IMG/VR virus record: IMGVR_UViG_3300050139_000074
Span: 1 to 58,829 of that record
Direction: 5' to 3' (one strand)
Source: a virus
DNA: 58,829 nucleotides
The notes under the pieces are model-generated. The model did no database searches and had not been told where the DNA came from. It saw only the letters and a program-made list of their open reading frames with translations. How positions within the stretch are numbered: position 1 is the stretch's first letter; every line of letters starts with the position of its first letter. Position numbers and translations under genes: made by a program. Positions 1 through 58,829 of this stretch are shown here, in pieces.

Positions 1-788
1 GTGACTGCTCCGATCTCAGGGGTAACTGCTCCGGTCTCAGGGGTAACTGCTCCGGTCTCAGGGGTAACTGCTCCGGTCTCAGTGGTAACTGCTCCGGTCT
101 CAGTGGTGACTGCTCCGGTCTCAGTGGTGACTGCTCCGATCTCAGTGGTAACTGCTCCGGTCTCAGTGGTGACTGCTCCGATCTCAGGGGTAACTGCTCC
201 GATCTCAGGGGTAACGTCTCCGATCTCAGTGGTAACTGCTCCGGTCTCAGGGGTGACTGCTCCGATCTCAGGGGTGACTGCTCCGATCTCAGGGGTGACT
301 GCTCCGATCTCAGGGGTAACTGCTCCGGTCTCAGTGGTGACTGCTCCGGTCTCAGTGGTGACTGCTCCGATCTCAGGGGTGACTGCTCCGGTCTCAGGGG
401 TGACTGCTCCGGTCTCAGGGGTGACTGCTCCGATCTCAGTGGTAACTGCTCCGGTCTCAGGGGTGACTGCTCCGGTCTCAGGGGTGACTGCTCCGGTCTC
501 AGGGGTGACTGCTCCGATCTCAGGGGTAACTGCTCCGGTCTCAGGGGTAACTGCTCCGGTCTCAGGGGTAACTGCTCCGGTCTCAGGGGTAACTGCTCCG
601 GTCTCAGGGGTAACTGCTCCGGTCTCAGTGGTAACTGCTCCGGTCTCAGTGGTGACTGCTCCGATCTCAGTGGTAACTGCTCCGGTCTCAGTGGTGACTG
701 CTCCGATCTCAGGGGTGACTTAGACGAAGCTGAAATCACAGATGAAGAAAGAGCGCAGGGGGTAAATATAAATGAACTTATCCAATAG
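1..788 (+). CDS. Heptapeptide-repeat protein, C-terminal part (gene broken by contig end)
   Basis: The coding frame starts at base 3 (GAC TGC TCC ...). It gives 34 tandem copies of a seven-residue unit [D/N]-C-S-[D/G]-L-[S/R]-G, followed by a unique acidic tail of about 23 residues (LDEAEITDEE...) and a TAG at 786-788. The frame matches the repeat protein that starts at 58316 and runs off the other end, so these are two parts of one gene. Joined through the 6-base terminal overlap it would be about 431 residues with about 54 units. I do not recognise a function. The regular Gly/Leu/Cys/Ser pattern suggests a repetitive beta-type fold, loosely like pentapeptide-repeat proteins but with period seven. 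It overlaps the next gene by 17 bases. The parallel frame with MTAPVSGV repeats is a shadow. Confidence 0.75.
   Translation, partial: DCSDLRGNCSGLRGNCSGLRGNCSGLSGNCSGLSGDCSGLSGDCSDLSGNCSGLSGDCSDLRGNCSDLRGNVSDLSGNCSGLRGDCSDLRGDCSDLRGDCSDLRGNCSGLSGDCSGLSGDCSDLRGDCSGLRGDCSGLRGDCSDLSGNCSGLRGDCSGLRGDCSGLRGDCSDLRGNCSGLRGNCSGLRGNCSGLRGNCSGLRGNCSGLSGNCSGLSGDCSDLSGNCSGLSGDCSDLRGDLDEAEITDEERAQGVNINELIQ
3..716 (+). repeat. 21-bp tandem repeat array (left part)
   Basis: There are 34 direct copies of a 21-base unit without spacers. Units differ almost only at three positions: GGT/GAT, AGT/AGG and GAC/AAC. Each change alters an amino acid. One unit has TGC replaced by GTC (Cys to Val, near 215). Not a CRISPR: there are no spacers and the frame is coding. 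Confidence 0.95.
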
Positions 789-1110
789 GCAGCAAGATGT
801 GGTAACCATGTGTGACTCAGCACTCAAAGAGGCAGGGCTCAATACTTACACCATGCTCGGTGAGACGTGCGGCTTCTTGGGTGCCCAGGCTCTCGAAGCG
901 GTGCAGATCGCAAAGGACCTGATGACCAAGGTCCAGGCAAAGGGCGAGAACGAGAAGAGGAACCCTGAGCTGGTGGGGCTGAGAACCCACCTCGTACCCG
1001 GTTGCGATGCAACTACGTTACTTATGGCCCAGATGTGCCTGGATGAGCTCATCGATCTTCGAGAGACGGGGATGACGCCCCGCATCGATCCTACGGAGCT
1101 GCAGAAGTGA
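772..1110 (+). CDS. Hypothetical protein (112 aa)
   Basis: The ATG at 772 lies inside the end of the repeat-protein gene, and the stop is at 1108-1110, overlapping the GTG start of the DNA polymerase gene (GTGA). The product is soluble and predicted helical, with MNLSNRQQDVV at the N-terminus and no motif I recognise. Tight coupling to the polymerase suggests a role in early replication metabolism, but this is inference from position only. Confidence 0.7.
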   Translation: MNLSNRQQDVVTMCDSALKEAGLNTYTMLGETCGFLGAQALEAVQIAKDLMTKVQAKGENEKRNPELVGLRTHLVPGCDATTLLMAQMCLDELIDLRETGMTPRIDPTELQK

Positions 1111-3158
1111 AGATTCTAACTATCGACTTCGAAACGTTTTGGGATATTGACTTCACCCTGTCCAAGATGACGACCGAGGCGTACGTAAGAGACGCCAGGT
1201 TCAAGACTCATCTTGTAGGTGTGAAGAACGGAGATGCCGAGACGGTGATCCTCCCTGCCAACAGGATACAGGAGATCTTTAACAAGATTGATTGGGCAGA
1301 TACCGCCGTACTCTGCCAGCACGCACACTTCGACGGCCTGATCCTCTCCCACGGCTACGACGTTCATCCTGCGTTCTTCTTTGACACGCTCTCAATGTTT
1401 CGGCACCTTTACCCGGCGGAGAGTGCCTCGCTTATGAACCAGACCAAAGTTTTAGGGCTGCCGGCCAAGGGCAATGGCTATGACATTGTGAACACGAAAG
1501 GACTTACCTCCTTCACACCACAAGAATACGCCTCCTGCGCGGCATACTGCAAACTGGACTGTGATCTCACTTGGCGCATCTTTAATATCCTGAAGCCGAA
1601 GTTCCCCGTCTCCGAGATGCGCCTCATCGACATGACAGTGAAGATGTTCACAGACCCGATTCTCAGGCTAAACGTGGATCTGCTGGAAGAAGCGAAGCAG
1701 GATGAGATAGAGACTAAGAGGCTGCTTATGGAGCGAGTGGCGCACGACAAGGATGCGCTTGCTTCAAACCCTAAGTTTGCCAACATCCTCATGTCCATAG
1801 GCATTGATCCACCAAAGAAGATCAGCCCCGCCGCTATAAAGAACGGCAAGGTGCATGCGGAGACCGCAGGAGAGGCACCTATTGGCATCATCCCCACGTT
1901 GACCAAAAAAGAAAAAGCGGAGTACTTGGAGCGCGAAGGGGTTCCGCACGTCTCTGATGTTTGGGCCTACGCCTTCGGGAAGAGCGACGAAGAGTTTAAA
2001 CGGATGCTGGAGCATGATGACCCCACGGTCAGGGCACTCGTAGAGGCCAGGATGGGGGTGAAGTCTACCATCAAGAGCACCAGGACCGAAAGGTTCCTCG
2101 GTATCGCGGAGCGGGGGCCATGGCCGGTGTACTTAAACTATGCTGGTGCCCACACGCTCCGTTGGAGCGGCGGTGATAAGATGAACCCACAAAACCTCGT
2201 GCGTGGTAGTAAGCTCCGGGAATCCATTGAGGCTCCTGAAGGGCATGTCATAGTGGTGCGCGACCTCTCAGCAATCGAAGCGAGGGTACTTGCCTGGCTC
2301 TCGGGGCAGGAGGATGTTGTCGAGACTTTCCGACGCGGGGAGGACGTATACTGTGACATGTTCAAGTCGATCTCGGGGCGGGTAATAACCAAGAAAGATG
2401 CAAGTGAACGCTTCCTCGGAAAAGTTGTGGTTCTCGGTTGCGGATACCAGATGTCGTGGAAAAAGCTGCAGTCCATGCTCCGCATCGGGATGCTTGGAGA
2501 CTCAGGAAGAATCCTCGGGGAAGACATCGCCACCCCACTCGGAGTGAACCTTCAAGGGTTCCTCCACCGCTTCGCCGGGTACGTACAAGAGACATTACCC
2601 CCCGGTGGGGATCTCGCCGCCCATGCACTCCATTGTGCCTGTACTGAGGCAATTATCCGAGCGTTCAGAGACAATAAGCCGATGATCCCCCGTTTCTGGC
2701 AGACCTGCCAGGAGAGCTTTGAGTACATACTCCGAGGGGAGTCGTTCAAGTTTGGTCGGTTCGGAGTAGTAGAGACTTGCCGGGAAGGACTCAAGCTGCC
2801 GTCGGGTATGCTCCTGAGATACACCGAGCTTGAGTGCAAGGCCGAGGGCCGGCGCAAGGAGTACTCCATCCTGAAGAATCGTAGGAAGGGGGAACGGGGT
2901 AAAATGTATGGGGGTCTCTGCTGCGAGAACATCGTCCAGAGGCTATCCAGGGACATCATCGCGGAGCACATGCTGAAGATCGGCGCCCGGTATCATGTCG
3001 CTACCATGACCCACGATGAGATTGTCTGTGTCGTTCCAGAAGAACGGGCAGAGGAGTGCTACTCCTTCATGGGGGTGGTTATGGCTACACCACCAGTATG
3101 GGCTCCTGACCTGCCTCTGGGTTCCGAGGGGGGCTTCGCCCGGAACTACAGCAAATGA
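1107..3158 (+). CDS. Family A DNA polymerase with 3'-5' exonuclease domain
   Basis: Replicative phage DNA polymerase of 683 residues. The N-terminal DEDD exonuclease shows motif Exo I (ILTIDFET, D7 and E9) and an Exo II-like segment (HAHFDGLIL). The polymerase domain has motif A (VVRDLSAIEARVLAWLSG), motif B (K-x3-R-x-LGKVVVLGCGYQM) and motif C (MTHDEIVCV). These are the signature elements of pol I-type enzymes, and the length fits phage members lacking the 5' nuclease domain. It starts with GTG overlapping the previous stop (GTGA) and ends in ATGA overlap with the next small gene. It heads the replication block with the primase-helicase (14022) and nucleases. Confidence 0.93.
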   Translation: MKILTIDFETFWDIDFTLSKMTTEAYVRDARFKTHLVGVKNGDAETVILPANRIQEIFNKIDWADTAVLCQHAHFDGLILSHGYDVHPAFFFDTLSMFRHLYPAESASLMNQTKVLGLPAKGNGYDIVNTKGLTSFTPQEYASCAAYCKLDCDLTWRIFNILKPKFPVSEMRLIDMTVKMFTDPILRLNVDLLEEAKQDEIETKRLLMERVAHDKDALASNPKFANILMSIGIDPPKKISPAAIKNGKVHAETAGEAPIGIIPTLTKKEKAEYLEREGVPHVSDVWAYAFGKSDEEFKRMLEHDDPTVRALVEARMGVKSTIKSTRTERFLGIAERGPWPVYLNYAGAHTLRWSGGDKMNPQNLVRGSKLRESIEAPEGHVIVVRDLSAIEARVLAWLSGQEDVVETFRRGEDVYCDMFKSISGRVITKKDASERFLGKVVVLGCGYQMSWKKLQSMLRIGMLGDSGRILGEDIATPLGVNLQGFLHRFAGYVQETLPPGGDLAAHALHCACTEAIIRAFRDNKPMIPRFWQTCQESFEYILRGESFKFGRFGVVETCREGLKLPSGMLLRYTELECKAEGRRKEYSILKNRRKGERGKMYGGLCCENIVQRLSRDIIAEHMLKIGARYHVATMTHDEIVCVVPEERAEECYSFMGVVMATPPVWAPDLPLGSEGGFARNYSK

Positions 3159-3322
3159 TCAAACACATAACCCCAGAGCATCCTGATTTCGCAGAGATCT
3201 CGAAGCGGGTAACGCCAATTGAGAAGGTGAAAGATCAGGCGTTCCCGAGAACAAGTATCTACGCTGAACGTGAGACGTCGTATAAGACAAGTCGGACTCG
3301 GAAGGAGACGATGGACAAATGA
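3155..3322 (+). CDS. Small protein (55 aa)
   Basis: A short frame beginning MIKHITPEHPDF and ending KETMDK. It begins with ATGA overlapping the polymerase stop and ends with ATGA overlapping the next start, so it fills the gap between two good genes exactly. It is basic and rich in charged residues, with no domain recognised. The double 4-base overlap is the main support for it being real. Confidence 0.6.
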   Translation: MIKHITPEHPDFAEISKRVTPIEKVKDQAFPRTSIYAERETSYKTSRTRKETMDK

Positions 3323-3804
3323 GAGAAGAAGACGAGAGCAGGGAGACTGATGCCTCCGAGGAGGAAACCAGAATGAGCTACAAATGTGACCACAAATGGA
3401 ATCTATTAGATCGAAATAGTGGTGGATATTATTACTGTTTCAATTGCAATTCTGTGATATCTTTAGAAGTTTATCAAACAATAGCCGGACTAGAACAAGA
3501 GCGCAACGAAGCCAAAGCGGAAATCGTAGCACTAAAGGAAATTATAAGAGCCTCGTGTTCTGATATGGATGGTTTCGACAGGCGATATAAATGCCCTGAA
3601 ATTCGCGAGTCAAAAGCGGAAATAGATCGGCTGAATAACAAGATCAAGGAATTGATCGAGGAGGCTGACGACGATCATAATGAGATAGAGCGGCTGAAAG
3701 ACGGCCTGATAAAGATCAAATTAATCACTGAACCGCGCGATAGTGGCATGGGGCATGAATGTTGGAAGATTGCCAAATCCGCATTAGAAAGGGAACCAGA
3801 ATGA
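3319..3804 (+). CDS. Coiled-coil protein with N-terminal zinc-finger-like motif
   Basis: 161 residues. A Cys/His cluster near residues 23-45 (CDHKW ... YYCFNCN) could bind zinc. From about residue 55 on the sequence is heptad-rich and strongly charged (EQERNEAKAEIVALKEI, EIDRLNNKIKELIEE), typical of a long coiled coil. A later internal start at MSYKCDHK (residue 19) is possible. Base composition is more A-rich than its neighbours, as for the next gene. Function unknown. Confidence 0.7.
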   Translation: MREEDESRETDASEEETRMSYKCDHKWNLLDRNSGGYYYCFNCNSVISLEVYQTIAGLEQERNEAKAEIVALKEIIRASCSDMDGFDRRYKCPEIRESKAEIDRLNNKIKELIEEADDDHNEIERLKDGLIKIKLITEPRDSGMGHECWKIAKSALEREPE

Positions 3805-4181
3805 AGGAGATATTTGATAAACTGGTTAAAATTGCAAAAGAACAAATCGAATCATTTAATGATTTTTCAGACGACAGGGCGATAGTGTGGGCTGATAATG
3901 AAATTAAGCGGCTTCAATCAGAAATATCCGCCCTTAAACTCCAACTCTCAGGCCGCACCTATTGCCGTAGCGATGAGGCGGTAGAAGCGAGGTGTAAGGA
4001 GTTGGAAATCAGATGCACCAACTTCCAGATCGGTTTGCAAGCCATTGCAAGCGATGCCGAAACTCAAACATCTGGAAACTTTGGGATGAAACGACTTTCA
4101 GGGTATGCTCGGGATACATTGTCCGGCGTTGAATGGCTTGATGAGTTCGCAAAAGATGAGCCTCCTACGAGGCGCAGTTGA
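3801..4181 (+). CDS. Hypothetical coiled-coil protein (126 aa)
   Basis: The start was chosen at ATG 3801, which overlaps the previous stop (ATGA); a longer frame from 3759 is less likely. The product has a helical charged N-terminus (MKEIFDKLVKIAKEQIESF), a heptad segment (DNEIKRLQSEISALKLQL) and three further cysteines. The N-terminal composition resembles the preceding gene, suggesting the two arrived together. Function not recognised. Confidence 0.65.
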   Translation: MKEIFDKLVKIAKEQIESFNDFSDDRAIVWADNEIKRLQSEISALKLQLSGRTYCRSDEAVEARCKELEIRCTNFQIGLQAIASDAETQTSGNFGMKRLSGYARDTLSGVEWLDEFAKDEPPTRRS

Positions 4182-4260
4182 CCTCACGCCTCCGGCGCCG
4201 TGCCGTCGTTACACGCCTGGAGATCCTGGGTTCGAAGAATTGAGAAAATTATACGCTTGA
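4155..4260 (+). CDS. Possible very small protein (34 aa)
   Basis: A frame beginning MSLLRGAVDLTPPAP and ending LRKLYA. It starts inside the end of the preceding gene and ends in a TGATG overlap with another short frame. Support is only this coupling geometry; it may be a translational relay or spurious. Confidence 0.3.
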
Positions 4261-4373
4261 TGTGGGAAATTTGTTCAATCTGTGGGTGCGCCTACTATGC
4301 ACAAAAAGAGACGTACGAAAATAAAATTCTTGACAAACAAAGATTATGTGTTAAGCTCTTTACAAATAGCTAA
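4260..4373 (+). CDS. Possible small Cys-rich protein (37 aa)
   Basis: The frame starts MWEICSICGCAYYAQ with a compact CxxCxC cluster that could bind a metal. It starts in a TGATG overlap with the preceding short frame, and its stop lies in the ribosome binding site (TAAGGAGG) of the next gene. The end of the frame runs through the promoter at 4330-4357, which makes the call uncertain. Confidence 0.35.
   Translation: MWEICSICGCAYYAQKETYENKILDKQRLCVKLFTNS
4330..4357 (+). promoter_or_regulatory. Sigma-70-like promoter with extended -10 (P1)
   Basis: TTGACA at 4330-4335, 16-base spacer ending in TGT, then TAAGCT at 4352-4357. The same arrangement recurs at 9394 and 58259, with conserved flanks (TGTGTTAAGCTCTT then TAACA or TACA), so this is a repeated phage promoter. 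It drives the block starting at 4386. Confidence 0.7.
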
Positions 4374-4385
4374 GGAGGTTCCAGC

Positions 4386-4574
4386 ATGCGACTGACCAAT
4401 GAGAGACGAGATTTAATCCTGAACAAGACAGTAATGGGCGTTTTTGCATCGCCCAGACCCAAGAAGACCCTGCTCCAAGTTGACGAAGAGATTGATGCCG
4501 CGCGGCGCCGGCAGCGTGAGGCGAGGAAGCGCGTTCAGGCGCTGGACCGGCCTGAGAAGAAGGGGATGATATGA
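4386..4574 (+). CDS. Small basic protein (62 aa)
   Basis: First gene after promoter P1, with a strong ribosome binding site (AAGGAGG) ending 7 bases before the ATG. The second half is highly basic and helical (DAARRRQREARKRVQALD), which could contact nucleic acid. It ends in ATGA overlap with the next gene. No family recognised. Confidence 0.65.
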   Translation: MRLTNERRDLILNKTVMGVFASPRPKKTLLQVDEEIDAARRRQREARKRVQALDRPEKKGMI

Positions 4575-4765
4575 CTGAGCAAGAGGCACGGCAAAAATGG
4601 TGCCCAGTGGTACGCGCCGAGAACGGTGCCAATCACACCTTTAAAATGGGTGCTAATGAGTGCTACAATGTATGCATAGGTTCTCGGTGTATGATGTGGC
4701 GTGATCAAGGCTCAGGGCCAAGAGGAAGTGGATATTGCGGTCTCGGGGGCAAACCATGCTTCTAG
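4571..4765 (+). CDS. Small Cys-rich phage protein (64 aa)
   Basis: Contains a CIGSRCMMW motif followed by a GYCGLGGKP segment; together with two upstream cysteines these could form a zinc site. I recognise this CIGS-x-CMxW ... GxCGLxG pattern from many short phage proteins of unknown function. The ATG overlaps the previous stop (ATGA), and the next gene starts inside its end. Confidence 0.7.
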   Translation: MTEQEARQKWCPVVRAENGANHTFKMGANECYNVCIGSRCMMWRDQGSGPRGSGYCGLGGKPCF

Positions 4766-5760
4766 CCCACCAACTTACATATCCACAGCTCTTCACCGCG
4801 AAAGAAGGTGTCATCACACGACAAGGGGTAATGATCGGTGGCCCGGACCGGCGGCACATGGACGACAACGCCGTGGTTAGCTGGCTATACTGGCAGAAGG
4901 AGGTTCAATTCGCTTCCAAAGAGCCGGGAGTCGTGCCGCCTGCAGTAATGAGTTACTTCCAGACAACGAAGCATCTTAATCGACCGCCCAAGGAGGGTGA
5001 TGTGAATATTTTAGGAACTGATGTGGTTGAAGATGCTATTATCATCGCGACAAAGGTGCAGTTCACCCCGCCCAGATTCACCTGGAGCCACACAGCTCTC
5101 GACCAGTTCCTCAACACTTGTGCCTGTCAGGCTGCCGCCGCACGGTATTTCAAGACAACCTCGTATCAGGAGACTGAAGCGACTCGTGCAGGGAACCGAG
5201 TGCATAAGGCAGGCGAGAACTACCTGCTGAACCCCACCGCAGCAACTGCGGCGATCCTCGACAAGGAGGAGCCAAGGGCGAGGAAGTTTGATGATCTCAT
5301 TCTCAATGCTGCGGCAAAGTCCGGCGGGGTGCTCCTCGTTGAGAAGAAGATGTGCGTCAATGATAAGTGGAAGACTACCGGGTACTTCGACTCCGATGCT
5401 TGGGGCCGGGGTGCTGCTGACATCGCGCTCATTCGTGGAGAGACTGCCAACATATGGGACAGGAAGACTGGGAAGCGGAAGGATAACCCACAGCAGCTCC
5501 GTCTGATGATTCTCTTCCTCGCCCTCTACTACCCCGAAGTGCAGGAGTTCAACGCGGCGAATATCTGGTATAAATATGCAGAGCCGGTGCAGAGCATACC
5601 GACTGTGAAACGGGCAGAGGTTAAAGAGATCTTCCTTGAGACGCGGAGCATGATCGAGAGAGTACAGGCGATGTGGGAGTCAGGTAACTTCCCGGCGAGG
5701 AAGTCGGGTCTCTGCCGTCAGTGGTGCCCTAATACTGCTTGCCCACATTGCGGGCGTTAA
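4756..5760 (+). CDS. PD-(D/E)XK nuclease of the Cas4/RecB type
   Basis: 334 residues from the ATG at 4756 (a TTG start at 4735 is less likely). After about 95 unassigned N-terminal residues comes the nuclease: FTWSHTALDQFLNTC, then GNRVHKAGE (the G-x2-H motif), VLLVEKKM, GRGAADIALI and IWDRKTGK (acidic metal-binding residues followed by the D/E-x-K-type motif). Near the end a cysteine pattern (CRQWCPNTACPHCG) joins the early cysteines and could hold an iron-sulphur cluster as in Cas4/AddB-like enzymes. Probably processes DNA ends during replication or recombination. The extra N-terminal region may be a separate domain. Confidence 0.8.
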   Translation: MLLAHQLTYPQLFTAKEGVITRQGVMIGGPDRRHMDDNAVVSWLYWQKEVQFASKEPGVVPPAVMSYFQTTKHLNRPPKEGDVNILGTDVVEDAIIIATKVQFTPPRFTWSHTALDQFLNTCACQAAAARYFKTTSYQETEATRAGNRVHKAGENYLLNPTAATAAILDKEEPRARKFDDLILNAAAKSGGVLLVEKKMCVNDKWKTTGYFDSDAWGRGAADIALIRGETANIWDRKTGKRKDNPQQLRLMILFLALYYPEVQEFNAANIWYKYAEPVQSIPTVKRAEVKEIFLETRSMIERVQAMWESGNFPARKSGLCRQWCPNTACPHCGR

Positions 5761-5788
5761 ATTAATTTAACAAAAAAGGAGCTGAAAC

Positions 5789-5983
5789 ATGGAAATGGAA
5801 GCCGTTGAATCAAGTGCAGTGTCGGCCTTGGGGTACGAGGCCGATTCAGAGGTAATGATGGTCCGGTTCAAAACAGGGGCTGAGTACGTCTATCACAACG
5901 TATCATATGATACGTTCATGTCCATCAAGGAGTCTCCGTCCATCGGGCGGGAGATCCGGAAATATCAAGGGGTGGCTGCGTGA
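5789..5983 (+). CDS. KTSC-domain protein (64 aa)
   Basis: The pattern VESSAVSALGYEADSEVMMV, then F-x-T-G-A-E-Y-V-Y-H-N-V and a final IGREIRK, fits the small KTSC domain: Ser near the start, an aromatic-rich beta sheet, and S-x-G near the end. The domain is found alone or fused in bacteria and phages; its role is not established, though an RNA- or nuclease-related function has been proposed. A good AAGGAG ribosome site precedes the ATG. The end overlaps the GTG of the kinase gene. Confidence 0.75.
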   Translation: MEMEAVESSAVSALGYEADSEVMMVRFKTGAEYVYHNVSYDTFMSIKESPSIGREIRKYQGVAA

Positions 5984-6612
5984 GTAAAAAAATACTCGGG
6001 ATTTCAGGCAAGAGTGCATCCGGAAAAACGACCTTCGCAGACCTCGCAGTCAAAGAGTTCGGAGCGACGAAGCTCTCATTCGCTTCTTCCTTGAAAGAGG
6101 AAGTCGCAGAGTTTCTCACGAAGCTCAACGTGGCCTTTGAGCCACGGCATCTGTACGGCGTAGCCGCTGATAAAGAAGAGACGTTCATCGTGGAGCATAT
6201 TGAGTGGGAGCATCTAACTACACATGAATTCTCCGCAATCTTCCTGCACCACATGGGGCTCTCGCCCTGTGGCAAGTTCCTCACGCTGTCCTACCGGCCC
6301 CTGATGCAGCTCTGGGGCACTGAGTACCGGAGAGCGCAGGACGAGGCGTACTGGACGAAAAAGTTGCAGGAGAGGGTGCAGAGCACCGAGGGGCTCATAG
6401 TCATCGATGACGTACGGTTCAAGGACGAGGCCGAGATGATCGAGGATCTGGGCGGCACGCTGATACGGGCGGTACGAGGCCATTCGGCCTCTAAGCATCC
6501 TTCGGAGACGGAGCTTGACGACTTCAACCGGTTCTCCTGGATGATTCAGAATTACGAAGGGCTACCTGAGTACGAGAACGAGGTACGCCGCTGTTTGGGG
6601 GTTCTTTTATGA
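5980..6612 (+). CDS. Deoxynucleoside monophosphate kinase
   Basis: Phosphorylates dNMPs to dNDPs to supply phage DNA synthesis. The P-loop is at residues 7-18 (GISGKSASGKTT). LSFASSLKEE, the segment MQLWGTEYRRAQDEAYW, the Walker B-like LIVIDDVRFKDEAE and HPSETELD match the T4 gp1-type dNMP kinase family in order and spacing. The length (210 residues) is within the usual range. The GTG start overlaps the previous stop (GTGA), and the end overlaps the next ATG (ATGA). Confidence 0.85.
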   Translation: MSKKILGISGKSASGKTTFADLAVKEFGATKLSFASSLKEEVAEFLTKLNVAFEPRHLYGVAADKEETFIVEHIEWEHLTTHEFSAIFLHHMGLSPCGKFLTLSYRPLMQLWGTEYRRAQDEAYWTKKLQERVQSTEGLIVIDDVRFKDEAEMIEDLGGTLIRAVRGHSASKHPSETELDDFNRFSWMIQNYEGLPEYENEVRRCLGVLL

Positions 6613-6866
6613 TTGAGGTATTTGCGCGGCGGGCCACTCTCGCAGTGATGTGGGGCACTGTTCTTTACTTCGGAATCGCCCTGATTGCACATGTACATAA
6701 TAAGAATGTCGCTGAGAAGTTTCACAAGTGCGCTAGGTGCCACTGTACCCCTCCGCCGATTATAAAGAACCTGCGTGAGTACAAGGACGTACACCAGAAT
6801 AGGCAGACGGACAGGGCGAGGCAGATTAGGGTGCAGCTCGCAGAGCTCGTGAGGGTGCCAGAATGA
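6609..6866 (+). CDS. Small membrane-anchored protein (85 aa)
   Basis: One predicted transmembrane helix near residues 8-27 (LAVMWGTVLYFGIALIAHV), followed by a short CARCHC cysteine cluster and a basic cytoplasmic-type tail. It is linked by ATGA overlaps on both sides to the dNMP kinase and the VRR-NUC nuclease. The function is not recognised; the metal-binding-like CxxCxC just after the helix is notable. Confidence 0.7.
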   Translation: MIEVFARRATLAVMWGTVLYFGIALIAHVHNKNVAEKFHKCARCHCTPPPIIKNLREYKDVHQNRQTDRARQIRVQLAELVRVPE

Positions 6867-7231
6867 CCCCAGAGAACAAGGTTAAGAAAGAGCTTCGCTC
6901 GTACCTCGAAATGATAGGCTGCGTCCCGGCAGCAAAGGCAGCACTTGCTACGCCGGCGCATCACGGTTGGTACTTCATGCCTGTGCCTATGGGCACAGGA
7001 GTCTCCGGTATCGCCGACGTCATCGGGCACTATAAGGGGCGGCTCTTCGCCATCGAGGTCAAGGCACCGGGTCGGCGAGGGCAGAAAGATCGAGGCATGT
7101 CAGCACATCAGGTGCATCAGTCCGAGGCGATACGCCTCTCCGGCGGGTTCTCTATGTGCTTCGACGGCGGTGAGTATGATTGGTTGGTTTTGAAGAATTG
7201 GGTGAAAGAGGTAACGCATGCTAACCGATGA
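6863..7231 (+). CDS. VRR-NUC domain nuclease
   Basis: A 122-residue stand-alone VRR-NUC (PD-(D/E)XK superfamily) protein. The core shows PVPMGTGVSGIADVIG (the catalytic Asp in G-x-A-D), LFAIEVKAPGRRG (E-V-K metal-binding pair) and the helix SAHQVHQSEAIRLSGG. Phage members are typically about 100-130 residues and are proposed to cut branched or structured DNA. The gene is coupled to its neighbours by ATGA at the start and an overlap of 14 bases at the end. Confidence 0.85.
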   Translation: MTPENKVKKELRSYLEMIGCVPAAKAALATPAHHGWYFMPVPMGTGVSGIADVIGHYKGRLFAIEVKAPGRRGQKDRGMSAHQVHQSEAIRLSGGFSMCFDGGEYDWLVLKNWVKEVTHANR

Positions 7232-7418
7232 ACAGATTTTACAGATCGCTAAAGAGAAGGCGTTCTTTGGCCTTTACGGACCGAGTAAACTTACTGATAT
7301 GGGTAACGGCACCGCGAGGTGCCTACCATCTACTACGTTGACCTACTTTGGCGAGAATCTTCTATGCTTCGCTAGAGCTGTTGAGCTATTGGTGATGAAG
7401 GAGGTTGATCATGTGTGA
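7218..7418 (+). CDS. Hypothetical protein (66 aa)
   Basis: Starts at ATG 7218 within the end of the VRR-NUC gene. Begins MLTDEQILQIAKEKAFF. Helical, with no motif recognised. The downstream AAGGAGG within its end (7399-7405) serves the next tiny frame. Confidence 0.6.
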   Translation: MLTDEQILQIAKEKAFFGLYGPSKLTDMGNGTARCLPSTTLTYFGENLLCFARAVELLVMKEVDHV

Positions 7419-7446
7419 TATGATGTTGTACGGGTGCGGTTCTTGA
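7411..7446 (+). CDS. Possible 11-residue minigene
   Basis: ATG TGT GAT ... TGA encodes MCDMMLYGCGS. It has the best ribosome binding site in the neighbourhood (AAGGAGG at 7399-7405, 5 bases before the ATG), and its stop overlaps a TTG start (TTGA) of the next frame. It may act only to deliver ribosomes to the next gene. Confidence 0.35.
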   Translation: MCDMMLYGCGS

Positions 7447-7616
7447 AGGGAATTTATGTTGATCCTTTTGCGCAGCCCTACATCCCACCTGAAGGCACGA
7501 AACCTCCTGCGGAGCAGATTGCCTTTGCCCGCTACGTCAATGCGAAGCAAGCGTTCAAGTCGCTCACTTGGGAGGAGTACGATTATAATCCTGAGAACCG
7601 AAAGGCGAAGTCTTGA
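7443..7616 (+). CDS. Hypothetical protein (57 aa), TTG start
   Basis: Start chosen at TTG 7443 because it overlaps the stop of the minigene (TTGA), the same device used at the gene's end to reach the helicase (TTG at 7613). A GTG at 7434 is the alternative. It includes DPFAQPYIPPEG and a helical AFARYVNAKQAFKSLTWEEY. No family recognised. Confidence 0.5.
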   Translation: MKGIYVDPFAQPYIPPEGTKPPAEQIAFARYVNAKQAFKSLTWEEYDYNPENRKAKS

Positions 7617-9166
7617 AACCACGCATCGTAAACTCCCACATAATATTCACCCCAGAAGATCCTTCCAAGATCGCGCCGGTGTTCCCAGGGTTCAAGCAAG
7701 CCATGATCGACGGGCAACTCGTCTGCGCCGTGCCTTTGGGTCTCGACTCTGCCAGGCTTCTCCGCAACATGGGTATTGAGGCACCAAGTCCTATTCGTAC
7801 CGAATATAATTGGCCGATCATACCGGGCCGTACACCCGGCTGGTGGCAGATAGATACTGCGGAGTTCTTCACACTGAACCCGAGATGCTTCTGCCTCAAT
7901 CTCCCGAGAACTCGGAAGACCCACTCATCGCTCTGGGCCGTAGATTACATGCAGAAGATTGGCAAAATGGGTCGCTGTCTCGTAGTGGCGCCGCTCTCCA
8001 CATTGGAGATTGTCTGGACCGACACCATCTTTATGAATTTCCCTGGTAAGAGTTACGCTGTACTCCACGGCTCCGCCGAACGGCGCCGGATGCTCCTCGC
8101 GCAGAAACATGACATCTATGTCATTAACCATGACGGGGTTGAGATACTGCAAGAAGAGCTGAGGGCGCGGAACGACATCACGCATATCGTGATCGACGAG
8201 ATCAGGACGTTTTTTAACGCAAAAACTAAGCGGTGGAAGGCGATGAAGTCCATCATTACACCTGAACGTACTGCATGGGGCTTAACCGGGACTCCAACAC
8301 CCAACGCTCCGACTGATGCTTACGGACAGATGAAACTAATCAAGCCTGAGAACTTCAACGGTTCATTCACAGCGTTCAAGAACACGATAATGCAGCAGTT
8401 CGGAACTTATAGTTGGGTGCCCCGCAGAGGGCATGAAGAGATCGTCAAGAAGTGCCTCTCGCCGGCAATACGTTTCGACCGGTCGGTTGTCACCGATATG
8501 GAGCCACAGCTCATTGAGCGGCATGTTGAGCTGACTGCGCAGCAGCGGCATCATCTTACTGAGTTGCTAAAGCAATCGGTGACAGAGATCAACGGTTCGG
8601 TGGTCACCGCTGTTAATGCTGCGGTGCTCATCCAGAAGGTCGTGCAGGCATCGCTCGGCTGCGTTTACGGTGCCGGCGGAGAGATACTTGAGATTGACTT
8701 TGGGCCACGGCTCAGAGTCGTGGAGGATCTGATCACTGAGAACTCAGATTCCAAGACTATCGTGTTCTTCCCTTTTACCGGAGCTCTTGATGCCTTCGCT
8801 CGCGAACTCAGCAAGAAGTGGAGCGTCGCCGTCGTTGACGGTGGAGTGAGCGCAGGGAAACGGACTCAGATCTTCGGCGACTTCCAGAAGAAAAAAGACC
8901 CTCATATCCTTGTGGCGCATCCAGGGTGCATGGCGCACGGATTGGAGCTCACCGCCGCGAGCCTCATCATCTGGGCAGCGCCGTGTAATAACTCCGACAC
9001 TTACGGGCAGGCGTGCGCACGCATCGACGGTGGTGGGCAGAAACTCAGGATCGACATCTGCCATGTGTCGGCTACGCCGACCGAGCGTAGGATCTATGCC
9101 GCAGTGCGTGAGAAGAGAAAGCTGCAAGATGTGGTGTGCGAATTATTTATGAAGAAAGGAAATTAA
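7613..9166 (+). CDS. SNF2-like superfamily 2 helicase
   Basis: 517 residues. ATPase domain 1 has a degenerate P-loop (NLPRTRKTHSSL), VVAPLSTLEIVW (motif Ia), IDEIRTFFNAKTKRW (DEAH-box position) and GLTGTPTPN (motif III). Domain 2 carries KTIVFFPFTGALDAF, DGGVSAGKRTQIFGDFQ, LVAHPGCMAHGLELTAAS and the arginine-finger region QACARIDGGGQ. This is the usual order for phage SNF2-type helicases acting in replication or recombination. It starts with TTG overlapping the previous stop (TTGA). The unusual P-loop lacks the common GxGKT glycines but keeps K-T. Confidence 0.82.
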   Translation: MKPRIVNSHIIFTPEDPSKIAPVFPGFKQAMIDGQLVCAVPLGLDSARLLRNMGIEAPSPIRTEYNWPIIPGRTPGWWQIDTAEFFTLNPRCFCLNLPRTRKTHSSLWAVDYMQKIGKMGRCLVVAPLSTLEIVWTDTIFMNFPGKSYAVLHGSAERRRMLLAQKHDIYVINHDGVEILQEELRARNDITHIVIDEIRTFFNAKTKRWKAMKSIITPERTAWGLTGTPTPNAPTDAYGQMKLIKPENFNGSFTAFKNTIMQQFGTYSWVPRRGHEEIVKKCLSPAIRFDRSVVTDMEPQLIERHVELTAQQRHHLTELLKQSVTEINGSVVTAVNAAVLIQKVVQASLGCVYGAGGEILEIDFGPRLRVVEDLITENSDSKTIVFFPFTGALDAFARELSKKWSVAVVDGGVSAGKRTQIFGDFQKKKDPHILVAHPGCMAHGLELTAASLIIWAAPCNNSDTYGQACARIDGGGQKLRIDICHVSATPTERRIYAAVREKRKLQDVVCELFMKKGN

Positions 9167-9167
9167 G

Positions 9168-9383
9168 ATGCGCCCAGACCCAGTAACCAGAAACACCATC
9201 CAAGCGAAGCACGACAGAACCAAGTTCATGCTGGAGAAACTCGAAGATCAACTTGCCAGAGGCTCCATTGAGAACTCATTTGCCGAAGAGTTCGTACCGT
9301 CGATCAGAGCGCGACTCAACGCAGGTATCCCATTGACCGACAAGCAACTTTCCACACTTGAAAAATTATTTGAGCAGTACTGA
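9168..9383 (+). CDS. Hypothetical protein (71 aa)
   Basis: Follows the helicase by one base, with GAAAGGAAATTAAG as ribosome site. Helical and charged (MLEKLEDQLARGS ... LTDKQLSTLEKLFEQY). No motif recognised. Promoter P2 follows immediately. Confidence 0.6.
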   Translation: MRPDPVTRNTIQAKHDRTKFMLEKLEDQLARGSIENSFAEEFVPSIRARLNAGIPLTDKQLSTLEKLFEQY

Positions 9384-9393
9384 AATAAAACTC

Positions 9394-9421
9394 TTGACAA
9401 CAATGAAATATGTGTTAAGCT
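9394..9421 (+). promoter_or_regulatory. Sigma-70-like promoter with extended -10 (P2)
   Basis: TTGACA at 9394-9399, 16-base spacer ending TGT, TAAGCT at 9416-9421. Near-identical architecture to 4330 and 58259. It lies in the short gap before the Gp157-like gene. Confidence 0.7.
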
Positions 9422-9446
9422 CTTAACAGAAAGAGGGGTGCATACC

Positions 9447-10085
9447 ATGAGCGACAATATCCTGCAAAGAATTATAGACAAGCATATAGAAGATCGTGAA
9501 GTACTGAAGGCGCTCCGAGCGAAACATGCCGAGGAGCTCAGAGGCATTGAGGAACTCCAGAAGAAGCGGGAGGATGCGCTTCTTGAACGCGGAGACATGA
9601 CATGCTTCGCATACCTGACTGACCTCTTCGTCAACGGGCGTGACGGCAAGGCCGAGGTGAAGAAGAAGGAAGAGAGCATATCGCTCGACCAGAGCCGTAT
9701 TGAGTCCTGGCTCCTGAAGATGCTCAAGGGTGTGGGCGAGGGCATCAAGACTGAGTTCGGCACAGTGTACCTGACTCGGAAGGAAAGCGTCACTTGTAGT
9801 GACTTTGAAATCTTTTTTAACCAGAATCTTTTAGCCCCAGCGGTGAGTGCTTTAAAAACTGAGTTGGAAGCGCGGGCCGGGATAGAACTCCCGCCCAAAG
9901 AATTTTTTATGCTCCAGCTCTTCGAGCATATGCACCTGGAGTTTCTGACGAAGGCTGTCAGGAAAGAATCAGTTCTTGAACTGATGGGTGAGCAGAGCAA
10001 AGATGGGTCGAGACCGAACCCGCCGCCGGCGGGGGTCAATTATGTCGCCGTTCAGACCGTTGGGGTGAGGAAGGCTACGAAATAA
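9447..10085 (+). CDS. Siphovirus Gp157-like protein
   Basis: 212 residues from ATG 9447. The central R-x-E-S-W-L-L-K-M-L ... G-I-K-T-E-F-G-T-V-Y-L-T segment and the C-terminal PPAGVNYVAVQTVGVRKA match the Gp157 family pattern. Family members are encoded beside ssDNA-annealing or ssDNA-binding proteins in many phages, as here (10319). The N-terminal half is a charged coiled coil. An earlier GTG at 9438 in frame is less likely given the spacing to the AGAGGGG ribosome site. Exact biochemical role unknown. Confidence 0.75.
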   Translation: MSDNILQRIIDKHIEDREVLKALRAKHAEELRGIEELQKKREDALLERGDMTCFAYLTDLFVNGRDGKAEVKKKEESISLDQSRIESWLLKMLKGVGEGIKTEFGTVYLTRKESVTCSDFEIFFNQNLLAPAVSALKTELEARAGIELPPKEFFMLQLFEHMHLEFLTKAVRKESVLELMGEQSKDGSRPNPPPAGVNYVAVQTVGVRKATK

Positions 10086-10318
10086 GTTTGGGTAGTCGGA
10101 GCTGCCATCCGACATAAGAGACACCTTAGGGAGCGCGACCCTACGTGAAAAAGAATGTGGCAACGGGGCGTAATAACTGGTCTGATATTATATGCGCTGC
10201 ACTGCGCGGCGACCCGAGAGGGTTGGATTCACACTGGTGAACTACGTAGTAGGAAGAGATCTCGCCCGATTCAAAATTAACCCGCCCTTCGGGGCCAAAC
10301 CACAAAGGAGAAACAACC
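10086..10318 (+). other. Structured leader region before the 10319 gene
   Basis: The gap contains a chain of perfect short hairpins: GTCGGA/TCCGAC (7-base loop, about 10096-10114), TAGGG/CCCTA (7-base loop), TTCAC/GTGAA (4-base loop) and a UUCG tetraloop hairpin GCCC-TTCG-GGGC just before the AAAGGAG ribosome site. Two tiny coupled frames are threaded through it (listed separately). I do not recognise a riboswitch class. Confidence 0.4.
10145..10240 (+). CDS. Possible small protein (31 aa)
   Basis: A GTG-start frame beginning MKKNVATGRNNWSDIICAAL. It ends with TGA overlapping the GTG of the next tiny frame (GTGA), the coupling used repeatedly in this unit. There is no clear ribosome site unless the TAGGG/CCCTA hairpin brings AGGGAG close. 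Low confidence. Confidence 0.3.
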   Translation: MKKNVATGRNNWSDIICAALRGDPRGLDSHW

Positions 10319-10326
10319 ATGAGTAA
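10237..10326 (+). CDS. Possible small protein (29 aa)
   Basis: A GTG-start frame beginning MNYVVGRDLARFKINPPFG, basic. It is coupled to the previous frame (GTGA) and runs 8 bases into the next gene (CATGAGTAA). It could be a real small peptide or a translational relay into the 10319 gene. Confidence 0.3.
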   Translation: MNYVVGRDLARFKINPPFGAKPQRRNNHE

Positions 10327-11350
10327 CTTTCCAGCATTACCTGATCAAGCACCAAACTATGCAGCACTTCTGTCCCAGTGCCCAGAACTCGCCCTGATTA
10401 ATCAGGAAGCGGCAGCAGGCATCTCTTCTGGCATGCCGCCATCAATCGTCGCGGCCAAGGGTCGTTTCACCATCAAAGAAGGTGGCGTTGATACTCAGTG
10501 CGTCTTCCCCGCAGTTACACCGCAGGGCGAACCCCACCCCGCCGCAGGCCAGCCGATCTCAGTTCTGAGCACCGTGATTCTCAGAGGTAAGCCTGCCATT
10601 GAGAAGGTCTGGTACGCAACCAAGTTTACACCTGGGCAGGAACCACAGTCGCCCGACTGCTTCAGTCTCGATGGTGTTAAACCTGACAGTGCGGCGAAGA
10701 TCAAGCAGTGTGAAGCCTGCGCCGGTTGTGCCCAAAACGTCTTCGGCTCGGGAGCGAACCAGGACGGTACGCCGTCCAAAGGCAAGGCATGTACTGACCG
10801 CAAGATCATCGCCATCTACGCTCAGAACTCGGTCTACCGCTTCGCAATTCCGCCGGCGTCACTCGGCAACTTCGTTTCATATACGAAACAGCTTGATGCT
10901 CGGGGCATACATCTGCCTACCGTCATTACCGCCATTGGCTTCGACGCTGTTGACGACTATAAACTCACCTTTAATTTCGGCGGCATGCTGGCCGAGGCAG
11001 CAGTAACCGGTAAGATCCTCCCGATGCTTACTTCCCCAGAGGTGATGGAGATCGTTGGGGCAAAACCATCTGCGACGCAGATCGCACATACTCCGGTGAA
11101 CCAGGTAGCTGACCTGGACGCTGCGCGTCAGAAGAAGGAACAGGAGGATGCTGCGGAGAAGAAAGAGAAGGCAGATAAAGCAGCTGCTGCGAAGAAGGCG
11201 AAGGATGATGCGGCTAAGGCGAAGGCAGCTACTACTGCGCAGGGTGATGGTCTCGGTCTCGACATGGGTGCCGCAGATCCTGTGAAGCAGGAAGCAGGTG
11301 CTACCTCCGGTCCTTCGGACGACGAGATCGCCAATCTTTTAGGGTTGTAA
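10319..11350 (+). CDS. Zinc-ribbon protein with acidic tail, putative ssDNA-binding protein
   Basis: 343 residues. The middle carries a clear cysteine set (SPDCFS ... QCEACAGCAQNVFGSG ... KGKACTDRK) likely to bind zinc, inside a predicted beta-rich domain. A long Ala/Lys linker (about residues 265-310) leads to an acidic hydrophobic tip, SDDEIANLLGL, as in single-stranded DNA-binding proteins that use the tip to recruit partners. Position next to Gp157-like and replication genes fits. It starts with MSNFPALP after AAAGGAG. The ssDNA-binding assignment is inference; a different DNA-metabolism role is possible. Confidence 0.5.
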   Translation: MSNFPALPDQAPNYAALLSQCPELALINQEAAAGISSGMPPSIVAAKGRFTIKEGGVDTQCVFPAVTPQGEPHPAAGQPISVLSTVILRGKPAIEKVWYATKFTPGQEPQSPDCFSLDGVKPDSAAKIKQCEACAGCAQNVFGSGANQDGTPSKGKACTDRKIIAIYAQNSVYRFAIPPASLGNFVSYTKQLDARGIHLPTVITAIGFDAVDDYKLTFNFGGMLAEAAVTGKILPMLTSPEVMEIVGAKPSATQIAHTPVNQVADLDAARQKKEQEDAAEKKEKADKAAAAKKAKDDAAKAKAATTAQGDGLGLDMGAADPVKQEAGATSGPSDDEIANLLGL

Positions 11351-11359
11351 AAGCATGAA

Positions 11360-11388
11360 TCTACGCCCCTTATTCCGAGGGGCGTAGA
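11360..11388 (+). terminator. Strong intercistronic hairpin
   Basis: A perfect 11-bp stem (TCTACGCCCCT / AGGGGCGTAGA) with a 7-base loop, placed between the 10319 and 11408 genes. There is no U-tract after it, so it may be an RNA processing or stabilising element rather than a full terminator. Confidence 0.5.
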
Positions 11389-11407
11389 ATCTAAAAGGAG
11401 GCAGCAG

Positions 11408-12310
11408 ATGGAAGAACAAAAACAAAAAATAGCAGTTCTACACCACAACGATGCTGACGGTTTCGGAGCCGCATACGCCTGCCGGAAAGCTCTGAGCGAT
11501 ACCTCGGAGATGATCTACTTGCCGGTGCAGTACGGGCAGGAACCGCCATATGAGGCGCTCCGTGCCTTCACTCCTGAGATGGTCTACATCGTAGACTTCT
11601 CCTACAATCTTGAAACCCTGTTGATGCTTGAGTCAGCCTTCGGAGCCCTTAGGGTCATCGATCACCACAAGACTGCGGAAGAGCCTTTGATGGCGTTCGA
11701 CGCACAGAAAACGAACGAGTTAAGCGGGGTGCTATTTTCGCTCACACGCTCTGGTGCAGTGCTCACCTGGGATTTCTTCGGGGACATACATGGTCTGCAA
11801 GCACCTCCAATCCTTCAGTATGTGCAGGACAGAGACCTCTGGAAGTTCGAACTCCCGGATTCAAAAGCGGTGAATGCGTATATTGCGACTCTTCCGGAAG
11901 AGTTTGAGGCATGGGACAACTTCAACGTGGATGAGGCTGTGCGACAAGGAAATGCAATTCTCGCCTTCCAGAAGCAGCAGATTGAGTGGAGGTTAAAGGA
12001 TGTGGTGGTGCTATACTGGAACTTCTTTGAAGGGGCTTTTCAACGAGGTGAAGGTAGCGGTATTAACCGCACATGTCCTGTACCCTTCGTCAACGCCACA
12101 GACAACATCTCGGAACTCGGAGAGGCAATGTGCTTTGCATACCCCGATGCACCGTTCTCAGTCAGCTACGCTGATCGTCCAGACGGCAAGAGAAGTTACT
12201 CGCTCCGAAGCAGGAACGGTTTTGATGTGAGTGCAGTTGCGAAGGCGTTTGGAGGTGGGGGACACAGCGCCGCCGCAGGATTCACTTTAGCAGCACCAGA
12301 TATTATTTAA
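11408..12310 (+). CDS. DHH-family phosphoesterase
   Basis: 300 residues with the DHH signature order: HHNDADGFGAAYA (motif I), VYIVDFSY (motif II), RVIDHHKT (the DHH motif) and a C-terminal DHHA1-type GGGGHSAAAGF nucleic-acid-binding loop. The family includes RecJ-like exonucleases, nano-RNases/pAp phosphatases and cyclic dinucleotide phosphodiesterases. The size and DHH-DHHA1 layout favour an oligonucleotide or short-substrate phosphodiesterase. In a phage it could recycle nano-RNA or pAp, or remove a signalling nucleotide, but the substrate cannot be told from sequence alone. It has a strong AAAGGAGG ribosome site. Confidence 0.82.
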   Translation: MEEQKQKIAVLHHNDADGFGAAYACRKALSDTSEMIYLPVQYGQEPPYEALRAFTPEMVYIVDFSYNLETLLMLESAFGALRVIDHHKTAEEPLMAFDAQKTNELSGVLFSLTRSGAVLTWDFFGDIHGLQAPPILQYVQDRDLWKFELPDSKAVNAYIATLPEEFEAWDNFNVDEAVRQGNAILAFQKQQIEWRLKDVVVLYWNFFEGAFQRGEGSGINRTCPVPFVNATDNISELGEAMCFAYPDAPFSVSYADRPDGKRSYSLRSRNGFDVSAVAKAFGGGGHSAAAGFTLAAPDII

Positions 12311-12415
12311 CAGTTTGGGGCACGGTTCGGGTAGCGCGTCTAAAGCCTCTGCGTCCGGAAAAACTTAAAGCTGTGAATACCGACCCCAATTCAACTTTTC
12401 AAAAGGACGTAACAA
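12311..12415 (+). other. Intergenic region, possible folded leader
   Basis: TTGGGG near the start can pair with CCCCAA near 12388-12393 to enclose the region, and GC-rich internal segments could fold. No promoter with good match and no convincing gene; two frames under 22 codons are present. AAAAGGACG at the end is the ribosome site for 12416. Confidence 0.3.
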
Positions 12416-12940
12416 ATGTTCAAAACGATCCTAAATAAAGTGCTCGCCCGATGGGTTCCAGATTACGGCTTGATGATGGCACAGCAGAAGATGTTTAACA
12501 AGCTGGAGCGGAGTTGCGTTGACTTCGAATACAGACTTACTGCGGCGCACAATGATTTTAAGAACGGCGTGTCAAAAGAGTTTGACGCATTACAGGCAGA
12601 TTTAGCTCTCCGTGTCAGGAACGACCTCGACAGGGCGGTTACGCATTTACAGGGTCTAAACAATATATCAGATCTCCGTAGTGACATAGTTAATTTTGAG
12701 CTCCGGGTAGACGCCCTTTGCGCGGTCTGTGGTGTCGAAGTAGTAATCAGCATGGGTGAAGTATTTACCAGTGAAATCAGTGAAGAATCGGTGGCGCGTA
12801 TGCAGGCTGCTGCCGCAGTTTGGGAGCTGAAAGCAGAGACCGAGAGAGCGAAGCAGGTTGCGGAACGCCTGAGGGGTACGCTGCTAAAACTTGAAGCAGA
12901 TTTGAGACAGAGGAGCAAAACCAATGAACGAAAAATTTAA
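12416..12940 (+). CDS. Hypothetical coiled-coil protein (174 aa)
   Basis: Almost wholly helical. The C-terminal half (VWELKAETERAKQVAERLRGTLLKLEADL, given here in part) is a coiled coil, and the central LCAVCGVE holds a CxxC pair. It overlaps the next gene by 17 bases. No family recognised. Confidence 0.6.
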   Translation: MFKTILNKVLARWVPDYGLMMAQQKMFNKLERSCVDFEYRLTAAHNDFKNGVSKEFDALQADLALRVRNDLDRAVTHLQGLNNISDLRSDIVNFELRVDALCAVCGVEVVISMGEVFTSEISEESVARMQAAAAVWELKAETERAKQVAERLRGTLLKLEADLRQRSKTNERKI

Positions 12941-13205
12941 AGAACTCGGTCCGCTCCTTGAGAGGGCAGGAATCACCAAAGGTGAAGCCTCGGAGATTTT
13001 CCGAACTTCCCGGCCTACAATATATACGTGGTGTGAAGGACACGGCCCGACGCAGATGATCGTTCAGGACGCTGCTCTCCGTGTGATGTGTGCCATCGGC
13101 AAAGCGTGTGATGCCGGAGCACTGCCTCTGATTGACGTCGAGAAGGATGAGCGGGTAAAGCTCCTCCGCGGGGTACTGCGTACCCACTTGAACAGCGGGA
13201 AATAA
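12924..13205 (+). CDS. Helix-turn-helix protein (93 aa)
   Basis: Residues 16-40 (GITKGEASEIFRTSRPTIYTW) fit a helix-turn-helix of the Cro/C1 or transposase-like type: short helix, turn with G-E-A, recognition helix S-R-P-T-I-Y. A C-terminal helical stretch may dimerise. Likely a DNA-binding regulator acting on phage or host promoters. The start codon lies inside the previous gene. It is followed by a hairpin and then the methyltransferase genes. Confidence 0.65.
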   Translation: MNEKFKELGPLLERAGITKGEASEIFRTSRPTIYTWCEGHGPTQMIVQDAALRVMCAIGKACDAGALPLIDVEKDERVKLLRGVLRTHLNSGK

Positions 13206-13230
13206 ATTCCCTCTTGACACACCTATGGTT

Positions 13231-13252
13231 CGGGAGTACTCATTGACTCCCG
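13231..13252 (+). terminator. Hairpin, possible weak terminator
   Basis: CGGGAGT (13231-13237) pairs perfectly with ACTCCCG (13246-13252) across an 8-base loop, followed by CCTTTCT. A TTGACA at 13213-13218 precedes it but has no good -10. Confidence 0.4.
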
Positions 13253-13290
13253 CCTTTCTGCTATGTCTCTAAACCCTCGGAGGCTTCACT

Positions 13291-14025
13291 GTGATTTATT
13301 TTTCCAAACCTGGTTCCGGCATACTGCTACACGGTGACTGCCTCGAAGAGATGAAGCGATTGCCAGCCCAATCGGTTGACATGATTCTTTGTGACTTGCC
13401 CTACGGGACAACAGCTTGCAAGTGGGACACAGTAATCCCTTTTGAGTCGCTTTGGGCGGAGTATGAAAGGCTTTGCAAGGGGGCAATAGTGCTGACAGCC
13501 TCACAACCTTTTACTTCGGCGCTTGTAGCGTCGAACATAAAAAAATTCAAGCATGAGTGGATCTGGAAGAAGTCGCGGTACACCGGGTTCCTCCAATCGA
13601 AGTTTATGCCGATGAAAGCACATGAATCAGTGCTGGTATTCAGCTTCTCAGGGAAGACCGCAGTATATAACCCCCAGAAAACAGTAGGACACATACCTAC
13701 AAACAGTGCCACTGGATACGGCCACTCCCCCACTTTTGGCGCTTCAAAGGAACGTAACTACCGTGGTGGTGACACCACTAGGTTCCCCCTGAGTGTACAG
13801 CATTTCAAAAATGAGCGGGGGTTGCACCCCACCCAGAAACCCGTCGCCCTCTTTGAGTACATGATCAAGACGTATACAAATGAGGGGGCGCTCGTCCTTG
13901 ATAACTGTGCCGGTTCAGGTACTACAGCCGTCGCTTGTGAGAATCTTAATCGCCGTTGGTGCTTGATTGAGAAAGAGCAGAAATATTGTGACGTAACAGT
14001 GGCACGGCTCCGAGATAACGCATGA
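13291..14025 (+). CDS. DNA methyltransferase, N6-adenine/N4-cytosine type
   Basis: 244 residues. Near the N-terminus is the catalytic DLPYGT (motif IV, D-x-P-Y). The AdoMet-binding LVLDNCAGSGTTAVACENL (motif I, x-G-x-G) is near the C-terminus. This order (IV before I) is that of beta-class amino-methyltransferases. HPTQKPVALFEYMI just before motif I is the usual motif X region. It probably methylates phage DNA for protection from host restriction or for regulation; the target sequence cannot be read. A GTG start follows GGAGG. It is ATGA-coupled to the primase-helicase. Confidence 0.88.
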   Translation: MIYFSKPGSGILLHGDCLEEMKRLPAQSVDMILCDLPYGTTACKWDTVIPFESLWAEYERLCKGAIVLTASQPFTSALVASNIKKFKHEWIWKKSRYTGFLQSKFMPMKAHESVLVFSFSGKTAVYNPQKTVGHIPTNSATGYGHSPTFGASKERNYRGGDTTRFPLSVQHFKNERGLHPTQKPVALFEYMIKTYTNEGALVLDNCAGSGTTAVACENLNRRWCLIEKEQKYCDVTVARLRDNA

Positions 14026-16826
14026 GCGTTACATTCATTCGCAGGCTCCTTCCCAGTTCCGGGGTTCTCTGTTCAGGCATACTCCAAGCAGGCGGTGGGT
14101 TCAAGCATCGCTGGTTCTCCACACCGGAAGACCTTTATGCTCAGGTACTCGCTGCTGACCAGCAGGGTGCTACGGTCTACATCGCCCAGGCTTCTTTTAA
14201 GACGCAGGGGTCAAGGGCGCAGATTAATGCTTCGCTCCTTCGTAATTTCTTCTTAGATCTCGACTGCGGACCGGGGAAACCATTTGCCACACAGATGGAC
14301 AGCTACGCAGCACTTAAAGAGTTCTGCGTTACAACCGGGTTACCCTTCCCCTCCTTCGTGTCCTCAGGACATGGCACCTACGCCCACTGGATAATGGACC
14401 AAGATATTGAGGCTACACAGTGGCGCGGTGTAGCCACCATCCTGAAGAAGCTCACGCTGCACCACAAGTTTGAAGTTGATCAATCCCGTACCTCGGACTC
14501 CTCCTCGGTGCTCCGCCCCATCGGTGTACATAACCGGAAGCATGGTCTGGTGAAGCCGGTAAGGCTGCTCTTTGACGCTCCTGACATTTCGTTCTCCTAC
14601 TTCCTTGAAGTGCTCCACAAGGCAGCGCACAAGGCAAAGATCGAGACGCAGATCCTTGAGCCTCCGAAGGAGTCCTTGTTCAAGGGATTAAATGATGAGT
14701 TCTCGTCGGGGATCGCTGGTCCTGAGTCCTCGCTCCTCCTTGTCGCAGACAAGTGCGCTCAGGTTAAGTTGGTGCGCGCGAAGCGGGGAGATGTTTCTGA
14801 GCCTCTCTGGTATGACTTCATTGGTCTCGCCAGGCACTGTTCCGAAGGAACAGACCTTATCCACGAGTGGAGCGCGGGGCATCCGGACTACACCCCCTCT
14901 GGGTGTGATACAAAGATCCAGCATCACATAGCCTCCGGTGTCGGCCCGACAACCTGTGGCAAGTTCGGCGCAGATAATCCTGAAGGCTGCGTTGCCTGCC
15001 CTTACGTGAACAAGGTCAAGAGTCCTATCGTTCTTGGCCGGCCAGAGGCACCGATACTTACGGCGGAAGCCGTAGGATCTGAAGAAGAGGAACATCACAC
15101 CCCGTACGGTTTCCAACGTCGTGAAGATGGGCTCTGGTTCAGCAATGAAGGTGTGTGGCAGCGCTTCTACCCATATGATATGTATGTCGCCCGTCTCGCC
15201 TACGATAGGTCGGTAGGTTACGAAGTAGCCACGGTGAGACACAAGGCACCGTTCGAGTCGCAGTACAAAGAATTTAATCTCCGGAGCGCGTTACTCCACG
15301 ATACCAAACAATTACTCATGGCGCTGGCAGACAGTCACGTACACACCCCTGCGGGCGAGCCAAGAAAGCAGATGGTGAATTATATGGATGGCTGGTTGAG
15401 CGACCTCCGGGCGAAGAGAGCACTCTCGAATCTTCATTCACAGATGGGGTGGTACGAGAAAGATGGCGAACTATCATTCGCCCTGGGCGCCAAGGTGTTC
15501 AGGAAAGATCAGGAAGTGATGGATGCAGGCCTCGCCCGGAACGTGCCTGATATTGCCAAGTCGTTCAGAAAGGAAGGTGACAGTGATGATTGGAGCGATG
15601 CTACGAAATATCTGGGCATGGGTGGCATGGAGCCTATGGCGTTTGCTTTTCTCGCCGGTGCCTTCGGGGCGCCTCTTCTCAGGTTCACAGGTTACGCTGG
15701 TGCGATGGTGGCGCTCGTGGGTGACTCAGGCATCGGTAAAACGCTTCTGGGCGAGTGGATCATGTCGATGTACGGAGATTCTAAACAGCTTATTCTCCAG
15801 AAAGAGGATACGAAGAACTTTTTGGTTCAGAGGCTAGGTCTCTACGGCTCCCTCCCACTCTACGTCGATGAAATCAGTAATATTGATTCACAGGAATTCT
15901 CCGACTTGGTCTACCGTGTCACGCAAGGCAGGGACAAAGGAAGGTTGAACCGGAGCGGGGTGGAGCGGGAGTTCACGAACTCTTGGAACACCATCGCCGT
16001 CGTATCATCCAATCATTCATTGATGGACAAACTCTCGACGTTGAAGGCTGATGCCTCCGCCGAGATCAACAGGATCTTTGAAGTGCAGTGCCCACGACTC
16101 TCCGCCTTCGGTCGTGAAGAAAGCACCTACGTATACCGCACGCTGCGGAATAACTTCGGAGTCGGCGACACCTTCATCCAGTATCTGGTTGATCACCAGG
16201 AGCAACATCAGGAGAAGATAGACATGCTGATTGCCCAGATCGACCAGAAGACAGGGGCAAGACCAGAGGAAAGGTTCTGGTCAGTCGTGGCCGGTACGGC
16301 CATCTACGGAGGTCTCATCGCACATAAACTAGGCATCATTAAGTTCTCACCGGCGAAGATCCTCTCGTGGGTCGTCGAGCACATTCTCTCCATGCGCGAG
16401 AACAAGAAGGAGCAGGTGACGAACCAGATTGACTTCCTCGGCCAGTTCCTCGATGAGCATCTGCAGGGCGCCATGATCTGCAATAACAACGGTAAGGGTG
16501 AGATGCCCTCCATGCTCAAGGAGCCTCGTGGCAATCTGGTGTACCGCATTAATCTCGATACGCACAGACTGTACATTGCTCGTAACGTCCTGAAGAAATA
16601 CCTTGATAAGCATTACGGCAGCTATACGAAGTTAAAGGCGGAGGTTCAGGCAATCGGAGCGCTGGTAAATGCGGATTCACGCAAGGTCCTCGGCGCAGGT
16701 ACATGGCTCAGCGGTTCGCAGACGCCGGTGTGGGAGATAGACCTCAAGGTGCCGGCCCTCGGACGTACGGCCCTGACCTTGGTAAGGAAGGCGGCTGCTG
16801 AAGATCTAGGGGTGGGTAAGGTATGA
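14022..16826 (+). CDS. Bifunctional primase-helicase (AEP-like primase plus SF3/AAA+-type ATPase)
   Basis: 934 residues. The N-terminal primase/polymerase-like region carries FFLDLDCG (metal-binding D-x-D), SSGHGTYAHW (S-G-x-G-x-x-x-H/W) and VDQSRTSDSSSVLRPIGVHN, the three motifs of archaeo-eukaryotic primase folds. The middle has a cysteine cluster (CGKFGADNPEGCVACPY), probably zinc-binding. The C-terminal ATPase has Walker A ALVGDSGIGKTLLGEW and Walker B-like LPLYVDEISN, then a sensor-like IAVVSSNHS. It should unwind DNA and lay primers for the family A polymerase. It is linked by ATGA overlaps to the two methyltransferase genes that flank it. Confidence 0.82.
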   Translation: MSVTFIRRLLPSSGVLCSGILQAGGGFKHRWFSTPEDLYAQVLAADQQGATVYIAQASFKTQGSRAQINASLLRNFFLDLDCGPGKPFATQMDSYAALKEFCVTTGLPFPSFVSSGHGTYAHWIMDQDIEATQWRGVATILKKLTLHHKFEVDQSRTSDSSSVLRPIGVHNRKHGLVKPVRLLFDAPDISFSYFLEVLHKAAHKAKIETQILEPPKESLFKGLNDEFSSGIAGPESSLLLVADKCAQVKLVRAKRGDVSEPLWYDFIGLARHCSEGTDLIHEWSAGHPDYTPSGCDTKIQHHIASGVGPTTCGKFGADNPEGCVACPYVNKVKSPIVLGRPEAPILTAEAVGSEEEEHHTPYGFQRREDGLWFSNEGVWQRFYPYDMYVARLAYDRSVGYEVATVRHKAPFESQYKEFNLRSALLHDTKQLLMALADSHVHTPAGEPRKQMVNYMDGWLSDLRAKRALSNLHSQMGWYEKDGELSFALGAKVFRKDQEVMDAGLARNVPDIAKSFRKEGDSDDWSDATKYLGMGGMEPMAFAFLAGAFGAPLLRFTGYAGAMVALVGDSGIGKTLLGEWIMSMYGDSKQLILQKEDTKNFLVQRLGLYGSLPLYVDEISNIDSQEFSDLVYRVTQGRDKGRLNRSGVEREFTNSWNTIAVVSSNHSLMDKLSTLKADASAEINRIFEVQCPRLSAFGREESTYVYRTLRNNFGVGDTFIQYLVDHQEQHQEKIDMLIAQIDQKTGARPEERFWSVVAGTAIYGGLIAHKLGIIKFSPAKILSWVVEHILSMRENKKEQVTNQIDFLGQFLDEHLQGAMICNNNGKGEMPSMLKEPRGNLVYRINLDTHRLYIARNVLKKYLDKHYGSYTKLKAEVQAIGALVNADSRKVLGAGTWLSGSQTPVWEIDLKVPALGRTALTLVRKAAAEDLGVGKV

Positions 16827-18367
16827 ACTACCTTTCAATCTGCAGCGGGATTGAGGCCGCATCGGTAGGGTGGCAGCACCTTGGATGGAAAGCTCTCGGT
16901 TTCTCAGAAATTGAGTCCTTCCCTTCAGCGGTGCTGAAGCACCACTACCCTGAAGTACCGAACCTTGGCGACATGACGAAGCATAAAGACTGGAGTTTCG
17001 ATGAACGCATTGATCTATTGGTGGGTGGCTGCCCATGCCAGGCATTTAGTGTTGCAGGTGCAAGACGGAGCCTGGACGACGAAAGAGGGAATCTCACCCT
17101 CACCTTCTGTAATATCGCTGATCAGTTTGAGCCTCGGTTTACCCTTTACGAAAACGTCCCAGGAATACTCAGCACCAAGGATAACGCCTTCGGCTGTCTC
17201 CTCGCTGGCCTTGCAGGACTCGATGAAGCCCTTGAAACTGAAAAAGGCAAATGGCCTGGTAACGGTCTGGTCATCGGCGGAAGACGGAGAGTGGCGTGGG
17301 TCACTCTCGACGCTCAATTTTTCGGTGTACCGCAGCGAAGACGCAGGGTGTTTGTCCTTGCCGTCGATGCCCAATCTGTCGCAGATTCTCCAAACCTCTG
17401 CCCATCCAAGATTCTATCTATCGGCACGAGCATGCGCCGGGATACTCCGCCGCGCAGAAAAGCGGGGGAAGAAACTTCCTCCTCAACTGGAGGAGGCGTT
17501 GAGAGCTGTTACGGCATAGACGAAGAATGTAACGCCTCGGATAATCATTTTGGTCCTTTACTGCGAGGCGGTCAAGGTGGAACGCGACAGCCTGTCGCGT
17601 TCCAGCAGAATACGAGGGACGAGGTTCGTTTGATCGGCGGAGAGGGGCTCCTGCCAGGAGCCCTTGCGGCACAGGCGGGGATGAAGCAGACGAATTATAT
17701 TGCTGAAGGCTACCACACCACCGGAGCCGGTTACTGGCAGGAAGGTTCAGGAACTTTAAGAGCGCGGGAGCAGGACTCGCATGAGAATCTGGTTACAATA
17801 ATGGCCCACGGACAAGCCAATGCCGAGATACGAAGCGACGGCGAACCGCCGTCGCTGACTTGTAACCATGAGGCACCTATTGTGGTTCACGGCGCACAAG
17901 ACCCTTGCACCTCTGATATTGCTTTTGCACAGGGTAGGAATAATGGTGGTGAGAATGTTGTCGCTTATTCGATGATAACCGCGAACACAGGTGCTAACGG
18001 CCTCGGACTCGGATTCGAAATAAACCCTACTCTTGACCGAGCGCAGCCTAACGCTGTTGCTTTTCAACAAAACGCTTCCGGTGAAATTTTCACCGGAGCG
18101 TTGGCAGGTACAGTCGGTACAAACCCAAATGCATCGGGGCGTAATACTCAGATGATTTTTACAGGGGTGGGAAAAACGCCGTTTACGGTGCGCAGACTTA
18201 CTCCCGAAGAATGTGAAATTTTAATGGGATTTCCGGTCGGGTACACCGACATTAAGCTGAAAGGTAAACCTACACCTGACGGGCCGAGATATAAGGCACT
18301 TGGTAACTCAATGTGCACATCAGTGATGCGGTGGGTCGGAGGTCGAATTGAAATGGTACGAGATTGA
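16823..18367 (+). CDS. C5-cytosine DNA methyltransferase
   Basis: 514 residues. Motif I LSICSGIEAASVGW, motif IV LLVGGCPCQAFSVAG (catalytic Cys in PCQ), motif VI TLYENVPG, motif VIII PQRRRRVFVLAV and motif X region YKALGNSMCTSV are all visible, so the enzyme looks intact. Between VIII and IX is a long region of about 200 residues with two related segments (VAFQQNTRDEVR ... GALAAQAG and VAFQQNASGEIF ... GALAGTVG). This is the place of the target-recognition domain, and such repeats are known in phage-encoded enzymes. ATGA overlap with the primase-helicase; a small TTG gene starts inside its end. Confidence 0.9.
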   Translation: MNYLSICSGIEAASVGWQHLGWKALGFSEIESFPSAVLKHHYPEVPNLGDMTKHKDWSFDERIDLLVGGCPCQAFSVAGARRSLDDERGNLTLTFCNIADQFEPRFTLYENVPGILSTKDNAFGCLLAGLAGLDEALETEKGKWPGNGLVIGGRRRVAWVTLDAQFFGVPQRRRRVFVLAVDAQSVADSPNLCPSKILSIGTSMRRDTPPRRKAGEETSSSTGGGVESCYGIDEECNASDNHFGPLLRGGQGGTRQPVAFQQNTRDEVRLIGGEGLLPGALAAQAGMKQTNYIAEGYHTTGAGYWQEGSGTLRAREQDSHENLVTIMAHGQANAEIRSDGEPPSLTCNHEAPIVVHGAQDPCTSDIAFAQGRNNGGENVVAYSMITANTGANGLGLGFEINPTLDRAQPNAVAFQQNASGEIFTGALAGTVGTNPNASGRNTQMIFTGVGKTPFTVRRLTPEECEILMGFPVGYTDIKLKGKPTPDGPRYKALGNSMCTSVMRWVGGRIEMVRD

Positions 18368-18518
18368 ACCAAAGGACCGAATATCTTTCTCCCCGAGTCC
18401 AGGGGAGTCGCAGACCCGGACAGTTCTGTCCGTACATGAAGGGTGGGTCAAGGTCTGGTGCGGCGGGGTGGAGAGAATCGTATTCGATAACGAGATTACA
18501 GGATTGGTGAGGAAATAA
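18348..18518 (+). CDS. Small protein (56 aa), TTG start
   Basis: The frame begins MKWYEIEPKDRISFSPSPGE and ends EITGLVRK. TTG at 18348 has GGAGG six bases upstream. It overlaps the end of the C5 methyltransferase by 20 bases. The aromatic/beta-strand pattern (WVKVWCGGVERIVF) looks like a folded small beta domain. This is the last gene of the rightward unit. Confidence 0.6.
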   Translation: MKWYEIEPKDRISFSPSPGESQTRTVLSVHEGWVKVWCGGVERIVFDNEITGLVRK

Positions 18519-18524
18519 ATTATT

Positions 18525-18565
18525 GAGGCTCTGCCTCGCCGAGAAGGGGCACCCTACGGGGTGCC
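18525..18565. terminator. Double hairpin between converging transcription units
   Basis: GAGGC-TCT-GCCTC (18525-18537) and GGCACCC-TACG-GGGTGCC (18548-18565) lie exactly between the last + gene and the end of the giant - gene. On the minus strand the last hairpin is followed by an AT-rich stretch with T runs (AATAATTTATTT). Probably stops both converging transcripts. Confidence 0.6.
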
Positions 18566-21500
18566 TCAACGCTCTACCCCATACTCACTCTTCACAATCT
18601 GTTCCCGCTTCGAGAGTACTCCAGCCTTCTTATCACGTTCCCGTTTAACTGCAGATGCCAGCTCCTGCGCCGTCACCTTGAGAGCAGGGTTCTTCTCTGA
18701 CCAATGATTCAGTTTCTCTATGGCTTCTTCCTGCCCGTCAACATCCTGCTCGGCACTCGCCGTAGCGAGTCCTTTGACGAGCGAGGCACGCCTCTGCGAG
18801 AGCGAAGTAGAGATATTTTTTAGATACCGTGACTCTTGCTGCGCCAGAGAAACGTCCATAGGATTGATGCCAGCGAGCATCAAGGCGAAGCTCCACGGAG
18901 AGACATCTTCGCTCTTCAAGAGTGTCTTGCCGCCACCCTGTACACCATTATTATACACCTCCGCCGTCTTGAACAAGTCGCGTACTGGCTTAGGAGACGT
19001 CATGCGCATGTACTCTGACAGGTCACCATCGGCCAAGGCATCCATGCCCCGAATAGTATCGGAGGCTACACCCCACGCAGGGCCGAGAATACGTCCGGCG
19101 TACCAGTTCGCCTTGGCAGTGCCGGTGAGCCCCGGAGGTGGGTCGCCTTGAATTATGTCCATCATGCCCCCGGCTCCGATGCGCCTTGATATATCAGCAC
19201 CGACAAGAGAAGGCAGACCTTTCATAAACAGGTTGGCCGTCGTATCCCCCACAGCTTCTCTGAGACCTTTCTCGAAGTCGCCTGCTACATTCCAAGGGTC
19301 GTCCGGGTCTTCAAACATGGCGGAGATGCCAGCCCACAGTGCGCTGGTCACTGAGTTAGAGAGCATCATAGCAATGGGAGTGCCGCCGGCGCCGGCAAGG
19401 GCGAAGGCCGACCCCATCTGGTAAGCCAGTTCCTGCCGTGCTTCGCTCTTCATCTGCTCCGCACCTTCCATACTAGAGAAGAAGGCCTTCACATCTTCAG
19501 GCATGCCCTCACGTGTTTCGGTTGAGTGGTAGGCTTTTCCATCCTTGGTGAGCCGGTGCTGAGATTCTCCGTTTTTTGTAATACTCATTACGTCGTAGCC
19601 GTTGGCTTCTGCGGTCGCCTTTGCATCGGAGATGCTTCGGTCGTACTCACCACCAGCAGCGTCCTTCAGGAGCTGGATCGTCTTACCTACCATGTGGAAG
19701 CGGAAGAACTGGAACTGCCCGAGGATACGCCCGGTGTTGCCTCGCCACATCTCGCCCCGGTTCTGGGAGTCGAAATTGAACAAGGTGTCATCAATGATGT
19801 CTGCGGCGTAGTCATGCGCCTTCAAGAACCCGTCCTTGGCTGCGAGGCCAAAAGATGAGATAGCTGCCGCCCGGCGCGAACCGGTCTCGGACTTCTGCAT
19901 GAAGATGCCAGCCTTATCAATTATCTTATTCATAGTCTTGGTGCCGTTGTCCGACCCTGCGATCTCATCTCCGACCATGTGCGACATGGAGAGATCTATC
20001 GCTCCCTGGTGCGAGAGCACTTTGAGCACGAGAAGTTTCTGGTTGTCCGACATGACCTTACCGGGCTCGCTAAAAGAGTTATACATCGCAGTCATCTGGG
20101 CTTCAAGAGCCTCGCGCTCTATCGGCAGTGCCTCGCGGCTCTGCTCGACCAGCTTAGATAATTTCTCTCCTATGTAGTCATTCTCTCGATCAAAGGCATC
20201 GATCTTCTCATCCGAGTACCGGCCAGCCATGTACTCTTTGGCGGAGCGGCTGTAAGATGCGAGGGATGTGCCGTACCCATAACGTGCAGCAAGTTTCGGT
20301 ATGGTGGTCATGTAAGGCTGTGCCCACTGCACGGCAAAAGTAGAAGGGCTGGATAGATACCACAGGAACGTAACCTTGCTGACAGCCTTGGTCAGCTCAT
20401 TGATCTTCTCAGTGTTCCCCGCCTTCTCATTGACGTACAGGTGATTATACAGCTTGTACATATCACGGATGTCGTCAGGGTTAGCAGGGCGAGAAGAGTC
20501 GGAGTCTCGGGCATCTATCTCGTTCCGCATGTCTCTGAACGTCTGCTCAACCTTGGAGCCATAAAGGAGTTGAGCGTTCGCAATCGAGTGGTTCCTGATG
20601 TACGTGAGGTACGAGCGCACTACATCAGTGCTGTACCCTTCTATATTCTCACGGTGGAGCTTGTTACCCTTGGTGGTGGTGCGCGGCAACGTATTAATCC
20701 TGAGACCCTCCGCCGACTGCATGAGACCCTGCAGAGCCTCGCCTGTGAAACCCTTGGCCTCCGCCGCAGCCCTGAACTTGTCGAGGAACGCCGCCGGGAT
20801 ATTAATCACATCTCTTCGCGCATCAAGACGTTCCTCAATCTTTGCATGAAGATCGTTCGTCTTATCCTGATTAATCCTGTTCACCGCATCTATCGCGGCC
20901 TTCGGACTTTCAAAGAACTCAGTCTTGACCCGGTTACCGATCTCACCGTTGGATGTCTCGTAGGTACGCACGGCGGTGTCTCCGAACCGCATAAGGGGCA
21001 TGTAGTCACCTTGCAGCTTCGGGTAGCGCATATCAACAGCTCTTACGAGTGGCGCCACGTCCTGAGCATCTTGGGAGAAGCCCGAGAGATCCTGTTTCGC
21101 GTCCAACGCCTTATTATACGCCTCCGCCTCCTTCACCACATCTTCGCCATGAACCACTTTCAACGGTGCCAGCTCCGCCTCCCGCCCTTTCTCATACATC
21201 TGGGTGACGTGATCAATCATCTCACGGTGGGCGAGGCGCTGCGCGGGGTCAAGTTTTGAGTAGAGGTTTTTGATCTCAGCCTGTGCATCTTCCAGACTCT
21301 TACCTGTAGATTCTTCAAGCCCTGCGGATTTCCAAGTCTCGGGTGTCCAGTTGTCCTTGCCGTCTGCACGCAGCTCGTAGGTCGTCGCCTTCCACACAAG
21401 ATCGGATAGAGTCTTCGCCTCTCCCTCAGTCTTAAAAGCCTTGGAGACCGCCTGCCACTTGATACCTGCGTCTCTGAGTTCCGACGACTTATACCCTGCC

Positions 21501-24500
21501 ATCTCTTTATGCTGCTGCATGAGTGCATTAAGATGCGCCTTGATCGGCGCGTAGGGCGCCTGAGACGCAGCGAGCCGGATGGATCTGTCCACAGGGAAGA
21601 GGTAACGATAAGTGGAGTCGATGATGCCTTTGACGAGCCTCTTGGCTGAGACTCCGTCTTTGAAGAAGTTGGTAACGCCTTTGGCTACCTTCTCCGAAGG
21701 GGCGGCAACATCTACCATTGAGGCGGCGAACTTCATAAATGATGCAGGCGTAGCCTGCGTGATTGGTATGTAGGGGACGGCTTGTAACCCGCCTCGCTGC
21801 TCCTCGGAGGCGATCTGTTGCGCCGCGTCTTGAGCTTCTCGGAGCGACTTAAACCCATTCACTAATTCCCCAGAATCATATAGCACGTATTCTTTACCGT
21901 CGGTTCGGATTCTAAATCCTTGAGGCTCGTTCCGCCACTGGCTGAATCCTGTAGTTGCGTCAGGGGTCTCATTGAACTTGACTCCGCCTAAGTCGGTTCT
22001 CTCAACCCCCTCGCCACCATACTTCTTGAACAGCGAGGGGAGAGTCTTGTCGTAAAGGGACTTGAGGCCTTCGCCACCTACTTTTAAATCCAACCCTGAA
22101 TACTCCAAAGGCACTGCGTCGCGGGTTGCGCGCAACTTGTCATACTCCGCTTCGGATATACTGCCATCTGTCTTTCTCAAGGCATCTCGATACGCTGTGT
22201 TGGCGGCTGTCCATGTCTTAGAATCATCGACAATCTTCTTGGCAAGTTCTTTACCTACGTTGTCCTCAACTTCCTGTACGGTTAGGTCGTGTTTAGTCAC
22301 CCTACCGTGGTTCTTCATGTCAAACACAAGCTCATAAGTCCCGTTGGAGTTTGGAGCAGCCTCAATACTGTCTACTTCCTTACTCAGATCGTACCGCTTC
22401 GCCTGCATTTCACCAGGCGTCCACGCCACACCATCGAACCCGTTCTCTTTAGCGTAGCTAAGGACTCGCTTAACCCCAAGATCATAGATCCTGTTCCGCA
22501 GGAACTGCGGCATGTTCTTCTGGTTGGCGTCACTCGGGCCTTGCATCTCTTCAACGAAGAGAATTTTTTTACCGTCAGTTTCTCTTTCATTGAACCTGAC
22601 GCGTACCACTGGGTTCTGAATATCTGAGTACTGGGAGTGTCCGTCTTGCCACCGAGAATCTTTTTGGTTCATCGCGTCGTTTTCCGCTGCCACCCTGCGA
22701 GCTTCTTCCTCAGTCAGATGCGAAGTCTGGTGCTGCTCATCGCCTACAATCCGTACGCGCCACGGCCTCCCTGCCCCTTCTTGCTTGTAGACTTCGTGAC
22801 GGCGGGTTACGTCGTTTGGAGCCGTTACAAACATCTCACGATACGACCCCTCTTTGGCACCGGGTTCGGTGTATTGGGAGAAGTGGGTTGGTGCTTTTGG
22901 TGCAGCACTTTCGCGCACTTTGTCTTTTTCTGTGCTGTTGAGTCTGCTGTAGGGTTGACCATACAGCTTCTTGGCATACGCGTCCAAGTCAGATTCGGTC
23001 AAATTCTCTACCGGAACATCCCCCAAAACCACATCCTTCAGCTCAACGGCGTTCGCCTTCAACTCATCCTGAACCTCTTTAGCTGTGAACCGTTCTCGCG
23101 ATGCGAGAAACTCTTCGAGTCCTGATGCCTTGACTTCATCAGCCTTCAGCCCCTTATCCTTCAGGATGTTCTCGAAGTGTGAGCGTGGTAGAGGTTTATC
23201 TTGGTTCACAGATTTCAAGCGTTCTGAGAACAGGTCTTCCAGCTTTGAGTACCACGGCTTCGCCTCCGGTGCTACGGAGAACTGCGTACCACCATCACCT
23301 GCGATGACGTTCTCTTTCTGGGCCTTTGCTAGCATCTCTGTGGCAGCTTTCTCGATGCGGGAATAATCCTTGAATATGCTAGCACTGAGCTGTGCGTGGT
23401 AACGTGCCGTGGTGATTGGCTTAAGAATATCCAGCACGACCTGGGCAATCTTCTCGATGAGCGTAGGGTTCTTCTCATGCAGAGCAGACCACACAGCAGG
23501 GTCGGTCATCAGATGCCCAACAGTCTCAGCCATTGCCTCGGATGGAAAGGTCTCCGCATCGTAGGATGTGCCATGCGCCTTATTATAACTATCCATGTAC
23601 TTAGAGAACTTATCAGTAGCGAGTTCTTCCTTGAACACTTTATGGAAAGCGTCGTAGACACCATCCCCACTCTGCTTCGAAGCAAATTCAATCGCATGGG
23701 TGAGCTCATGCCCAAAGATAACCAAGTGTGGATCTTTAGTCGTCGCCTTTATGTAGATGGTGTCAGGTGTACCGCCGTTGAAAAAGCCAGCAGGCGCTCC
23801 TGATACTCCGCCGGACTCTTCAAAAAGGTATACTTTTCTGCCCCAAACCGAAGCGATTTTGTTAAGTTTAGCCGCTGTATTATCATGTCCCTCAGCAGGT
23901 CGCAAGCTGCCTGGAGGAAAAGACTGTCCGGTCGTTTTCGCAAGGTCCTTCTCTGCCAGACGTAGGACTTCATCATTTGTGAGACGGTACTTTCCGTTGA
24001 CGGGTTCACTTGGATTTCCGGCGGGGTTGGGTCTGACAGGTTCACTATTATTGTTACTGGCCGCGTTATCCCCTCCGGTGGCGGTAGGCGCACCTGGTGC
24101 GCCTGTCTCAGATTGGCCTTGAAGAACTCCCCCATCGCCTACTCCTTTCTCAATTTTCGCAACAAGATCCTGCGCCCCTTGAATCTGCTGCTCCCGGTCG
24201 TAACCATCCCCGGCGGTCGCCGCAGTCTTGAAGTTCTGGATCTTGCCATTGATCTTCTCGAACGTAGCAACGTCCACGTTATTACCGGAAGAATCTTTCT
24301 CCCGCAGGGTGTAGACACCCTCGTTGGTATCATGCGTAATCACGGAATTGTCATCGACCTTGTAGACGTCAACGCCGTCTCTTGAGGCGACAGGCTTCGG
24401 GGCTACCGGTTCTTCAACCGGTGTAGCCACCACCTCACTTTCCTTAGGTTTAATCACCCACTTACCATCAGTGTCGCGCTGCACCACCTCATGCGTATCC

Positions 24501-25906
24501 GCCTTACTGCCGAGCTTCTTGGTTGCCGTCTTCTCGTCCTTGTATCCTTTATAGGCGACAAGCGGGTTCGTAATGAGTGGTGCCGGGGTGATTTCACCTG
24601 TGGTGTAATCTACGTTTTCAACAGGTGTTGATAAGTCTGTGGATAACTCCTGCGGAGCGGGAGCCTGCTCCACCGGAGCCGGGAGATCTTCGATATGCTG
24701 CGAAGCAGCAGCCTCGCCCCTCAGGGCGGAGTCCTGAGCCAGAGTATCCATCACACCTTCACCAGTAGTGGCACTCTTTGCCAAGGCAGTAAGTGCTTGA
24801 CTCTGCACTTCTTCGATGGTAGGAGGTTTCGCCCCCGCCTTCTCCTGTGCCTCGGCAGCAAGTTTGTCCATGACCGGTTTCAGCATGTCAGAGCTGGTGT
24901 CTATCGGGTTCTTTAAATTAACGTCCTGAAGAGCTTCGCTCCGCCACAGGTTAGCGGCGGAAGGATCGGCGGCATACATATGCTCGTAGAGAGCATTGAC
25001 GACCTTTGCGCGTTGCTCCGGGTTAAACTCCCCATCACTTAATACGCCTTTAAAAGCCTGTGCTGCGCCGGCTCTCTGAGCAGCGGTAAAGGCACCAAAA
25101 GCTCCGCCGGTAAGGGCTGAAGAGATCCACGCCTTGGGGTTAGCCAGCACCTCCTTCATCGGGTCGGCGTCGGGTCTTGCCCCGGTGTATTTCTCAGCAG
25201 CAGCGGTCGCCGCACCTTGGGCCTGCATGATCGGTGCATCTACGAGGACGGAGGAGCCTACGTCACCGGCCAAGGAGCGTAAAGATGGGCGCACGAGGTT
25301 CTGTGCTACGGCCTCAATACCGTGGGCCACCGCCTTCATGCCGAGCGACTCGGCCCCTGCTCGGAGCAATCCCTTCGCAGCGTGAGAAGCTGGACCCATG
25401 AGAGCCATGCCTGCACCAGAGGCAACGGCAGGGAGAATTGACGCCTGCATCGCATCGCCATCCGACATGCCGTTCGTCTTCGCACTCTCAAAGGAGCGTT
25501 CACCTTGAGACCCTGCGGCCTCCGCCGTAAGTGCTACGAGACCGGGGAGACCGGCAGCGAGGTACGGCACCATCTTGCCAACGCCTTCGGCGAGCTCTCC
25601 ACCTTGAGCGATGTAAGGGTGCGCCTCTTTGAACCCCGGAGTCATTGCATAATCTTTTTGCAACTCTTCACTCGCACGGCGTAACCCGCCGCCGAAGGTG
25701 CCGTCACCACCGAGAACACGAGAGGCGTACTGCCCAGCCTCACCTATGCCTTGACCGATGAGCCCTGCAACACGAGGAATGGCCTTGACCGTCTCTTGTG
25801 CAACCGTGGAATTACTTGGAGGGGCGCTGAGAATATCGTCGTAGGTGCCGGGAGACTTAAGCTCCGGAGCGGTGCCGTTCAGAATGTCGTCAAACATCCC
25901 GGCCAT
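18566..25906 (-). CDS. Giant polyvalent internal virion/ejection protein (2446 aa)
   Basis: A very long late protein with mixed domains. The N-terminal 300 residues are Ala/Gly-rich with hydrophobic helices. Residues about 733-737 carry a zinc metallopeptidase-type HELTH motif within VIFGHELTHAIEFAS. Around 1115-1170 is a domain with FVEEMQGPSDANQ and NGFDGVAWTPGEMQAKRYDL, which I recognise from large polyvalent phage proteins. From about 1850 come hydrophobic segments (LSSPSTFAVQWAQPYM and others). Such proteins are packaged in the head or core and delivered with the DNA. Last gene of the leftward unit; the ATG overlaps nothing and lies one base after the previous stop. Functions of individual domains are inference. 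Confidence 0.75.
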   Translation of the reverse strand: MAGMFDDILNGTAPELKSPGTYDDILSAPPSNSTVAQETVKAIPRVAGLIGQGIGEAGQYASRVLGGDGTFGGGLRRASEELQKDYAMTPGFKEAHPYIAQGGELAEGVGKMVPYLAAGLPGLVALTAEAAGSQGERSFESAKTNGMSDGDAMQASILPAVASGAGMALMGPASHAAKGLLRAGAESLGMKAVAHGIEAVAQNLVRPSLRSLAGDVGSSVLVDAPIMQAQGAATAAAEKYTGARPDADPMKEVLANPKAWISSALTGGAFGAFTAAQRAGAAQAFKGVLSDGEFNPEQRAKVVNALYEHMYAADPSAANLWRSEALQDVNLKNPIDTSSDMLKPVMDKLAAEAQEKAGAKPPTIEEVQSQALTALAKSATTGEGVMDTLAQDSALRGEAAASQHIEDLPAPVEQAPAPQELSTDLSTPVENVDYTTGEITPAPLITNPLVAYKGYKDEKTATKKLGSKADTHEVVQRDTDGKWVIKPKESEVVATPVEEPVAPKPVASRDGVDVYKVDDNSVITHDTNEGVYTLREKDSSGNNVDVATFEKINGKIQNFKTAATAGDGYDREQQIQGAQDLVAKIEKGVGDGGVLQGQSETGAPGAPTATGGDNAASNNNSEPVRPNPAGNPSEPVNGKYRLTNDEVLRLAEKDLAKTTGQSFPPGSLRPAEGHDNTAAKLNKIASVWGRKVYLFEESGGVSGAPAGFFNGGTPDTIYIKATTKDPHLVIFGHELTHAIEFASKQSGDGVYDAFHKVFKEELATDKFSKYMDSYNKAHGTSYDAETFPSEAMAETVGHLMTDPAVWSALHEKNPTLIEKIAQVVLDILKPITTARYHAQLSASIFKDYSRIEKAATEMLAKAQKENVIAGDGGTQFSVAPEAKPWYSKLEDLFSERLKSVNQDKPLPRSHFENILKDKGLKADEVKASGLEEFLASRERFTAKEVQDELKANAVELKDVVLGDVPVENLTESDLDAYAKKLYGQPYSRLNSTEKDKVRESAAPKAPTHFSQYTEPGAKEGSYREMFVTAPNDVTRRHEVYKQEGAGRPWRVRIVGDEQHQTSHLTEEEARRVAAENDAMNQKDSRWQDGHSQYSDIQNPVVRVRFNERETDGKKILFVEEMQGPSDANQKNMPQFLRNRIYDLGVKRVLSYAKENGFDGVAWTPGEMQAKRYDLSKEVDSIEAAPNSNGTYELVFDMKNHGRVTKHDLTVQEVEDNVGKELAKKIVDDSKTWTAANTAYRDALRKTDGSISEAEYDKLRATRDAVPLEYSGLDLKVGGEGLKSLYDKTLPSLFKKYGGEGVERTDLGGVKFNETPDATTGFSQWRNEPQGFRIRTDGKEYVLYDSGELVNGFKSLREAQDAAQQIASEEQRGGLQAVPYIPITQATPASFMKFAASMVDVAAPSEKVAKGVTNFFKDGVSAKRLVKGIIDSTYRYLFPVDRSIRLAASQAPYAPIKAHLNALMQQHKEMAGYKSSELRDAGIKWQAVSKAFKTEGEAKTLSDLVWKATTYELRADGKDNWTPETWKSAGLEESTGKSLEDAQAEIKNLYSKLDPAQRLAHREMIDHVTQMYEKGREAELAPLKVVHGEDVVKEAEAYNKALDAKQDLSGFSQDAQDVAPLVRAVDMRYPKLQGDYMPLMRFGDTAVRTYETSNGEIGNRVKTEFFESPKAAIDAVNRINQDKTNDLHAKIEERLDARRDVINIPAAFLDKFRAAAEAKGFTGEALQGLMQSAEGLRINTLPRTTTKGNKLHRENIEGYSTDVVRSYLTYIRNHSIANAQLLYGSKVEQTFRDMRNEIDARDSDSSRPANPDDIRDMYKLYNHLYVNEKAGNTEKINELTKAVSKVTFLWYLSSPSTFAVQWAQPYMTTIPKLAARYGYGTSLASYSRSAKEYMAGRYSDEKIDAFDRENDYIGEKLSKLVEQSREALPIEREALEAQMTAMYNSFSEPGKVMSDNQKLLVLKVLSHQGAIDLSMSHMVGDEIAGSDNGTKTMNKIIDKAGIFMQKSETGSRRAAAISSFGLAAKDGFLKAHDYAADIIDDTLFNFDSQNRGEMWRGNTGRILGQFQFFRFHMVGKTIQLLKDAAGGEYDRSISDAKATAEANGYDVMSITKNGESQHRLTKDGKAYHSTETREGMPEDVKAFFSSMEGAEQMKSEARQELAYQMGSAFALAGAGGTPIAMMLSNSVTSALWAGISAMFEDPDDPWNVAGDFEKGLREAVGDTTANLFMKGLPSLVGADISRRIGAGGMMDIIQGDPPPGLTGTAKANWYAGRILGPAWGVASDTIRGMDALADGDLSEYMRMTSPKPVRDLFKTAEVYNNGVQGGGKTLLKSEDVSPWSFALMLAGINPMDVSLAQQESRYLKNISTSLSQRRASLVKGLATASAEQDVDGQEEAIEKLNHWSEKNPALKVTAQELASAVKRERDKKAGVLSKREQIVKSEYGVER

Positions 25907-25907
25907 G

Positions 25908-27485
25908 TTATGGTGCTCCTGTCAGAGATGCAGCCATGCGCTGCCTGATCGCTCTTTGTTTCACAGGATCGGCGATAACCGAAGGATCTCTTAACGCCTT
26001 CTGGAACTCGGCAAGAACCGCAGGATCTATGGTCTGCCCCTTCTGCCCGAAGATCGCAGGCATTGGATCAACAGGAGCCTCATCACCATACCAATGCTTC
26101 TTGCCTGCTATACCTGGGAGACCAGCGGCGACCAGAGGAACACCAGCGGCGAGGTTACGGCCAAGAGTTCCAGCGGCAAAGGCGCCAGCATCGTCACCGG
26201 GATGCGCGGCGAGGTAAGTCTCCAGAGCCTTCTGCCCTGCGAGTGCGATCTTCGTCTCGTCACCCTCTTTTTTCATGTCCAGTTTTGTCGGCTGGTTCTC
26301 GAAGTAACTGGCATGGGCATTTTGCAACCGCGCAGCGGCGCTCACCTGTAAATCATGTACTGCTGCCATACGCTCTAAACCTTGCTGAATATAATCAGGA
26401 TCTCCGGGCTTCGCAGTTACCATAGGTAACCCTGCTGCCTTCGGTGCTGGAGTATCGTCCTCTGCATCGTCCTCCTGGGCAGGTGCAGCTTTAAATAACT
26501 GCACGCCCAAACCATGTGAGGGTAGCATCGCAGGTGTAGATGCGGCGGGGGTGCTAGGAGCCACTTCAGCATTACGCCGGAGCATCCCGGTGGTCATGTT
26601 GCCATTGAAGTAGTTGGGGTCTCCGCCGAGCAGATAATTCCCGGCGTTCAGAGTTCTCGCCCCGGCATCGTTGGCGATTGCCACCGGAAGGGCTGCGCCC
26701 ACGGCGAGGCTCTGTACCAGACCCTTGGTGCCTTGAACGAGAGGAGAGTTCGAGATATTATCAAGAACGCCACCATCAGCCATACCCATCATACCAGGTG
26801 CGTTCATACGCCCTTCAGCATCAGGCTGGTTCAGCCCTTTCGGCCCTAGAGCTGTAGGCAGTCCCAGTTTCTTACGCACTGTAGTAACGATGCTATCGAA
26901 GAACTGCGGATGGAGAGCGGAGACCACTTCCTGCGGCACGACGTACTCGCCCTTCTTGGCGGCGATCATGGTGTCATCCGCAACGGCGGGGTTCGGTGTT
27001 CCAGAGATGAGTCCTGCGTTGGCGTAGCCACTGATCGTGTCCATGTGAACCGAGCCGGCAGGAGGCAGCTTCGCCGTAATGAGCGGGTCGGAGTCCATAG
27101 ATGTACTCAGGCTCGGGGTCTGAGTCAGTGAGGTGGTGAGGCCAGTGGCGCGTGGTAGTAAGGAACTACCTGTGGTTACGGCTGCATAAGGGTCAGGAGT
27201 TTTAGAACCCCCACCTGTGATATAAGGCGCTCCGCCTGCACCGACCAATGCAGTATTGAGCCCACCCTGATTAACCAGCCCTTGATGGGTAAGGCCGAAC
27301 TGCCCCGCCTGTTTGCCCACGGCGAGCTGGTTCTCACCAGCGGCTGCGATATTTTGGAGGCCGAAGTTACCCTGCTGATCGCCCACGGCGAGCTGGTTCT
27401 GGCCTTGGAGACCTACTATCTTCTCCCGCCCTGCCTGCTCGGTCGCTCGGAGATTCTGAATTAACCCTACATCGTATCCTGCCAT
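25908..27485 (-). CDS. Internal virion or tail-associated protein (525 aa)
   Basis: Gly/Ala/Pro-rich with low-complexity stretches. The N-terminus has two related segments (GQNQLAVGDQQGNFGL and GENQLAVGKQAGQFGL). The middle carries DDTMIAAKKGEYVVPQEVV, a short motif seen in many phage virion proteins (D-D-x-x-x-A-x-x-x-G-E-Y-V-V/I-P-x-E-V-V), and MMGMADGG. It sits between two other late virion genes. Probable internal or tail component; role not established. Confidence 0.6.
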   Translation of the reverse strand: MAGYDVGLIQNLRATEQAGREKIVGLQGQNQLAVGDQQGNFGLQNIAAAGENQLAVGKQAGQFGLTHQGLVNQGGLNTALVGAGGAPYITGGGSKTPDPYAAVTTGSSLLPRATGLTTSLTQTPSLSTSMDSDPLITAKLPPAGSVHMDTISGYANAGLISGTPNPAVADDTMIAAKKGEYVVPQEVVSALHPQFFDSIVTTVRKKLGLPTALGPKGLNQPDAEGRMNAPGMMGMADGGVLDNISNSPLVQGTKGLVQSLAVGAALPVAIANDAGARTLNAGNYLLGGDPNYFNGNMTTGMLRRNAEVAPSTPAASTPAMLPSHGLGVQLFKAAPAQEDDAEDDTPAPKAAGLPMVTAKPGDPDYIQQGLERMAAVHDLQVSAAARLQNAHASYFENQPTKLDMKKEGDETKIALAGQKALETYLAAHPGDDAGAFAAGTLGRNLAAGVPLVAAGLPGIAGKKHWYGDEAPVDPMPAIFGQKGQTIDPAVLAEFQKALRDPSVIADPVKQRAIRQRMAASLTGAP

Positions 27486-27495
27486 ATATCACCCC

Positions 27496-28803
27496 TTACG
27501 CCGAAATGTTCTGGGACTTGGAAACGTCGCCATTTGTGACGTTGAGGTTCTCGGACTCACTGCTGCTGGTGGACGCCGACCAGCCGAAGGAGCTGGAGAC
27601 GGAGACGCTGTTCAGCGATGAGGCGATCATCTGAGCTGCTGACTGTGCCAGTCCTTGCAGGGTCGAGACCTCAAGGGTCAATTGCCGGAGTGCAGTCTCG
27701 ATGACTACGTTCGCTTCTTTGAGCGCGATCTCGGCTTTCGTCCCGCCGATACTTGCATTGGCCTGAACACCCTTGAGCTTCAACTCCTCTGGAATCGTCT
27801 GAGCTTGTAGCGAAGCTACGGCGCCCTTCACTGCGGCATCATACGATGTGGCGACCGCCTGGTTCGTTTCTGCAATTGCCTTCATCGGTTCGATCTGCCC
27901 TGCAAGTTCCGCTTTGAAAACATCAACTACACCCTGGTTCGCCTGAACGGTAGCGAGTATCGCAGTCTTATTGATGTCAGCCTTTGCCAGAGCAACGGAG
28001 ACCGTGGACTTGAACCCTTCAAGGTTCAACGTAACCTGGGTCTTCGCAGCATCGAAGTCACGCATGATCTTGGAGTCAAAGACTCTGGAGAGCAGGTCAA
28101 GGAGCTGTGTGGACGAAGCGAGAACTGCCTTATTGTAGTCAACTGCGAGCCGTGCTGACTCCGCCATGATCTGCGAAGAGGAGTCGGAAAGGCGTATACC
28201 TGACTCATTATTCATCTCAGTCTGCTTCGCAGAGAGCGCGCCGGGAGGCATGTCGAAACCCCGAGAAGAGAAGATAGTCGTAGCCTCTGTGTACGCCTGC
28301 GCCCTTGCAGAGTTCTGCCTTGCCGTTTCACGAGCAAAGAGCGCATCTTCGGCGGAGCCGAGACCGGTGCTCGCAGTGGTTATATCAGCTTCGAGTCTGT
28401 TCCGAAGCGATGTGAGCAGATCGTCGGTGAACGCAGAGTTCGTAAAGGAGACCGTAGTGCTGGGCACATCGGGGATATTGATGTCTGCGACCGCAGGAAT
28501 CTCGTGAATCGTGCCGAGAGTCTGGGGTGTAAATGATGGCACCGTAGTGTATGTCGGCGCAGTCGGGGCGTCGTAGGTGAACTCCCCTGTAGGGGAGTAG
28601 AGAGTGATCGCATCGAGCGCAGCAGCTACCGCCGAGAGATCGGTGGCAACGGTGTCAGACCCGAGCTTACTTTTAATTTCTACAAGATCAGTATTAAGCA
28701 TATTTCTAGCCCAGTCGGCCCACGACGAGGCTAAAGCGTACTTACTTTGTAAGATACCATCTGCCGTTACAAATGTTTGAGGCATTAATGTATTGCTGCT
28801 CAC
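27496..28803 (-). CDS. Helical virion protein (435 aa)
   Basis: Ala/Ser/Thr-rich and mostly helical after an extended Pro/Thr N-terminal region (YDAPTAPTYTTVPSFTPQTL). Long amphipathic helices span roughly residues 130-390, and a Ser-rich C-terminus (SSSFGWSASTSSSESENL) follows. I recognise no family. Composition and place just before the internal virion genes suggest a tail or ejection-channel protein. Confidence 0.55.
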   Translation of the reverse strand: MSSNTLMPQTFVTADGILQSKYALASSWADWARNMLNTDLVEIKSKLGSDTVATDLSAVAAALDAITLYSPTGEFTYDAPTAPTYTTVPSFTPQTLGTIHEIPAVADINIPDVPSTTVSFTNSAFTDDLLTSLRNRLEADITTASTGLGSAEDALFARETARQNSARAQAYTEATTIFSSRGFDMPPGALSAKQTEMNNESGIRLSDSSSQIMAESARLAVDYNKAVLASSTQLLDLLSRVFDSKIMRDFDAAKTQVTLNLEGFKSTVSVALAKADINKTAILATVQANQGVVDVFKAELAGQIEPMKAIAETNQAVATSYDAAVKGAVASLQAQTIPEELKLKGVQANASIGGTKAEIALKEANVVIETALRQLTLEVSTLQGLAQSAAQMIASSLNSVSVSSSFGWSASTSSSESENLNVTNGDVSKSQNISA

Positions 28804-28815
28804 AACGGCCTCCTG

Positions 28816-29454
28816 TTAAATCAGGGTGCTTATATCAATCGTGGTGTGCCCGGTCGTGACTACCGTTACAGTCTCACCGAACACAGGGCAGGTCAGCTTC
28901 GCTGTAAGCCCTTCAATAACATATATTTCGAAATAACCCAACTTATTTGTTATCGTTGAGATTGTCTCGATGTCCACGACGTCAGAGTTGTTCGCAGCAG
29001 CGGGTGTGACTGCGGCAGTAACTACCACGCCGATCCAGTTTACGACTTCCGGAGTTCCGAGGAAAGGGTTCGCAGGGGTGATAACCGCTTGACCCGCAGC
29101 GGTGCCGTCAGGCTTGATTACTGTGCCGAAGATCTTGCACATCGGCTCCGTTGAGATGCGGAGCGGGGAGACATTCGCAGTATCCAGGGTGATGATCGTA
29201 ATGCCGGTCACCGAGTTCACGAACGTAGAGACGAAGGAGTAGGGGCCCACGAGGAGCGAAGCGAGTTCTACGCCGAGGATCAGGAGATCGAACTCATTGA
29301 CGTTCCGTACCATGTTCTTCGTGAACAAGGAGGAGCCATTCGGGTAATCGGCATAGATGTCGATCTTCGCGGCCCAATCATCCGAGAGCGTGGGGAACTG
29401 AGAAGATGCGTATGTCGCTGTAAAGTCCTGCCCCTGCTGAAGTGCTACGGTCAT
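28816..29454 (-). CDS. Virion-associated beta-rich protein (212 aa)
   Basis: Alternating beta-strand pattern with a middle segment FGTVIKPDGTAAGQAVITPANPF that resembles an Ig-like or carboxypeptidase-regulatory-like surface domain. N-terminal MTVALQQGQDFTATYASSQFP is followed by DDWAAKIDIYAD. Probably a tail-tip or adaptor structural protein. It follows a 44-residue gene by one base. Confidence 0.5.
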   Translation of the reverse strand: MTVALQQGQDFTATYASSQFPTLSDDWAAKIDIYADYPNGSSLFTKNMVRNVNEFDLLILGVELASLLVGPYSFVSTFVNSVTGITIITLDTANVSPLRISTEPMCKIFGTVIKPDGTAAGQAVITPANPFLGTPEVVNWIGVVVTAAVTPAAANNSDVVDIETISTITNKLGYFEIYVIEGLTAKLTCPVFGETVTVVTTGHTTIDISTLI

Positions 29455-29455
29455 A

Positions 29456-29590
29456 TCATGCTCCTATTTTAAAACTCGGAGGAGTCGTTACTGTCCGGAC
29501 GAAGATGGTGTTCGAATGGAGAATAAGGGCAACTGGAGTGATGCCTCCGCCGACTGCGCCCCCAGATGTAGTTACCGACGTAGTAGCCAT
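29456..29590 (-). CDS. Small Gly-rich protein (44 aa)
   Basis: A short frame starting MATTSVTTSGGAVGGGITP and containing NTIFVRTVTTPP. It lies exactly between the stop of the 29592-30665 gene and the start of the 28816-29454 gene. Its GGA-V-GGG-IT and IFVR elements echo the C-terminus of the preceding propeller protein (TGGGVGGGAIT ... KIFVRS), so it may be a related tip peptide. Confidence 0.5.
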   Translation of the reverse strand: MATTSVTTSGGAVGGGITPVALILHSNTIFVRTVTTPPSFKIGA

Positions 29591-29591
29591 A

Positions 29592-30665
29592 TTACGACCT
29601 CACGAAAATCTTGTTGCCTTTGTAGCACTGGTATGTCTTCAGGCTCCCGCCTGCTACGGCTCCACCAGTGAAAATAAAAGCCCTCACAATCTCACGAGCA
29701 GTAATAGCACCTCCACCAACTCCGCCTCCTGTTAGTGTGTAAGCCGTTGGAGCAGCATAATTGGTTTCAACACCATCTGTTGCATACCCTACAACCACTA
29801 TACTTCCAGAGTAACTCGTGGTAACTGTCTGCCAAGAATTAGTATTTCCCAGTTCAGTTATATTAGACCATGTAGCTCCATTGTCTAAAGACTTTTGTAT
29901 GTATGAAGTGCCGTCATTAGCGAGAACATATATTGCTGACCCGTTAGGTACTACAACAGCCTGATAAAAATACAAACTTGTTATGCTGGAGTTGAGCGCC
30001 CAAGTCGCACCATAATCTACAGATATGTACAGATGCGTATCATCAGTAATAAATGCTTGTATTGCACCGTCCGCGGACATTGATGGTCGTGCCCAAGTTT
30101 GAGTTCCGGGCGCTGTTATACTTGTGAAACTGCCACCATGGTTACTTGATTTTCGTATATATCCTGCGTAGTTTGCCGTGGTTATATAGGTGCCGTCTGC
30201 GGATATAGCAAGTCCTGTATAGTTGTTGCCGGTGAAAGAATCTATAAGTGACCATGAACCACCGCTGTTGGTAGACTTATACAGTTTTGCCGCGGTTCCA
30301 GTACTCATAGCAAAGAGCATAACTGACGCATCTTTGCTGATGGCGATCTGCGTAACCCAACCACCCCCGATTTTTGTTGTAGCATCAGTAGATGTCGTTG
30401 CCGATACCCCACCATTCGCTGATGTAAGTATGTGACCTGAGTCATAGTCATAAATTACAAGGTTGTCGCCTGACGCATCACAACAAACAATACCACAACC
30501 ACCAGTTTGTATCTGGTTCCATACAAAACCACCATCTACAGCTTTTACGAGAGCACCAGTTTGTCCGTCTGAATTGTACACTACCAAACCGCTAGATGAG
30601 CAGTCGAGAATATCAACTCGGCCTAATCCACCTGATGTTATATGTGGTATATTGGAGAAACTCAC
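29592..30665 (-). CDS. Asp-box (BNR) beta-propeller protein, probable receptor-binding or tail surface protein
   Basis: 357 residues with repeated S-x-[DN]-x-G-x-[ST]-W boxes: STNSGGSWSL, SVDYGATWAL, SLDNGATWSN and similar. These are characteristic of sialidase-type propellers; roughly 40-50 residues separate them. A Gly-rich C-terminus (GGGVGGGAIT) ends in IFVRS. It probably binds a surface glycan or protein; catalytic residues of sialidases are not apparent. The start overlaps the end of the previous gene (ATGA on this strand). Confidence 0.65.
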   Translation of the reverse strand: MSFSNIPHITSGGLGRVDILDCSSSGLVVYNSDGQTGALVKAVDGGFVWNQIQTGGCGIVCCDASGDNLVIYDYDSGHILTSANGGVSATTSTDATTKIGGGWVTQIAISKDASVMLFAMSTGTAAKLYKSTNSGGSWSLIDSFTGNNYTGLAISADGTYITTANYAGYIRKSSNHGGSFTSITAPGTQTWARPSMSADGAIQAFITDDTHLYISVDYGATWALNSSITSLYFYQAVVVPNGSAIYVLANDGTSYIQKSLDNGATWSNITELGNTNSWQTVTTSYSGSIVVVGYATDGVETNYAAPTAYTLTGGGVGGGAITAREIVRAFIFTGGAVAGGSLKTYQCYKGNKIFVRS

Positions 30666-31096
30666 GCTGGAACGCCCTTACTGAGTTGGAATACCGGCGT
30701 AACTGCGAGCGTGTCGCCTGATGCTGCTGGTGTGTATTTCGTTGCGAGCCGGTCAGCGTAGACCAGTGTGCCGTCAGCATCAACAACGAAGCAACCATAA
30801 ATATCAGCAGGGCCTGTGAGCGCCCCGGAGAATATAAATGACTGTGCAGCATAAGCTACTTGAGCGATACCTGACGCGATTGAGCAGGTAAAATTTGCAG
30901 CAATCAGCGTGACTGAAGCATACCCCCCACCTGCCGCCTCGGTGTATGTACCTGCTGTGTCACTTCCGTCTGAAGCTGGTGTTACATTATTTGTGAACAA
31001 CTTAAGAGTATAGTTATTACCCCCTGATGGGAGTACGTTTTTAAAATACTTATTGAGCATTGCAAGTGCTCCTACATCTGCGAGTACGATTGACAT
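30662..31096 (-). CDS. Small tail structural protein (144 aa)
   Basis: Begins MSIVLADVGALAMLNKYF. It contains YTLKLFTNNVTPASD and ends VTPVFQLSKGVPA. I recognise this pattern (K-L-F-x-N-[ND]-x-T-P at about residue 33, I-Y-G-C-F-V in the last third) from small phage proteins encoded beside tail genes. It is ATGA-coupled to the downstream propeller gene. Exact role unknown. Confidence 0.6.
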   Translation of the reverse strand: MSIVLADVGALAMLNKYFKNVLPSGGNNYTLKLFTNNVTPASDGSDTAGTYTEAAGGGYASVTLIAANFTCSIASGIAQVAYAAQSFIFSGALTGPADIYGCFVVDADGTLVYADRLATKYTPAASGDTLAVTPVFQLSKGVPA

Positions 31097-31119
31097 GGTG
31101 TTTCTCCTTTAATTTAAAC

Positions 31120-32271
31120 TTACGCCAAAACAGCAATATCTAAACATCCATGCGCCATGTTGGGAGGCTCGGCGACCCAATCGCTGCCGTTACGCGACGA
31201 TGCGAGCTCGCCTAAAAGTCCTACTGACATGAAAACTCCTGCCCCATAAACTACCTTTTTGTAGTTACCTGTAGGCATTGTGTGAGAGGTAAACGTAGTT
31301 CCGTCAGTGGTGCGCAGTGCTACGGACGCTCCTACAAGCACCAGCGCACCATCACCGAAGGCAAAAGACCGCAGCGTGGACGTTCCTGTAACAGTGAGTA
31401 TTCTGGACCATACCACACCATCTACGGACTCTGCTATACCGTGCGGTTGCCCTACTGTGTCTACAAGTATTACGTAGAATTTACCAAAAGCGTACACCAC
31501 ATCCCCAAAAATGCCTGTAAAGCCTGATGGGTTCGACACCGCTGACCAGCTATTACCGGCATCAGTGGATACTAAAAAATGTGGTCCATAAAGGCTTATT
31601 ACAAAAGTGCCTTTGCGATTATCTGCCATACCGTAAGCATTAAGGTCCCAGTCAGGTATGGACGTATACCCAGGCATCGCCACCCAAGAAATACCGTCAC
31701 GTGACATTTGAAGTTCAGTCACAGGTTCTCCTAGTGCGTAGGTTCTGTCATTATTGCACCTGATGAAGATTCCGCCAGAGGCATATATCCTAGATATTAA
31801 TGGCGAAGTGTACTGCACCCAATGTACACCATCCCCTGATAGGGCATATGTGTAGCCTCCTATATCCACTGCCGCAAAAAGACTTCGACTCGCAGCGAGG
31901 AAAACTGATACAAAAGGCACAGTGGTCACAGGGATCCATCCCTGCCCGTTTAACGACAGTGCTGAATAATTCGTTGCACCCAAACCAGCTCCGTATATGT
32001 AACTGCTTGATACCAAAAATAGGGCGTGGACTCCGAGTTCTTCCGGGGCCCCAACAACTCTCGGAACCTGCACATAAACATCTTCTTTATTGAAACAGAT
32101 CGAGCATGTGATGACGGCCCCATCAGGAGCGCTTACGATCCTGTTACCGATCTTCAGACCACCGAGCCTCATCTGCTCACGCAGAATAGCAAGTTGCGCC
32201 ATGGCAAAGCCACGGTACTTGTTCTTATCAGCATCCGCTTCGCGGAGTATCGGTGTAGGCAGTACCGACAT
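31120..32271 (-). CDS. Asp-box (BNR) beta-propeller tail protein
   Basis: 383 residues from the ATG at 32271 (MSVLPTPILREADAD), one base after the previous stop; a longer frame to 32358 is a Ser/Arg-rich artefact. The N-terminal 70 residues (MAQLAILREQMRLGGLKIG) probably attach to the tail. The rest has propeller blades with boxes such as SGDGVHWVQY, SRDGISWVAM, STDAGNSWSA, SVDGVVWSRI and SRNGSDWVAE. Same fold class as the gene at 29592-30665, but with a different blade consensus. Likely recognises the host surface or forms part of the tail hub. Confidence 0.65.
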   Translation of the reverse strand: MSVLPTPILREADADKNKYRGFAMAQLAILREQMRLGGLKIGNRIVSAPDGAVITCSICFNKEDVYVQVPRVVGAPEELGVHALFLVSSSYIYGAGLGATNYSALSLNGQGWIPVTTVPFVSVFLAASRSLFAAVDIGGYTYALSGDGVHWVQYTSPLISRIYASGGIFIRCNNDRTYALGEPVTELQMSRDGISWVAMPGYTSIPDWDLNAYGMADNRKGTFVISLYGPHFLVSTDAGNSWSAVSNPSGFTGIFGDVVYAFGKFYVILVDTVGQPHGIAESVDGVVWSRILTVTGTSTLRSFAFGDGALVLVGASVALRTTDGTTFTSHTMPTGNYKKVVYGAGVFMSVGLLGELASSRNGSDWVAEPPNMAHGCLDIAVLA

Positions 32272-32272
32272 C

Positions 32273-32608
32273 TTACGGCTCAGACGCGACATCCTGCGCG
32301 GTGATGCTGTTCTTGAACGTGAAAGTGTAGACGTTGGTGACGAGGCCGCTTGTGGCATCTACCGACGAGCTCTTCGTGAGCACCATCTTAGTTGGCCGGT
32401 CACCCGACACCAGAGCGTTCCAGCGTTGCCATGCCTGTTCACAGATGGCATAGAGCATCTTCCTGACGTCGCCCGTTGATGCGTCGATCTCGGATGCCTG
32501 GAGTTCAGGGAAAGAGGCTATCGGCACCACCATATCAGTTGTGAGGCAGGTCGTGCCCCCGTGGGTTAAACCGGTGAACCATGTTGCGGGCAGAGGATTC
32601 CAAGCCAT
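32273..32608 (-). CDS. Hypothetical tail protein (111 aa)
   Basis: Begins MAWNPLPATWFTGLTHGG and ends NSITAQDVASEP. The centre DVRKMLYAICEQAWQRWNAL is helical. The start overlaps the previous stop by one base and the next gene starts one base after its stop, so it belongs to the tail operon. I know no function. Confidence 0.55.
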   Translation of the reverse strand: MAWNPLPATWFTGLTHGGTTCLTTDMVVPIASFPELQASEIDASTGDVRKMLYAICEQAWQRWNALVSGDRPTKMVLTKSSSVDATSGLVTNVYTFTFKNSITAQDVASEP

Positions 32609-34005
32609 TATCTACTCCTTTGAGAGCCGACGAAGCTGGCTCTGAGTTCTTCGATACGAAACTGCCCCGAGAAGCACTCAATCTTGATCGACACATGATT
32701 GCCCGTACGCACCCGTGGGGTCTTCATCCTCATCCGAGAGACTCTTCCAACCGATGAAATCGGCACCGACCATGCCTCTACAGGATCTCCGGTATTCGAA
32801 GCATTATCAGACACGGTGATCAGGACTTCGCCCTCAATTATGCCGGTAAAGTAGAAGGCATCGAAGATCTTCGCACCCTGGGCACCGAGGTTGTTGAACG
32901 GCAGGACCATCATGGCGTACGAGTCAGTGTCAGGCTGAGTGCTCGGCGTAACGAGCGTGTTGCCTGTTGCGAAGTAATTGACGTTGTTCCACGTCGTAGC
33001 CCCGACACAGGCGAAAGGCTCCCGTTTCAGAGCAGTCTTGGTCCTGAAGTCATACTCGATGCAGACCTTATTGCCAAAGGCGAGATACTTGCCCTCTTGC
33101 ACCACGGCATCATAGTAGGAGTCGTTCAGCGTGTCAATATGCTGCAGAGTATTAAGTGTGAGATTCGTCACATTGCCCGAGGGGTCAATAAAGAAGATGC
33201 CGTCAGCGCAGAGAAATATGTGGCCGTAGCCATACGCCTTGCTGATGAACCCGGAGAACATCGTCTCTTTGTACGGGTGGCAGGAGTAGAACTTGGTGGT
33301 GAAGTCAGAAGGCCCAGAGCCGTCGTAGAGGGTTACCCCCTCATTGTGCATACAGAGGATGCACCCTGAGTCACCAGGCTTCTCAGAGTATATCGCGCCG
33401 GCATTGATAATTGGGTCTACGTGACCATAGAAGTTGTCGGCCAGATTGTACACGTCGTAGAGGTAGTCCTCTGAGTGCTGGAGGAACCGTGGGTCTGCGG
33501 CATTGACTGCGTACATCTTGGCGTTATAGACGAACGCCTGCGCGTATGGCGGCATCTTGGCAAAGGTCTTGGATGTAGGAGGTATCGCCGTCAGACTGCC
33601 GATCAGAGCTTCCTGCATGGTAGGCGCTGAGTTCAGGCTCTTGTAGATCTTAGAATTACTGTTCGAGACTCTGACATCGATGTTGGTGTGGCAGACCGAT
33701 CCGCCGACCAGAGGCATGAGCTGGATGTTATTCGTTCCGTCCCACTCACGAGTATCCACAGCGTCTTGAAAAATAAGACGCTCTCCGGAGGAGAGCGAAG
33801 TGATGGGAGCGGAGTGCGTCAGTACCGTAGTGAACTTCGGGATCTTCTCAAGGCAACCATCAGGTGTGGTGGTGAGGTTCAAACTGTCAATCAGTTCAGC
33901 CTCACCTGCGTGCTCATCACGAGGATCAGTCAGCATCTTCTGCGATGCGAAGGCTACGGTGTCGTTCAAGCCCAGACATTTTTTGAACAGCACCGCTTCC
34001 GACAT
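32608..34005 (-). CDS. Tail hub/stabilisation-like beta-propeller protein (465 aa)
   Basis: Mostly beta-structured with blade-like segments (AQAFVYNAKMYAVNAADPRFLQ, GHIFLCADGIFFIDPSGN, GKYLAFGNKVCIEYDFRT). Size and place directly after the head-tail adaptor (34046-34702) match the tail nozzle or packaged-DNA stabilisation proteins of podoviruses (T7 gp12 / P22 gp10 analogues). The identification is by position and fold pattern, not by a signature motif. Confidence 0.45.
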   Translation of the reverse strand: MSEAVLFKKCLGLNDTVAFASQKMLTDPRDEHAGEAELIDSLNLTTTPDGCLEKIPKFTTVLTHSAPITSLSSGERLIFQDAVDTREWDGTNNIQLMPLVGGSVCHTNIDVRVSNSNSKIYKSLNSAPTMQEALIGSLTAIPPTSKTFAKMPPYAQAFVYNAKMYAVNAADPRFLQHSEDYLYDVYNLADNFYGHVDPIINAGAIYSEKPGDSGCILCMHNEGVTLYDGSGPSDFTTKFYSCHPYKETMFSGFISKAYGYGHIFLCADGIFFIDPSGNVTNLTLNTLQHIDTLNDSYYDAVVQEGKYLAFGNKVCIEYDFRTKTALKREPFACVGATTWNNVNYFATGNTLVTPSTQPDTDSYAMMVLPFNNLGAQGAKIFDAFYFTGIIEGEVLITVSDNASNTGDPVEAWSVPISSVGRVSRMRMKTPRVRTGNHVSIKIECFSGQFRIEELRASFVGSQRSR

Positions 34006-34045
34006 AGTAATTACCTCATTGCGCCCCTGCGCCTCTCTGGCCCGA

Positions 34046-34702
34046 TTAGACTACATACAACGTATTTGGCACCACGTTACCTACACCACCGGAAAGCCTC
34101 TGGAAGTCGCGCTTACCCTCGCGGGCCAGCACCTTGTAATTGTTCAGATGCTCCAGAGCCTTGACAGGATCTTGCAGTTCCCGGTCGTGGTCACCCAGAG
34201 CCTTGTACGCTGCGTATTCTACGCAAGCGAGATGGTGCGAATCATCCGGCAGTTCGAACTCAGTATCGTAGACCGTACCCCGCTTATGATTCAGGGGGAG
34301 GAGACTCCGGCGCCACACTCTGAGACTGACCTGATATACGCCGTTGAGCGCAGGCCAGAAGGTGAGCTTCCCCGTCTGCTGATCAGTCTGCCACTGAATA
34401 GGCTGCCCCGGTGAGGGCGGGAGAGATACTCGCTGTCCTTGATAGAACTGCTGGAGCTTGATGTCACCATACCACGCTTCAAGAACCTGAATAATCCGGG
34501 GATCAATGGCGTAGGATGCTACGTTCGCCTCGGTAGCGAGGGTGTACGTACTGAAGTCGGTGAAGAACCCGGTATCTTTGCAGAACTGATCCTGCCCGAT
34601 GGACAAGAGGCGCATTAGCCGGTCGGTGTCCCACGCATAACGCGGCCCTATGACATCTGCGAGCACTCTTCTAAGTTCTTCAACCGCCTCAGTACGTGTC
34701 AC
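34046..34702 (-). CDS. Head-tail adaptor protein
   Basis: 218 residues. N-terminal helical region MTRTEAVEELRRVLAD, then a beta domain (YTLATEANVASYAIDPRIIQVLEA), then the helical LPDDSHHLACVEYAAYKALGDHDRELQDPVKALEHLNNYK. The D-D-x-H-x-A-x-x-x-Y-A-A-Y-x-A-L ... H-D pattern is typical of phage adaptor proteins that sit under the portal (T7 gp11-like role). Located between capsid-side genes and the tail hub. Confidence 0.65.
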   Translation of the reverse strand: MTRTEAVEELRRVLADVIGPRYAWDTDRLMRLLSIGQDQFCKDTGFFTDFSTYTLATEANVASYAIDPRIIQVLEAWYGDIKLQQFYQGQRVSLPPSPGQPIQWQTDQQTGKLTFWPALNGVYQVSLRVWRRSLLPLNHKRGTVYDTEFELPDDSHHLACVEYAAYKALGDHDRELQDPVKALEHLNNYKVLAREGKRDFQRLSGGVGNVVPNTLYVV

Positions 34703-34704
34703 AA

Positions 34705-35073
34705 TTACACCTCTTTACGTTTCTGGTACGGGCCTTCGACTAACTGCCAAGGAATAGCAGGATACGGCACCCACTCGTAATACTCGGTCTGGTCAGGGTT
34801 CCGTCGCTTTACCTGCCTGGATGCTATGGCATTGCGCAGCACCTGGATAAATGCTTCCGGGATATTCAGAACGTCCACACCACGTTGGATCTGGAGTACT
34901 TCGCCGTTCACACCGATCACCTCATACTCAGGAGCGTACTCTACGAACGCGATCTGAATGGTGTAGAACGGGCCGGCATACTCTGCTTTTCCTTTGTAGA
35001 ACTTGTTGGAGAAGGGTTCCGCTGCCGGAACGGTGGTCGGGCCTAAATCAAGGTCCAGATTGAGATCATTCAT
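34705..35073 (-). CDS. Hypothetical head-tail protein (122 aa)
   Basis: Begins MNDLNLDLDLGPTTVPAAEPFSN and contains DVLNIPEAFIQVLRNAIASR. It lies 2 bases before the adaptor start. No family recognised; probably a virion or assembly factor from its position. Confidence 0.5.
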   Translation of the reverse strand: MNDLNLDLDLGPTTVPAAEPFSNKFYKGKAEYAGPFYTIQIAFVEYAPEYEVIGVNGEVLQIQRGVDVLNIPEAFIQVLRNAIASRQVKRRNPDQTEYYEWVPYPAIPWQLVEGPYQKRKEV

Positions 35074-35082
35074 TTTTCGTGA

Positions 35083-35442
35083 TTACCTTTCTTCGTTTTT
35101 AATTGCGCCTTTGATGGCGTGATAAACTGGTTCAGAAACTTCGATCTCTACTCCCATAGGCAAGGACCCCATTACGCCGTTGATGCCGTACGGCAGCATC
35201 TGCCCGAGAGGACCGAGGATCGTGACCCTGAACGTCGTGGGCTTCGCTTCTTCGAAGAGATTGATGTTGATTTCGGGTGCCGGAGCCTCCTCTTCGACCG
35301 GGGCTTCTTCCACCGGAGCTTCTTCAGCCTCTTCGACCGGAGCTTCTTCAGCCTCTTCGACCGGAGCAGGTTCACCTGCGATCACATCTTCACCAGAGTC
35401 TTCAAAATAATGCCCTGCGAGGGTCTCGTCAATCTCACTCAT
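35083..35442 (-). CDS. Acidic-linker head protein (119 aa)
   Basis: Start chosen at MSEIDETL (35442), which overlaps the previous gene by 8 bases. Residues about 24-52 are a run of PVEEAEEA-type repeats, followed by a compact C-terminal domain (FRVTILGPLGQMLPYGINGVM). The acidic linker gives tandem DNA repeats here. Function unknown; position suggests a minor head or scaffold-associated protein. Confidence 0.5.
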   Translation of the reverse strand: MSEIDETLAGHYFEDSGEDVIAGEPAPVEEAEEAPVEEAEEAPVEEAPVEEEAPAPEININLFEEAKPTTFRVTILGPLGQMLPYGINGVMGSLPMGVEIEVSEPVYHAIKGAIKNEER

Positions 35443-35722
35443 TGCCTTCTCCATCCTCAACGTCGTTGGATGCAGCATCGAACGCCTTGTCAAACTCATC
35501 CTCAGTCTTGAAGTCTTGGTCGAGGAGGGGCATGATGTCGTTGACTAGATCTGCGACTTCTTTGGCATCCTTGGCAATGTAGGTCTTGTCTCTTGACGGG
35601 GAGCCGCACATAGTCATCTTATCAGACTTCTTGGCATCAGGCTTGAGTGGTACGTTGCAACTTACTACGAACCCGTTGGTTGCCTTGCCTATCGTTATCA
35701 TCTGGTCCATATACATAATCAA
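35435..35722 (-). CDS. Hypothetical protein (95 aa)
   Basis: Begins MIMYMDQMITIGKATNG and ends with an acidic tail (DAASNDVEDGEGNE). The centre holds two cysteines (SCNVPLKP, TMCGSPSRDKTYIAK). Any of the first three Met codons may be the start. First gene after the hairpin at 35751-35779. Function unknown. Confidence 0.5.
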   Translation of the reverse strand: MIMYMDQMITIGKATNGFVVSCNVPLKPDAKKSDKMTMCGSPSRDKTYIAKDAKEVADLVNDIMPLLDQDFKTEDEFDKAFDAASNDVEDGEGNE

Positions 35723-35750
35723 CCCCTTTCAAATAAGGCTTTTACCCCAA

Positions 35751-35779
35751 AAGCCACCCCAATTTTGTCGGGGTGGCTT
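35751..35779 (-). terminator. Hairpin terminator or attenuator after the head-protein genes
   Basis: Perfect 10-bp stem (AAGCCACCCC / GGGGTGGCTT) with a 9-base loop, followed on the minus strand by TT (a four-T run with the stem end) and G-rich sequence. It separates the two paralogous head genes from the adaptor block. Confidence 0.55.
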
Positions 35780-35799
35780 GGGCTCTGTTCGGAGTCGGG

Positions 35800-36558
35800 T
35801 TAGGCCGGGTAGCCAGCTGTCGGTACGACCGACAAGTCGAAGTACGTAGTGGTGATGCCAGCGGCGTTCAGCGCCGTGGTCGCCGGGGTGAAAGTATGAG
35901 TCGCGTCTGTCACGACCTTGACCGCCCCGATGATCACATTTAAATCACTCGGAGGTGCCAGCCATGCGGAGTTATCCGCGTTTGCAACCGTGGTGATGGT
36001 GCCTGCGGCGTTGATCTGAACGGTGTACCAGCGGTATGAAGAAACCGGGAGTACCTGACCCGCAAGAGCGATCGCAGTTGTGGCAACCTTGGAATACACC
36101 GTACCATCGATGCTGTACGTGATGGTATTTACAGTTTCCAGCTCTTTGACCGAGTTATGTGTGTTCGCCAGAGCAGCAGTTGTAGTAGCCCCGGTGCCGG
36201 TAACCGCAACCGAGATGGTAAATGCTACGGTAGCGACTGAAGCGGTGATGGTGATAACTGCACCTGTAGCAGAAGCGGCGACATTCGCATCAGCATCAAT
36301 GACTGCTGCGAGCGCGGTAGCAACGGCGGCGAGATCCGCGTCGGTTACAAGAGTGGTGTAAGCATACGCCGTACCATTGACGGTAGCAGTGATTACGTCA
36401 CCGGTATGCTTCGTTCCGGCCAAGGTGATTGTGGCAGTCTGGGTAACTGAACTGAAGGCTACGAGGCCCGAAGCGTTCATGCACCGGTAGCCAAGCATCT
36501 TCTGTAGCGCCTTGGTGGCAATGTCGCCAAGGCAGATTGCACGAGGATTAAAAGCCAT
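35800..36558 (-). CDS. Head surface/decoration-like protein with inserted domain (252 aa)
   Basis: N-terminus MAFNPRAICLGDIATKALQ and C-terminus VIIGAIKVVT ... TFTPATTALNAAGITTTY are shared with the neighbouring gene at 36570-37118. Between them this copy has an extra domain of about 90 residues starting near VTQTATITLAGT and passing TVNGTAYAYTTLVTDADLAAV, a Val/Thr/Ala-rich beta domain that recurs in many phage structural proteins. Together with the place right after the capsid gene, this suggests a capsid decoration or fibre protein. The function is inference. Confidence 0.55.
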   Translation of the reverse strand: MAFNPRAICLGDIATKALQKMLGYRCMNASGLVAFSSVTQTATITLAGTKHTGDVITATVNGTAYAYTTLVTDADLAAVATALAAVIDADANVAASATGAVITITASVATVAFTISVAVTGTGATTTAALANTHNSVKELETVNTITYSIDGTVYSKVATTAIALAGQVLPVSSYRWYTVQINAAGTITTVANADNSAWLAPPSDLNVIIGAVKVVTDATHTFTPATTALNAAGITTTYFDLSVVPTAGYPA

Positions 36559-36569
36559 GACCGGCCCCC

Positions 36570-37118
36570 TTATGCCGGCAGGCCGATAGTCGGCACGCAG
36601 GACAGATTGTAGTAAGTGGTGGTTACACCGGAGGCGGCCTGACTGTCAGTAGCAGGAGTGAATGTGACTGCGACGGTTACGACCTTGATGGCTCCAATGA
36701 CGGTCTGAGCAGAGTCAAGTTTTGGTAGAGGGCAGAGCTTACCTTCTGCTATGTTCGAAGCATCGGTGGAAGAATAACCAAGTGCTACGAGACGTGCAAT
36801 CTCCGCCGTCAGCGTCGCAGTCAGGACTGAAACGCCCTGAGTGATCAGACCGTTGCCACTCTTGTCCAACGAGAGCAGGTAGAACTTGGTGGTGTCAGCA
36901 GCCTGAACTGCGAGATTCGTGTGAGCGATCTCGGCGGAAGTCTTGGTGTACAGGATACCGTCGATGCAGTAGTTGATGGTGTTGGCGATCTTGACCTTAG
37001 CGGGGGCGCTGGAACCGATGACAAGACCGGCGGTGTCAAAGCAGCGGTTGCCGAGCAGGTTACGGACTTCCTCGGTTACGACATCACCGAGACAAATTGC
37101 ACGAGGATTGAAAGACAT
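36570..37118 (-). CDS. Head surface/decoration-like protein, shorter paralogue (182 aa)
   Basis: Start chosen at MSFNPRAICLGDVVTEEVR (37118), which has AGGAGG upstream; a longer frame to 37148 is unlikely. It shares the first about 35 residues and last about 40 residues with the gene downstream (35800-36558), including VIGAIKVVT, TFTPAT, GVTTTYYNLS and VPT-x-G-x-PA. A tandem duplicate that lacks the inserted beta domain. Confidence 0.6.
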   Translation of the reverse strand: MSFNPRAICLGDVVTEEVRNLLGNRCFDTAGLVIGSSAPAKVKIANTINYCIDGILYTKTSAEIAHTNLAVQAADTTKFYLLSLDKSGNGLITQGVSVLTATLTAEIARLVALGYSSTDASNIAEGKLCPLPKLDSAQTVIGAIKVVTVAVTFTPATDSQAASGVTTTYYNLSCVPTIGLPA

Positions 37119-37182
37119 AATAGACCTCCTTTGAGGTTCCCATTGCATGATGGGATTTTTGGTTGGTATTACTGGAAAAGCC

Positions 37183-37201
37183 CCACCCCTTGTGAGGGTG
37201 G
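37183..37201 (-). terminator. Hairpin after the capsid gene
   Basis: CCACCC (37183-37188) pairs with GGGTGG (37196-37201); on the minus strand the stem is followed by GGCTTTTCC. Probably a partial terminator that lets the capsid gene be expressed above its downstream genes. Confidence 0.5.
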
Positions 37202-37229
37202 TGATGTGTTTCTGAGTAACCTTACGGGG

Positions 37230-38243
37230 TTACGCGATGTCGGTGGCCCCTACTTCTGCCCTCGACATAAAAAGTTGATTCAAAATGACACACCCGAAGT
37301 ATGCCTTCCAGCCAACATGACCGCGCTGCCCCAGTTTATCGGAGTCGCTGATCGTGCCGGGGTTGCGGACGATGGGGGCCGTAACTGCGTTCTTGCCCTT
37401 GAGAGGCACAGAAGCTGCGCAGTGAGCACCGAGGAACAGGACAGGGTAGACGTCACCAAGAGTCCCTGATGTGGAGACCATCGTGGTAACGCCGTTGCTC
37501 TTGGCAGCACCAGCATCGGGGAAAGACTCGAAGATGGTCGAACGGATGTAGCGAACGTCTTCAACAGCACCGATTTCGAAAGCATCAACAGGAACCTTTG
37601 CGCCGTAGTCAACGGCATCCTTGAAGCCCGCCATTGCGCGAACGTCGTTCTCGCAGTCCGGGTGGATCAGGCCCACGTAACCAGCACGAACCGACACAGT
37701 GCTGAAGTTCGGGGTGGAAGCGGTCTGCTGTGTGATGTAGCCGACGTTCTGCCGTTTGAATGACCGTGTAACCTTGCGCTGGAGATTCAACGTCAGGGCC
37801 GTATTAACGTCGGTACGCTGAGTACCGTTGCCGTAGAAGACGTTGGTGCCGGCCTTCAGAACATTGTATCGCAGGGTCTCAAGGGTCTGAGCAGTCTGCT
37901 CTGCGATGATGGTGGTGTACTCCTGAAGAACAGGGTCGTTGTGGAGATCCTGAATCTGATCAGTGAGCTGGATGAAATCGCCATACTGCTGGAGAGTACA
38001 CTGAACGTCGGTGTACCGCATGGACTTGCCAACCGGGGTAACGCCCTCTACGAGGGGGGTCAGTGCCTTCTCCAACGCTTCATAGCGACGGAAGATGGTA
38101 ACCTTGGTCGAGTTCGACGGCAGGGGTTTCATGTCCAGAAACTTCTCAAGGACCAGGTAAGGAAGGGCTCGCATCAAAAAGCCAGGCATTGCGTAGCCAG
38201 CGGTACGCGGGGTGATGTCTCCGTAAACGTTCAAAGAGCCCAT
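37230..38243 (-). CDS. Major capsid protein (N4-gp56 family)
   Basis: 337 residues. MGSLNVYGDITPRTAGYAMPGF at the start (shown here slightly longer only in part), then FLDMKPLPSNSTKVTIFRRY and LTPLVEGVTPVGKSMRYTDV, followed by LQQYGDFIQLTDQIQDLHND, fit the N4-gp56-type HK97-fold capsid proteins. Late elements such as VGLIHPDCENDVRAMAGFKD and VEDVRYIRSTIFESF also fit. It builds the head with the scaffold protein encoded just upstream. AGGAGG (38250-38255 on the plus strand as CCTCCT) gives strong translation. Confidence 0.85.
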   Translation of the reverse strand: MGSLNVYGDITPRTAGYAMPGFLMRALPYLVLEKFLDMKPLPSNSTKVTIFRRYEALEKALTPLVEGVTPVGKSMRYTDVQCTLQQYGDFIQLTDQIQDLHNDPVLQEYTTIIAEQTAQTLETLRYNVLKAGTNVFYGNGTQRTDVNTALTLNLQRKVTRSFKRQNVGYITQQTASTPNFSTVSVRAGYVGLIHPDCENDVRAMAGFKDAVDYGAKVPVDAFEIGAVEDVRYIRSTIFESFPDAGAAKSNGVTTMVSTSGTLGDVYPVLFLGAHCAASVPLKGKNAVTAPIVRNPGTISDSDKLGQRGHVGWKAYFGCVILNQLFMSRAEVGATDIA

Positions 38244-38256
38244 AGGGCACCTCCTG

Positions 38257-38273
38257 GCGGGTTGTTATCCCGC
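38257..38273 (-). other. Hairpin just upstream of the capsid ribosome site
   Basis: GCGGG/CCCGC with a 7-base loop directly before the AGGAGG of the capsid gene. Such 5' hairpins commonly stabilise capsid mRNA or mark a processing site. Confidence 0.4.
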
Positions 38274-38297
38274 AATGGTTTTGGCCTTACGGCCTTC

Positions 38298-39107
38298 TTA
38301 TGCTGCTTTGAGATCCTTCGCACCTTGCTCGAAGGCTGTATCAAAATCATTTGGATCAGGCTCCGCTGTTGCCGAGGTTCTGCGGGTGTCGGCTACTGCC
38401 ATACGTTGGAGCCGTGTATCAGGTATTACCTGTGCAAGTGGCGCAGGCTCTGCCACGCCTGTCGCTGCTTTAAAAGCGGTGAGGAAAGCATTTACATCTG
38501 CGGCGGAACCGTTCTCAAGTACGTTCTTGTACGCCGGTTGAAGATACGTAGGTTGCTGCTCCACCCACTTAACGATAGCCGGGGCGATGTCGAAGGCGTC
38601 TTTATGTACTGCCAGTATTGCCTGTTCGTGCGCCGTAGCTGCTGAAGTATTAACAGACTCCACAACGGGGGCGATCTGAGTTCTGATTGATGTTACGGCT
38701 TCCGTCAGAAGGGTTTTAAGCCCTTCGACTTCTTTCTTCAACTGATCTTCACGCCGGGCATGTTCCGGCCAATCCTTGCGGTACTGCTCTTCGGCGGCAA
38801 GCTCCTCTGCGGTCGGTGCGACTACTACGTCTTCAACCTTTACCGGTTCAGGCTTTGAAGCCTCCAGAGCCGCCTTGACGATGGCGGCGATGTCAACGGG
38901 TGCCGCAGGAGCAGCAGGGACTACAGGTTCAGGAACCACAGGTTCCGGAGCCGCCGGAGTTTCCAACTCCGTCTTAATGGTACTCTCTTCAACTGGGACG
39001 ACAGGTTCAGTTTTCTCGCCTTCAGGCTTAATGGCCTCATCGAAGGCGGAGTCGAAGGACTCATCAAGTACGGCGTTAGTCAGATCATCTGTTTCAGGTG
39101 TAGGCAT
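38298..39107 (-). CDS. Scaffolding-like protein
   Basis: 269 residues, acidic, with a Pro/Val/Glu-rich linker (about residues 40-75: EPVVPEPVVPAAPAAP), a long helix (HARREDQLKKEVEGLKTLLTEAV) and an acidic end PDPNDFDTAFEQGAKDLKAA. The repeated S-F-D-x-A-F-[DE] element at the N-terminus (ESFDSAFDEA) is echoed near the C-terminus (DFDTAFEQ). Composition, size and place between portal and capsid genes indicate a scaffold. A promoter precedes it. Confidence 0.7.
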   Translation of the reverse strand: MPTPETDDLTNAVLDESFDSAFDEAIKPEGEKTEPVVPVEESTIKTELETPAAPEPVVPEPVVPAAPAAPVDIAAIVKAALEASKPEPVKVEDVVVAPTAEELAAEEQYRKDWPEHARREDQLKKEVEGLKTLLTEAVTSIRTQIAPVVESVNTSAATAHEQAILAVHKDAFDIAPAIVKWVEQQPTYLQPAYKNVLENGSAADVNAFLTAFKAATGVAEPAPLAQVIPDTRLQRMAVADTRRTSATAEPDPNDFDTAFEQGAKDLKAA

Positions 39108-39136
39108 CGGTAGCTGCTCCTTTCATATTGCGGGTG

Positions 39137-39165
39137 AGTAGAGTACAAAAACAACACATTGTCAA
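39137..39165 (-). promoter_or_regulatory. Sigma-70-like promoter for scaffold and capsid genes
   Basis: On the minus strand TTGACA (plus-strand 39160-39165), 17-base spacer, TCTACT (plus-strand 39137-39142). It lies in the only substantial gap between the portal side and the scaffold gene, which suits extra capsid expression. Confidence 0.55.
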
Positions 39166-39173
39166 GCAAAAAG

Positions 39174-39401
39174 TTACTCAGTTTTAAACACATTCTTGAG
39201 TAAAGCCTTTAACTCCTTAGCGGCTCCACGCAGATCTGGATCGTCACGTTCCGCGAGTTTCTCCTTGAGGATCTCCCGCCGTAGCATGAGCAACGTCTTC
39301 ATCTTGTCAAGAAGCTGATCCCCCAGACGTTCCTGAAGCTCCTTCCGAAGCTCCTCCTCCCGCTGTTGCATTGTTGAACGGCTAAGATGTGAGTCTGTCA
39401 T
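39174..39401 (-). CDS. Small coiled-coil protein (75 aa)
   Basis: Highly charged and helical throughout (MQQREEELRKELQERLGDQL; KMKTLLMLRREILKEKLAE). It overlaps the upstream gene by 4 bases (ATGA). No family recognised; could be a scaffold or portal accessory. Confidence 0.6.
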   Translation of the reverse strand: MTDSHLSRSTMQQREEELRKELQERLGDQLLDKMKTLLMLRREILKEKLAERDDPDLRGAAKELKALLKNVFKTE

Positions 39402-39724
39402 TGCTGTGCCCCTTCCGGTAAAATGAGATTATTCCCCTTCTCATAGGTATTAAAATATTGTTGCATTTCTTCGGCGCTGTGCTGCGCCAAGTTATGAGGC
39501 GAGGCATAGAAGTTCCACTGCTCCTTCCCTGGTAGCCCCGCTATCCCCGAACCTGGAATCTGCACCCACCGACCACCTTGCTGCTCAGGAGTTGAGTACT
39601 TGCTTTGGTCGCTGAACGTCATGTGGTTGGGGTATTTGAACTCATCGCTAAAATGTTGCCCGGGCATACGCATAACCGGCAGCCCATATTTTTGCTGGTA
39701 CCCTGCCATGTCATAGTCAACCAT
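39398..39724 (-). CDS. Hypothetical protein (108 aa)
   Basis: Begins MVDYDMAGYQQKYGLPVMRM and includes PGSGIAGLPGKEQWNFYASP and HSAEEMQQYFNTYEKG. The codons just upstream would encode GYADGG, a motif frequent in phage head proteins, so the true start may be further upstream at a non-ATG codon. It follows the portal gene. Role unknown. Confidence 0.55.
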   Translation of the reverse strand: MVDYDMAGYQQKYGLPVMRMPGQHFSDEFKYPNHMTFSDQSKYSTPEQQGGRWVQIPGSGIAGLPGKEQWNFYASPHNLAQHSAEEMQQYFNTYEKGNNLILPEGAQQ

Positions 39725-39765
39725 GCCGCCATCTGCATATCCTTGCGGGGCTGTTTCACCAGCCC

Positions 39766-41874
39766 CTAAGACTTTGGGTTTGGTACTGATCCCCCAGGGG
39801 CGGTAGTCTGCCCGATCTGTTCAAGTAAGAGCTTGAGAGAGTCTCGTTGGCCGGCATCATTTACCCCTTTCCCTTTTGCAAGTGCCTCGGTAGCCTTGGC
39901 TACGAGGGCGTTGATCTTAGCGTTCTGTGTAGCAAGTATCTCCTGAGCCTGAGCCGCAGCTCTCTGGCCCTCGCCGGTGAGTTTCCCTGTCTTGGCCTGT
40001 TGCTCCTGAGTAGCGAGCTGCGCCTGCTGTGCCTGCTGTTCGTCCATCTGGGCAAATATCTTCTTGCAGTCGTCAGGACTCGCCACGTAATCAACCGGGA
40101 GGTCGCGTGATTTCAGACGGTCGAGGAGCATCCTGCGTTCGTCCACGATGGCGCGTTCCCTCGGAGTGAGTGAAGCATTGAGCTGGTCAAGAGCTGCACC
40201 ACGAACTTCTTTCGCTACCAGACTGATACTGCCCTGTGGTTGCACGTCGAAGTCACCCTTGATGTCCTTCTTCGGGTTAAACTCCATGTTCCAGGTAACC
40301 AAGGAACCAATCAAGGACTTTACAAGGCGGTCAAAGGCACGAACGTCGTCCTTCGTCACCATGTCTCCGCCCTGTTGCATCATTGACATATTGTTCGTCG
40401 TCCTGAACGCCTCCCCAAGCGGTTGAGCGTTACCCATGCGCCATGCCGGCAGGTTGCTCTCCTGATCGAAGATCTCGACATATTTATCTCTGAGTCTGAT
40501 CAGGGATTCCGTATGATTCGGCACATCATAGCACCGCACCGCAGGGTAGTTCGCCTCATTGCCGTCACCCGTACGCTGTATGGTCATGCCCCCAGAGATG
40601 TCACCAATAGCTTGCCCAGATGCGAGAAGGTCCTTATTCACTTCCTTGATGCTACTCGCGCTCTCAGCCATGTTATCCATCGTGGCGCGATCCACCGAAC
40701 AGATCTTGAGCTGCGAGTCCCTCAGATTCTCGACCTTGGCAGTACCTGTCAGCGGTCCGTCTTCGTCCTCTTCCGGGATGTAGACGTGAAACATATCAGA
40801 GATCTTCTCTCCGAACGGCGCCATGTCCGCCTTGATCGGGATGCCATCGAGCAGCCATATATCAGAGAGAATATCCTTCTGCATCGCAGACTCGGGAACC
40901 GCAACACCGATCTCAGCAAGATCCTTCGCCGGGATGTACCCATACCATCGGTAGATCTCATACTGCCGGGTCATGTCCGGAGGGGTACGCTCTGTGTGCT
41001 TCACCACCATGAGTTCTGGCTCGTATGGTCTGTACTGGTAATTCCCCTTCTGATGTTCTGAGAGGTATTCGTCGATCACATCACCGAAGAAGTCATCTCG
41101 TTTGCCGAGGTTGAGCAGGCCGTGCCGAGAGAATATCTTTCTCGTGAAGAGGCCATCCTGGTCTTCCCACCGCCTCGCGGAGAGGTCCGGATAAATATCC
41201 CACGCCTTCACCGTCTCATAGTATGGCCTCGGTACGTCTCTGGAAATTGCTACGAATTTACCCGTAGCATCAGGCTCCCACACACGCTCTCGGGTCATCT
41301 TAACAAGCGGCCCCTCAATGACTCCAAAGCCGTAGATACCAGCTCTCCTGATTGTCTTCTTGCATAGTTCCGGGTAGTCAACACCTTCGTCACAGAGCTG
41401 ATCTTCGCACTCCTGTTCCATCTTGAGCGCACGCTGCTCGGCGAAGTCCTTGACTGCTTTCTCAATGTCGTCGGATGTAGGGGGAACGAAGGGGGCAGGT
41501 GGTTGCCCCGGTTGAGTACCTTGCTGCTGCGCCTGTACCGCCTGATCCTGAAGGTTCTTAAGCACCTGCTGCAGATCCTGCTCAGAAATATTTGGCACCG
41601 AGGTACTCCCCAAGCTCCAGTTCTTCTCCTGCGCCGGGAACATCATCTCCATCATCTTCGCCACCCATCCGACGATCTTGGTGTGGGTATCCTTCGGGTA
41701 GACGCGGCTCCGCCCTTCGGGGATCTTCACCTCCGGGTCATAAATGCCTTTGTACTGCCGCAAGTTCTTGAGCCACTGGATCTCAAGCTGCCGGCGTTCT
41801 GCCTCCAGCATGGAGAACTTTGACTTGAGCCGGGTGCCGAGCTGGAGCAATTTATCTTTATCGAGAACCTGCAT
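39766..41874 (-). CDS. Portal protein
   Basis: 702 residues. N-terminal helical wing (KFSMLEAERRQLEIQWLKNLRQYKG), VYPKDTHTKIVGWVAKMMEMMFP, then YETVKAWDIYPDLSARRWEDQDG and LPAWRMGNAQPLGEAFRTTNNM, fit podovirus-type portal proteins. The C-terminus is a Gln/Ala-rich helical barrel region (QMDEQQAQQAQLATQEQQAK). It forms the dodecameric ring for DNA passage and packaging. Directly downstream of the terminase gene. Confidence 0.8.
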   Translation of the reverse strand: MQVLDKDKLLQLGTRLKSKFSMLEAERRQLEIQWLKNLRQYKGIYDPEVKIPEGRSRVYPKDTHTKIVGWVAKMMEMMFPAQEKNWSLGSTSVPNISEQDLQQVLKNLQDQAVQAQQQGTQPGQPPAPFVPPTSDDIEKAVKDFAEQRALKMEQECEDQLCDEGVDYPELCKKTIRRAGIYGFGVIEGPLVKMTRERVWEPDATGKFVAISRDVPRPYYETVKAWDIYPDLSARRWEDQDGLFTRKIFSRHGLLNLGKRDDFFGDVIDEYLSEHQKGNYQYRPYEPELMVVKHTERTPPDMTRQYEIYRWYGYIPAKDLAEIGVAVPESAMQKDILSDIWLLDGIPIKADMAPFGEKISDMFHVYIPEEDEDGPLTGTAKVENLRDSQLKICSVDRATMDNMAESASSIKEVNKDLLASGQAIGDISGGMTIQRTGDGNEANYPAVRCYDVPNHTESLIRLRDKYVEIFDQESNLPAWRMGNAQPLGEAFRTTNNMSMMQQGGDMVTKDDVRAFDRLVKSLIGSLVTWNMEFNPKKDIKGDFDVQPQGSISLVAKEVRGAALDQLNASLTPRERAIVDERRMLLDRLKSRDLPVDYVASPDDCKKIFAQMDEQQAQQAQLATQEQQAKTGKLTGEGQRAAAQAQEILATQNAKINALVAKATEALAKGKGVNDAGQRDSLKLLLEQIGQTTAPGGSVPNPKS

Positions 41875-42133
41875 GAGGAACCCCCTTCACCACCGGGCAA
41901 CACCACGAGAAAACTGTAAAAGATATGCAGAAACAGAGCCAGTGAAAATTAATATCGGTATTTTCGCACGAACGAAATCTACCACCATTTGAGCAGAGAC
42001 TCGGCCACCAGTACCACCAGTTTCTGCCGAACCTCGGTCTGGTGTGTGCATCTAATTCCCACTGTTCAAATATTTCATTTGTGCTTTTGCCTGCAACTAC
42101 GAAGCTGGCAAAGATATTTTTTGATATTTGCAT
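41858..42133 (-). CDS. Hypothetical small protein (91 aa), Trp/Cys-rich, possibly membrane-bound
   Basis: A good ribosome site (AGGAGG six bases before the ATG) supports it. Residues 37-46 are rich in Trp (RNWWYWWP), and the last third is hydrophobic with cysteines (HWLCFCISFTVFSWCC). It overlaps the portal start by 17 bases. Base composition is more AT-rich than the flanking genes. Function unknown. Confidence 0.5.
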   Translation of the reverse strand: MQISKNIFASFVVAGKSTNEIFEQWELDAHTRPRFGRNWWYWWPSLCSNGGRFRSCENTDINFHWLCFCISFTVFSWCCPVVKGVPHAGSR

Positions 42134-42143
42134 GGTGTGCCTC

Positions 42144-43610
42144 CTAATAACCTGTGTACGAGTCAGCAGGTCGTCGAGCAGGTATATGCTCGGTTTGGCT
42201 CATAAAGTCAATACTTCTCTGGTAATCTGATGCGTTGTAGTGCTTGCTCAAGATGAATAAAGTTCCATATTGGTCTGCGTCCACCACGTCCGACCAAGGG
42301 TGAGTCTTATCTGGAGCATCCTTGAATTTTCCATCTGCGGTCTTCTGCCTCGTATAGCGGTATTTACTTCTAAGGGATTCAATACACACCCTACAAGAAA
42401 CGTCATACAGCACACCAGGTTCTCCATCAGGCCACATGTTTCTGAAAGGCTCATCTAGCGCATTTATCCGCGCTATAGGGTCATTGGTTTTAGCCATTTT
42501 CACTGAGTTCCCTGCACCGGGCATGTCGGTGACAAACGCCTTCTTCAGCTCTTTCATCGAGCTGTTGTCATCACCGTCTCCCATTCGTACCCAACTTGGA
42601 TCTCCAATGAATACCAGCGGGTTGGTGGAAAAGCAGTTTTTTATTACAGGCATAAGTTTGGTAGGTATAAATGTTCGCATGCTCATATCTGTGCCTACAG
42701 CTTCTCGTAGCTTCCTTAGTTTGCCATCATGCCCAAGCTGCATGAACACCATTGCAGGATTACGTGCCGCGTCTACACCTATGATTACCGGCAAAAAGGG
42801 GTCGATCTTCAGGTCTCTTGCCACCCTCCTCTCGTATTGAAAGGATTTTTCATACACAGGTTTTCCATACTGAGACTTACTGTACATATTATGGATGTTG
42901 GTATTAATCCAATCTTCAGATTTACCTTTCATCAAGTCTGTGTAGTAGTCCTTGTGCAGGTACTCAAGGTTCTCCGCTTCTGGCGACATGGCTGAGGGCT
43001 GTGCAAAGAACGCTACTGGAACTATGGTGTCTGGCTCGTCGTCTTTTTGTGGTAGGTGCTCCATGAGCCTATACCATTCAGAGTCAATCTCCGGCGGGTT
43101 GGTGGCACAGATCATCCCACTCCAATACTCAGGAACATCTTGAATACGCGGATACCGCCTAAGGCGCGTTTGCGCTTCAAGTACCAACGTTAAAGGAATT
43201 TCACGACATTCCTCGATAAAAATTCCGCTCAGCTGCAAACTCAAGAGGCGTTGAATATCTTCAGGAGTGTCGAGACTGCGGAACAACCATTCCGCATGTA
43301 CGTCGTTGAAAGAAATTGTGTAGATGAAATCCCCTTCTTTCCAAGTCCCCAATCCTTGTGGAAGAAGTTCGAACACTGAACGAAGCAGCGTATCCTTCAA
43401 CTGAGACCTAGTATTTCTGGCGAACACCCACCGACTACGGCGCACTCCGTCCGGACCCTTAGGCATTTGAATACACCTACGCAGTACCTCCATAACACAC
43501 CCTGTAGTTTTTCCGGAACCATATGGACCCTTGATCACGCGGAAGAAGGATTCGTCCAGCATGAATTTTTTAATTGTCGCGCTTGGTGTGTAGTTGATTT
43601 CTCCCGCCAT
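42144..43610 (-). CDS. Terminase large subunit
   Basis: 488 residues from ATG 43610 (in-frame GTG and TTG starts lie just upstream). The ATPase has Walker A IKGPYGSGKTTGCVME and Walker B-like SGIFIEECREIPL, followed by ICATNPPE (coupling motif). The nuclease domain shows IIGVDAARNPA (first acidic residue) and WSDVVDADQYGTL near the end. It drives DNA packaging and cuts concatemers. ATG overlaps the stop of the small gene upstream (TGATG). Packaging type cannot be told from sequence alone. Confidence 0.88.
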   Translation of the reverse strand: MAGEINYTPSATIKKFMLDESFFRVIKGPYGSGKTTGCVMEVLRRCIQMPKGPDGVRRSRWVFARNTRSQLKDTLLRSVFELLPQGLGTWKEGDFIYTISFNDVHAEWLFRSLDTPEDIQRLLSLQLSGIFIEECREIPLTLVLEAQTRLRRYPRIQDVPEYWSGMICATNPPEIDSEWYRLMEHLPQKDDEPDTIVPVAFFAQPSAMSPEAENLEYLHKDYYTDLMKGKSEDWINTNIHNMYSKSQYGKPVYEKSFQYERRVARDLKIDPFLPVIIGVDAARNPAMVFMQLGHDGKLRKLREAVGTDMSMRTFIPTKLMPVIKNCFSTNPLVFIGDPSWVRMGDGDDNSSMKELKKAFVTDMPGAGNSVKMAKTNDPIARINALDEPFRNMWPDGEPGVLYDVSCRVCIESLRSKYRYTRQKTADGKFKDAPDKTHPWSDVVDADQYGTLFILSKHYNASDYQRSIDFMSQTEHIPARRPADSYTGY

Positions 43611-43705
43611 CACCAAAACCTCTCAAGCTCATACCCGTTAAAATAACCCCATTCCGCTGATGTACCTCTGGTTGTAGAAATGATGTACCCGTAGATCACT
43701 GTCAT
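43610..43705 (-). CDS. Small protein (31 aa)
   Basis: A frame beginning MTVIYGYIISTTRGTSAEWG and ending YELERFW. It starts in ATGA overlap with the upstream small gene and ends in TGATG overlap with the terminase start, filling the gap without spare bases. No domain recognised; may mainly couple translation. Confidence 0.5.
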   Translation of the reverse strand: MTVIYGYIISTTRGTSAEWGYFNGYELERFW

Positions 43706-43827
43706 TTCTTCACCTTTTCAACGTAGGCCGTACACCACTCCCACGCTTGTTTTGTGCCGAACATTATTGGGCACTTCTTCTCTTTTGCGGCATACTTGCC
43801 GCATTCCTTGCACGAAGGTTCGCTCAC
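43702..43827 (-). CDS. Small Cys-rich protein (41 aa)
   Basis: GTG start overlapping the stop of the 43824 gene (GTGA). The sequence begins MSEPSCKECGKYAAKEKKCP and continues with a single further Cys in WEWC, so C-x2-C ... C ... C could bind zinc. It ends AYVEKVKK. The coupling at both ends makes it a credible gene although it is short. Confidence 0.55.
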   Translation of the reverse strand: MSEPSCKECGKYAAKEKKCPIMFGTKQAWEWCTAYVEKVKK

Positions 43828-44177
43828 GATAGGTTCTCCAGTTTGTAAAGAGTCTGTGCGTAGATGCCTTCAAGGGCGTCGATCTCATTGTTCACCGCTC
43901 CTGAACCCTTGGCGATCTTCTCCTTATTCGCCGTGAACCAGGTCATAGTAGCACGAAGCTGCTTCGTAATGTCGGTTGGGGTGGTGACGTCGGATGTCAC
44001 GCTCTTGATCTTCCCGAAGCGTCCTTGGTACACCTCAACAATGGTATCAATCTGCCCTACTACGTCATCGTAGAACGAACCGAGAGCCATGTGCTCAGAG
44101 TATGAGTCGGTGGCCCAATGCGCAAGATGCGCAGCATGCCGGTCGGCGAACACTTTCTTTATGAGATCTTCTATCAT
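43824..44177 (-). CDS. DUF5856-like protein (117 aa)
   Basis: Helical protein with FADRHAAHLAHWATDSYSEH, then MALGSFYDDVVGQIDTIVEVYQG. I associate this H-L-x-H-W ... Y-x-E-H-x-A-L-G-x-F-Y-D pattern with the DUF5856 family, a Dps- or ferritin-like helical bundle group common in phages with no assigned role. It overlaps the transglycosylase gene by 4 bases. Confidence 0.65.
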   Translation of the reverse strand: MIEDLIKKVFADRHAAHLAHWATDSYSEHMALGSFYDDVVGQIDTIVEVYQGRFGKIKSVTSDVTTPTDITKQLRATMTWFTANKEKIAKGSGAVNNEIDALEGIYAQTLYKLENLS

Positions 44178-44836
44178 AACATCCCCCTATACTTCTCAGC
44201 TCTTTTGAATATTACCCTTGGGTACTCGTTGACCGCCTCGTACAGCGGTCTTCCATACAGCAGTTTTGCTTCTCCGGCGGGATACGCCTGATCGAGCCCA
44301 TCGTCCCACCGATCGGCGGGTAGGCTCTTTGTCTTTGCGTTGTGCCGTCTGGATAACCAGCGCCCTTGGCCTGCGTTGTAGCAAACAAGGGCCATCTTCC
44401 ACGCCTGGTAGTCGTTGACAGCGTAAGGGCGCACAGTGCTGAAATTTGACCTATCGGTCAGTACCGAAAAAGTAAGCTGGTACTTGACGTTGTATGGATC
44501 ATCGCGCCAGTTCCAATCTTTTAGTACCTTCATCTTTACCGCGTCTCGGTAGATGTTGAACCTTTCAGAGCCGTCCGCACGATACGTAATTGTCATTTGC
44601 CCTAGGCCTCTACCGAGTTCGCGCGAAGTCTTGAGTGTGGCCTTTTCCTTCCATGACGATTCCTGCTCAATCTTACCTGCCATGATAGGGCGCCCCGGAG
44701 CTGTAGGCCAGTATGATAAAATTACATTGGATAGCGTTGGCAGGTACACCCCTGCACGGTTCATTACTGTATCGCCTGCGAATACTGGTTCACATGAACT
44801 GAGTGCGAGGAGTATGGTGAGGAGCAGCAGTCTCAC
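44174..44836 (-). CDS. Secreted lytic transglycosylase-type endolysin
   Basis: 220 residues. N-terminal signal sequence (MRLLLLTILLALSSCEPVFAG) with possible cleavage after VFA; the LSSC could also be a lipobox. Mature part has IMAGKIEQESSW (the Glu of the E-x-x-W-type lytic transglycosylase active site), RELGRGLGQMTITY and MALVCYNAGQGRW (A-Y-N-A-G-like motif). These fit SLT-type muramidases that cut peptidoglycan. The signal sequence suggests host Sec export. Coupled to the membrane-protein gene 44833-45180 (ATGA). Confidence 0.75.
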   Translation of the reverse strand: MRLLLLTILLALSSCEPVFAGDTVMNRAGVYLPTLSNVILSYWPTAPGRPIMAGKIEQESSWKEKATLKTSRELGRGLGQMTITYRADGSERFNIYRDAVKMKVLKDWNWRDDPYNVKYQLTFSVLTDRSNFSTVRPYAVNDYQAWKMALVCYNAGQGRWLSRRHNAKTKSLPADRWDDGLDQAYPAGEAKLLYGRPLYEAVNEYPRVIFKRAEKYRGML

Positions 44837-45180
44837 CTCGGTGCCACCAAAAAGGAGACTACTATCAGGAAGACACTGAACATTATGAAGAAGGCTGCTA
44901 CAACTATGGCCGAGGCAGTAGCTTCGCTCTCGGCGCGGTCCAGCATAGGTTTCAGCGAGAAATCTGGTAGTAGGCCCTTTCCCGCTTTATCCGACAGGAG
45001 TAGGAAGAAGCACCAAGAAGCACCTGCAATCATGCTGAGGAACATCACCAGCACTCGAATATGTGCCCAATCACCTTTATCCAGTATTACAGGAATGAGT
45101 AGGAAGATCAGAGGCATTAAGTACCGCTTCAATCCTACTAACCACCCTTTGACTTCTTCGTCAGTTGGCAACAGCATCAC
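44833..45180 (-). CDS. Multispanning membrane protein, probable holin
   Basis: 115 residues with three or four hydrophobic segments (YLMPLIFLLIPVIL, VLVMFLSMIAGASWCFFLLL, SAIVVAAFFIMFSVFLIVVSF in part). It lies between the spanin and endolysin genes, where a holin or anti-holin is expected. The family cannot be assigned. It overlaps the end of the Rz1-like gene. Confidence 0.6.
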   Translation of the reverse strand: MMLLPTDEEVKGWLVGLKRYLMPLIFLLIPVILDKGDWAHIRVLVMFLSMIAGASWCFFLLLSDKAGKGLLPDFSLKPMLDRAESEATASAIVVAAFFIMFSVFLIVVSFLVAPR

Positions 45181-45442
45181 GAACCCCTTTCACCCAGGCC
45201 GAGTACTCCGCGAAGCACGCCCGATGTGTTTCATAATTTGCCAGAATATTTCTGGCTGATTTATCGTTACTGAGGCAGTATGTCTTTTGTCCCTGCCACT
45301 GCACCAGCAGTATCTCCGCTTTTCTGCACTGCGGCTCCGGCGGTAGCGTTGGGTGTACCTTCACCAGTTTGACCACCGGGGCACATGCCATTAAGAGAAG
45401 CGAGGATAGGATCGTCAGAAGTAATATTGCCTTTTTCATCAC
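45161..45442 (-). CDS. Rz1-like outer-membrane lipoprotein spanin
   Basis: Lipoprotein signal MMKKAILLLTILSSLLLMAC (Cys as lipidation site), followed by APVVKLVKVHPTLPPEPQC with prolines as in Rz1-type o-spanins. It lies largely in another frame inside the end of the Rz-like gene at 45267-45722, the classical embedded/overlapping spanin arrangement. It should pair with Rz to fuse inner and outer membranes in the last step of lysis. Confidence 0.75.
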   Translation of the reverse strand: MMKKAILLLTILSSLLLMACAPVVKLVKVHPTLPPEPQCRKAEILLVQWQGQKTYCLSNDKSARNILANYETHRACFAEYSAWVKGVRDAVAN

Positions 45443-45722
45443 GTTTACTCTCCATCGACATTATTTTTTTCAACTTATTATCTGACTCAATACGTCGCTG
45501 TTCTGCCTCGACCTGATACTTCTTCGCCACTTCAGCTTCATGTATCTTATCCGCAACGATCTGCTGCTGCTCGCTGATAACCTGATCGCGCAATTTTAAC
45601 TGTTGCTCCTGCGTTGCAGCTTTGCTTACAAAGTGGTTGTACGATAGAACGGCGGTGCCACCTATCCCAAGTAGTACAGAACCCAAAATAACGTATGCAA
45701 TTAACCTGTATTCTCCGAACAT
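45267..45722 (-). CDS. Rz-like inner-membrane spanin
   Basis: 151 residues: N-terminal membrane anchor (LIAYVILGSVLLGIGGTAVL), then a long periplasmic coiled coil (QQLKLRDQVISEQQQIVADK ... EVAKKYQVEAEQRRIESDNK) and a Gly/Ala/Thr-rich end (about 40 residues). The size, type II topology and overlap with the Rz1-like gene in a different frame support the assignment. Confidence 0.75.
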   Translation of the reverse strand: MFGEYRLIAYVILGSVLLGIGGTAVLSYNHFVSKAATQEQQLKLRDQVISEQQQIVADKIHEAEVAKKYQVEAEQRRIESDNKLKKIMSMESKRDEKGNITSDDPILASLNGMCPGGQTGEGTPNATAGAAVQKSGDTAGAVAGTKDILPQ

Positions 45723-45754
45723 TCCGCCTCCTCTTTAACCGGCACAGCCGGTCA

Positions 45755-46144
45755 TCAGTGTACTCCGAACATCTTTTTTAAAAGACTGCCCCAGAAGATA
45801 GGGTCGGTGGACTTGAGTACTACCGTACCTACCCACGCGAGCACTGAAACAAAGGCGGCGCCAATCAGGGCCAACATTCTTCGGCGCTCTTTTACCATGG
45901 CCTTAACGCTCCGTATGTCTGACGCATGTAACTCCTTCAATGCTGATGCCTGGGTGTCATTAAGCCCTATGTGGCATATATGGTGCGATGCAATAACCAG
46001 CATCATATTCGCGAGCCACCTAGCATCTTGCTTCGTGAGCACATTCTTTCTATGCTCTCCATTCGCCGGTGTTTCTGGTAACTCATCCAGCATGTTCTGT
46101 ATCTGCTCGTTGAGTGTCATCTCAGTTGGCATAAGTGGCCTCAC
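45755..46144 (-). CDS. Small membrane protein of the lysis region (129 aa)
   Basis: Soluble charged N-terminal two thirds (ARWLANMMLVIASHHICHIG; SVKAMVKERRRML) and one transmembrane helix near the C-terminus (ALIGAAFVSVLAWVGTVVL). Starts at GTG overlapping the upstream stop (GTGA); an internal ATG five codons on is the alternative. Possible holin partner or regulator, by position only. Confidence 0.5.
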   Translation of the reverse strand: MRPLMPTEMTLNEQIQNMLDELPETPANGEHRKNVLTKQDARWLANMMLVIASHHICHIGLNDTQASALKELHASDIRSVKAMVKERRRMLALIGAAFVSVLAWVGTVVLKSTDPIFWGSLLKKMFGVH

Positions 46145-46389
46145 TTTATAAGTTCATAACCTAAGTAAAATAACTCACCCTGTGCTGACTTCATACAATG
46201 GTCTTTCTGACCGAAAAGATTTAATGCCAACCAGTCAACCAGATACATTGCGTAACGTCCTTGCCAGCAATCTCTATGCCGATAACACCGGCTGCTCATT
46301 GTTTCAAAAGGACTTGAGCCAAATAGGATTGAGTCAATGGCACAATCAACTACTATTAATAGGTTCCAGATATACCTTTTAAGAAACAA
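46141..46389 (-). CDS. Small hydrophobic phage protein (82 aa), TTG start
   Basis: MFLKRYIWNLLIVVDCAIDS is hydrophobic. The middle has PFETMSSRCYRHRDCWQGRY, and the C-terminal third contains LFGQKDHCMKSAQGELFY. I recognise the E-T-x-S-S-R ... [NKD]-H-C element from short phage proteins found near lysis genes. The TTG start has GGGAG seven bases upstream. Function unknown. Confidence 0.5.
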   Translation of the reverse strand: MFLKRYIWNLLIVVDCAIDSILFGSSPFETMSSRCYRHRDCWQGRYAMYLVDWLALNLFGQKDHCMKSAQGELFYLGYELIK

Positions 46390-46410
46390 AAGTGACTCCC
46401 AGTTACAGCT

Positions 46411-46416
46411 ATTATA
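46411..46416 (-). promoter_or_regulatory. Possible -10 element (TATAAT) before the lysis genes
   Basis: A perfect TATAAT on the minus strand in the 57-base gap between the tail-fibre accessory gene (ending 46447) and the first lysis-region gene. No good -35 at the usual distance, so only a weak candidate. Confidence 0.3.
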
Positions 46417-46446
46417 CCGTTTTTGGTGTGTGCCTGCACGGTAGCA

Positions 46447-46935
46447 TCAGTTAGCTGTCCAAGTAATGTTGTCAATAATTGCAGTTGAACCGTCGTCTGC
46501 ACCATAAACATTAAATTTCCAAACATTTGTACCTGCTGCGTATGAAATTCCAGTTACGTGTATTTGCCCACTTGTATTTGTAACCCTTATATATTTGCTA
46601 ACTCCGTTTAGAGAGACTTCGAATCCTGGCGCACTGTCAAGCGTGAAGCTGTAATCTAAATAGAAATCTAATGTTCCGGCAGACTGGCTTGTAAATGTAA
46701 TAGTGATATACCCGTCCTCATCGTTGTCGCTGGCAACGACGGCAGTTCCTAATGATATAGTAGCTGAGCCATTTCCACCACCGCTCTGGCCATATGCCCA
46801 TGTACTCCCTTTAGGGGCTGAACCAGTAGCACTACCTGTGTATGGAAATGATGAAAAAGTGGGGGTGAAAGTTTCTACAATAGCCGAGGTTCCTACGGTT
46901 ATTGCTTTCACCATCCTCATAAGATTCGCGATCAT
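46447..46935 (-). CDS. Tail-fibre accessory or distal fibre protein (162 aa)
   Basis: Start chosen at ATG 46935, which overlaps the previous stop (ATGA). Gly/Ser/Thr-rich beta protein (TFTPTFSSFPYTGSATGSAP; GGGNGSATISLGTAVV; ISYAAGTNVWKFNVYGADDG) resembling a carbohydrate-binding beta-sandwich. Located after the DUF4376-like gene at the end of the fibre block. Possible receptor-binding tip. Confidence 0.5.
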   Translation of the reverse strand: MIANLMRMVKAITVGTSAIVETFTPTFSSFPYTGSATGSAPKGSTWAYGQSGGGNGSATISLGTAVVASDNDEDGYITITFTSQSAGTLDFYLDYSFTLDSAPGFEVSLNGVSKYIRVTNTSGQIHVTGISYAAGTNVWKFNVYGADDGSTAIIDNITWTAN

Positions 46936-47453
46936 ACAGGCCACACAAAGGCTGGGAGAAGTGCAAGGAGTTCGGATTCAGTAGGCTTCGCTCTTGCCCC
47001 TGCTTTAACCTCAGACATTACGGTGTAACAAGTTGACCAGACAGCATCCCTCCAATCAACACCCGCTTTGCCTTCTGCTGCAAATTTTGTGTTTGAACTG
47101 GTTGCATAGGAAGCAAGTGAAAGAATCCCATCATAGTTTCTTTGTCTTGGTACGGAGTCAAGTTGGTTCTGAACAGCCTGTGTTAATAGGGCAATCCATT
47201 GAGTATCTGACACATCGGTTATAGCATAACTGCCAACCGGTTTACCATCCACAACATCTTTAGCCAAAGAGTACGTATGGTACGCGTCACGAGGTATGTT
47301 AGTAATTGTTACAGTGAAAATGTTCTGCTCAGCATAAAGCTCATCACTCACACCATCAGGGAATCCTACACTAAACCCGTCAGGATAACTCACACTACAA
47401 GGGGCTGAATCCCAATCCTGTACCCACACACCATCTATAATTTGAGCGTACAT
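46932..47453 (-). CDS. DUF4376-like tail-fibre associated protein (173 aa)
   Basis: The C-terminal half has SVPRQRNYDGILSLASYATS, NTKFAAEGKAGVDWRDAVWS and PTESELLALLPAF, the pattern of DUF4376/tail-fibre-associated C-terminal domains (R-x-Y-x-S-x-x-x-x-x-S-Y ... F-x-A-E-G-x-A ... W-R-D-x-V-W). The N-terminus (MYAQIIDGVWVQDW) is the usual start of such proteins. Probably part of the tail fibre or its assembly. Its start overlaps the GT9 half-gene by 19 bases. Confidence 0.65.
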   Translation of the reverse strand: MYAQIIDGVWVQDWDSAPCSVSYPDGFSVGFPDGVSDELYAEQNIFTVTITNIPRDAYHTYSLAKDVVDGKPVGSYAITDVSDTQWIALLTQAVQNQLDSVPRQRNYDGILSLASYATSSNTKFAAEGKAGVDWRDAVWSTCYTVMSEVKAGARAKPTESELLALLPAFVWPV

Positions 47454-47938
47454 AACGCCTCCATGACTACTTCAGGTTCTACAAATACTTTAGGATCGTA
47501 CTTAACACCTTCCCAGATTCCGAACTGATCAGGCCGGAGGTTCTCTCGGCTCTTGAGGATGTTCACATTCTCTGGATGCCCGAAGATCAGGGGGTCCGAT
47601 TTTCCCCACAGAACTATACCCTTCTTCCCCGTCGACCATCCTAGGTGCTGGAGGAAAGAGTCACCTGAGATGAAGGTGTCATACTCCTGCACGAGTTTTT
47701 GTAGTTCTACGTAGGGTACATTTATTCTGAAGTCGGGGACCAGTTGCTCTTCATCTTTTACACCAACCTGGGTTACATAATACCCCGCCTCGTCCAACAA
47801 TTTTACCACGGCACCCCAGAAGGGGTAATTCTTGGCATTATATTTTCCGTCTCTGAGCCTTCTAGCGAACGGTTGAATAACTATTCTCCCACCATAACCT
47901 CTCTGACCCCTAACACCTTCATACCCTGGTCCACTCAT
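47435..47938 (-). CDS. GT9 (heptosyltransferase-type) C-terminal half, separate gene (167 aa)
   Basis: Starts at ATG 47938 in ATGA overlap with the preceding fusion gene. The sequence has RIVIQPFARR, then NAKNYPFWGAVVKLLDEAGY, a VTQVG strand, ISGDSFLQHLGWSTGKKGIVLWG (the G-D-S-x-x-x-H-x-x-x sugar-nucleotide binding loop of GT9) and VNILK. This is the second Rossmann half of GT-B heptosyltransferase-like enzymes. The first half is at the end of the preceding protein, so the enzyme appears to be made of two polypeptides. It probably transfers a sugar to a phage or host target. Confidence 0.7.
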   Translation of the reverse strand: MSGPGYEGVRGQRGYGGRIVIQPFARRLRDGKYNAKNYPFWGAVVKLLDEAGYYVTQVGVKDEEQLVPDFRINVPYVELQKLVQEYDTFISGDSFLQHLGWSTGKKGIVLWGKSDPLIFGHPENVNILKSRENLRPDQFGIWEGVKYDPKVFVEPEVVMEALCTLKL

Positions 47939-49533
47939 AAATAAAGTCTCCGATACGCGTCTGCCAGTGAGTCGGTCCAGCCCCATTCAGCCATCTTTCG
48001 GTAGACGTTCCACTGCTCAACATCTATAAGCATCTTTGCCTGGTTAATGTTGATCACTTCTTCTCCGGCGAACACTTCAGGATAGCAGCAGGCAACAGTG
48101 ACCTTGCTGTACTTCTCTTTAAGCTCCGGGAGTAGCGCTGCGGCTACAATATGATCACCGAGGCCGTTATCGAGAACGATGATCTTACCAAGATCCAATG
48201 AGAGGAGCCGACTGGTCTCGGAGAACACAGCTTCGTCATGTGCAAACAAGTCTTTTGCCCTCTCTCTGATTCCGCCAAAGGGGTTCTTGAGGTGCCAAGT
48301 GACGCAGGGAGTCACCAAGACTTTGTACCCAGAGCATCGGAGTTTCCATGTGAAGTCCGTCTCTTCCCGGTGAGCCGCACGACTGAGTAGCAAGTTATAA
48401 TCTGCAACTCCGGCCCGGTACAAGAAAGAGCAGTGGAGATGCTCAACTTCCTGAGTCTCCTTGATTTTGCCCCACTGGATGTTTGGTTCGGAGAACAGGT
48501 TCTCCAGCTTGCCTGTAGCATTTATTGTTGGTACTGACGGCGGGGTAAGTATAGATCCACCTACGGCGCCTACACCATCGGCCATCTGCGCAAGAAGTTT
48601 CTCCAGCACATCAGGATTCGGCATGCAATCGTCGTCAATGCGCCACACGAAGTCATAACCCGATAGGTTCGCCCTCTGATGATTAAAGTGCTGCCCTCTT
48701 GGCTCATCTGGGTAGTACACCTCCCACTGAACGCCCTTCATCTGGAGCATCTGGAGGAGGTAAGCGTAGTGGGGCAGTTCTCTGAGATCTACTCTCGTCT
48801 CCGCCTCGTTATCGTCATAGATAATCAACTTCTCAGGCAGTCGTGTCTGCATAAGAACTGCTTGCAGGGCAAGGGGCAGAGTCGTCTCATATCTACCACG
48901 GGTAGAGATAGAGCAGAGAACCGAAGGCTCCGCCGTAAGTACCACACCTTTTTGCCACTTGAGGAGCATGAGGTTCTTGCCACATCCCTCTTCCGGTACA
49001 GAAATTATCTGGCCGTCGAAGCTGACATACTCAGTCTTCACATCTTTAAACTGTGCCACCGTCAGATGGTGCAACTTATGGTGTTCACCCCAGAATCCAG
49101 GGGTCTCGTCGTACGGGCAGGAAACGAGCAAGGTATTGCAATGCTCCTTCAGGATCTCTACGAGTTCAAGGCCGTTTTCAAGATGCTCGATTACTTCGAA
49201 AGCGATGATGGTATCTGCGTAGTAGTTGGGGAATAGCTCGAACAGGCGGTTCACATCACAGCAGCGGAACTTTGTACCTGGTGCTTCGAAGTTCACCTTG
49301 GCAACTTCAATGATCTTACGATCAAGGTCCACGCCTGTATAGTCAAGGGCCTCTGGCAAGAACTGCCGGCCATACCCGGTAGAGCACCCAATCTCAAGGA
49401 CAGAAGATCCTGTGAGGTTCTTGGCCGCCCACTCGTAGCGGGCGCGTTCACGGGGGAGAACTTCGTCTCCCTGAAGGAAGACGGCTCTCTCATATTTATT
49501 TGACAGCATGTAACGGTACTCTTCAGGCCGCAT
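47935..49533 (-). CDS. Methyltransferase-GT2 glycosyltransferase-GT9 N-half fusion protein (532 aa)
   Basis: Three parts. Residues about 40-190: AdoMet methyltransferase (SSVLEIGCSTGYGRQF, YTGVDLDRKII, TIIAFEVIEHLE). Residues about 200-440: GT2 glycosyltransferase (VLCSISTRGRYETTLPLALQ, LIIYDDNEAETR, FVWRIDDDCMPNPDVL with the D-x-D motif, AVGGSILTPP, REETDFTWKLRCSGYKV with the ED-like acceptor motif). Residues about 445-532: the N-terminal half of a GT9 enzyme (KIIVLDNGLGDHIVAAALLP). The ATG directly follows the stop of the collagen-like fibre gene (TAAATG), so fibre and cassette are co-translated. It may decorate the fibre; that is inference. Confidence 0.8.
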   Translation of the reverse strand: MRPEEYRYMLSNKYERAVFLQGDEVLPRERARYEWAAKNLTGSSVLEIGCSTGYGRQFLPEALDYTGVDLDRKIIEVAKVNFEAPGTKFRCCDVNRLFELFPNYYADTIIAFEVIEHLENGLELVEILKEHCNTLLVSCPYDETPGFWGEHHKLHHLTVAQFKDVKTEYVSFDGQIISVPEEGCGKNLMLLKWQKGVVLTAEPSVLCSISTRGRYETTLPLALQAVLMQTRLPEKLIIYDDNEAETRVDLRELPHYAYLLQMLQMKGVQWEVYYPDEPRGQHFNHQRANLSGYDFVWRIDDDCMPNPDVLEKLLAQMADGVGAVGGSILTPPSVPTINATGKLENLFSEPNIQWGKIKETQEVEHLHCSFLYRAGVADYNLLLSRAAHREETDFTWKLRCSGYKVLVTPCVTWHLKNPFGGIRERAKDLFAHDEAVFSETSRLLSLDLGKIIVLDNGLGDHIVAAALLPELKEKYSKVTVACCYPEVFAGEEVININQAKMLIDVEQWNVYRKMAEWGWTDSLADAYRRLYL

Positions 49534-51807
49534 TTATGCCTCTTTCCACACCTGACTGCACAGCCAGTTGCTACCTGCGATTGATGTTGCAACTACAAGA
49601 ACTCTCTTACCCGCCGATGGTGTAAATGGGTTACCTGAGAACCCCGAACCGGACATATCTGTCGCCCCGCTGCCGGCGATTCCTCCGGAGATGCCTACGG
49701 TGTACCCTGATGTTGCGTGCCCAGTGAGAAGAAGGGTAAGCGACTTGGCCCCGGAGGCTGAGGAAACTGCGGGGAACCCGAGTACAATATTTGCTGTCAG
49801 CGGCCCGATACTCTGTACGTTCGCGTTCGCGTAGTTAATTGGTATCCAGCCCGATGTAGCTGTCGGATAATCAGTCTCGATGTACCCCGGCGAGACGCCG
49901 CCGACTGCTCCGGAGAATCCTGAGTAACCCGATATACCGGAACCGGAGTAACCGGAGTAACCTGATATGCCACTCCATCCTGAGAACCCGGATGTACCTA
50001 CCGCTCCGGAGAATCCTGAGAATCCAGAACCTGAGAAGCCGGAGTAACCAGAGGTGCCTGCGGCGCCGTTCGTACCTGAGTACCCGGAGAAGCCTGATGT
50101 TGCTACTCCTGTGGGCCCTGAGTACCCAGAGTACCCTGAAATTCCGGAACCTGAGTACCCGGAATATCCTGATGTGCCGGCACCCGTTGCTCCTGAGTAC
50201 CCAGAATAACCGCTTACCCCTGAGCCTGAGTACCCAGAGAATCCAGATAAACCTGACGTACCTACACCGGTTGCACCTGAGTAACCGGAGATCCCGGAAC
50301 CTGAATACCCGGAGTAGCCACTTATACCTGAGGCTCCTACGGAGCCTGAGTACCCAGATAAACCTGACGTACCTACACCAGTTGCTCCTGAGTACCCAGA
50401 ATAACCGCTTACCCCCGAGCCTGAGTACCCGGAATACCCACTGTAACCTGATTTCCCCGAAAGCCCTTGGAGACCGGTGCCGCCCGCGCCTACTGCGTTC
50501 TGTGCAACGGCGTAATCGACAAAGATCTCGTGCCCGGAGAACCCACTGGATATGTGGTAGATGCGCGAAAGTACTGCCCCTCCGCTGATGTAGTTTGTGC
50601 CTACTGGCACCGGTATGATGACGGCGTTAAGAGCTGTTGAAGGTGGTATGACACCTACGGTGTCCCACGCTGCTGTGCTATTATTATAGAGCTGAAGATC
50701 CACAATATGCGCGGATGACCCCGTGTACCAGACGTTCAACGTGATCTGGTTCAGCTCTGTTACCCCAGAGAAGTCTACTCGTATATCGAAGCCGGGAACC
50801 CCTGAGACTTCTTGCACGTCGTAGACGTTGCCATCGTTGTACGTCTGTATCGAGGTGAGATCCCCACCGTTGAGCGTCCCGGTTGTGAGCGAGACTGATC
50901 CTGCTGCGAACGTCTCTGTTACTGGTGTGAGCCCCGAGTAACCCGACTTCCCGGAGAATCCAGAATAGCCGCTGTACCCTGCGCCCGATACTCCAGAGTA
51001 TCCTGAATACCCACTTATACCTGAGCCGGAGAAACCCGAGGCTCCTACGGAGCCGGAGAACCCAGAGAACCCGGAGGTTCCACTGAACCCGGAAGTGCCT
51101 ATGCCTGAGAACCCGGAGAACCCACTGAACCCAGAAGTGCCTATACCAGAGAACCCGGAGGCTCCTGAAGCCCCATTGAGACCAGAGAACCCTGAGGTGC
51201 CAGTGCCTGAGTAACCAGAGAACCCGGAGGCTCCGGAGAAGCCGGAGTATCCCGAAGCGGTAGCGAGACCGTCGAGACCCGAGAAGCCGGAGTACCCACT
51301 TATACCTGAACCTGAGAACCCAGAGTATCCCGAGAACCCGCTTACCCCTGAACCCGAGTACCCGGAGGCTCCCGCGGAGCCGGAGTACCCAGAGAAGCCA
51401 CTCTTGCCTGAGTACCCTGACGTCCCGACCGGAAGGTCAATCGGGGGGTACAGTGTACCTTGGATATTGAACTCACTCCATGAGATGGGTGTGAGATCCC
51501 CGGTGAGTAGTGCTGCTGAGAACGGGGTGAAGTTTCTATGCACTACCTCGCACCGGTAAACGGTGAACGTCGCACCACGATCATTCGGCCACAGGTTGAC
51601 AGAGAACTCACCATTCTGGTTGGTGGTCGCTGTTATTACGGATGTGATTATTCGTTCCCGGTTGATCGCGTCCCACGTATCTGAGGGCTGGTCGTACTCA
51701 TCTGTAAGGGTGAATTTGATGAGGATATTTGCAAGCGGTGTGCCGGTGGCATCCACAAGAGGTTGGCCGGAGTTTGTTATGGTGCGTACAATTGATGGGC
51801 TTGGCAT
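49534..51807 (-). CDS. Collagen-like (Gly-X-Ser) tail fibre
   Basis: 757 residues from ATG 51807 (SD AGGAG six bases upstream). An N-terminal beta domain of about 125 residues (particle attachment) precedes two long Gly-X-Ser blocks at about residues 128-293 and 442-638, dominated by GYS, GFS and GAS triplets. A non-repeat beta domain of about 150 residues separates them (TETFAAGSVSLTTGTLN ... HEIFVDYAVAQNAV). The last about 110 residues form a globular head (PGYIETDYPTATSGWIPIN ... SNWLCSQVWKEA). The blocks have two-residue breaks (SG-x-SG) at intervals and essentially no proline, unlike animal collagen. It probably forms a long fibre; the glycosylation cassette follows at once. Confidence 0.75.
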   Translation of the reverse strand: MPSPSIVRTITNSGQPLVDATGTPLANILIKFTLTDEYDQPSDTWDAINRERIITSVITATTNQNGEFSVNLWPNDRGATFTVYRCEVVHRNFTPFSAALLTGDLTPISWSEFNIQGTLYPPIDLPVGTSGYSGKSGFSGYSGSAGASGYSGSGVSGFSGYSGFSGSGISGYSGFSGLDGLATASGYSGFSGASGFSGYSGTGTSGFSGLNGASGASGFSGIGTSGFSGFSGFSGIGTSGFSGTSGFSGFSGSVGASGFSGSGISGYSGYSGVSGAGYSGYSGFSGKSGYSGLTPVTETFAAGSVSLTTGTLNGGDLTSIQTYNDGNVYDVQEVSGVPGFDIRVDFSGVTELNQITLNVWYTGSSAHIVDLQLYNNSTAAWDTVGVIPPSTALNAVIIPVPVGTNYISGGAVLSRIYHISSGFSGHEIFVDYAVAQNAVGAGGTGLQGLSGKSGYSGYSGYSGSGVSGYSGYSGATGVGTSGLSGYSGSVGASGISGYSGYSGSGISGYSGATGVGTSGLSGFSGYSGSGVSGYSGYSGATGAGTSGYSGYSGSGISGYSGYSGPTGVATSGFSGYSGTNGAAGTSGYSGFSGSGFSGFSGAVGTSGFSGWSGISGYSGYSGSGISGYSGFSGAVGGVSPGYIETDYPTATSGWIPINYANANVQSIGPLTANIVLGFPAVSSASGAKSLTLLLTGHATSGYTVGISGGIAGSGATDMSGSGFSGNPFTPSAGKRVLVVATSIAGSNWLCSQVWKEA

Positions 51808-51842
51808 GACATACTCCTGGCCGATGTTCGTCGGCAAAGGGG

Positions 51843-52337
51843 TTACAGATTTATTTGGATATTCACCATGTTCGCCGGTCCGCTGCCCTTTTCTTCCTTC
51901 GGCTCAAGCCGGCCAAGGCGCGTGACGATCTTGAAAGCATCCAGTTTCTGGGCAAAAGGGATGTTGCTGTGCAACGCCCCGTCGAGTTCTGGTAACCAAT
52001 CTTCTGCGATCATCTCACATTTCTTACTGAAGATGAGCCCCTCATCACGCACTACTTTCTGCGCTGCGGAGAGTTCTCGGCGGAACGCTTCCGACTGCTT
52101 TAGGGTCTCATATTGGCTAAGTGTGAGCGAGTATTTAAAGAGCAGTTCTTCCTCAGTCTGAAGATTGAGTGCCAACTCCATTGGCAGGCGCACCGGCCAC
52201 GGAGAGAGCTTTTCATGTACTGGAACGAGATCCAATACCAGAGGCGGAGAAGCCTCTGGGAGACCGAGATGCTCTGCGAGCAACGCATCGTCGTAACCGA
52301 ATCCAAGATCTTCATTTTCAAATGCTAAGGAGGCCAT
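51843..52337 (-). CDS. Possible terminase small subunit-like protein (164 aa)
   Basis: The middle region RLPMELALNLQTEEELLFKYSLTLSQYETLKQ (in part) looks like an N-terminal helical domain, followed by a helical AFRRELSAAQKVVRDEGLIFSKK and KLDAFKIVTRLGRLEP. I recall similar proteins near terminase genes of podoviruses, where they are small terminase candidates, but no DNA-binding motif is clear. Starts the late virion block just after the Cro-like gene. Uncertain. Confidence 0.4.
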   Translation of the reverse strand: MASLAFENEDLGFGYDDALLAEHLGLPEASPPLVLDLVPVHEKLSPWPVRLPMELALNLQTEEELLFKYSLTLSQYETLKQSEAFRRELSAAQKVVRDEGLIFSKKCEMIAEDWLPELDGALHSNIPFAQKLDAFKIVTRLGRLEPKEEKGSGPANMVNIQINL

Positions 52338-52390
52338 GCGGGGGAGGGTAGTGAATTAATTCCTGTGTGTCAAGGTAAAAGTGAGTTGAT

Positions 52391-52642
52391 TCACCACTCA
52401 CTCTTACGGGCTGCGTTCGGGCACCCGTTCGGCCCAAGGGCTTCGTCCACTCGTAGGGGTAGTTCTTTGAAGAACCTTGAGTCACGTTTCTGCGCATCCT
52501 GTGCTTCGCGTAGGAGCTTCTCTGGCGTTCTTGAGTTCCCGCTGTCGTACCCTTGGTACGTAGGTTTCAGGATGCCTAAGAGCTTTGCGAACTCGCCTAT
52601 AGAGTACTTCATCTGGAGGCGTATCTTCTTTATTTGGGTCAT
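52391..52642 (-). CDS. Cro/C1-type helix-turn-helix regulator (83 aa)
   Basis: Start chosen at ATG 52642 (M of MTQIKKIR) because AGGAGG lies six bases upstream. Residues 10-45 (MKYSIGEFAKLLGILKPTYQGYD) fit an XRE-type helix-turn-helix: Q-x-x-F-A-x-L-L-G, turn, and recognition helix with T-Y-Q-G-Y. A basic C-terminal half follows (LLREAQDAQKRDSRFFKELP). Two similar inverted-repeat sites sit upstream (52686-52701 over its -35 and 52779-52796), so it may repress or activate itself and the late genes downstream. Confidence 0.72.
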   Translation of the reverse strand: MTQIKKIRLQMKYSIGEFAKLLGILKPTYQGYDSGNSRTPEKLLREAQDAQKRDSRFFKELPLRVDEALGPNGCPNAARKSEW

Positions 52643-52664
52643 ACGCTTTCCTCCTTTTTCGTAC

Positions 52665-52701
52665 ACAATATCACCGTTTCAAATGTTTTACAAGTGTGAA
52701 A
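52665..52701 (-). promoter_or_regulatory. Promoter and operator O1 of the Cro-like gene
   Basis: On the minus strand TTGTAA (plus 52688-52693), 17-base spacer, TATTGT (plus 52665-52670). The -35 is inside an inverted repeat TTTTAC-aagt-GTGAAA (52686-52701). Probably the autoregulated promoter for the late-block regulator. Confidence 0.55.
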
Positions 52702-52778
52702 TTTTGAGGGTGGTATTTTTAGGCATTGATCTGCACCCCCCGCCCCTTGTCATACGGTGCGTGGTGCTCTGGGGTTGC

Positions 52779-52796
52779 AATTTTACGTGTAAAATT
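52779..52796. promoter_or_regulatory. Palindromic operator O2
   Basis: AATTTTAC-GT-GTAAAATT, a perfect 8+8 palindrome about 80 bases upstream of O1. Its arms match O1 (TTTTAC / GTGAAA), so the same Cro-like protein could bind both. Confidence 0.5.
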
Positions 52797-52798
52797 CT

Positions 52799-52927
52799 TT
52801 ACTTTTGGATTCTGAGAGGGCTTGTGTTACGCTCCGCATGAGTAGCCTCTGGGGGCGGGGCATCGAAGCCCCCATTCGTTATCTGAGAAAATCTGACTGT
52901 GCAATCATAATGCCTGGAATGATTCAT
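52799..52927 (-). CDS. Possible small protein (42 aa)
   Basis: A frame beginning MNHSRHYDCTVRFSQITNGG in the otherwise empty stretch between the terminator at 52974 and the Cro-like gene. There is no clear ribosome site and it ends near O2. Low confidence; apart from this frame the 52800-52973 segment shows only a GC-rich hairpin (GGGGC/GCCCC near 52856). Confidence 0.2.
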   Translation of the reverse strand: MNHSRHYDCTVRFSQITNGGFDAPPPEATHAERNTSPLRIQK

Positions 52928-52973
52928 CGTCACGTAGTGACTACTTAATCCCGAGCGTAGCGAGGGCGCCCGC

Positions 52974-53004
52974 AAAAAAAGAAGGGGCCGATGTTTTGGC
53001 CCCT
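52974..53004 (-). terminator. Strong rho-independent terminator
   Basis: On the minus strand the stem AGGGGCC / GGCCCCT (loop of 8-9 bases) is followed by TCTTTTTTT. A textbook terminator that ends the early leftward genes and separates them from the late block. Confidence 0.85.
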
Positions 53005-53011
53005 CAATGCT

Positions 53012-53131
53012 TCAATTATGCCTTGTGTTCCACTCTAAACACGCCGCTTCAAACTCCGACGACCCGCGCTCCGCCCGTGGTGTGCTGTCTATCCAGCGCC
53101 TTAGGTCTCTATCTGACATTGTTTTGAACAT
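53012..53131 (-). CDS. Small protein (39 aa)
   Basis: Begins MFKTMSDRDLRRWIDSTPRA and ends EWNTRHN. AGGAGGTGAGAAG just before the ATG is an excellent ribosome site, and the gene ends immediately before the terminator at 52974. It overlaps the end of the 53101 gene in another frame. No domain recognised. Confidence 0.55.
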   Translation of the reverse strand: MFKTMSDRDLRRWIDSTPRAERGSSEFEAACLEWNTRHN

Positions 53132-53322
53132 CTTCTCACCTCCTCCTGAACCTTCCTAACGATGGCTGTGCAATCGAGTTTTCTATCCTCTGCGAAGTGT
53201 AACAGGTCGGTCATAAGATCTTCTATACCTTCCTGGAGCTCTTCATTCCTGCTCGTGAGGTTCGCATACCCTGCTGACATAAGCGCGTGTAGCGCATCGG
53301 CTCTTCTTTGTCGTGGTGACAT
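53101..53322 (-). CDS. Hypothetical helical protein (73 aa)
   Basis: Start chosen at MSPRQRRADALHALM (53322); GGAGGTAC lies about 10 bases upstream, and an earlier ATG at 53346 is possible. A helical amphipathic middle (SRNEELQEGIEDLMTDLLHF) and a Cys-containing end (RCSKQCQIET) follow. Function unknown. Confidence 0.5.
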   Translation of the reverse strand: MSPRQRRADALHALMSAGYANLTSRNEELQEGIEDLMTDLLHFAEDRKLDCTAIVRKVQEEVRRCSKQCQIET

Positions 53323-53326
53323 GGTC

Positions 53327-53383
53327 TTAGTACCTCCTGGAGACATAAATTAGTACAACTATGATTGCTAATATAGGGATCAC
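53327..53383 (-). CDS. Possible 18-residue membrane peptide
   Basis: GTG start overlapping the stop of the 53380 gene (GTGA). The product MIPILAIIVVLIYVSRRY is a short transmembrane-like helix with a positive end. It overlaps the long-start form of the next gene. Supported by the coupling device and by its clear hydrophobic-then-basic design; too short for certainty. Confidence 0.4.
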   Translation of the reverse strand: MIPILAIIVVLIYVSRRY

Positions 53384-54135
53384 GGCGTCGGCTCCCATAA
53401 CATGCCGATACGCTCCATGTCTGCTTTAAATGCTTCGATAAGCGCGGGAGATCGGGCCTCGAGTAATGTTCTGAGCTCTTCTTTTGGCAGACACAACTGA
53501 TCGTCTGTTGCTTCGGGCCATACCGCGCTGGACCGAGCGTAGTCTAGTCGACGCTCTTTACCCTCTCCAGTACGCAACCATGGAACGTATCGCGTGGCTG
53601 CCTGCACTTCTGGGCATGTAGCAGAGTCAACGTACTGCTCTAACTTCTCCGTCGCTTCCGGCTTCCAGGCAAGAAGACCTGTTTTACCATTTCGAATCTG
53701 CCTTGTCTCGCCCTTACGCAGTCCATTACAGTCCTGGTCTCCTGCGTGATACAGTGTGTTAGCGATATAATGCATCGGCCCGTCTGCGTCCATTAAATGC
53801 CATTTTATAAGTGGCGCAAGCTCGGGAAATCTCTTTGCAATCTCCTCGTGCATACACCCGCCCGCCGCTATGTCGCGTTGTCTCCTGGATTCGTCGGTAT
53901 AAACGTACGCTGTGATACTGAATGACTGATGACCGTTGCCGCACCGGTCGTCGAAACGGATAGATACAATCATCGTGCCGTTTGTTCCGTAACCCTTGAT
54001 ACGTCGTGACACGCTTTTCCATTCCTGAGACCTGTGTACGAGTCGGCCTCTAACGTCTTTCGGCTCGCTTACAGTTCCCATCTCACCCGCTACGCCGTTG
54101 ATTGTGTGGTTATGCTTTTCAATTGGGTAACTCAT
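53380..54135 (-). CDS. Hypothetical protein of a widespread phage family (251 aa)
   Basis: Start chosen at MSYPIEKHNHTING (54135), overlapping the previous stop (ATGA). The middle has KWHLMDADGPMHYIANTLYH, then GDQDCNGLRKGETRQIRNGK. I recognise this D-G-P-x-H-Y-x-A-N-T-x-Y-x-A-G-D ... G-L-R-x-G-E pattern in many phage and plasmid proteins of unknown function. Near the C-terminus LDYARSSAVWPEAT is also characteristic. Not enzymatic by any motif I can see. Confidence 0.6.
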   Translation of the reverse strand: MSYPIEKHNHTINGVAGEMGTVSEPKDVRGRLVHRSQEWKSVSRRIKGYGTNGTMIVSIRFDDRCGNGHQSFSITAYVYTDESRRQRDIAAGGCMHEEIAKRFPELAPLIKWHLMDADGPMHYIANTLYHAGDQDCNGLRKGETRQIRNGKTGLLAWKPEATEKLEQYVDSATCPEVQAATRYVPWLRTGEGKERRLDYARSSAVWPEATDDQLCLPKEELRTLLEARSPALIEAFKADMERIGMLWEPTP

Positions 54136-54260
54136 AGTCCTAGCACCTCTTTCCATTGATTTATGAATCTCTGAATCTCTGCCGCGCTGGTAAAATTGGC
54201 GGCTCTGTTTGCGTCGGTAAATGCCTGTTGAAAATCATAGCTGCTGACGGTGGTTTTCAT
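54132..54260 (-). CDS. Small protein (42 aa) sharing its tail with the 54439 gene product
   Basis: Begins MKTTVSSYDFQQAFTDANRA; ends SAAEIQRFINQWKEVLGL. The last about 16 residues are nearly the same as the end of the 314-residue protein (TAQEIDRFINQWREVLGL). It is ATGA-coupled on both sides. The DNA behind the tails (54133-54180 and 54440-54487) is similar at about 40 of 48 bases, pointing to a duplication. Confidence 0.6.
   Translation of the reverse strand: MKTTVSSYDFQQAFTDANRAANFTSAAEIQRFINQWKEVLGL
54133..54180 (-). repeat. Duplicated gene end, copy 1
   Basis: 48 bases that match 54440-54487 at about 40 positions, both covering the last codons and stop of a gene plus the following ATGA junction. 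Confidence 0.7.
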
Positions 54261-54442
54261 GGTTGGTACTCCTTGTGTATTTCGTCGTCTTTTATCATCG
54301 TTACAGGCTCATTTCCTGCGCGTCCAATACCTCTTTTTGATATGCCGACATAACTGTTATAGTCTCGCGTTGCTGTAAATCCGTTTGTTCCTTCATACAC
54401 CGTGCCGACGTTGCCGACAATCACCTGGTAGTTATGGTTCAT
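54257..54442 (-). CDS. Small protein (61 aa)
   Basis: Start chosen at MNHNYQVIVGNVGTVYEGTN (54442), overlapping the previous stop (ATGA). The beta-pattern N-terminus is followed by NSYVGISKRGIGRAGNEPVT, and it ends EIHKEYQP. I have seen the V-G-N-V-G-T-V-Y-x-G pattern in plasmid and phage small proteins of unknown role. Confidence 0.55.
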   Translation of the reverse strand: MNHNYQVIVGNVGTVYEGTNGFTATRDYNSYVGISKRGIGRAGNEPVTMIKDDEIHKEYQP

Positions 54443-55383
54443 AGTCCTAACACCTCCCGCCATTGATTTATAAACCTGTCAATCTCTTGAGCTGTAAACG
54501 TGTGGCAACCGGCACGGACCGTGCCGTGTTCGTCGATTGCATCGAGCGTGAAAACTCCAAGCGGGATCTTGTGGCCGTTGGTGTGGTATGGTGTCCAAGT
54601 GCCGCACGGCTGTAAACCCTCGTACTGCTGGCGCGATAACCAGAATTTAAGAGCTGTCACAGCATGATCCAGCGGGCAACGTGCACCTTGACTGGTTAGT
54701 ATCTCCCCGGCGCGGATAGCGATTTGATCCGTGCCGTACACTCTGTAGCTGGTCGGATAATAGCCGGCGCCGGTCGTTAGCCATGTGGTGTATGCTTCCA
54801 GGTCATCAGCACGTTGTGCGGCTTCGCGGGCCTGTTTTGCTTCTCGTGCGGCTTTCTGCTGGCTGGCGGCTGCCTCGGTCCATTGTTTAGTCACTGCTTC
54901 GTTAAAGCCTGGCAGGTCGGCGGCTGGTAGATTAAATGCTGCAAGTGCTGTCTGGATCGTGTCACGCCTGGCGTTATACTGGTTTATCGCATTTGCTTTT
55001 GTGGTTGCTCTGGTACGTGGTTTAAATGCGTCTTGTAGGTCGGCGGCTGCCTGGTCGATGGCGGCCTGTATTATTGCTGCAGGTGTGCGGCTGTAACTCT
55101 GCCAGTGGTTAGCAAACGCAGGAGTGTAAAACCGGTTTAAATGCTGGGTTGCCTGTCGGCTGGTGCTGACATGCTTTCCGGTGGTGGGTGTCAGACTGGA
55201 ATCAGACAAAAAAGCCCAGCGGTTGCCTGCTGCGTCGTCTTCAATCTGTGCGATCACAGTTGAATAGCTGTAAAGCAATTTACCCTCGAATGATACATTT
55301 GAACCGCTCCGGGCGTCGTCCTGGCTCTGGTGTGCCCATAGGTGGATTACTTGAGCTGCTGGGAATACGTGGCGTTGTCTCAT
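54439..55383 (-). CDS. Hypothetical protein (314 aa)
   Basis: The first third has AQVIHLWAHQSQDDARSGSN and LLYSYSTVIAQI, which I recognise from hypothetical proteins of phages and plasmids (H-L-W-A-H-Q-S-Q-x-x-A-R ... L-Y-S-Y-x-T-x-I-A). The middle is a long charged helical region (QKAAREAKQAREAAQRADDL). The C-terminus holds CGTWTPYHTNGHKIPLGV and the shared tail EIDRFINQWREVLGL. No enzymatic motif seen. AGGAGA six bases before the start. Confidence 0.6.
   Translation of the reverse strand: MRQRHVFPAAQVIHLWAHQSQDDARSGSNVSFEGKLLYSYSTVIAQIEDDAAGNRWAFLSDSSLTPTTGKHVSTSRQATQHLNRFYTPAFANHWQSYSRTPAAIIQAAIDQAAADLQDAFKPRTRATTKANAINQYNARRDTIQTALAAFNLPAADLPGFNEAVTKQWTEAAASQQKAAREAKQAREAAQRADDLEAYTTWLTTGAGYYPTSYRVYGTDQIAIRAGEILTSQGARCPLDHAVTALKFWLSRQQYEGLQPCGTWTPYHTNGHKIPLGVFTLDAIDEHGTVRAGCHTFTAQEIDRFINQWREVLGL
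54440..54487 (-). repeat. Duplicated gene end, copy 2
   Basis: Counterpart of 54133-54180, at the end of the 314-residue gene. Confidence 0.7.
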
Positions 55384-55384
55384 G

Positions 55385-55456
55385 TTATAGTTCTCCTGTT
55401 ATTGTGTGGTATGCCGCTACTATGATCCATGATAGTAAGAATATGCCAGTTAGCAT
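55385..55456 (-). CDS. Possible 23-residue membrane peptide
   Basis: An ATG-start frame beginning MLTGIFLLSWIIVAAYHT, ending ITGEL. One hydrophobic helix. The ATG overlaps the last codons of the preceding gene, and the AGGAGA inside it serves the 54439 gene. Second such peptide in this block (see 53327-53383). Confidence 0.4.
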   Translation of the reverse strand: MLTGIFLLSWIIVAAYHTITGEL

Positions 55457-56136
55457 CTGGTATGCTCCTCGTCCGGCGTGCTCTGCTCTATAAAGATTCT
55501 CTCCAGCTCCTCCGCCGTATAACCATCATACCCGTGGTACCCCCAGCACTCGTCGCGCCCCGGTTCGGTCCATGGCTCTGCTATCGATCTGCGCTCATAT
55601 ATCCAGACAACTACGCCATACACCTCGCCGTTGCACCATTGCGAATATGTTTTAAGTGCTCCATGTGCGTAACTGTACGCGTCCGTCACGTCCTCGGGTA
55701 CTATGTAATATCCTAGGCAGCCGTCCAGGACGCGCTCCGCTTCGGACTCATACCCATCGATGATCGTCCTACCTCCGGCGCGTTTGCCGGGGCGGCAATC
55801 TTTAGCAGTTAATAACACGCCCGCTGAATAGTCAGGACTCCCGCCGTCAACCGTGACAACTCTGCCCGGATTCGCTCTGACAGTCCTTTTAAACTCTTCA
55901 AAGTCAGGCCGGGGCGTGGCGTGTTTGTACGACCGGTCAAACTGGTAAAAATCGCCATCTTCTGATATTTCGAACGGATCTTCGCCGCACTCGTCCTGCA
56001 CCAGGAAGGCCAGCACTGCTTTTAAACCGTTGGCGGCAACATAAACGTGCGCTGGGTCTCCTTCTGGATCGAACGGAAGCGGAAACGTTTCCTCATCGAT
56101 CTCTAGACTGTAATCGGTATGTTTTCTAAGTTTCAT
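55450..56136 (-). CDS. First early leftward gene, unknown function (228 aa)
   Basis: Start chosen at MKLRKHTDYSLEIDEETF (56136), with GAGGAGGTG upstream. Acidic, aromatic protein with YVAANGLKAVLAFLVQDECG, DGDFYQFDRSYKHA and CWGYHGYDGYTAEELERIFI near the end. No motif recognised, though the last segment resembles early phage proteins of the same kind. It is transcribed from the strong promoter at 56172-56199, so it is likely an immediate-early product acting on host metabolism. Confidence 0.6.
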   Translation of the reverse strand: MKLRKHTDYSLEIDEETFPLPFDPEGDPAHVYVAANGLKAVLAFLVQDECGEDPFEISEDGDFYQFDRSYKHATPRPDFEEFKRTVRANPGRVVTVDGGSPDYSAGVLLTAKDCRPGKRAGGRTIIDGYESEAERVLDGCLGYYIVPEDVTDAYSYAHGALKTYSQWCNGEVYGVVVWIYERRSIAEPWTEPGRDECWGYHGYDGYTAEELERIFIEQSTPDEEHTRC

Positions 56137-56171
56137 TTTGAACACCTCCTCGTGGTTTTTTATTTGATCTA

Positions 56172-56199
56172 AGTATACCCGGAATCGTCTGTTTGTCAA
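56172..56199 (-). promoter_or_regulatory. Strong early leftward sigma-70 promoter
   Basis: On the minus strand TTGACA (plus 56194-56199), 16-base spacer, TATACT (plus 56172-56177). An AT palindrome (56199-56223) lies immediately upstream of the -35, where an UP element would be. Confidence 0.8.
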
Positions 56200-56223
56200 A
56201 TAAATAAATATAATTTATTTATT
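56199..56223. promoter_or_regulatory. AT-only palindrome next to the early promoter
   Basis: AATAAATAAA (56199-56208), 5-base centre, TTTATTTATT (56214-56223): a perfect 10-bp inverted repeat that overlaps the first base of the -35. Could be an UP element or an operator. Confidence 0.55.
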
Positions 56224-56825
56224 GATTCTGGTGAGTTACGTAGGATGTGACCCTCTGGGTTAAGCCTAGCGTCGTAGAACTAAGAATTATGAGCTTTATT
56301 TTTATTGAAGTAGCCACCAAAAAACAGTGCTATTGAATCAAACCAGTAACTTACGCTAAAAAGTAGTTCGTAGTATCATCGTGCTTTAGCCATCGTGTGT
56401 CAGAGAACAGCCACGTAAGTAGCTAGAATTTAGTATGTTATGTTTAGTATATCTATTAATAATGAGTAGTATGCTAAATTATAGATGACCATATAAACTA
56501 AACAACCGACGAGTTACGTAAAATACGAAGCAAACCGCGACGCCCTTCCTCGCCACGTTTCTACAACTCGACGGTTGTTTAGTTTTTGTGGTCTATTGTA
56601 TTTTGACTAACTTAGCTCTATCTCTATGAAATACGAACACGTCGATTCGTAACACGTCGATATTACAACACATAACACCAAATACATAGTACTGCCTCCT
56701 AGCACGACACAAAATTGCACGATGATTATCATAAATATAGCTACAACACCGCGTCGTATTTAGATACAACAACCTCCCATGTCAAAAATTTTATGCTCAC
56801 CTTACGCTATACTAAAAATAAACGC
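56224..56825. other. Non-coding AT-rich control region, possible replication origin
   Basis: About 600 bases without a credible gene between the two divergent early promoters. It holds a long inverted repeat (56487-56593), direct repeats AACACGTCGAT at 56636-56646 and 56651-56661, and at least five copies of a GTTACGT/CTTACGC-type motif (near 56235, 56350, 56413 reversed, 56513 and 56801). This combination fits a regulatory region or origin. Confidence 0.55.
56487..56593. repeat. Long inverted repeat
   Basis: Arms 56487-56515 and 56565-56593 are complementary at 26 of 29 positions; the inner 21 bases match at 20. A 49-base GC-richer centre separates them. The arm core reads AAACTAAACAACCG. 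It can form a long hairpin or cruciform. Confidence 0.85.
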
Positions 56826-56853
56826 TTGACTTTATCGTGTTTATTGGTACAAT
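56826..56853 (+). promoter_or_regulatory. Strong early rightward sigma-70 promoter
   Basis: TTGACT (56826-56831), 16-base spacer, TACAAT (56848-56853), about 30 bases before the first rightward gene. Transcribes the replication unit. Confidence 0.75.
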
Positions 56854-56881
56854 TCAGCATCAAAACAAGGGGGTCTACTCA

Positions 56882-57808
56882 ATGGGCCGAAACAGGGACG
56901 ACAACAAGAAGCGGTTGATTTTGGACAGGTTCAAAGCGCTCCAAAAAGAGATGACTGTGGGCGATGGTCTTATTATAGACGCTCTCGCTAGAGAGTTCGG
57001 GGTTACAGCCAACACTATTCGCTACCACATGAAGACACCTGGGTCTGGTGATATGCGTCGTAGATACTCTGACGAGGAGTTATCCAAGGTAGCCTTGTTC
57101 AGCCCAAGCGAGCGCAAGGATTACGCCACCCGGTGTGGTATCACCACCAAGAATCTGCGTGACGCGCTATTCTCTTGGAACCGCAGACAACGCCTATGCG
57201 TTACTCCTTTGGGCAATGCTGCTACGTTGGGCGAGGTGACTGCTCGTGGGTATATGAACTTCAGTTCCCGCAGAGACTTGGCAGCGGTGCAGCTCACGCT
57301 CCAAGATGTACGCAATGCAAGAACCGCGATCAGTAGCAAGTATAATTTATCCCTGCGAGCCCCGAACTACATCTACCACTCCAAGACCCGAAGATATTAT
57401 GCATTGTCACTGCTAGAGCAGATCCCGTTCATTAAGAGCCCTATCAAGTTCTTGGCGGAACGCGCTGCGCATATAGCAGCCAACTGGGTGGTCAAGACAG
57501 CGGTGGAAGAAACGGCGGAGCTTTATAATAACTCAGAGCTGAGGCTCAAGCGCGTCAACATGAGCAGGGCGCGGGCCTCCGCGGACTCCTTGGGGTTCGC
57601 TGACAATGTGCGAGGGACAAAGGAGTACGCCGCCTCTACAACAGAGGAAACTCGCCGGATGCAGAGGGACGCGGAGCACATCGTAGATAAATGGGAGTCC
57701 AGAGTCAAGGATCTCACCGAGTTTGCAGAGGACACATTCACGCCGAAGAACGAGAAAGAGTGGGGCGCGGCGTTGCTTTCATTTGAGGAGGTGGTGGTAG
57801 ATGGCTAA
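56882..57808 (+). CDS. Early DNA-binding protein with helix-turn-helix (308 aa)
   Basis: Start chosen at MGRNRDDNKKRLILD (56882), with AAGGGGG eight bases upstream; the longer frame to 56837 overlaps the -10. Residues 33-53 (IDALAREFGVTANTIRYHMK) form a helix-turn-helix: L-A-x-x-F-G-V-T-A-N-T-I. A second similar helix set is possible at DYATRCGITTKNLRDAL. The C-terminal half is helical and charged. As the first gene of the rightward early unit next to the control region, it may be a regulator or origin-binding protein. Confidence 0.6.
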   Translation: MGRNRDDNKKRLILDRFKALQKEMTVGDGLIIDALAREFGVTANTIRYHMKTPGSGDMRRRYSDEELSKVALFSPSERKDYATRCGITTKNLRDALFSWNRRQRLCVTPLGNAATLGEVTARGYMNFSSRRDLAAVQLTLQDVRNARTAISSKYNLSLRAPNYIYHSKTRRYYALSLLEQIPFIKSPIKFLAERAAHIAANWVVKTAVEETAELYNNSELRLKRVNMSRARASADSLGFADNVRGTKEYAASTTEETRRMQRDAEHIVDKWESRVKDLTEFAEDTFTPKNEKEWGAALLSFEEVVVDG

Positions 57809-58070
57809 AAGATCATTACTAATTGGTGATGTAGTTCGGTGCTACACTTGGGTGGAGCTCTTGGCGTCCAACCCTAAGTACTACGTTACATGTGACGATG
57901 AGATACACTTAGGTGCTGGTAAGTACTTCCCTCGGAGGCACGAGGAGCATGTTTGCGGAAAGGACGTAATGGTACGTGCCTTGTACCGTGGCAGGTTCGC
58001 CATCGAGGGGGACGAGGATCATTATTTCTTGAGGCATGTGATTAAAGAGAATCTCTCCAGGAGCGTATGA
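57801..58070 (+). CDS. Hypothetical protein (89 aa)
   Basis: Begins MAKRSLLIGDVVRCYTWVEL. Beta-rich middle (YYVTCDDEIHLGAGKYFPRR) and end (GRFAIEGDEDHYFLRHVI). It overlaps the previous gene by 8 bases. No family recognised. Confidence 0.6.
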   Translation: MAKRSLLIGDVVRCYTWVELLASNPKYYVTCDDEIHLGAGKYFPRRHEEHVCGKDVMVRALYRGRFAIEGDEDHYFLRHVIKENLSRSV

Positions 58071-58071
58071 G

Positions 58072-58239
58072 ATGCCATCATTAAGTGAGTGCCAGAGAGC
58101 GTACGACGCACAGGAATCACCAGATTATTATAAGCCTGACCACCCTGAGTGCGAGAAATGTAATGGGTTCATGGTGTGGAACGATGGGATTGAGGATTAT
58201 GTGTGTGAGGAGTGCACCGGAGCGGCTGCTCCGGAATAA
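58072..58239 (+). CDS. Small zinc-finger-like protein (55 aa)
   Basis: A frame beginning MPSLSECQRAYDAQESPDYY, with CEKCNGFMVW ... YVCEECTG giving two C-x2-C pairs 15-16 residues apart, a typical zinc-ribbon spacing. It starts one base after the previous stop and ends before promoter P3. The better-known longer frame at 58085 is a shadow. Confidence 0.65.
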   Translation: MPSLSECQRAYDAQESPDYYKPDHPECEKCNGFMVWNDGIEDYVCEECTGAAAPE

Positions 58240-58258
58240 AGATCTTAAATTTAAACGC

Positions 58259-58286
58259 TTGACAAACAGAGAAGGTGTGTTAAAGT
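58259..58286 (+). promoter_or_regulatory. Sigma-70-like promoter with extended -10 (P3)
   Basis: TTGACA at 58259-58264, 16-base spacer ending TGT, TAAAGT at 58281-58286. It is the third copy of the promoter type at 4330 and 9394 and drives the heptapeptide-repeat gene. Confidence 0.7.
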
Positions 58287-58315
58287 CTTAACAAATACAT
58301 ACTAGGAGGCGTCCG

Positions 58316-58829
58316 ATGAAAAAAGTACTGACAAAGCAGGTTTCAGAGTTGTATCATTTTATAGATGGTGAGCGCGTAGAAGGAGTAAGCTCCGGTCTCA
58401 GTGGTGACTGCTCCGATCTCAGTGGTGACTGCTCCGGTCTCAGTGGTAGCGTCTCCGGTCTCAGTGGTGACTGCTCCGGTCTCAGGGGTGACTGCTCCGG
58501 TCTCAGGGGTGACTGCTCCGGTCTCAGGGGTGACTGCTCCGATCTCAGGGGTGACTGCTCCGATCTCAGGGGTGACTGCTCCGATCTCAGGGGTGACTGC
58601 TCCGATCTCAGTGGTGACTGCTCCGGTCTCAGGGGTAACTGCTCCGGTCTCAGTGGTGACTGCTCCGGTCTCAGGGGTGACTGCTCCGGTCTCAGGGGTG
58701 ACTGCTCCGATCTCAGGGGTAACTGCTCCGGTCTCAGGGGTAACTGCTCCGGTCTCAGGGGTAACTGCTCCGGTCTCAGTGGTAACTGCTCCGGTCTCAG
58801 TGGTGACTGCTCCGGTCTCAGGGGTGACT
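58316..58829 (+). CDS. Heptapeptide-repeat protein, N-terminal part (gene broken by contig end)
   Basis: ATG 58316 after AGGAGG. A unique N-terminus of 23 residues (MKKVLTKQVSELYHFIDGER and three more) leads into one partial and 20 full [D/N]-C-S-[D/G]-L-[S/R]-G units to the contig end, with one Ser-Val variant near 58448. The frame is continuous with base 3 of the window if the two ends are joined by their 6-base overlap. No function known to me. Confidence 0.75.
   Translation, partial: MKKVLTKQVSELYHFIDGERVEGVSSGLSGDCSDLSGDCSGLSGSVSGLSGDCSGLRGDCSGLRGDCSGLRGDCSDLRGDCSDLRGDCSDLRGDCSDLSGDCSGLRGNCSGLSGDCSGLRGDCSGLRGDCSDLRGNCSGLRGNCSGLRGNCSGLSGNCSGLSGDCSGLRGD
58385..58829 (+). repeat. 21-bp tandem repeat array (right part)
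   Basis: 20 complete units plus partial ones, same unit and same three variable positions as the array at 3-716. Confidence 0.95.

Follow-up and report, generated by a model that had tools for sequence, protein, structure and literature searches.

The stretch of DNA analysed here, termed the window, comprises all 58,829 bases of one virus record, which has the IMG/VR class linear. A single reading frame made largely of 21-bp repeat units opens with an ATG at 58316, runs to the right contig end, and goes on from base 3 to a stop codon at 786-788 on the plus strand (Table 1). An earlier, sequence-only reading had placed this gene at 1-788, which agrees with the stop but leaves out the start. 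Tandem Repeats Finder gave a 21-bp period with 93-94% matches in both halves of the array, and the two together contain 54 complete units (34 left and 20 right), in keeping with the array of more than 50 units described before. The promoter upstream is only a candidate, because the scan returned 7 sites in the region against 3.3 in shuffles.

Table 1. Features of the array gene and other parts of the window
Feature	Position	Strand	Basis
Candidate sigma-70-like promoter, TTGACA-16-TAAAGT, directly 5' of the array gene	58259..58286	+	consensus scan, 10/12 matches
Ribosome-binding site AGGAGG, 5' of ATG 58316	58304..58309	+	read from sequence
N-terminal cap, 30 residues, MKKVLTKQVSELYHFIDGERVEGVSSGLSG	58316..58405	+	translation; layout LYH...G common to relatives
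Array 5' part, 20 complete heptapeptide units	58406..58825	+	Tandem Repeats Finder, translation
SVSGLSG unit (array 5' part)	58448-58468	+	
Array 3' part, 34 complete heptapeptide units	3..716	+	Tandem Repeats Finder, translation
NVSDLSG unit (array 3' part)	213-233	+	
C-terminal tail DLDEAEITDEERAQGVNINELIQ and stop	717..788	+	translation; tail kept in relatives
112-aa ORF, overlaps end of array gene	772..1110	+	ORF list
DNA polymerase, next gene in the same direction	1107..3158	+	PHROG 17, E 1.6e-74
2446-aa ORF, largest of the window	18566-25906	-	
Tandem repeats of 16-42 bp inside a 767-aa tail-fibre gene	51053-51374	-	
Stretch with no long ORFs between minus- and plus-strand genes, promoter-like sites facing both ways; perhaps an origin or switch region	56200-56836		

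Besides the 112-aa ORF and the DNA polymerase, the plus-strand genes 3' of the array encode an exonuclease, a helicase, a primase and a methyltransferase, and the minus strand of the window carries the terminase, head protein, connector and tail fibre. The array gene lies in the early replication and recombination region, apart from the virion genes. Among 131 proteins flanking the relatives described below, the commonest families are YqaJ/RecE exonucleases (4-5), Gp157 or Gam-like proteins (3), Erf (2), primases (2) and pentapeptide repeats (2).

The exact overlap of the window ends is only 6 bp (gtgact). Simply abutted, the ends keep the reading frame and the 21-bp phase is off by 6 bp; the only arrangement that brings the repeat into register is one with these 6 bp collapsed. 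The earlier statement that both ends lie in the repeat in matching frame is thus right as to frame, and as to phase only after the collapse. The five right-hand units 15-19 are identical to left-hand units 1-5, with an AGG/AGT mismatch next, near the end; when the halves were shuffled, runs of at least five equal units turned up between them in 43 of 1000 trials. The window ends may overlap by about 120 bp, which is plausible, or may hold two copies of one block. Two other contigs, those of loci L024/L046 and L075/L082 (L numbers denote loci), are split alike, each having the N-terminal half of the gene at one contig end and its C-terminal half at the opposite end, from which we infer that the ends of the window do join, as had been proposed. 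Among the 65 distinct contigs of the profile search described below, 20 have an end at or inside an array compared with 3.2 expected from random breaks (maximum 11 in 20,000 simulations, which set a lower limit of 300 bp on every array). The contig of L059, counted among the 20, ends in the N-cap just 5' of the array. Most likely, the window is a circular or circularly permuted genome that the assembler opened at the array, and what the contig ends cut in two is probably a single early gene of a tailed phage.

A heptapeptide family in phage genomes

A search of phage genomes for the repeat, which the sequence-only reading had proposed, was carried out and found relatives widely. In viral contigs, 14 loci came from a protein search and 70 loci on 65 contigs from a profile search; a sister set of 23 loci, mostly of Val type and common in phages, has the same caps. 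Val-type GDVSGL proteins may also occur in public bacterial records. Two genome contigs carry the family, one from a Patescibacteria assembly (JAGWJP010000006.1, L092) and one from Desulfovibrio sp. (JAJDJN010000001.1, L093); these loci are possibly prophages or phage contigs and could point to hosts. Phage records contained one clear match, the hypothetical protein UOF80481 of MW202691 (Podoviridae sp. ctkAd229), which shares the N-cap, heptads and tail with the window protein but has 12 counted units, and is encoded a few genes 3' of a gene for a putative single-stranded DNA-binding protein. In plasmid records, nothing beyond two weak partial matches turned up.

The counts over the 669 units in 40 blocks are 665 for G at position 1, 619 for D or N at position 2, 655 for C at position 3, 660 for S or T at position 4 and 643 for L at position 6; positions 5 and 7 vary. 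The window protein shows all the family features, namely an LYH...G N-cap, a G[DN]C[ST]xLx array and an acidic tail of the GDLDxCxITDEERxxGxxIxxLI kind. Two or three neighbouring gene copies are present on the contigs of L024, L030, L040, L044, L046, L048 and L074. In one variant a CMxFxKKPTYEEV domain of ~40 residues, perhaps a different binding end, replaces the acidic tail (L035 3926-4783, L075 1-366 and L014 about 3974-4264). We found no description of the heptapeptide repeat family in the literature searched, which covered sources other than subscription journals and preprints, and the arrays represent an unannotated and widespread phage family.

Unit turnover, array age and selection

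In the G-first register, 53 units of the window array show 0 synonymous and 6 non-synonymous changes. The common polymorphisms are D/N, G/D and S/R, and Cys/Val is a two-base change from TGC to GTC in 2 units; these sites, the rare Val units and the lack of synonymous differences are all as the sequence-only reading had them, with one D-to-S change (AGC) to be added. Given the Val-type sister set, the two Val units of the window show the other residue usual at position 3, a predicted core position. The codons for the same residues are mixed in eight other genes of the phage (GGT 30% of Gly, TCC 24% of Ser and CTC 40% of Leu), therefore the uniform codons of the array reflect homogenisation. 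Any two of the three common sites occur in all four allele combinations, and units 25 apart match at 0.67 compared with 0.15 in shuffles, which marks an old block duplication. Taken together, the absence of synonymous variation despite mixed codons, the allele combinations and the lag-25 block bear out the earlier idea that a few unit types have recently expanded and been shuffled. A search for the reverse transcriptase of a diversity-generating retroelement (PF00078) gave no match in the window record, which is possibly incomplete.

For array age and selection, 39 arrays with 8 or more units were compared, 10 near-identical loci having been left out. They range from homogeneous arrays with 0 synonymous events (the window, L004 and L006) to arrays in which nearly all units differ, with 12-16 synonymous events (L003, L008 and L029). 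The sequence-only reading had named many synonymous changes at other loci of the family as evidence against its view; since the last three arrays hold them, uniformity is no rule of the family, and a recent expansion in the window still stands. Because older arrays are rich in synonymous changes, their lack in the window marks a young, homogenised array and is alone no evidence of selection.

Conserved positions are under purifying selection, with dN/dS of 0.22-0.34. This also bears on the idea that the 21-bp repeats work at the DNA level, perhaps as replication-origin iterons, and that the coding frame is incidental. A 21-bp direct repeat does head the replication genes, but the relatives keep the peptide and not the DNA: codons differ between arrays, synonymous changes are many in the older ones, and the N- and C-terminal caps are conserved. 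We regard a role at the DNA level as very improbable.

At positions 2, 5 and 7, the amino-acid excess falls with age, from 3.6 in young arrays through 1.4 in middle ones to 1.2 in old ones. Synonymous events at these positions in young arrays number 4 of 43 compared with 27% expected (P = 0.004; 0.01 without the window), with the caveat that these positions were picked once the data had been seen and that one contig supplied two of the eight young arrays. Over all positions, young arrays show no amino-acid excess (17 of 65 events synonymous, 19.6 expected, P = 0.29). Positive selection read from the window alone was rejected (0 of 6 events synonymous, P = 0.14; 0 of 3, P = 0.38). What is left of the suggestion that selection may be involved is a modest amino-acid excess at positions 2, 5 and 7 in the pooled young arrays, and selection on the units is at most weakly supported.

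Unit number was compared in eleven pairs of related loci, nine of them with near-identical flanks and not independent of one another (Table 2); L055/L062 and L004/L010 have diverged flanks and were left out of the count. Sister phages carry 18, 18 and 13 units (L041, L045 and L050) or 10, 9 and 5 (L059, L063 and L078), and substitutions summed over the nine pairs are 10 amino-acid and 2 synonymous. As a serious caveat, short-read assembly of a repeat longer than the reads could itself produce differences in unit number.

Table 2. Arrays of nine pairs with near-identical flanks
Pair	Flank	Array
L006/L007	0 mismatches in 8099 bp	one amino-acid change
L041/L045	0 mismatches in 6299 bp	one change
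L041/L050	6 mismatches in 4854 bp	18 vs 13 units
L045/L050	3 mismatches in 3210 bp	18 vs 13 units
L041/L042	5 mismatches in 1467 bp	two unit indels and one change
L059/L063	0 mismatches in 4125 bp	10 vs 9 units
L059/L078	2 mismatches in 4125 bp	10 vs 5 units
L063/L078	2 mismatches in 4616 bp	9 vs 5 units
L062/L064	9 mismatches in 3626 bp	two changes

Because near-identical phages differ in units and contigs break so often at the array, copy number looks unstable and assembled lengths unreliable, as had been predicted from the window and is now supported by comparison. The family is a fair candidate for rapid turnover of its units. A stronger claim would be that unit number and order are largely an artefact, by collapse or strain mixing in a repeat longer than the reads, and both the excess of contig ends at the array and the five-unit block common to the two ends of the window fit it. 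However, repeat and caps are complete in many contigs, and the differences between sister phages, inside unchanged flanks, are single substitutions and whole in-frame units. Assembly could lie behind part of the length differences; that it accounts for most of them seems to us rather improbable. Searches with the polymerase, the 112-aa ORF and nucleotides found no sister of the window's own phage to compare: a distant polymerase relative (L117, 36% identity) has no array in the part fetched, the ORF gave only a 16-residue match, and window positions 1-20000 had no nucleotide match in phage records.

Fold, database matches and possible function

A structure prediction, also proposed by the sequence-only reading, was run with AlphaFold on the window part and on L006, and yielded a beta repeat at low confidence (mean pLDDT 60.8 and 62.6), all-beta except for one three-residue helix turn in the window model. 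The window model matched antigen 43 (Z 15.6, rmsd 3.5, 196 aligned) and the L006 model an alginate lyase (Z 9.6, rmsd 3.5, 158 aligned); these are generic beta-helices, and for repeats such matches may mean a common arrangement only. In Foldseek, the L006 model superposed on a predicted phage protein model, DUF7666 (BFVD A0A8S5MQ87), with probability 0.94, TM 0.47 and rmsd 4.6 (rank 37, E 0.19), but at 16% identity; no paper on DUF7666 was found in the literature search. Five-residue strands recur every 14 residues in the L006 model (78, 92, 106 and 120), suggesting two heptads per turn of the predicted solenoid, and the unit-to-unit correlation at lag 2 is weak (z 1.8). A coiled coil was also considered, since the C..L... 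heptad fits a leucine zipper and LPP, tail-needle and S-layer-like chains match weakly, but was rejected on account of the almost invariant Gly at position 1 (665/669 units) and the beta models.

Both parts of the window protein reach the curated cut-off of 22 bits for MSG (PF02349, Major surface glycoprotein), with 76 and 50.4 bits, and 27 of 27 members match at E up to 0.1. MSG proteins are secreted or surface proteins with an export signal, and no signal of that type was found in the window protein, whose hydropathy scan revealed no hydrophobic signal or membrane segment (highest 17-residue value 0.46). Five Val-type members (L094, L096, L097, L100 and L110) had no MSG match, therefore the match tracks the Cys heptad pattern. 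The sequence-only reading had suggested surface variation, which would make the protein part of the virion or of the cell surface, with unit changes that alter binding or evade recognition. Such a protein would suit the concentration of variation at positions 2, 5 and 7, with more amino-acid than silent changes there in pooled young arrays; moreover, PHROG 19577, 'minor head protein', matches the window protein (E 1e-12) and 15 of the 27 members, and Lactobacillus phage tail proteins match weakly at 27-28% identity. However, the window gene sits in the replication module with the virion genes on the opposite strand, its relatives neighbour recombination and replication genes, and hydropathy gives no sign of export or a membrane, so that we consider a place on the surface quite unlikely.

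The beta-roll of grass ice-binding proteins (LbR, PF21300) is also a seven-residue repeat, and it gives weak profile matches over the repeat of the family. True kinship with these ice-recrystallisation-inhibition proteins, with an ice- or surface-binding face, could be read from LbR_Ice_bind matches (E up to 0.1) in 4 of 27 members, among them L001 with 33.3 bits against a curated cut-off of 30, and from a profile match to the solved structure 3ult (E 0.017). The window, however, scores 10.7 bits, far below the cut-off, and is a phage early gene with a Cys core; the match may reflect the heptad pattern only, and V-type members match leucine-zipper models instead. We hold this kinship to be highly doubtful.

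Pentapeptide repeats (PF00805) follow the motif A[DN]LXX. They differ from the heptapeptide family in period (5 vs 7 residues) and motif (A[DN]LXX vs G[DN]C[ST]xLx), and the PF00805 model had no match in the 27 members at E up to 0.1. Nevertheless, the family would resemble PF00805 proteins such as MfpA and Qnr, which are short-repeat beta-solenoids with a core of small residues and Leu, a build only predicted for the family, and often have a helical C-terminal end. On two different phage contigs, a heptapeptide gene is followed, right after its stop codon, by a pentapeptide-repeat gene (L030:8000-8407 and L067:4360-4860), and the two solenoid genes there may share a role. Pentapeptide-repeat proteins are presented as DNA-mimicking solenoids in PMC10886550.

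Among relatives with both termini, 37 of 45 are acidic proteins. Overall, the array gene would seem to encode a soluble cytoplasmic protein composed of a short N-cap, a long beta-solenoid of heptapeptides and an acidic C-terminal tail, whose units are gained, lost and homogenised; we think this somewhat better than an even bet, a judgement that covers fold, location and evolution only. Units would turn over through slippage or unequal recombination in the phage. Cys or Val at position 3 and Leu at position 6 would form the core, leaving positions 2, 5 and 7 exposed and varying, so that turnover could reset both the length of the rod and its exposed surface. By analogy with the pentapeptide-repeat DNA mimics, we tentatively suggest that the acidic rod may act by binding a host DNA-transaction or defence protein early in infection. 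A bolder and rather unlikely extension is an evolvable early rod under diversifying selection, in which turnover of length and of residues 2, 5 and 7 would rapidly keep producing new surfaces that serve as decoys or DNA mimics against the host's defence or DNA-processing proteins, with neither a reverse transcriptase nor a dedicated diversifier.

As an unannotated early-gene family with unstable repeat number, the array family would be a hidden cause of broken phage assemblies and would offer a natural test of phage protein diversity by unit turnover. If it is true that the rod binds host DNA enzymes or defence proteins, the family would be a heptapeptide counterpart to the pentapeptide DNA mimics.

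Follow-up and report, generated by a model that had tools for sequence, protein, structure and literature searches.

A collagen-like Ser-Gly tail fibre gene and an adjoining methyltransferase-glycosyltransferase cassette as a probable self-glycosylating module of phages

The fibre gene and the adjoining cassette

The window, a 58,829-nucleotide stretch of viral DNA (IMG/VR record IMGVR_UViG_3300050139_000074), carries a collagen-like fibre gene followed on the same strand by two overlapping cassette genes (Table 1). A terminase, a portal-like protein, a major head protein and an SU10-type adaptor are encoded on the same strand, and with the PHROG tail-fibre matches this places the fibre gene among the late tail genes of a tailed phage. 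The fibre ORF starts with an ATG at position 51807, and an alternative TTG start lies at 51837. The upstream flank gene adjoins the fibre anchor in relatives from the window's lineage.

The fibre is rich in regularly spaced serines. It matches the Collagen family (PF01391) with 81 bits against a cut-off of 27.2, and its 144 serines include those of 95 Gly-X-Ser triplets, of which 59 have an aromatic residue at X and 36 another residue. Both the Gly-aromatic-Ser triplets (shuffle mean 3.8, maximum 10) and the 77 occurrences of SG.SG (shuffle mean 1.3, maximum 6) far exceed expectation. In strict triplets of the window fibre, serine occupies 84% of Y positions, and proline about 1% of X and none of Y. 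The repeat is interrupted, with two stalks flanking one non-repetitive domain. A preliminary description of this DNA had proposed a Ser-rich Gly-X-Ser fibre, and the 757-residue ORF, with its Collagen and tail-fibre matches and its excess over shuffles, bears this out; the "hundreds" of Gly-aromatic-Ser triplets claimed there were an overcount.

The same description placed the fibre stop in contact with the start of the next gene (TAAATG), as we find at 49531-49536, within an interval that extends from the fibre ATG (51807) to the end of ORF2 (47435). ORF1 comprises a methyltransferase (residues ~1-200), a GT2 domain of GT-A type (~201-445) and a Rossmann-like tail of 87 residues (~446-532). 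It matches Methyltransf_23 and Glycos_transf_2 in Pfam, and its AF2 model has a pLDDT of 80.5. ORF1 and ORF2 overlap by ATGA at 47935-47938, from which we read ORF2 as translationally coupled to ORF1. Of 69 relatives (clusters), 61 keep an ATGA or GTGA overlap of the two cistrons, and fusion ORFs of the GT2N9-GT9C type did not turn up, which rules out a single three-domain gene or a frameshift error in the GT9. All three domains of the methyltransferase-GT2-GT9 gene described previously are present, but they are divided between two overlapping cistrons, with the GT9 donor lobe as an ORF of its own. No promoter-like site was found on the minus strand in the fibre-cassette region. Neither cassette protein has a membrane segment (maximum 19-residue hydropathy 1.39 for ORF1 and 0.79 for ORF2).

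Table 1. Features of the fibre-cassette locus, in positions of the window
Feature	Position	Strand	Evidence
Upstream flank gene, 164 aa	51843..52337	-	31-48% identity to syntenic genes in L507-L510
Collagen-like Ser-Gly fibre gene, 757 aa	49534..51807	-	Pfam Collagen 81 bits; PHROG tail fibre; 59 G[FYW]S, 77 SG.SG
Fibre N-terminal anchor domain, residues 1-117	51457..51807	-	45% identity over 110 aa, E 1e-28, to L508:10214-10873
First Gly-X-Ser stalk, residues 128-294	50926..51426	-	collagen-phase runs
Non-repetitive domain between stalks, residues 295-441	50485..50925	-	sequence
Second Gly-X-Ser stalk, residues 442-638	49894..50484	-	sequence
C-terminal fibre domain, residues 639-757	49537..49893	-	sequence
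TAAATG junction, fibre stop abutting ORF1 start	49531..49536	-	sequence
Cassette ORF1, 532 aa: SAM methyltransferase, GT2 and tail	47935..49533	-	Pfam, AF2, Foldseek, alignments A1, A2, A7
Cassette ORF2, 167 aa: GT9 donor (C) lobe	47435..47938	-	Glyco_transf_9 6.3e-7; AF2 pLDDT 83.6; Foldseek
Downstream flank gene, 173 aa	46932..47453	-	47% identity over 89 aa to L508:7595-8044

Folds and likely activities of the cassette enzymes

The modelled folds of the cassette enzymes fit protein O-glycosylation, without proving it, and the matches are not specific. In Foldseek searches, the closest match to ORF2 was TibC (9e-5), a protein-serine heptosyltransferase that modifies serine, not threonine (PMC4358343), with WaaF nearly equal (4e-4). 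Polypeptide GalNAc-transferases came closest to the GT2 domain of ORF1, and many GT-A enzymes that act on glycans matched ORF1 as well. As for the GT9-type donor lobe, Glyco_transf_9 (PF01075) was found in 15 of 16 members. Against PDB sequences, the ORF2 profile reached heptosyltransferase I weakly (E 0.42), and the GT2-GT9N profile gave no match.

The ORF1 tail is a strand-helix segment after the GT2 domain in which a GxGDH motif is invariant across the alignment. From this motif and the model only, we read the tail as the N segment of a GT9; its own profile returned nothing but noise from the PDB, with no significant match to any GT9 chain. There is no invariant Cys column in alignments A3 and A6, and ORF2 of the window has a single Cys.

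Association of fibre and cassette across phages

Cassettes are nearly always accompanied by a Ser-Gly fibre. Among 45 non-redundant cassette clusters with more than 3 kb of upstream sequence, 43 have a Ser-Gly ORF within 6 kb of the cassette: 30 within 150 bp, 12 further away and one (L129) overlapping the cassette start by 63 nt, so that 31 are adjacent. The other two are L113, where Ser-Gly stretches occur elsewhere on the contig, at a good distance from the sugar cluster that contains the cassette, and L162, an uninformative fragment. L113 and L129 were considered as counterexamples and rejected, given the Ser-Gly stretches on the same contig in the former and the overlapping ORF in the latter. 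A search for cassettes lacking a Ser-rich fibre, which the preliminary description had named as evidence against its proposal, yielded only the L162 fragment and L512, a 494-kb contig on which the fibre is not near the cassette.

The association also holds in the other direction. When contigs were picked by their fibre repeat and the cassette was scored as GT2-GT9N at E<1e-80, it was present on 25 of 49 Ser-Gly-repeat contigs versus none of 45 with a Gly-Pro-Thr (GPT) fibre, a set that was not habitat-matched (Fisher p 1.6e-9). The GPT result rules out that collagen-likeness as such attracts the cassette. The Ser-Gly-repeat contigs without a cassette, roughly half of the set, include fragments, and in at least five of them the stretch retrieved contains no Ser-Gly ORF. 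No composition signature was found that separates cassette-positive from cassette-negative Ser-Gly stalks. Because about half of the repeat contigs do without the cassette and share the same stalk composition, a stalk of this type does not depend on glycosylation by the cassette. In cassette-bearing phages, serine fills 89% of Y positions (8401 triplets), and proline about 1% of X and 0.3% of Y.

The linkage is conserved across hundreds of viral contigs, and the cassette is virus-bound, with at least 443 and 588 viral matches versus three loci in 84,980 cellular species. Adjacency persists with the gene order reversed in the divergent large phages L514, L517 and L518. Single-linkage grouping by shared flanking genes joins 41 of the 48 loci, so the association counts are not independent events. 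In the isolated phage P19250A, a fibre with 179 SGxSG is followed by the methyltransferase, GT2-GT9N and GT9C genes (P19250A_0024-0026). The fibre gene, P19250A_0023, is annotated as "tape measure", which we correct here. No earlier description of the fibre-cassette pairing was found in the literature searched, which is weak evidence of absence.

In the window's own lineage, stalk and cassette are missing together. None of 30 relatives by major capsid protein (MCP) has either, and L508 shares the fibre anchor and the flanking genes but has neither stalk nor cassette. Stalk and cassette therefore appear to travel as one transferable unit, and appear to have been acquired together. The linkage first noted at one locus thus has good support: it is seen in both directions and is specific to the Ser-Gly repeat, and fibre stalk and cassette are jointly absent from the window's relatives.

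A candidate self-glycosylating fibre module

We consider it probable that the Ser-Gly stalk and the methyltransferase-GT2-GT9 genes form a functional, transferable module for a self-glycosylating tail fibre, with the stalk serines as the likely sites. What the sequences show is how the genes are laid out, that the cistron split is conserved, that stalk and cassette go together whichever of the two is searched for first, and that relatives of the window are missing both. The fibre would be produced late alongside other virion proteins, and ORF1 and ORF2 would be translated right after it from a presumably shared message. ORF2 would complete the ORF1 tail to give a GT9-type transferase. One glycosyltransferase may set a sugar on the serine in the third position of nearly every Gly-X-Ser, the other may extend it, and the methyltransferase could cap the glycan. 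Sugars set so densely at Y positions would make a collagen-like stalk that has no proline stiffer and better protected, and would alter its adhesive surface, to the possible benefit of the phage. Altered host recognition, suggested in the preliminary description, is hypothetical, and the antibody-like evasion suggested there finds no backing in the data and little motive in a lake phage.

Many freshwater phages carry a long fibre of this kind beside such a cassette, and the pattern suggests that they sugar-coat their own fibres. Only tentatively do we extend the idea to an undescribed, horizontally moving and freshwater-widespread collagen module, in which sugars on Y-position serines replace the role of proline or hydroxyproline and a GT9 transferase is assembled from the products of two overlapping cistrons with a shared active site.

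The enzymes might instead alter the host envelope (LPS or another surface glycan), blocking superinfection or sparing progeny from re-adsorption to debris, with adjacency to the fibre reflecting a shared host-recognition region. GT9 is the LPS heptosyltransferase family, with WaaF and WaaC as structural neighbours of ORF2; the cassettes of L113, L512 and L514 lie inside larger sugar clusters with nucleotide-sugar genes; and glycosyltransferases in the pelagimyophage host-recognition cluster have been interpreted likewise (PMC7029224). Envelope modification is nevertheless unlikely, as it predicts neither a tie to one repeat type (25/49 vs 0/45) nor the gain of cassette and stalk together at an anchor that is conserved, and fibre and cassette genes apparently lie on one late message. 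The gtr seroconversion cassettes include a membrane flippase and a membrane glycosyltransferase, whereas ORF1 and ORF2 are without membrane segments.

Glycosylation of the virion at a site other than the Ser-Gly repeats, in a globular domain of the fibre or on a different structural protein, strikes us as more improbable still. The fibre does have non-repetitive middle and C-terminal domains, and mycobacteriophages offer a precedent for other acceptors (discussed below), but the feature common to cassette-bearing phages is the serine-dominated repeat, and GPT fibres come without the cassette. The least credible reading is that stalk and cassette move together, without acting on each other, as adjacent parts of a host-recognition module that recombines readily in freshwater phages; most loci do fall in one connected set of phage backbones and cassette-less stalks are common, yet adjacency recurs in both gene orders on different backbones (window, P19250A group, L514, L517, L518), and a cassette with enough sequence is almost never without the stalk.

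If the self-glycosylating module is real, it amounts to a portable kit for glycosylating fibres that is present in the phages of many lakes, and phage fibre chemistry is virus-encoded and swapped as a unit. Collagen-like materials could then be made without proline and stabilised by sugars instead, a set of orphan phage glycosyltransferases, of a type currently assigned to DNA or LPS modification, would find an explanation, and P19250A would be a concrete test case.

Comparison with known systems

The bacterial autotransporter heptosyltransferases (BAHT) TibC and AAH, which belong to GT9, share the GT9-type donor lobe with the cassette, the ORF2 fold being closest to TibC. TibC puts heptose on the serines of a long repetitive adhesin (PMC4358343). 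In the cassette, however, GT9 is split over two polypeptides and WaaF is almost as close; the N-terminal beta-barrel that precedes the BAHT catalytic domain is absent, the ORF1 tail following GT2 instead; and the four-cysteine iron finger is lacking. The TibC catalytic Asp, D110, lies in the N lobe, where the candidate counterpart is the ORF1 tail with its invariant GxGDH, a segment whose profile does not significantly match GT9 chains.

Among viral enzymes, A064R of the chlorovirus PBCV-1 similarly joins a GT-A transferase to an O-methyltransferase and is presumed to synthesise a methylated glycan of the virion (PMC4691112), although this is the capsid glycan of an alga virus, the domains of A064R come in a different order, and both GT9 and an adjoining fibre gene are absent. 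Mimivirus L230, a collagen lysyl hydroxylase-glucosyltransferase, glycosylates the virus's own collagen-like protein (PMC4691112), the kind of self-target that we infer here; it differs in its hydroxylysine target, its unrelated two-domain architecture and its giant-virus origin.

Collagen-like phage fibres also have precedents. The E. coli O157 prophage tail fibres EPclA and EPclB have trimeric, triple-helical stalks (PMC3368898). They are proline-rich, in contrast to the cassette-bearing set, and recombinant EPclA was tested and is not glycosylated (PMC3368898).

Mycobacteriophage capsids and tails are glycosylated, with glycans on capsid and tail-tube C-termini (Freeman et al. 2023, as described in PMC12619734); that description mentions neither a collagen-like fibre nor a split GT9 nor a methyltransferase fusion. 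What phage virion self-glycosylation systems have in common with this locus is a transferase gene linked to a structural gene, a linkage seen here at the level of the genes.

The fiber and its cassette genes

The window fiber carries a genuine serine-rich repeat, as the preliminary description held. We counted 77 SG.SG motifs in its sequence, against a mean of 1.3 and a maximum of 6 after shuffling. The description's "hundreds" of Gly-aromatic-Ser triplets was, however, too high: there are 59, and 95 GxS in all, among 144 serines. A 117-aa anchor is followed by Gly-X-Ser stalks at residues 128-294 and 442-638, with a non-repetitive domain between them and a C-terminal domain. Ser occupies 84% of Y positions in this fiber and 89% across 54 cassette-linked fibers, in which proline makes up about 1% of X and 0.3% of Y positions.

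The fiber stop meets the ORF1 start without a gap (TAAATG), as first described, but the supposed single methyltransferase-GT2-GT9 gene is really two ORFs that overlap by ATGA. ORF1 ends in an 87-aa Rossmann-like tail of strands and helices that contains an invariant GxGDH. From this motif we take the tail to be the GT9 N segment that ORF2 lacks, since ORF2 holds the donor half only and heptosyltransferases carry their catalytic Asp in the N lobe (e.g., TibC D110; PMC4358343); a profile search with the tail gave no support for this identity. Of 69 clusters, 61 show an ATGA or GTGA overlap between the two cistrons, and none of 161 ORFs for the GT9 C half is a fusion. The two-cistron split of GT9 is a fixed trait.

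Features of the window
Feature	Position	Strand	Assignment
Fiber gene, 757 aa	49534-51807	-	Pfam Collagen (81 bits); PHROG tail-fiber families
ORF1, 532 aa	47935-49533	-	SAM methyltransferase (Methyltransf_23, 1.9e-9) and GT2 transferase (2.1e-7)
ORF2, 167 aa	47435-47938	-	C half of GT9 transferase
21-bp tandem repeat (ACTGCTCCGGTCTCAGGGGTA)	4-720 (34 copies); 58389-58829 (21 copies)
Two likely DNA methyltransferase genes, early region	13291-14025; 16823-18367		N6/N4-type and C5-type (motifs by eye)
2446-aa ORF, late region	18566-25906		Possibly an ejected virion protein

Elsewhere in the window, the same 21-bp unit is repeated at both ends, so the recorded genome is probably almost complete, with its break inside the array. 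The assignment of the 2446-aa ORF is judged by size and position only.

Association of the cassette with the Ser-Gly repeat

The cassette tracks the Ser-Gly repeat, not collagen-like fibers generally. We selected contigs of at least 15 kb that matched the Ser-Gly-aromatic repeat in a DNA pattern search, blind to the cassette; 25 of these 49 encode the GT2 domain with its tail at E < 1e-80, and a 26th gives a weak, partial match. This compares with 0 of 45 control contigs chosen by a GPTGPT collagen-like pattern (Fisher p 1.6e-9; habitats of the two sets unmatched). At least five cassette-negative contigs have no Ser-Gly ORF in the fetched stretch. Many Ser-Gly stalks lack the cassette, and their composition is the same as that of cassette-linked stalks.

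The pairing is conserved, a point on which the preliminary description had sought a check. Viral relatives number at least 443 by ORF1 scan and at least 588 by ORF2 scan; cellular occurrence is confined to 3 loci in 84,980 species. After clustering at 90%, 45 cassettes with >3 kb of upstream sequence were assessed, and 43 have a Ser-Gly ORF within 6 kb or overlapping: 30 within 150 bp, 12 more within 6 kb, and one (locus L129) overlapping the cassette start by 63 nt. Of the others, L113 lies on a 75.6-kb contig with Ser-Gly stretches in other places, and L162 is an uninformative fragment. These counts overstate independent events, since single-linkage grouping by two shared flank genes joins 41 of 48 cassette loci into one set of connected phage backbones; in that grouping the window, L113/L162, L057, L158, L110, and L083 stand apart.

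The gene order is the same in the isolated phage P19250A (Methylophilaceae), where a 1201-aa fiber with 179 SGxSG motifs precedes the methyltransferase, GT2 with tail, and GT9 C half. This fiber, gene 0023 (L082:8333-11938, KX815270), is nevertheless annotated "tail length tape-measure protein"; a second gene, 0015, is likewise annotated as a tape measure. Divergent large phages can show the reversed order: the gap from the cassette to the start of the Ser-Gly fiber is 3 nt in both L517 and L518 and 0.2 kb in L514. In L513, L515, and L516 the fiber lies no more than about 3 to 6 kb away, and no Ser-Gly fiber lies within the 20 kb fetched from L512 (494-kb contig).

Stalk and cassette (about 47435-51456) together behave as a putative acquired unit on a resident anchor. 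We traced the window backbone via its major capsid protein, and 0 of 30 relatives' contigs (≥15 kb) have the cassette or repeat; the sole exceptions are two isolated matches of 14 nt and a junk match at 8.5e-4. One relative, L508, keeps the upstream flank gene (48%), the fiber anchor (45% over 110 aa, E 1e-28), and the downstream flank gene (47% over 89 aa). Stalk and cassette are both missing, with other fiber genes in their position, which suggests that the two travel as a single unit. Absence from all 30 relatives points to gain in the window rather than loss elsewhere.

Proposed mechanism and comparison with known systems

The cassette enzymes are probably cytoplasmic and made together with the fiber, because the - strand shows no promoter-like site between fiber and cassette, and neither ORF1 nor ORF2 showed a membrane segment. 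Y-position serines of the stalk would be O-glycosylated, the sugar extended by a second transferase, and the glycan capped by a methyl group.

AlphaFold2 models (ORF1, pLDDT 80.5, pTM 0.57; ORF2, pLDDT 83.6) fit a protein-serine acceptor, short of establishing one. The top PDB matches of ORF1 are polypeptide GalNAc-transferases (1e-9), with many other GT-A enzymes close behind (TarP, GlfT2, chondroitin polymerase). ORF2 matches TibC (9e-5), then WaaF (4e-4). TibC adds heptose to the serines of repetitive autotransporters but not to their threonines (PMC4358343). ORF2 may work like TibC, but it is not classed as a TibC-family member because it lacks two defining features, the beta-barrel and the iron finger.

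Nucleotide-sugar genes adjoin the cassette in large phages (L512:6127-9565, nucleotidyltransferase and NAD-dependent epimerase/dehydratase, Pfam-checked; L514:11267-14135, similar by starts). Thus, the activated sugar may in some cases be provided by the phage itself.

Ser-Gly stalks may be modified in several ways; 2OG-Fe(II) oxygenases or radical SAM enzymes lie beside the stalk in some cassette-free phages. PF13640 oxygenase genes occur near Ser-Gly fibers on contigs without the cassette (L408:2509-3683, L409:11943-12536), and about 15 kb from the fiber on a contig with it (L513:952-1560). Radical SAM enzymes (L405:1458-3122, L417:13825-14586; one with an intein, one with SPASM) adjoin Ser-Gly fibers where the full cassette is absent, a possible alternative stalk modification.

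We found no description of the fiber-cassette pairing, its mobility, or the split GT9 in the literature searched. Virion self-glycosylation is already known, as passages of PMC12619734 indicate, as are viral GT-methyltransferase fusions and glycosylated viral collagen (PMC4691112). Thr glycosylation is mentioned in PMC3368898 as a recognized means of collagen stabilization, and sugars may likewise stabilize the stalk. The phage collagen of PMC3368898 is proline-rich and not glycosylated, whereas the stalk here is proline-poor.
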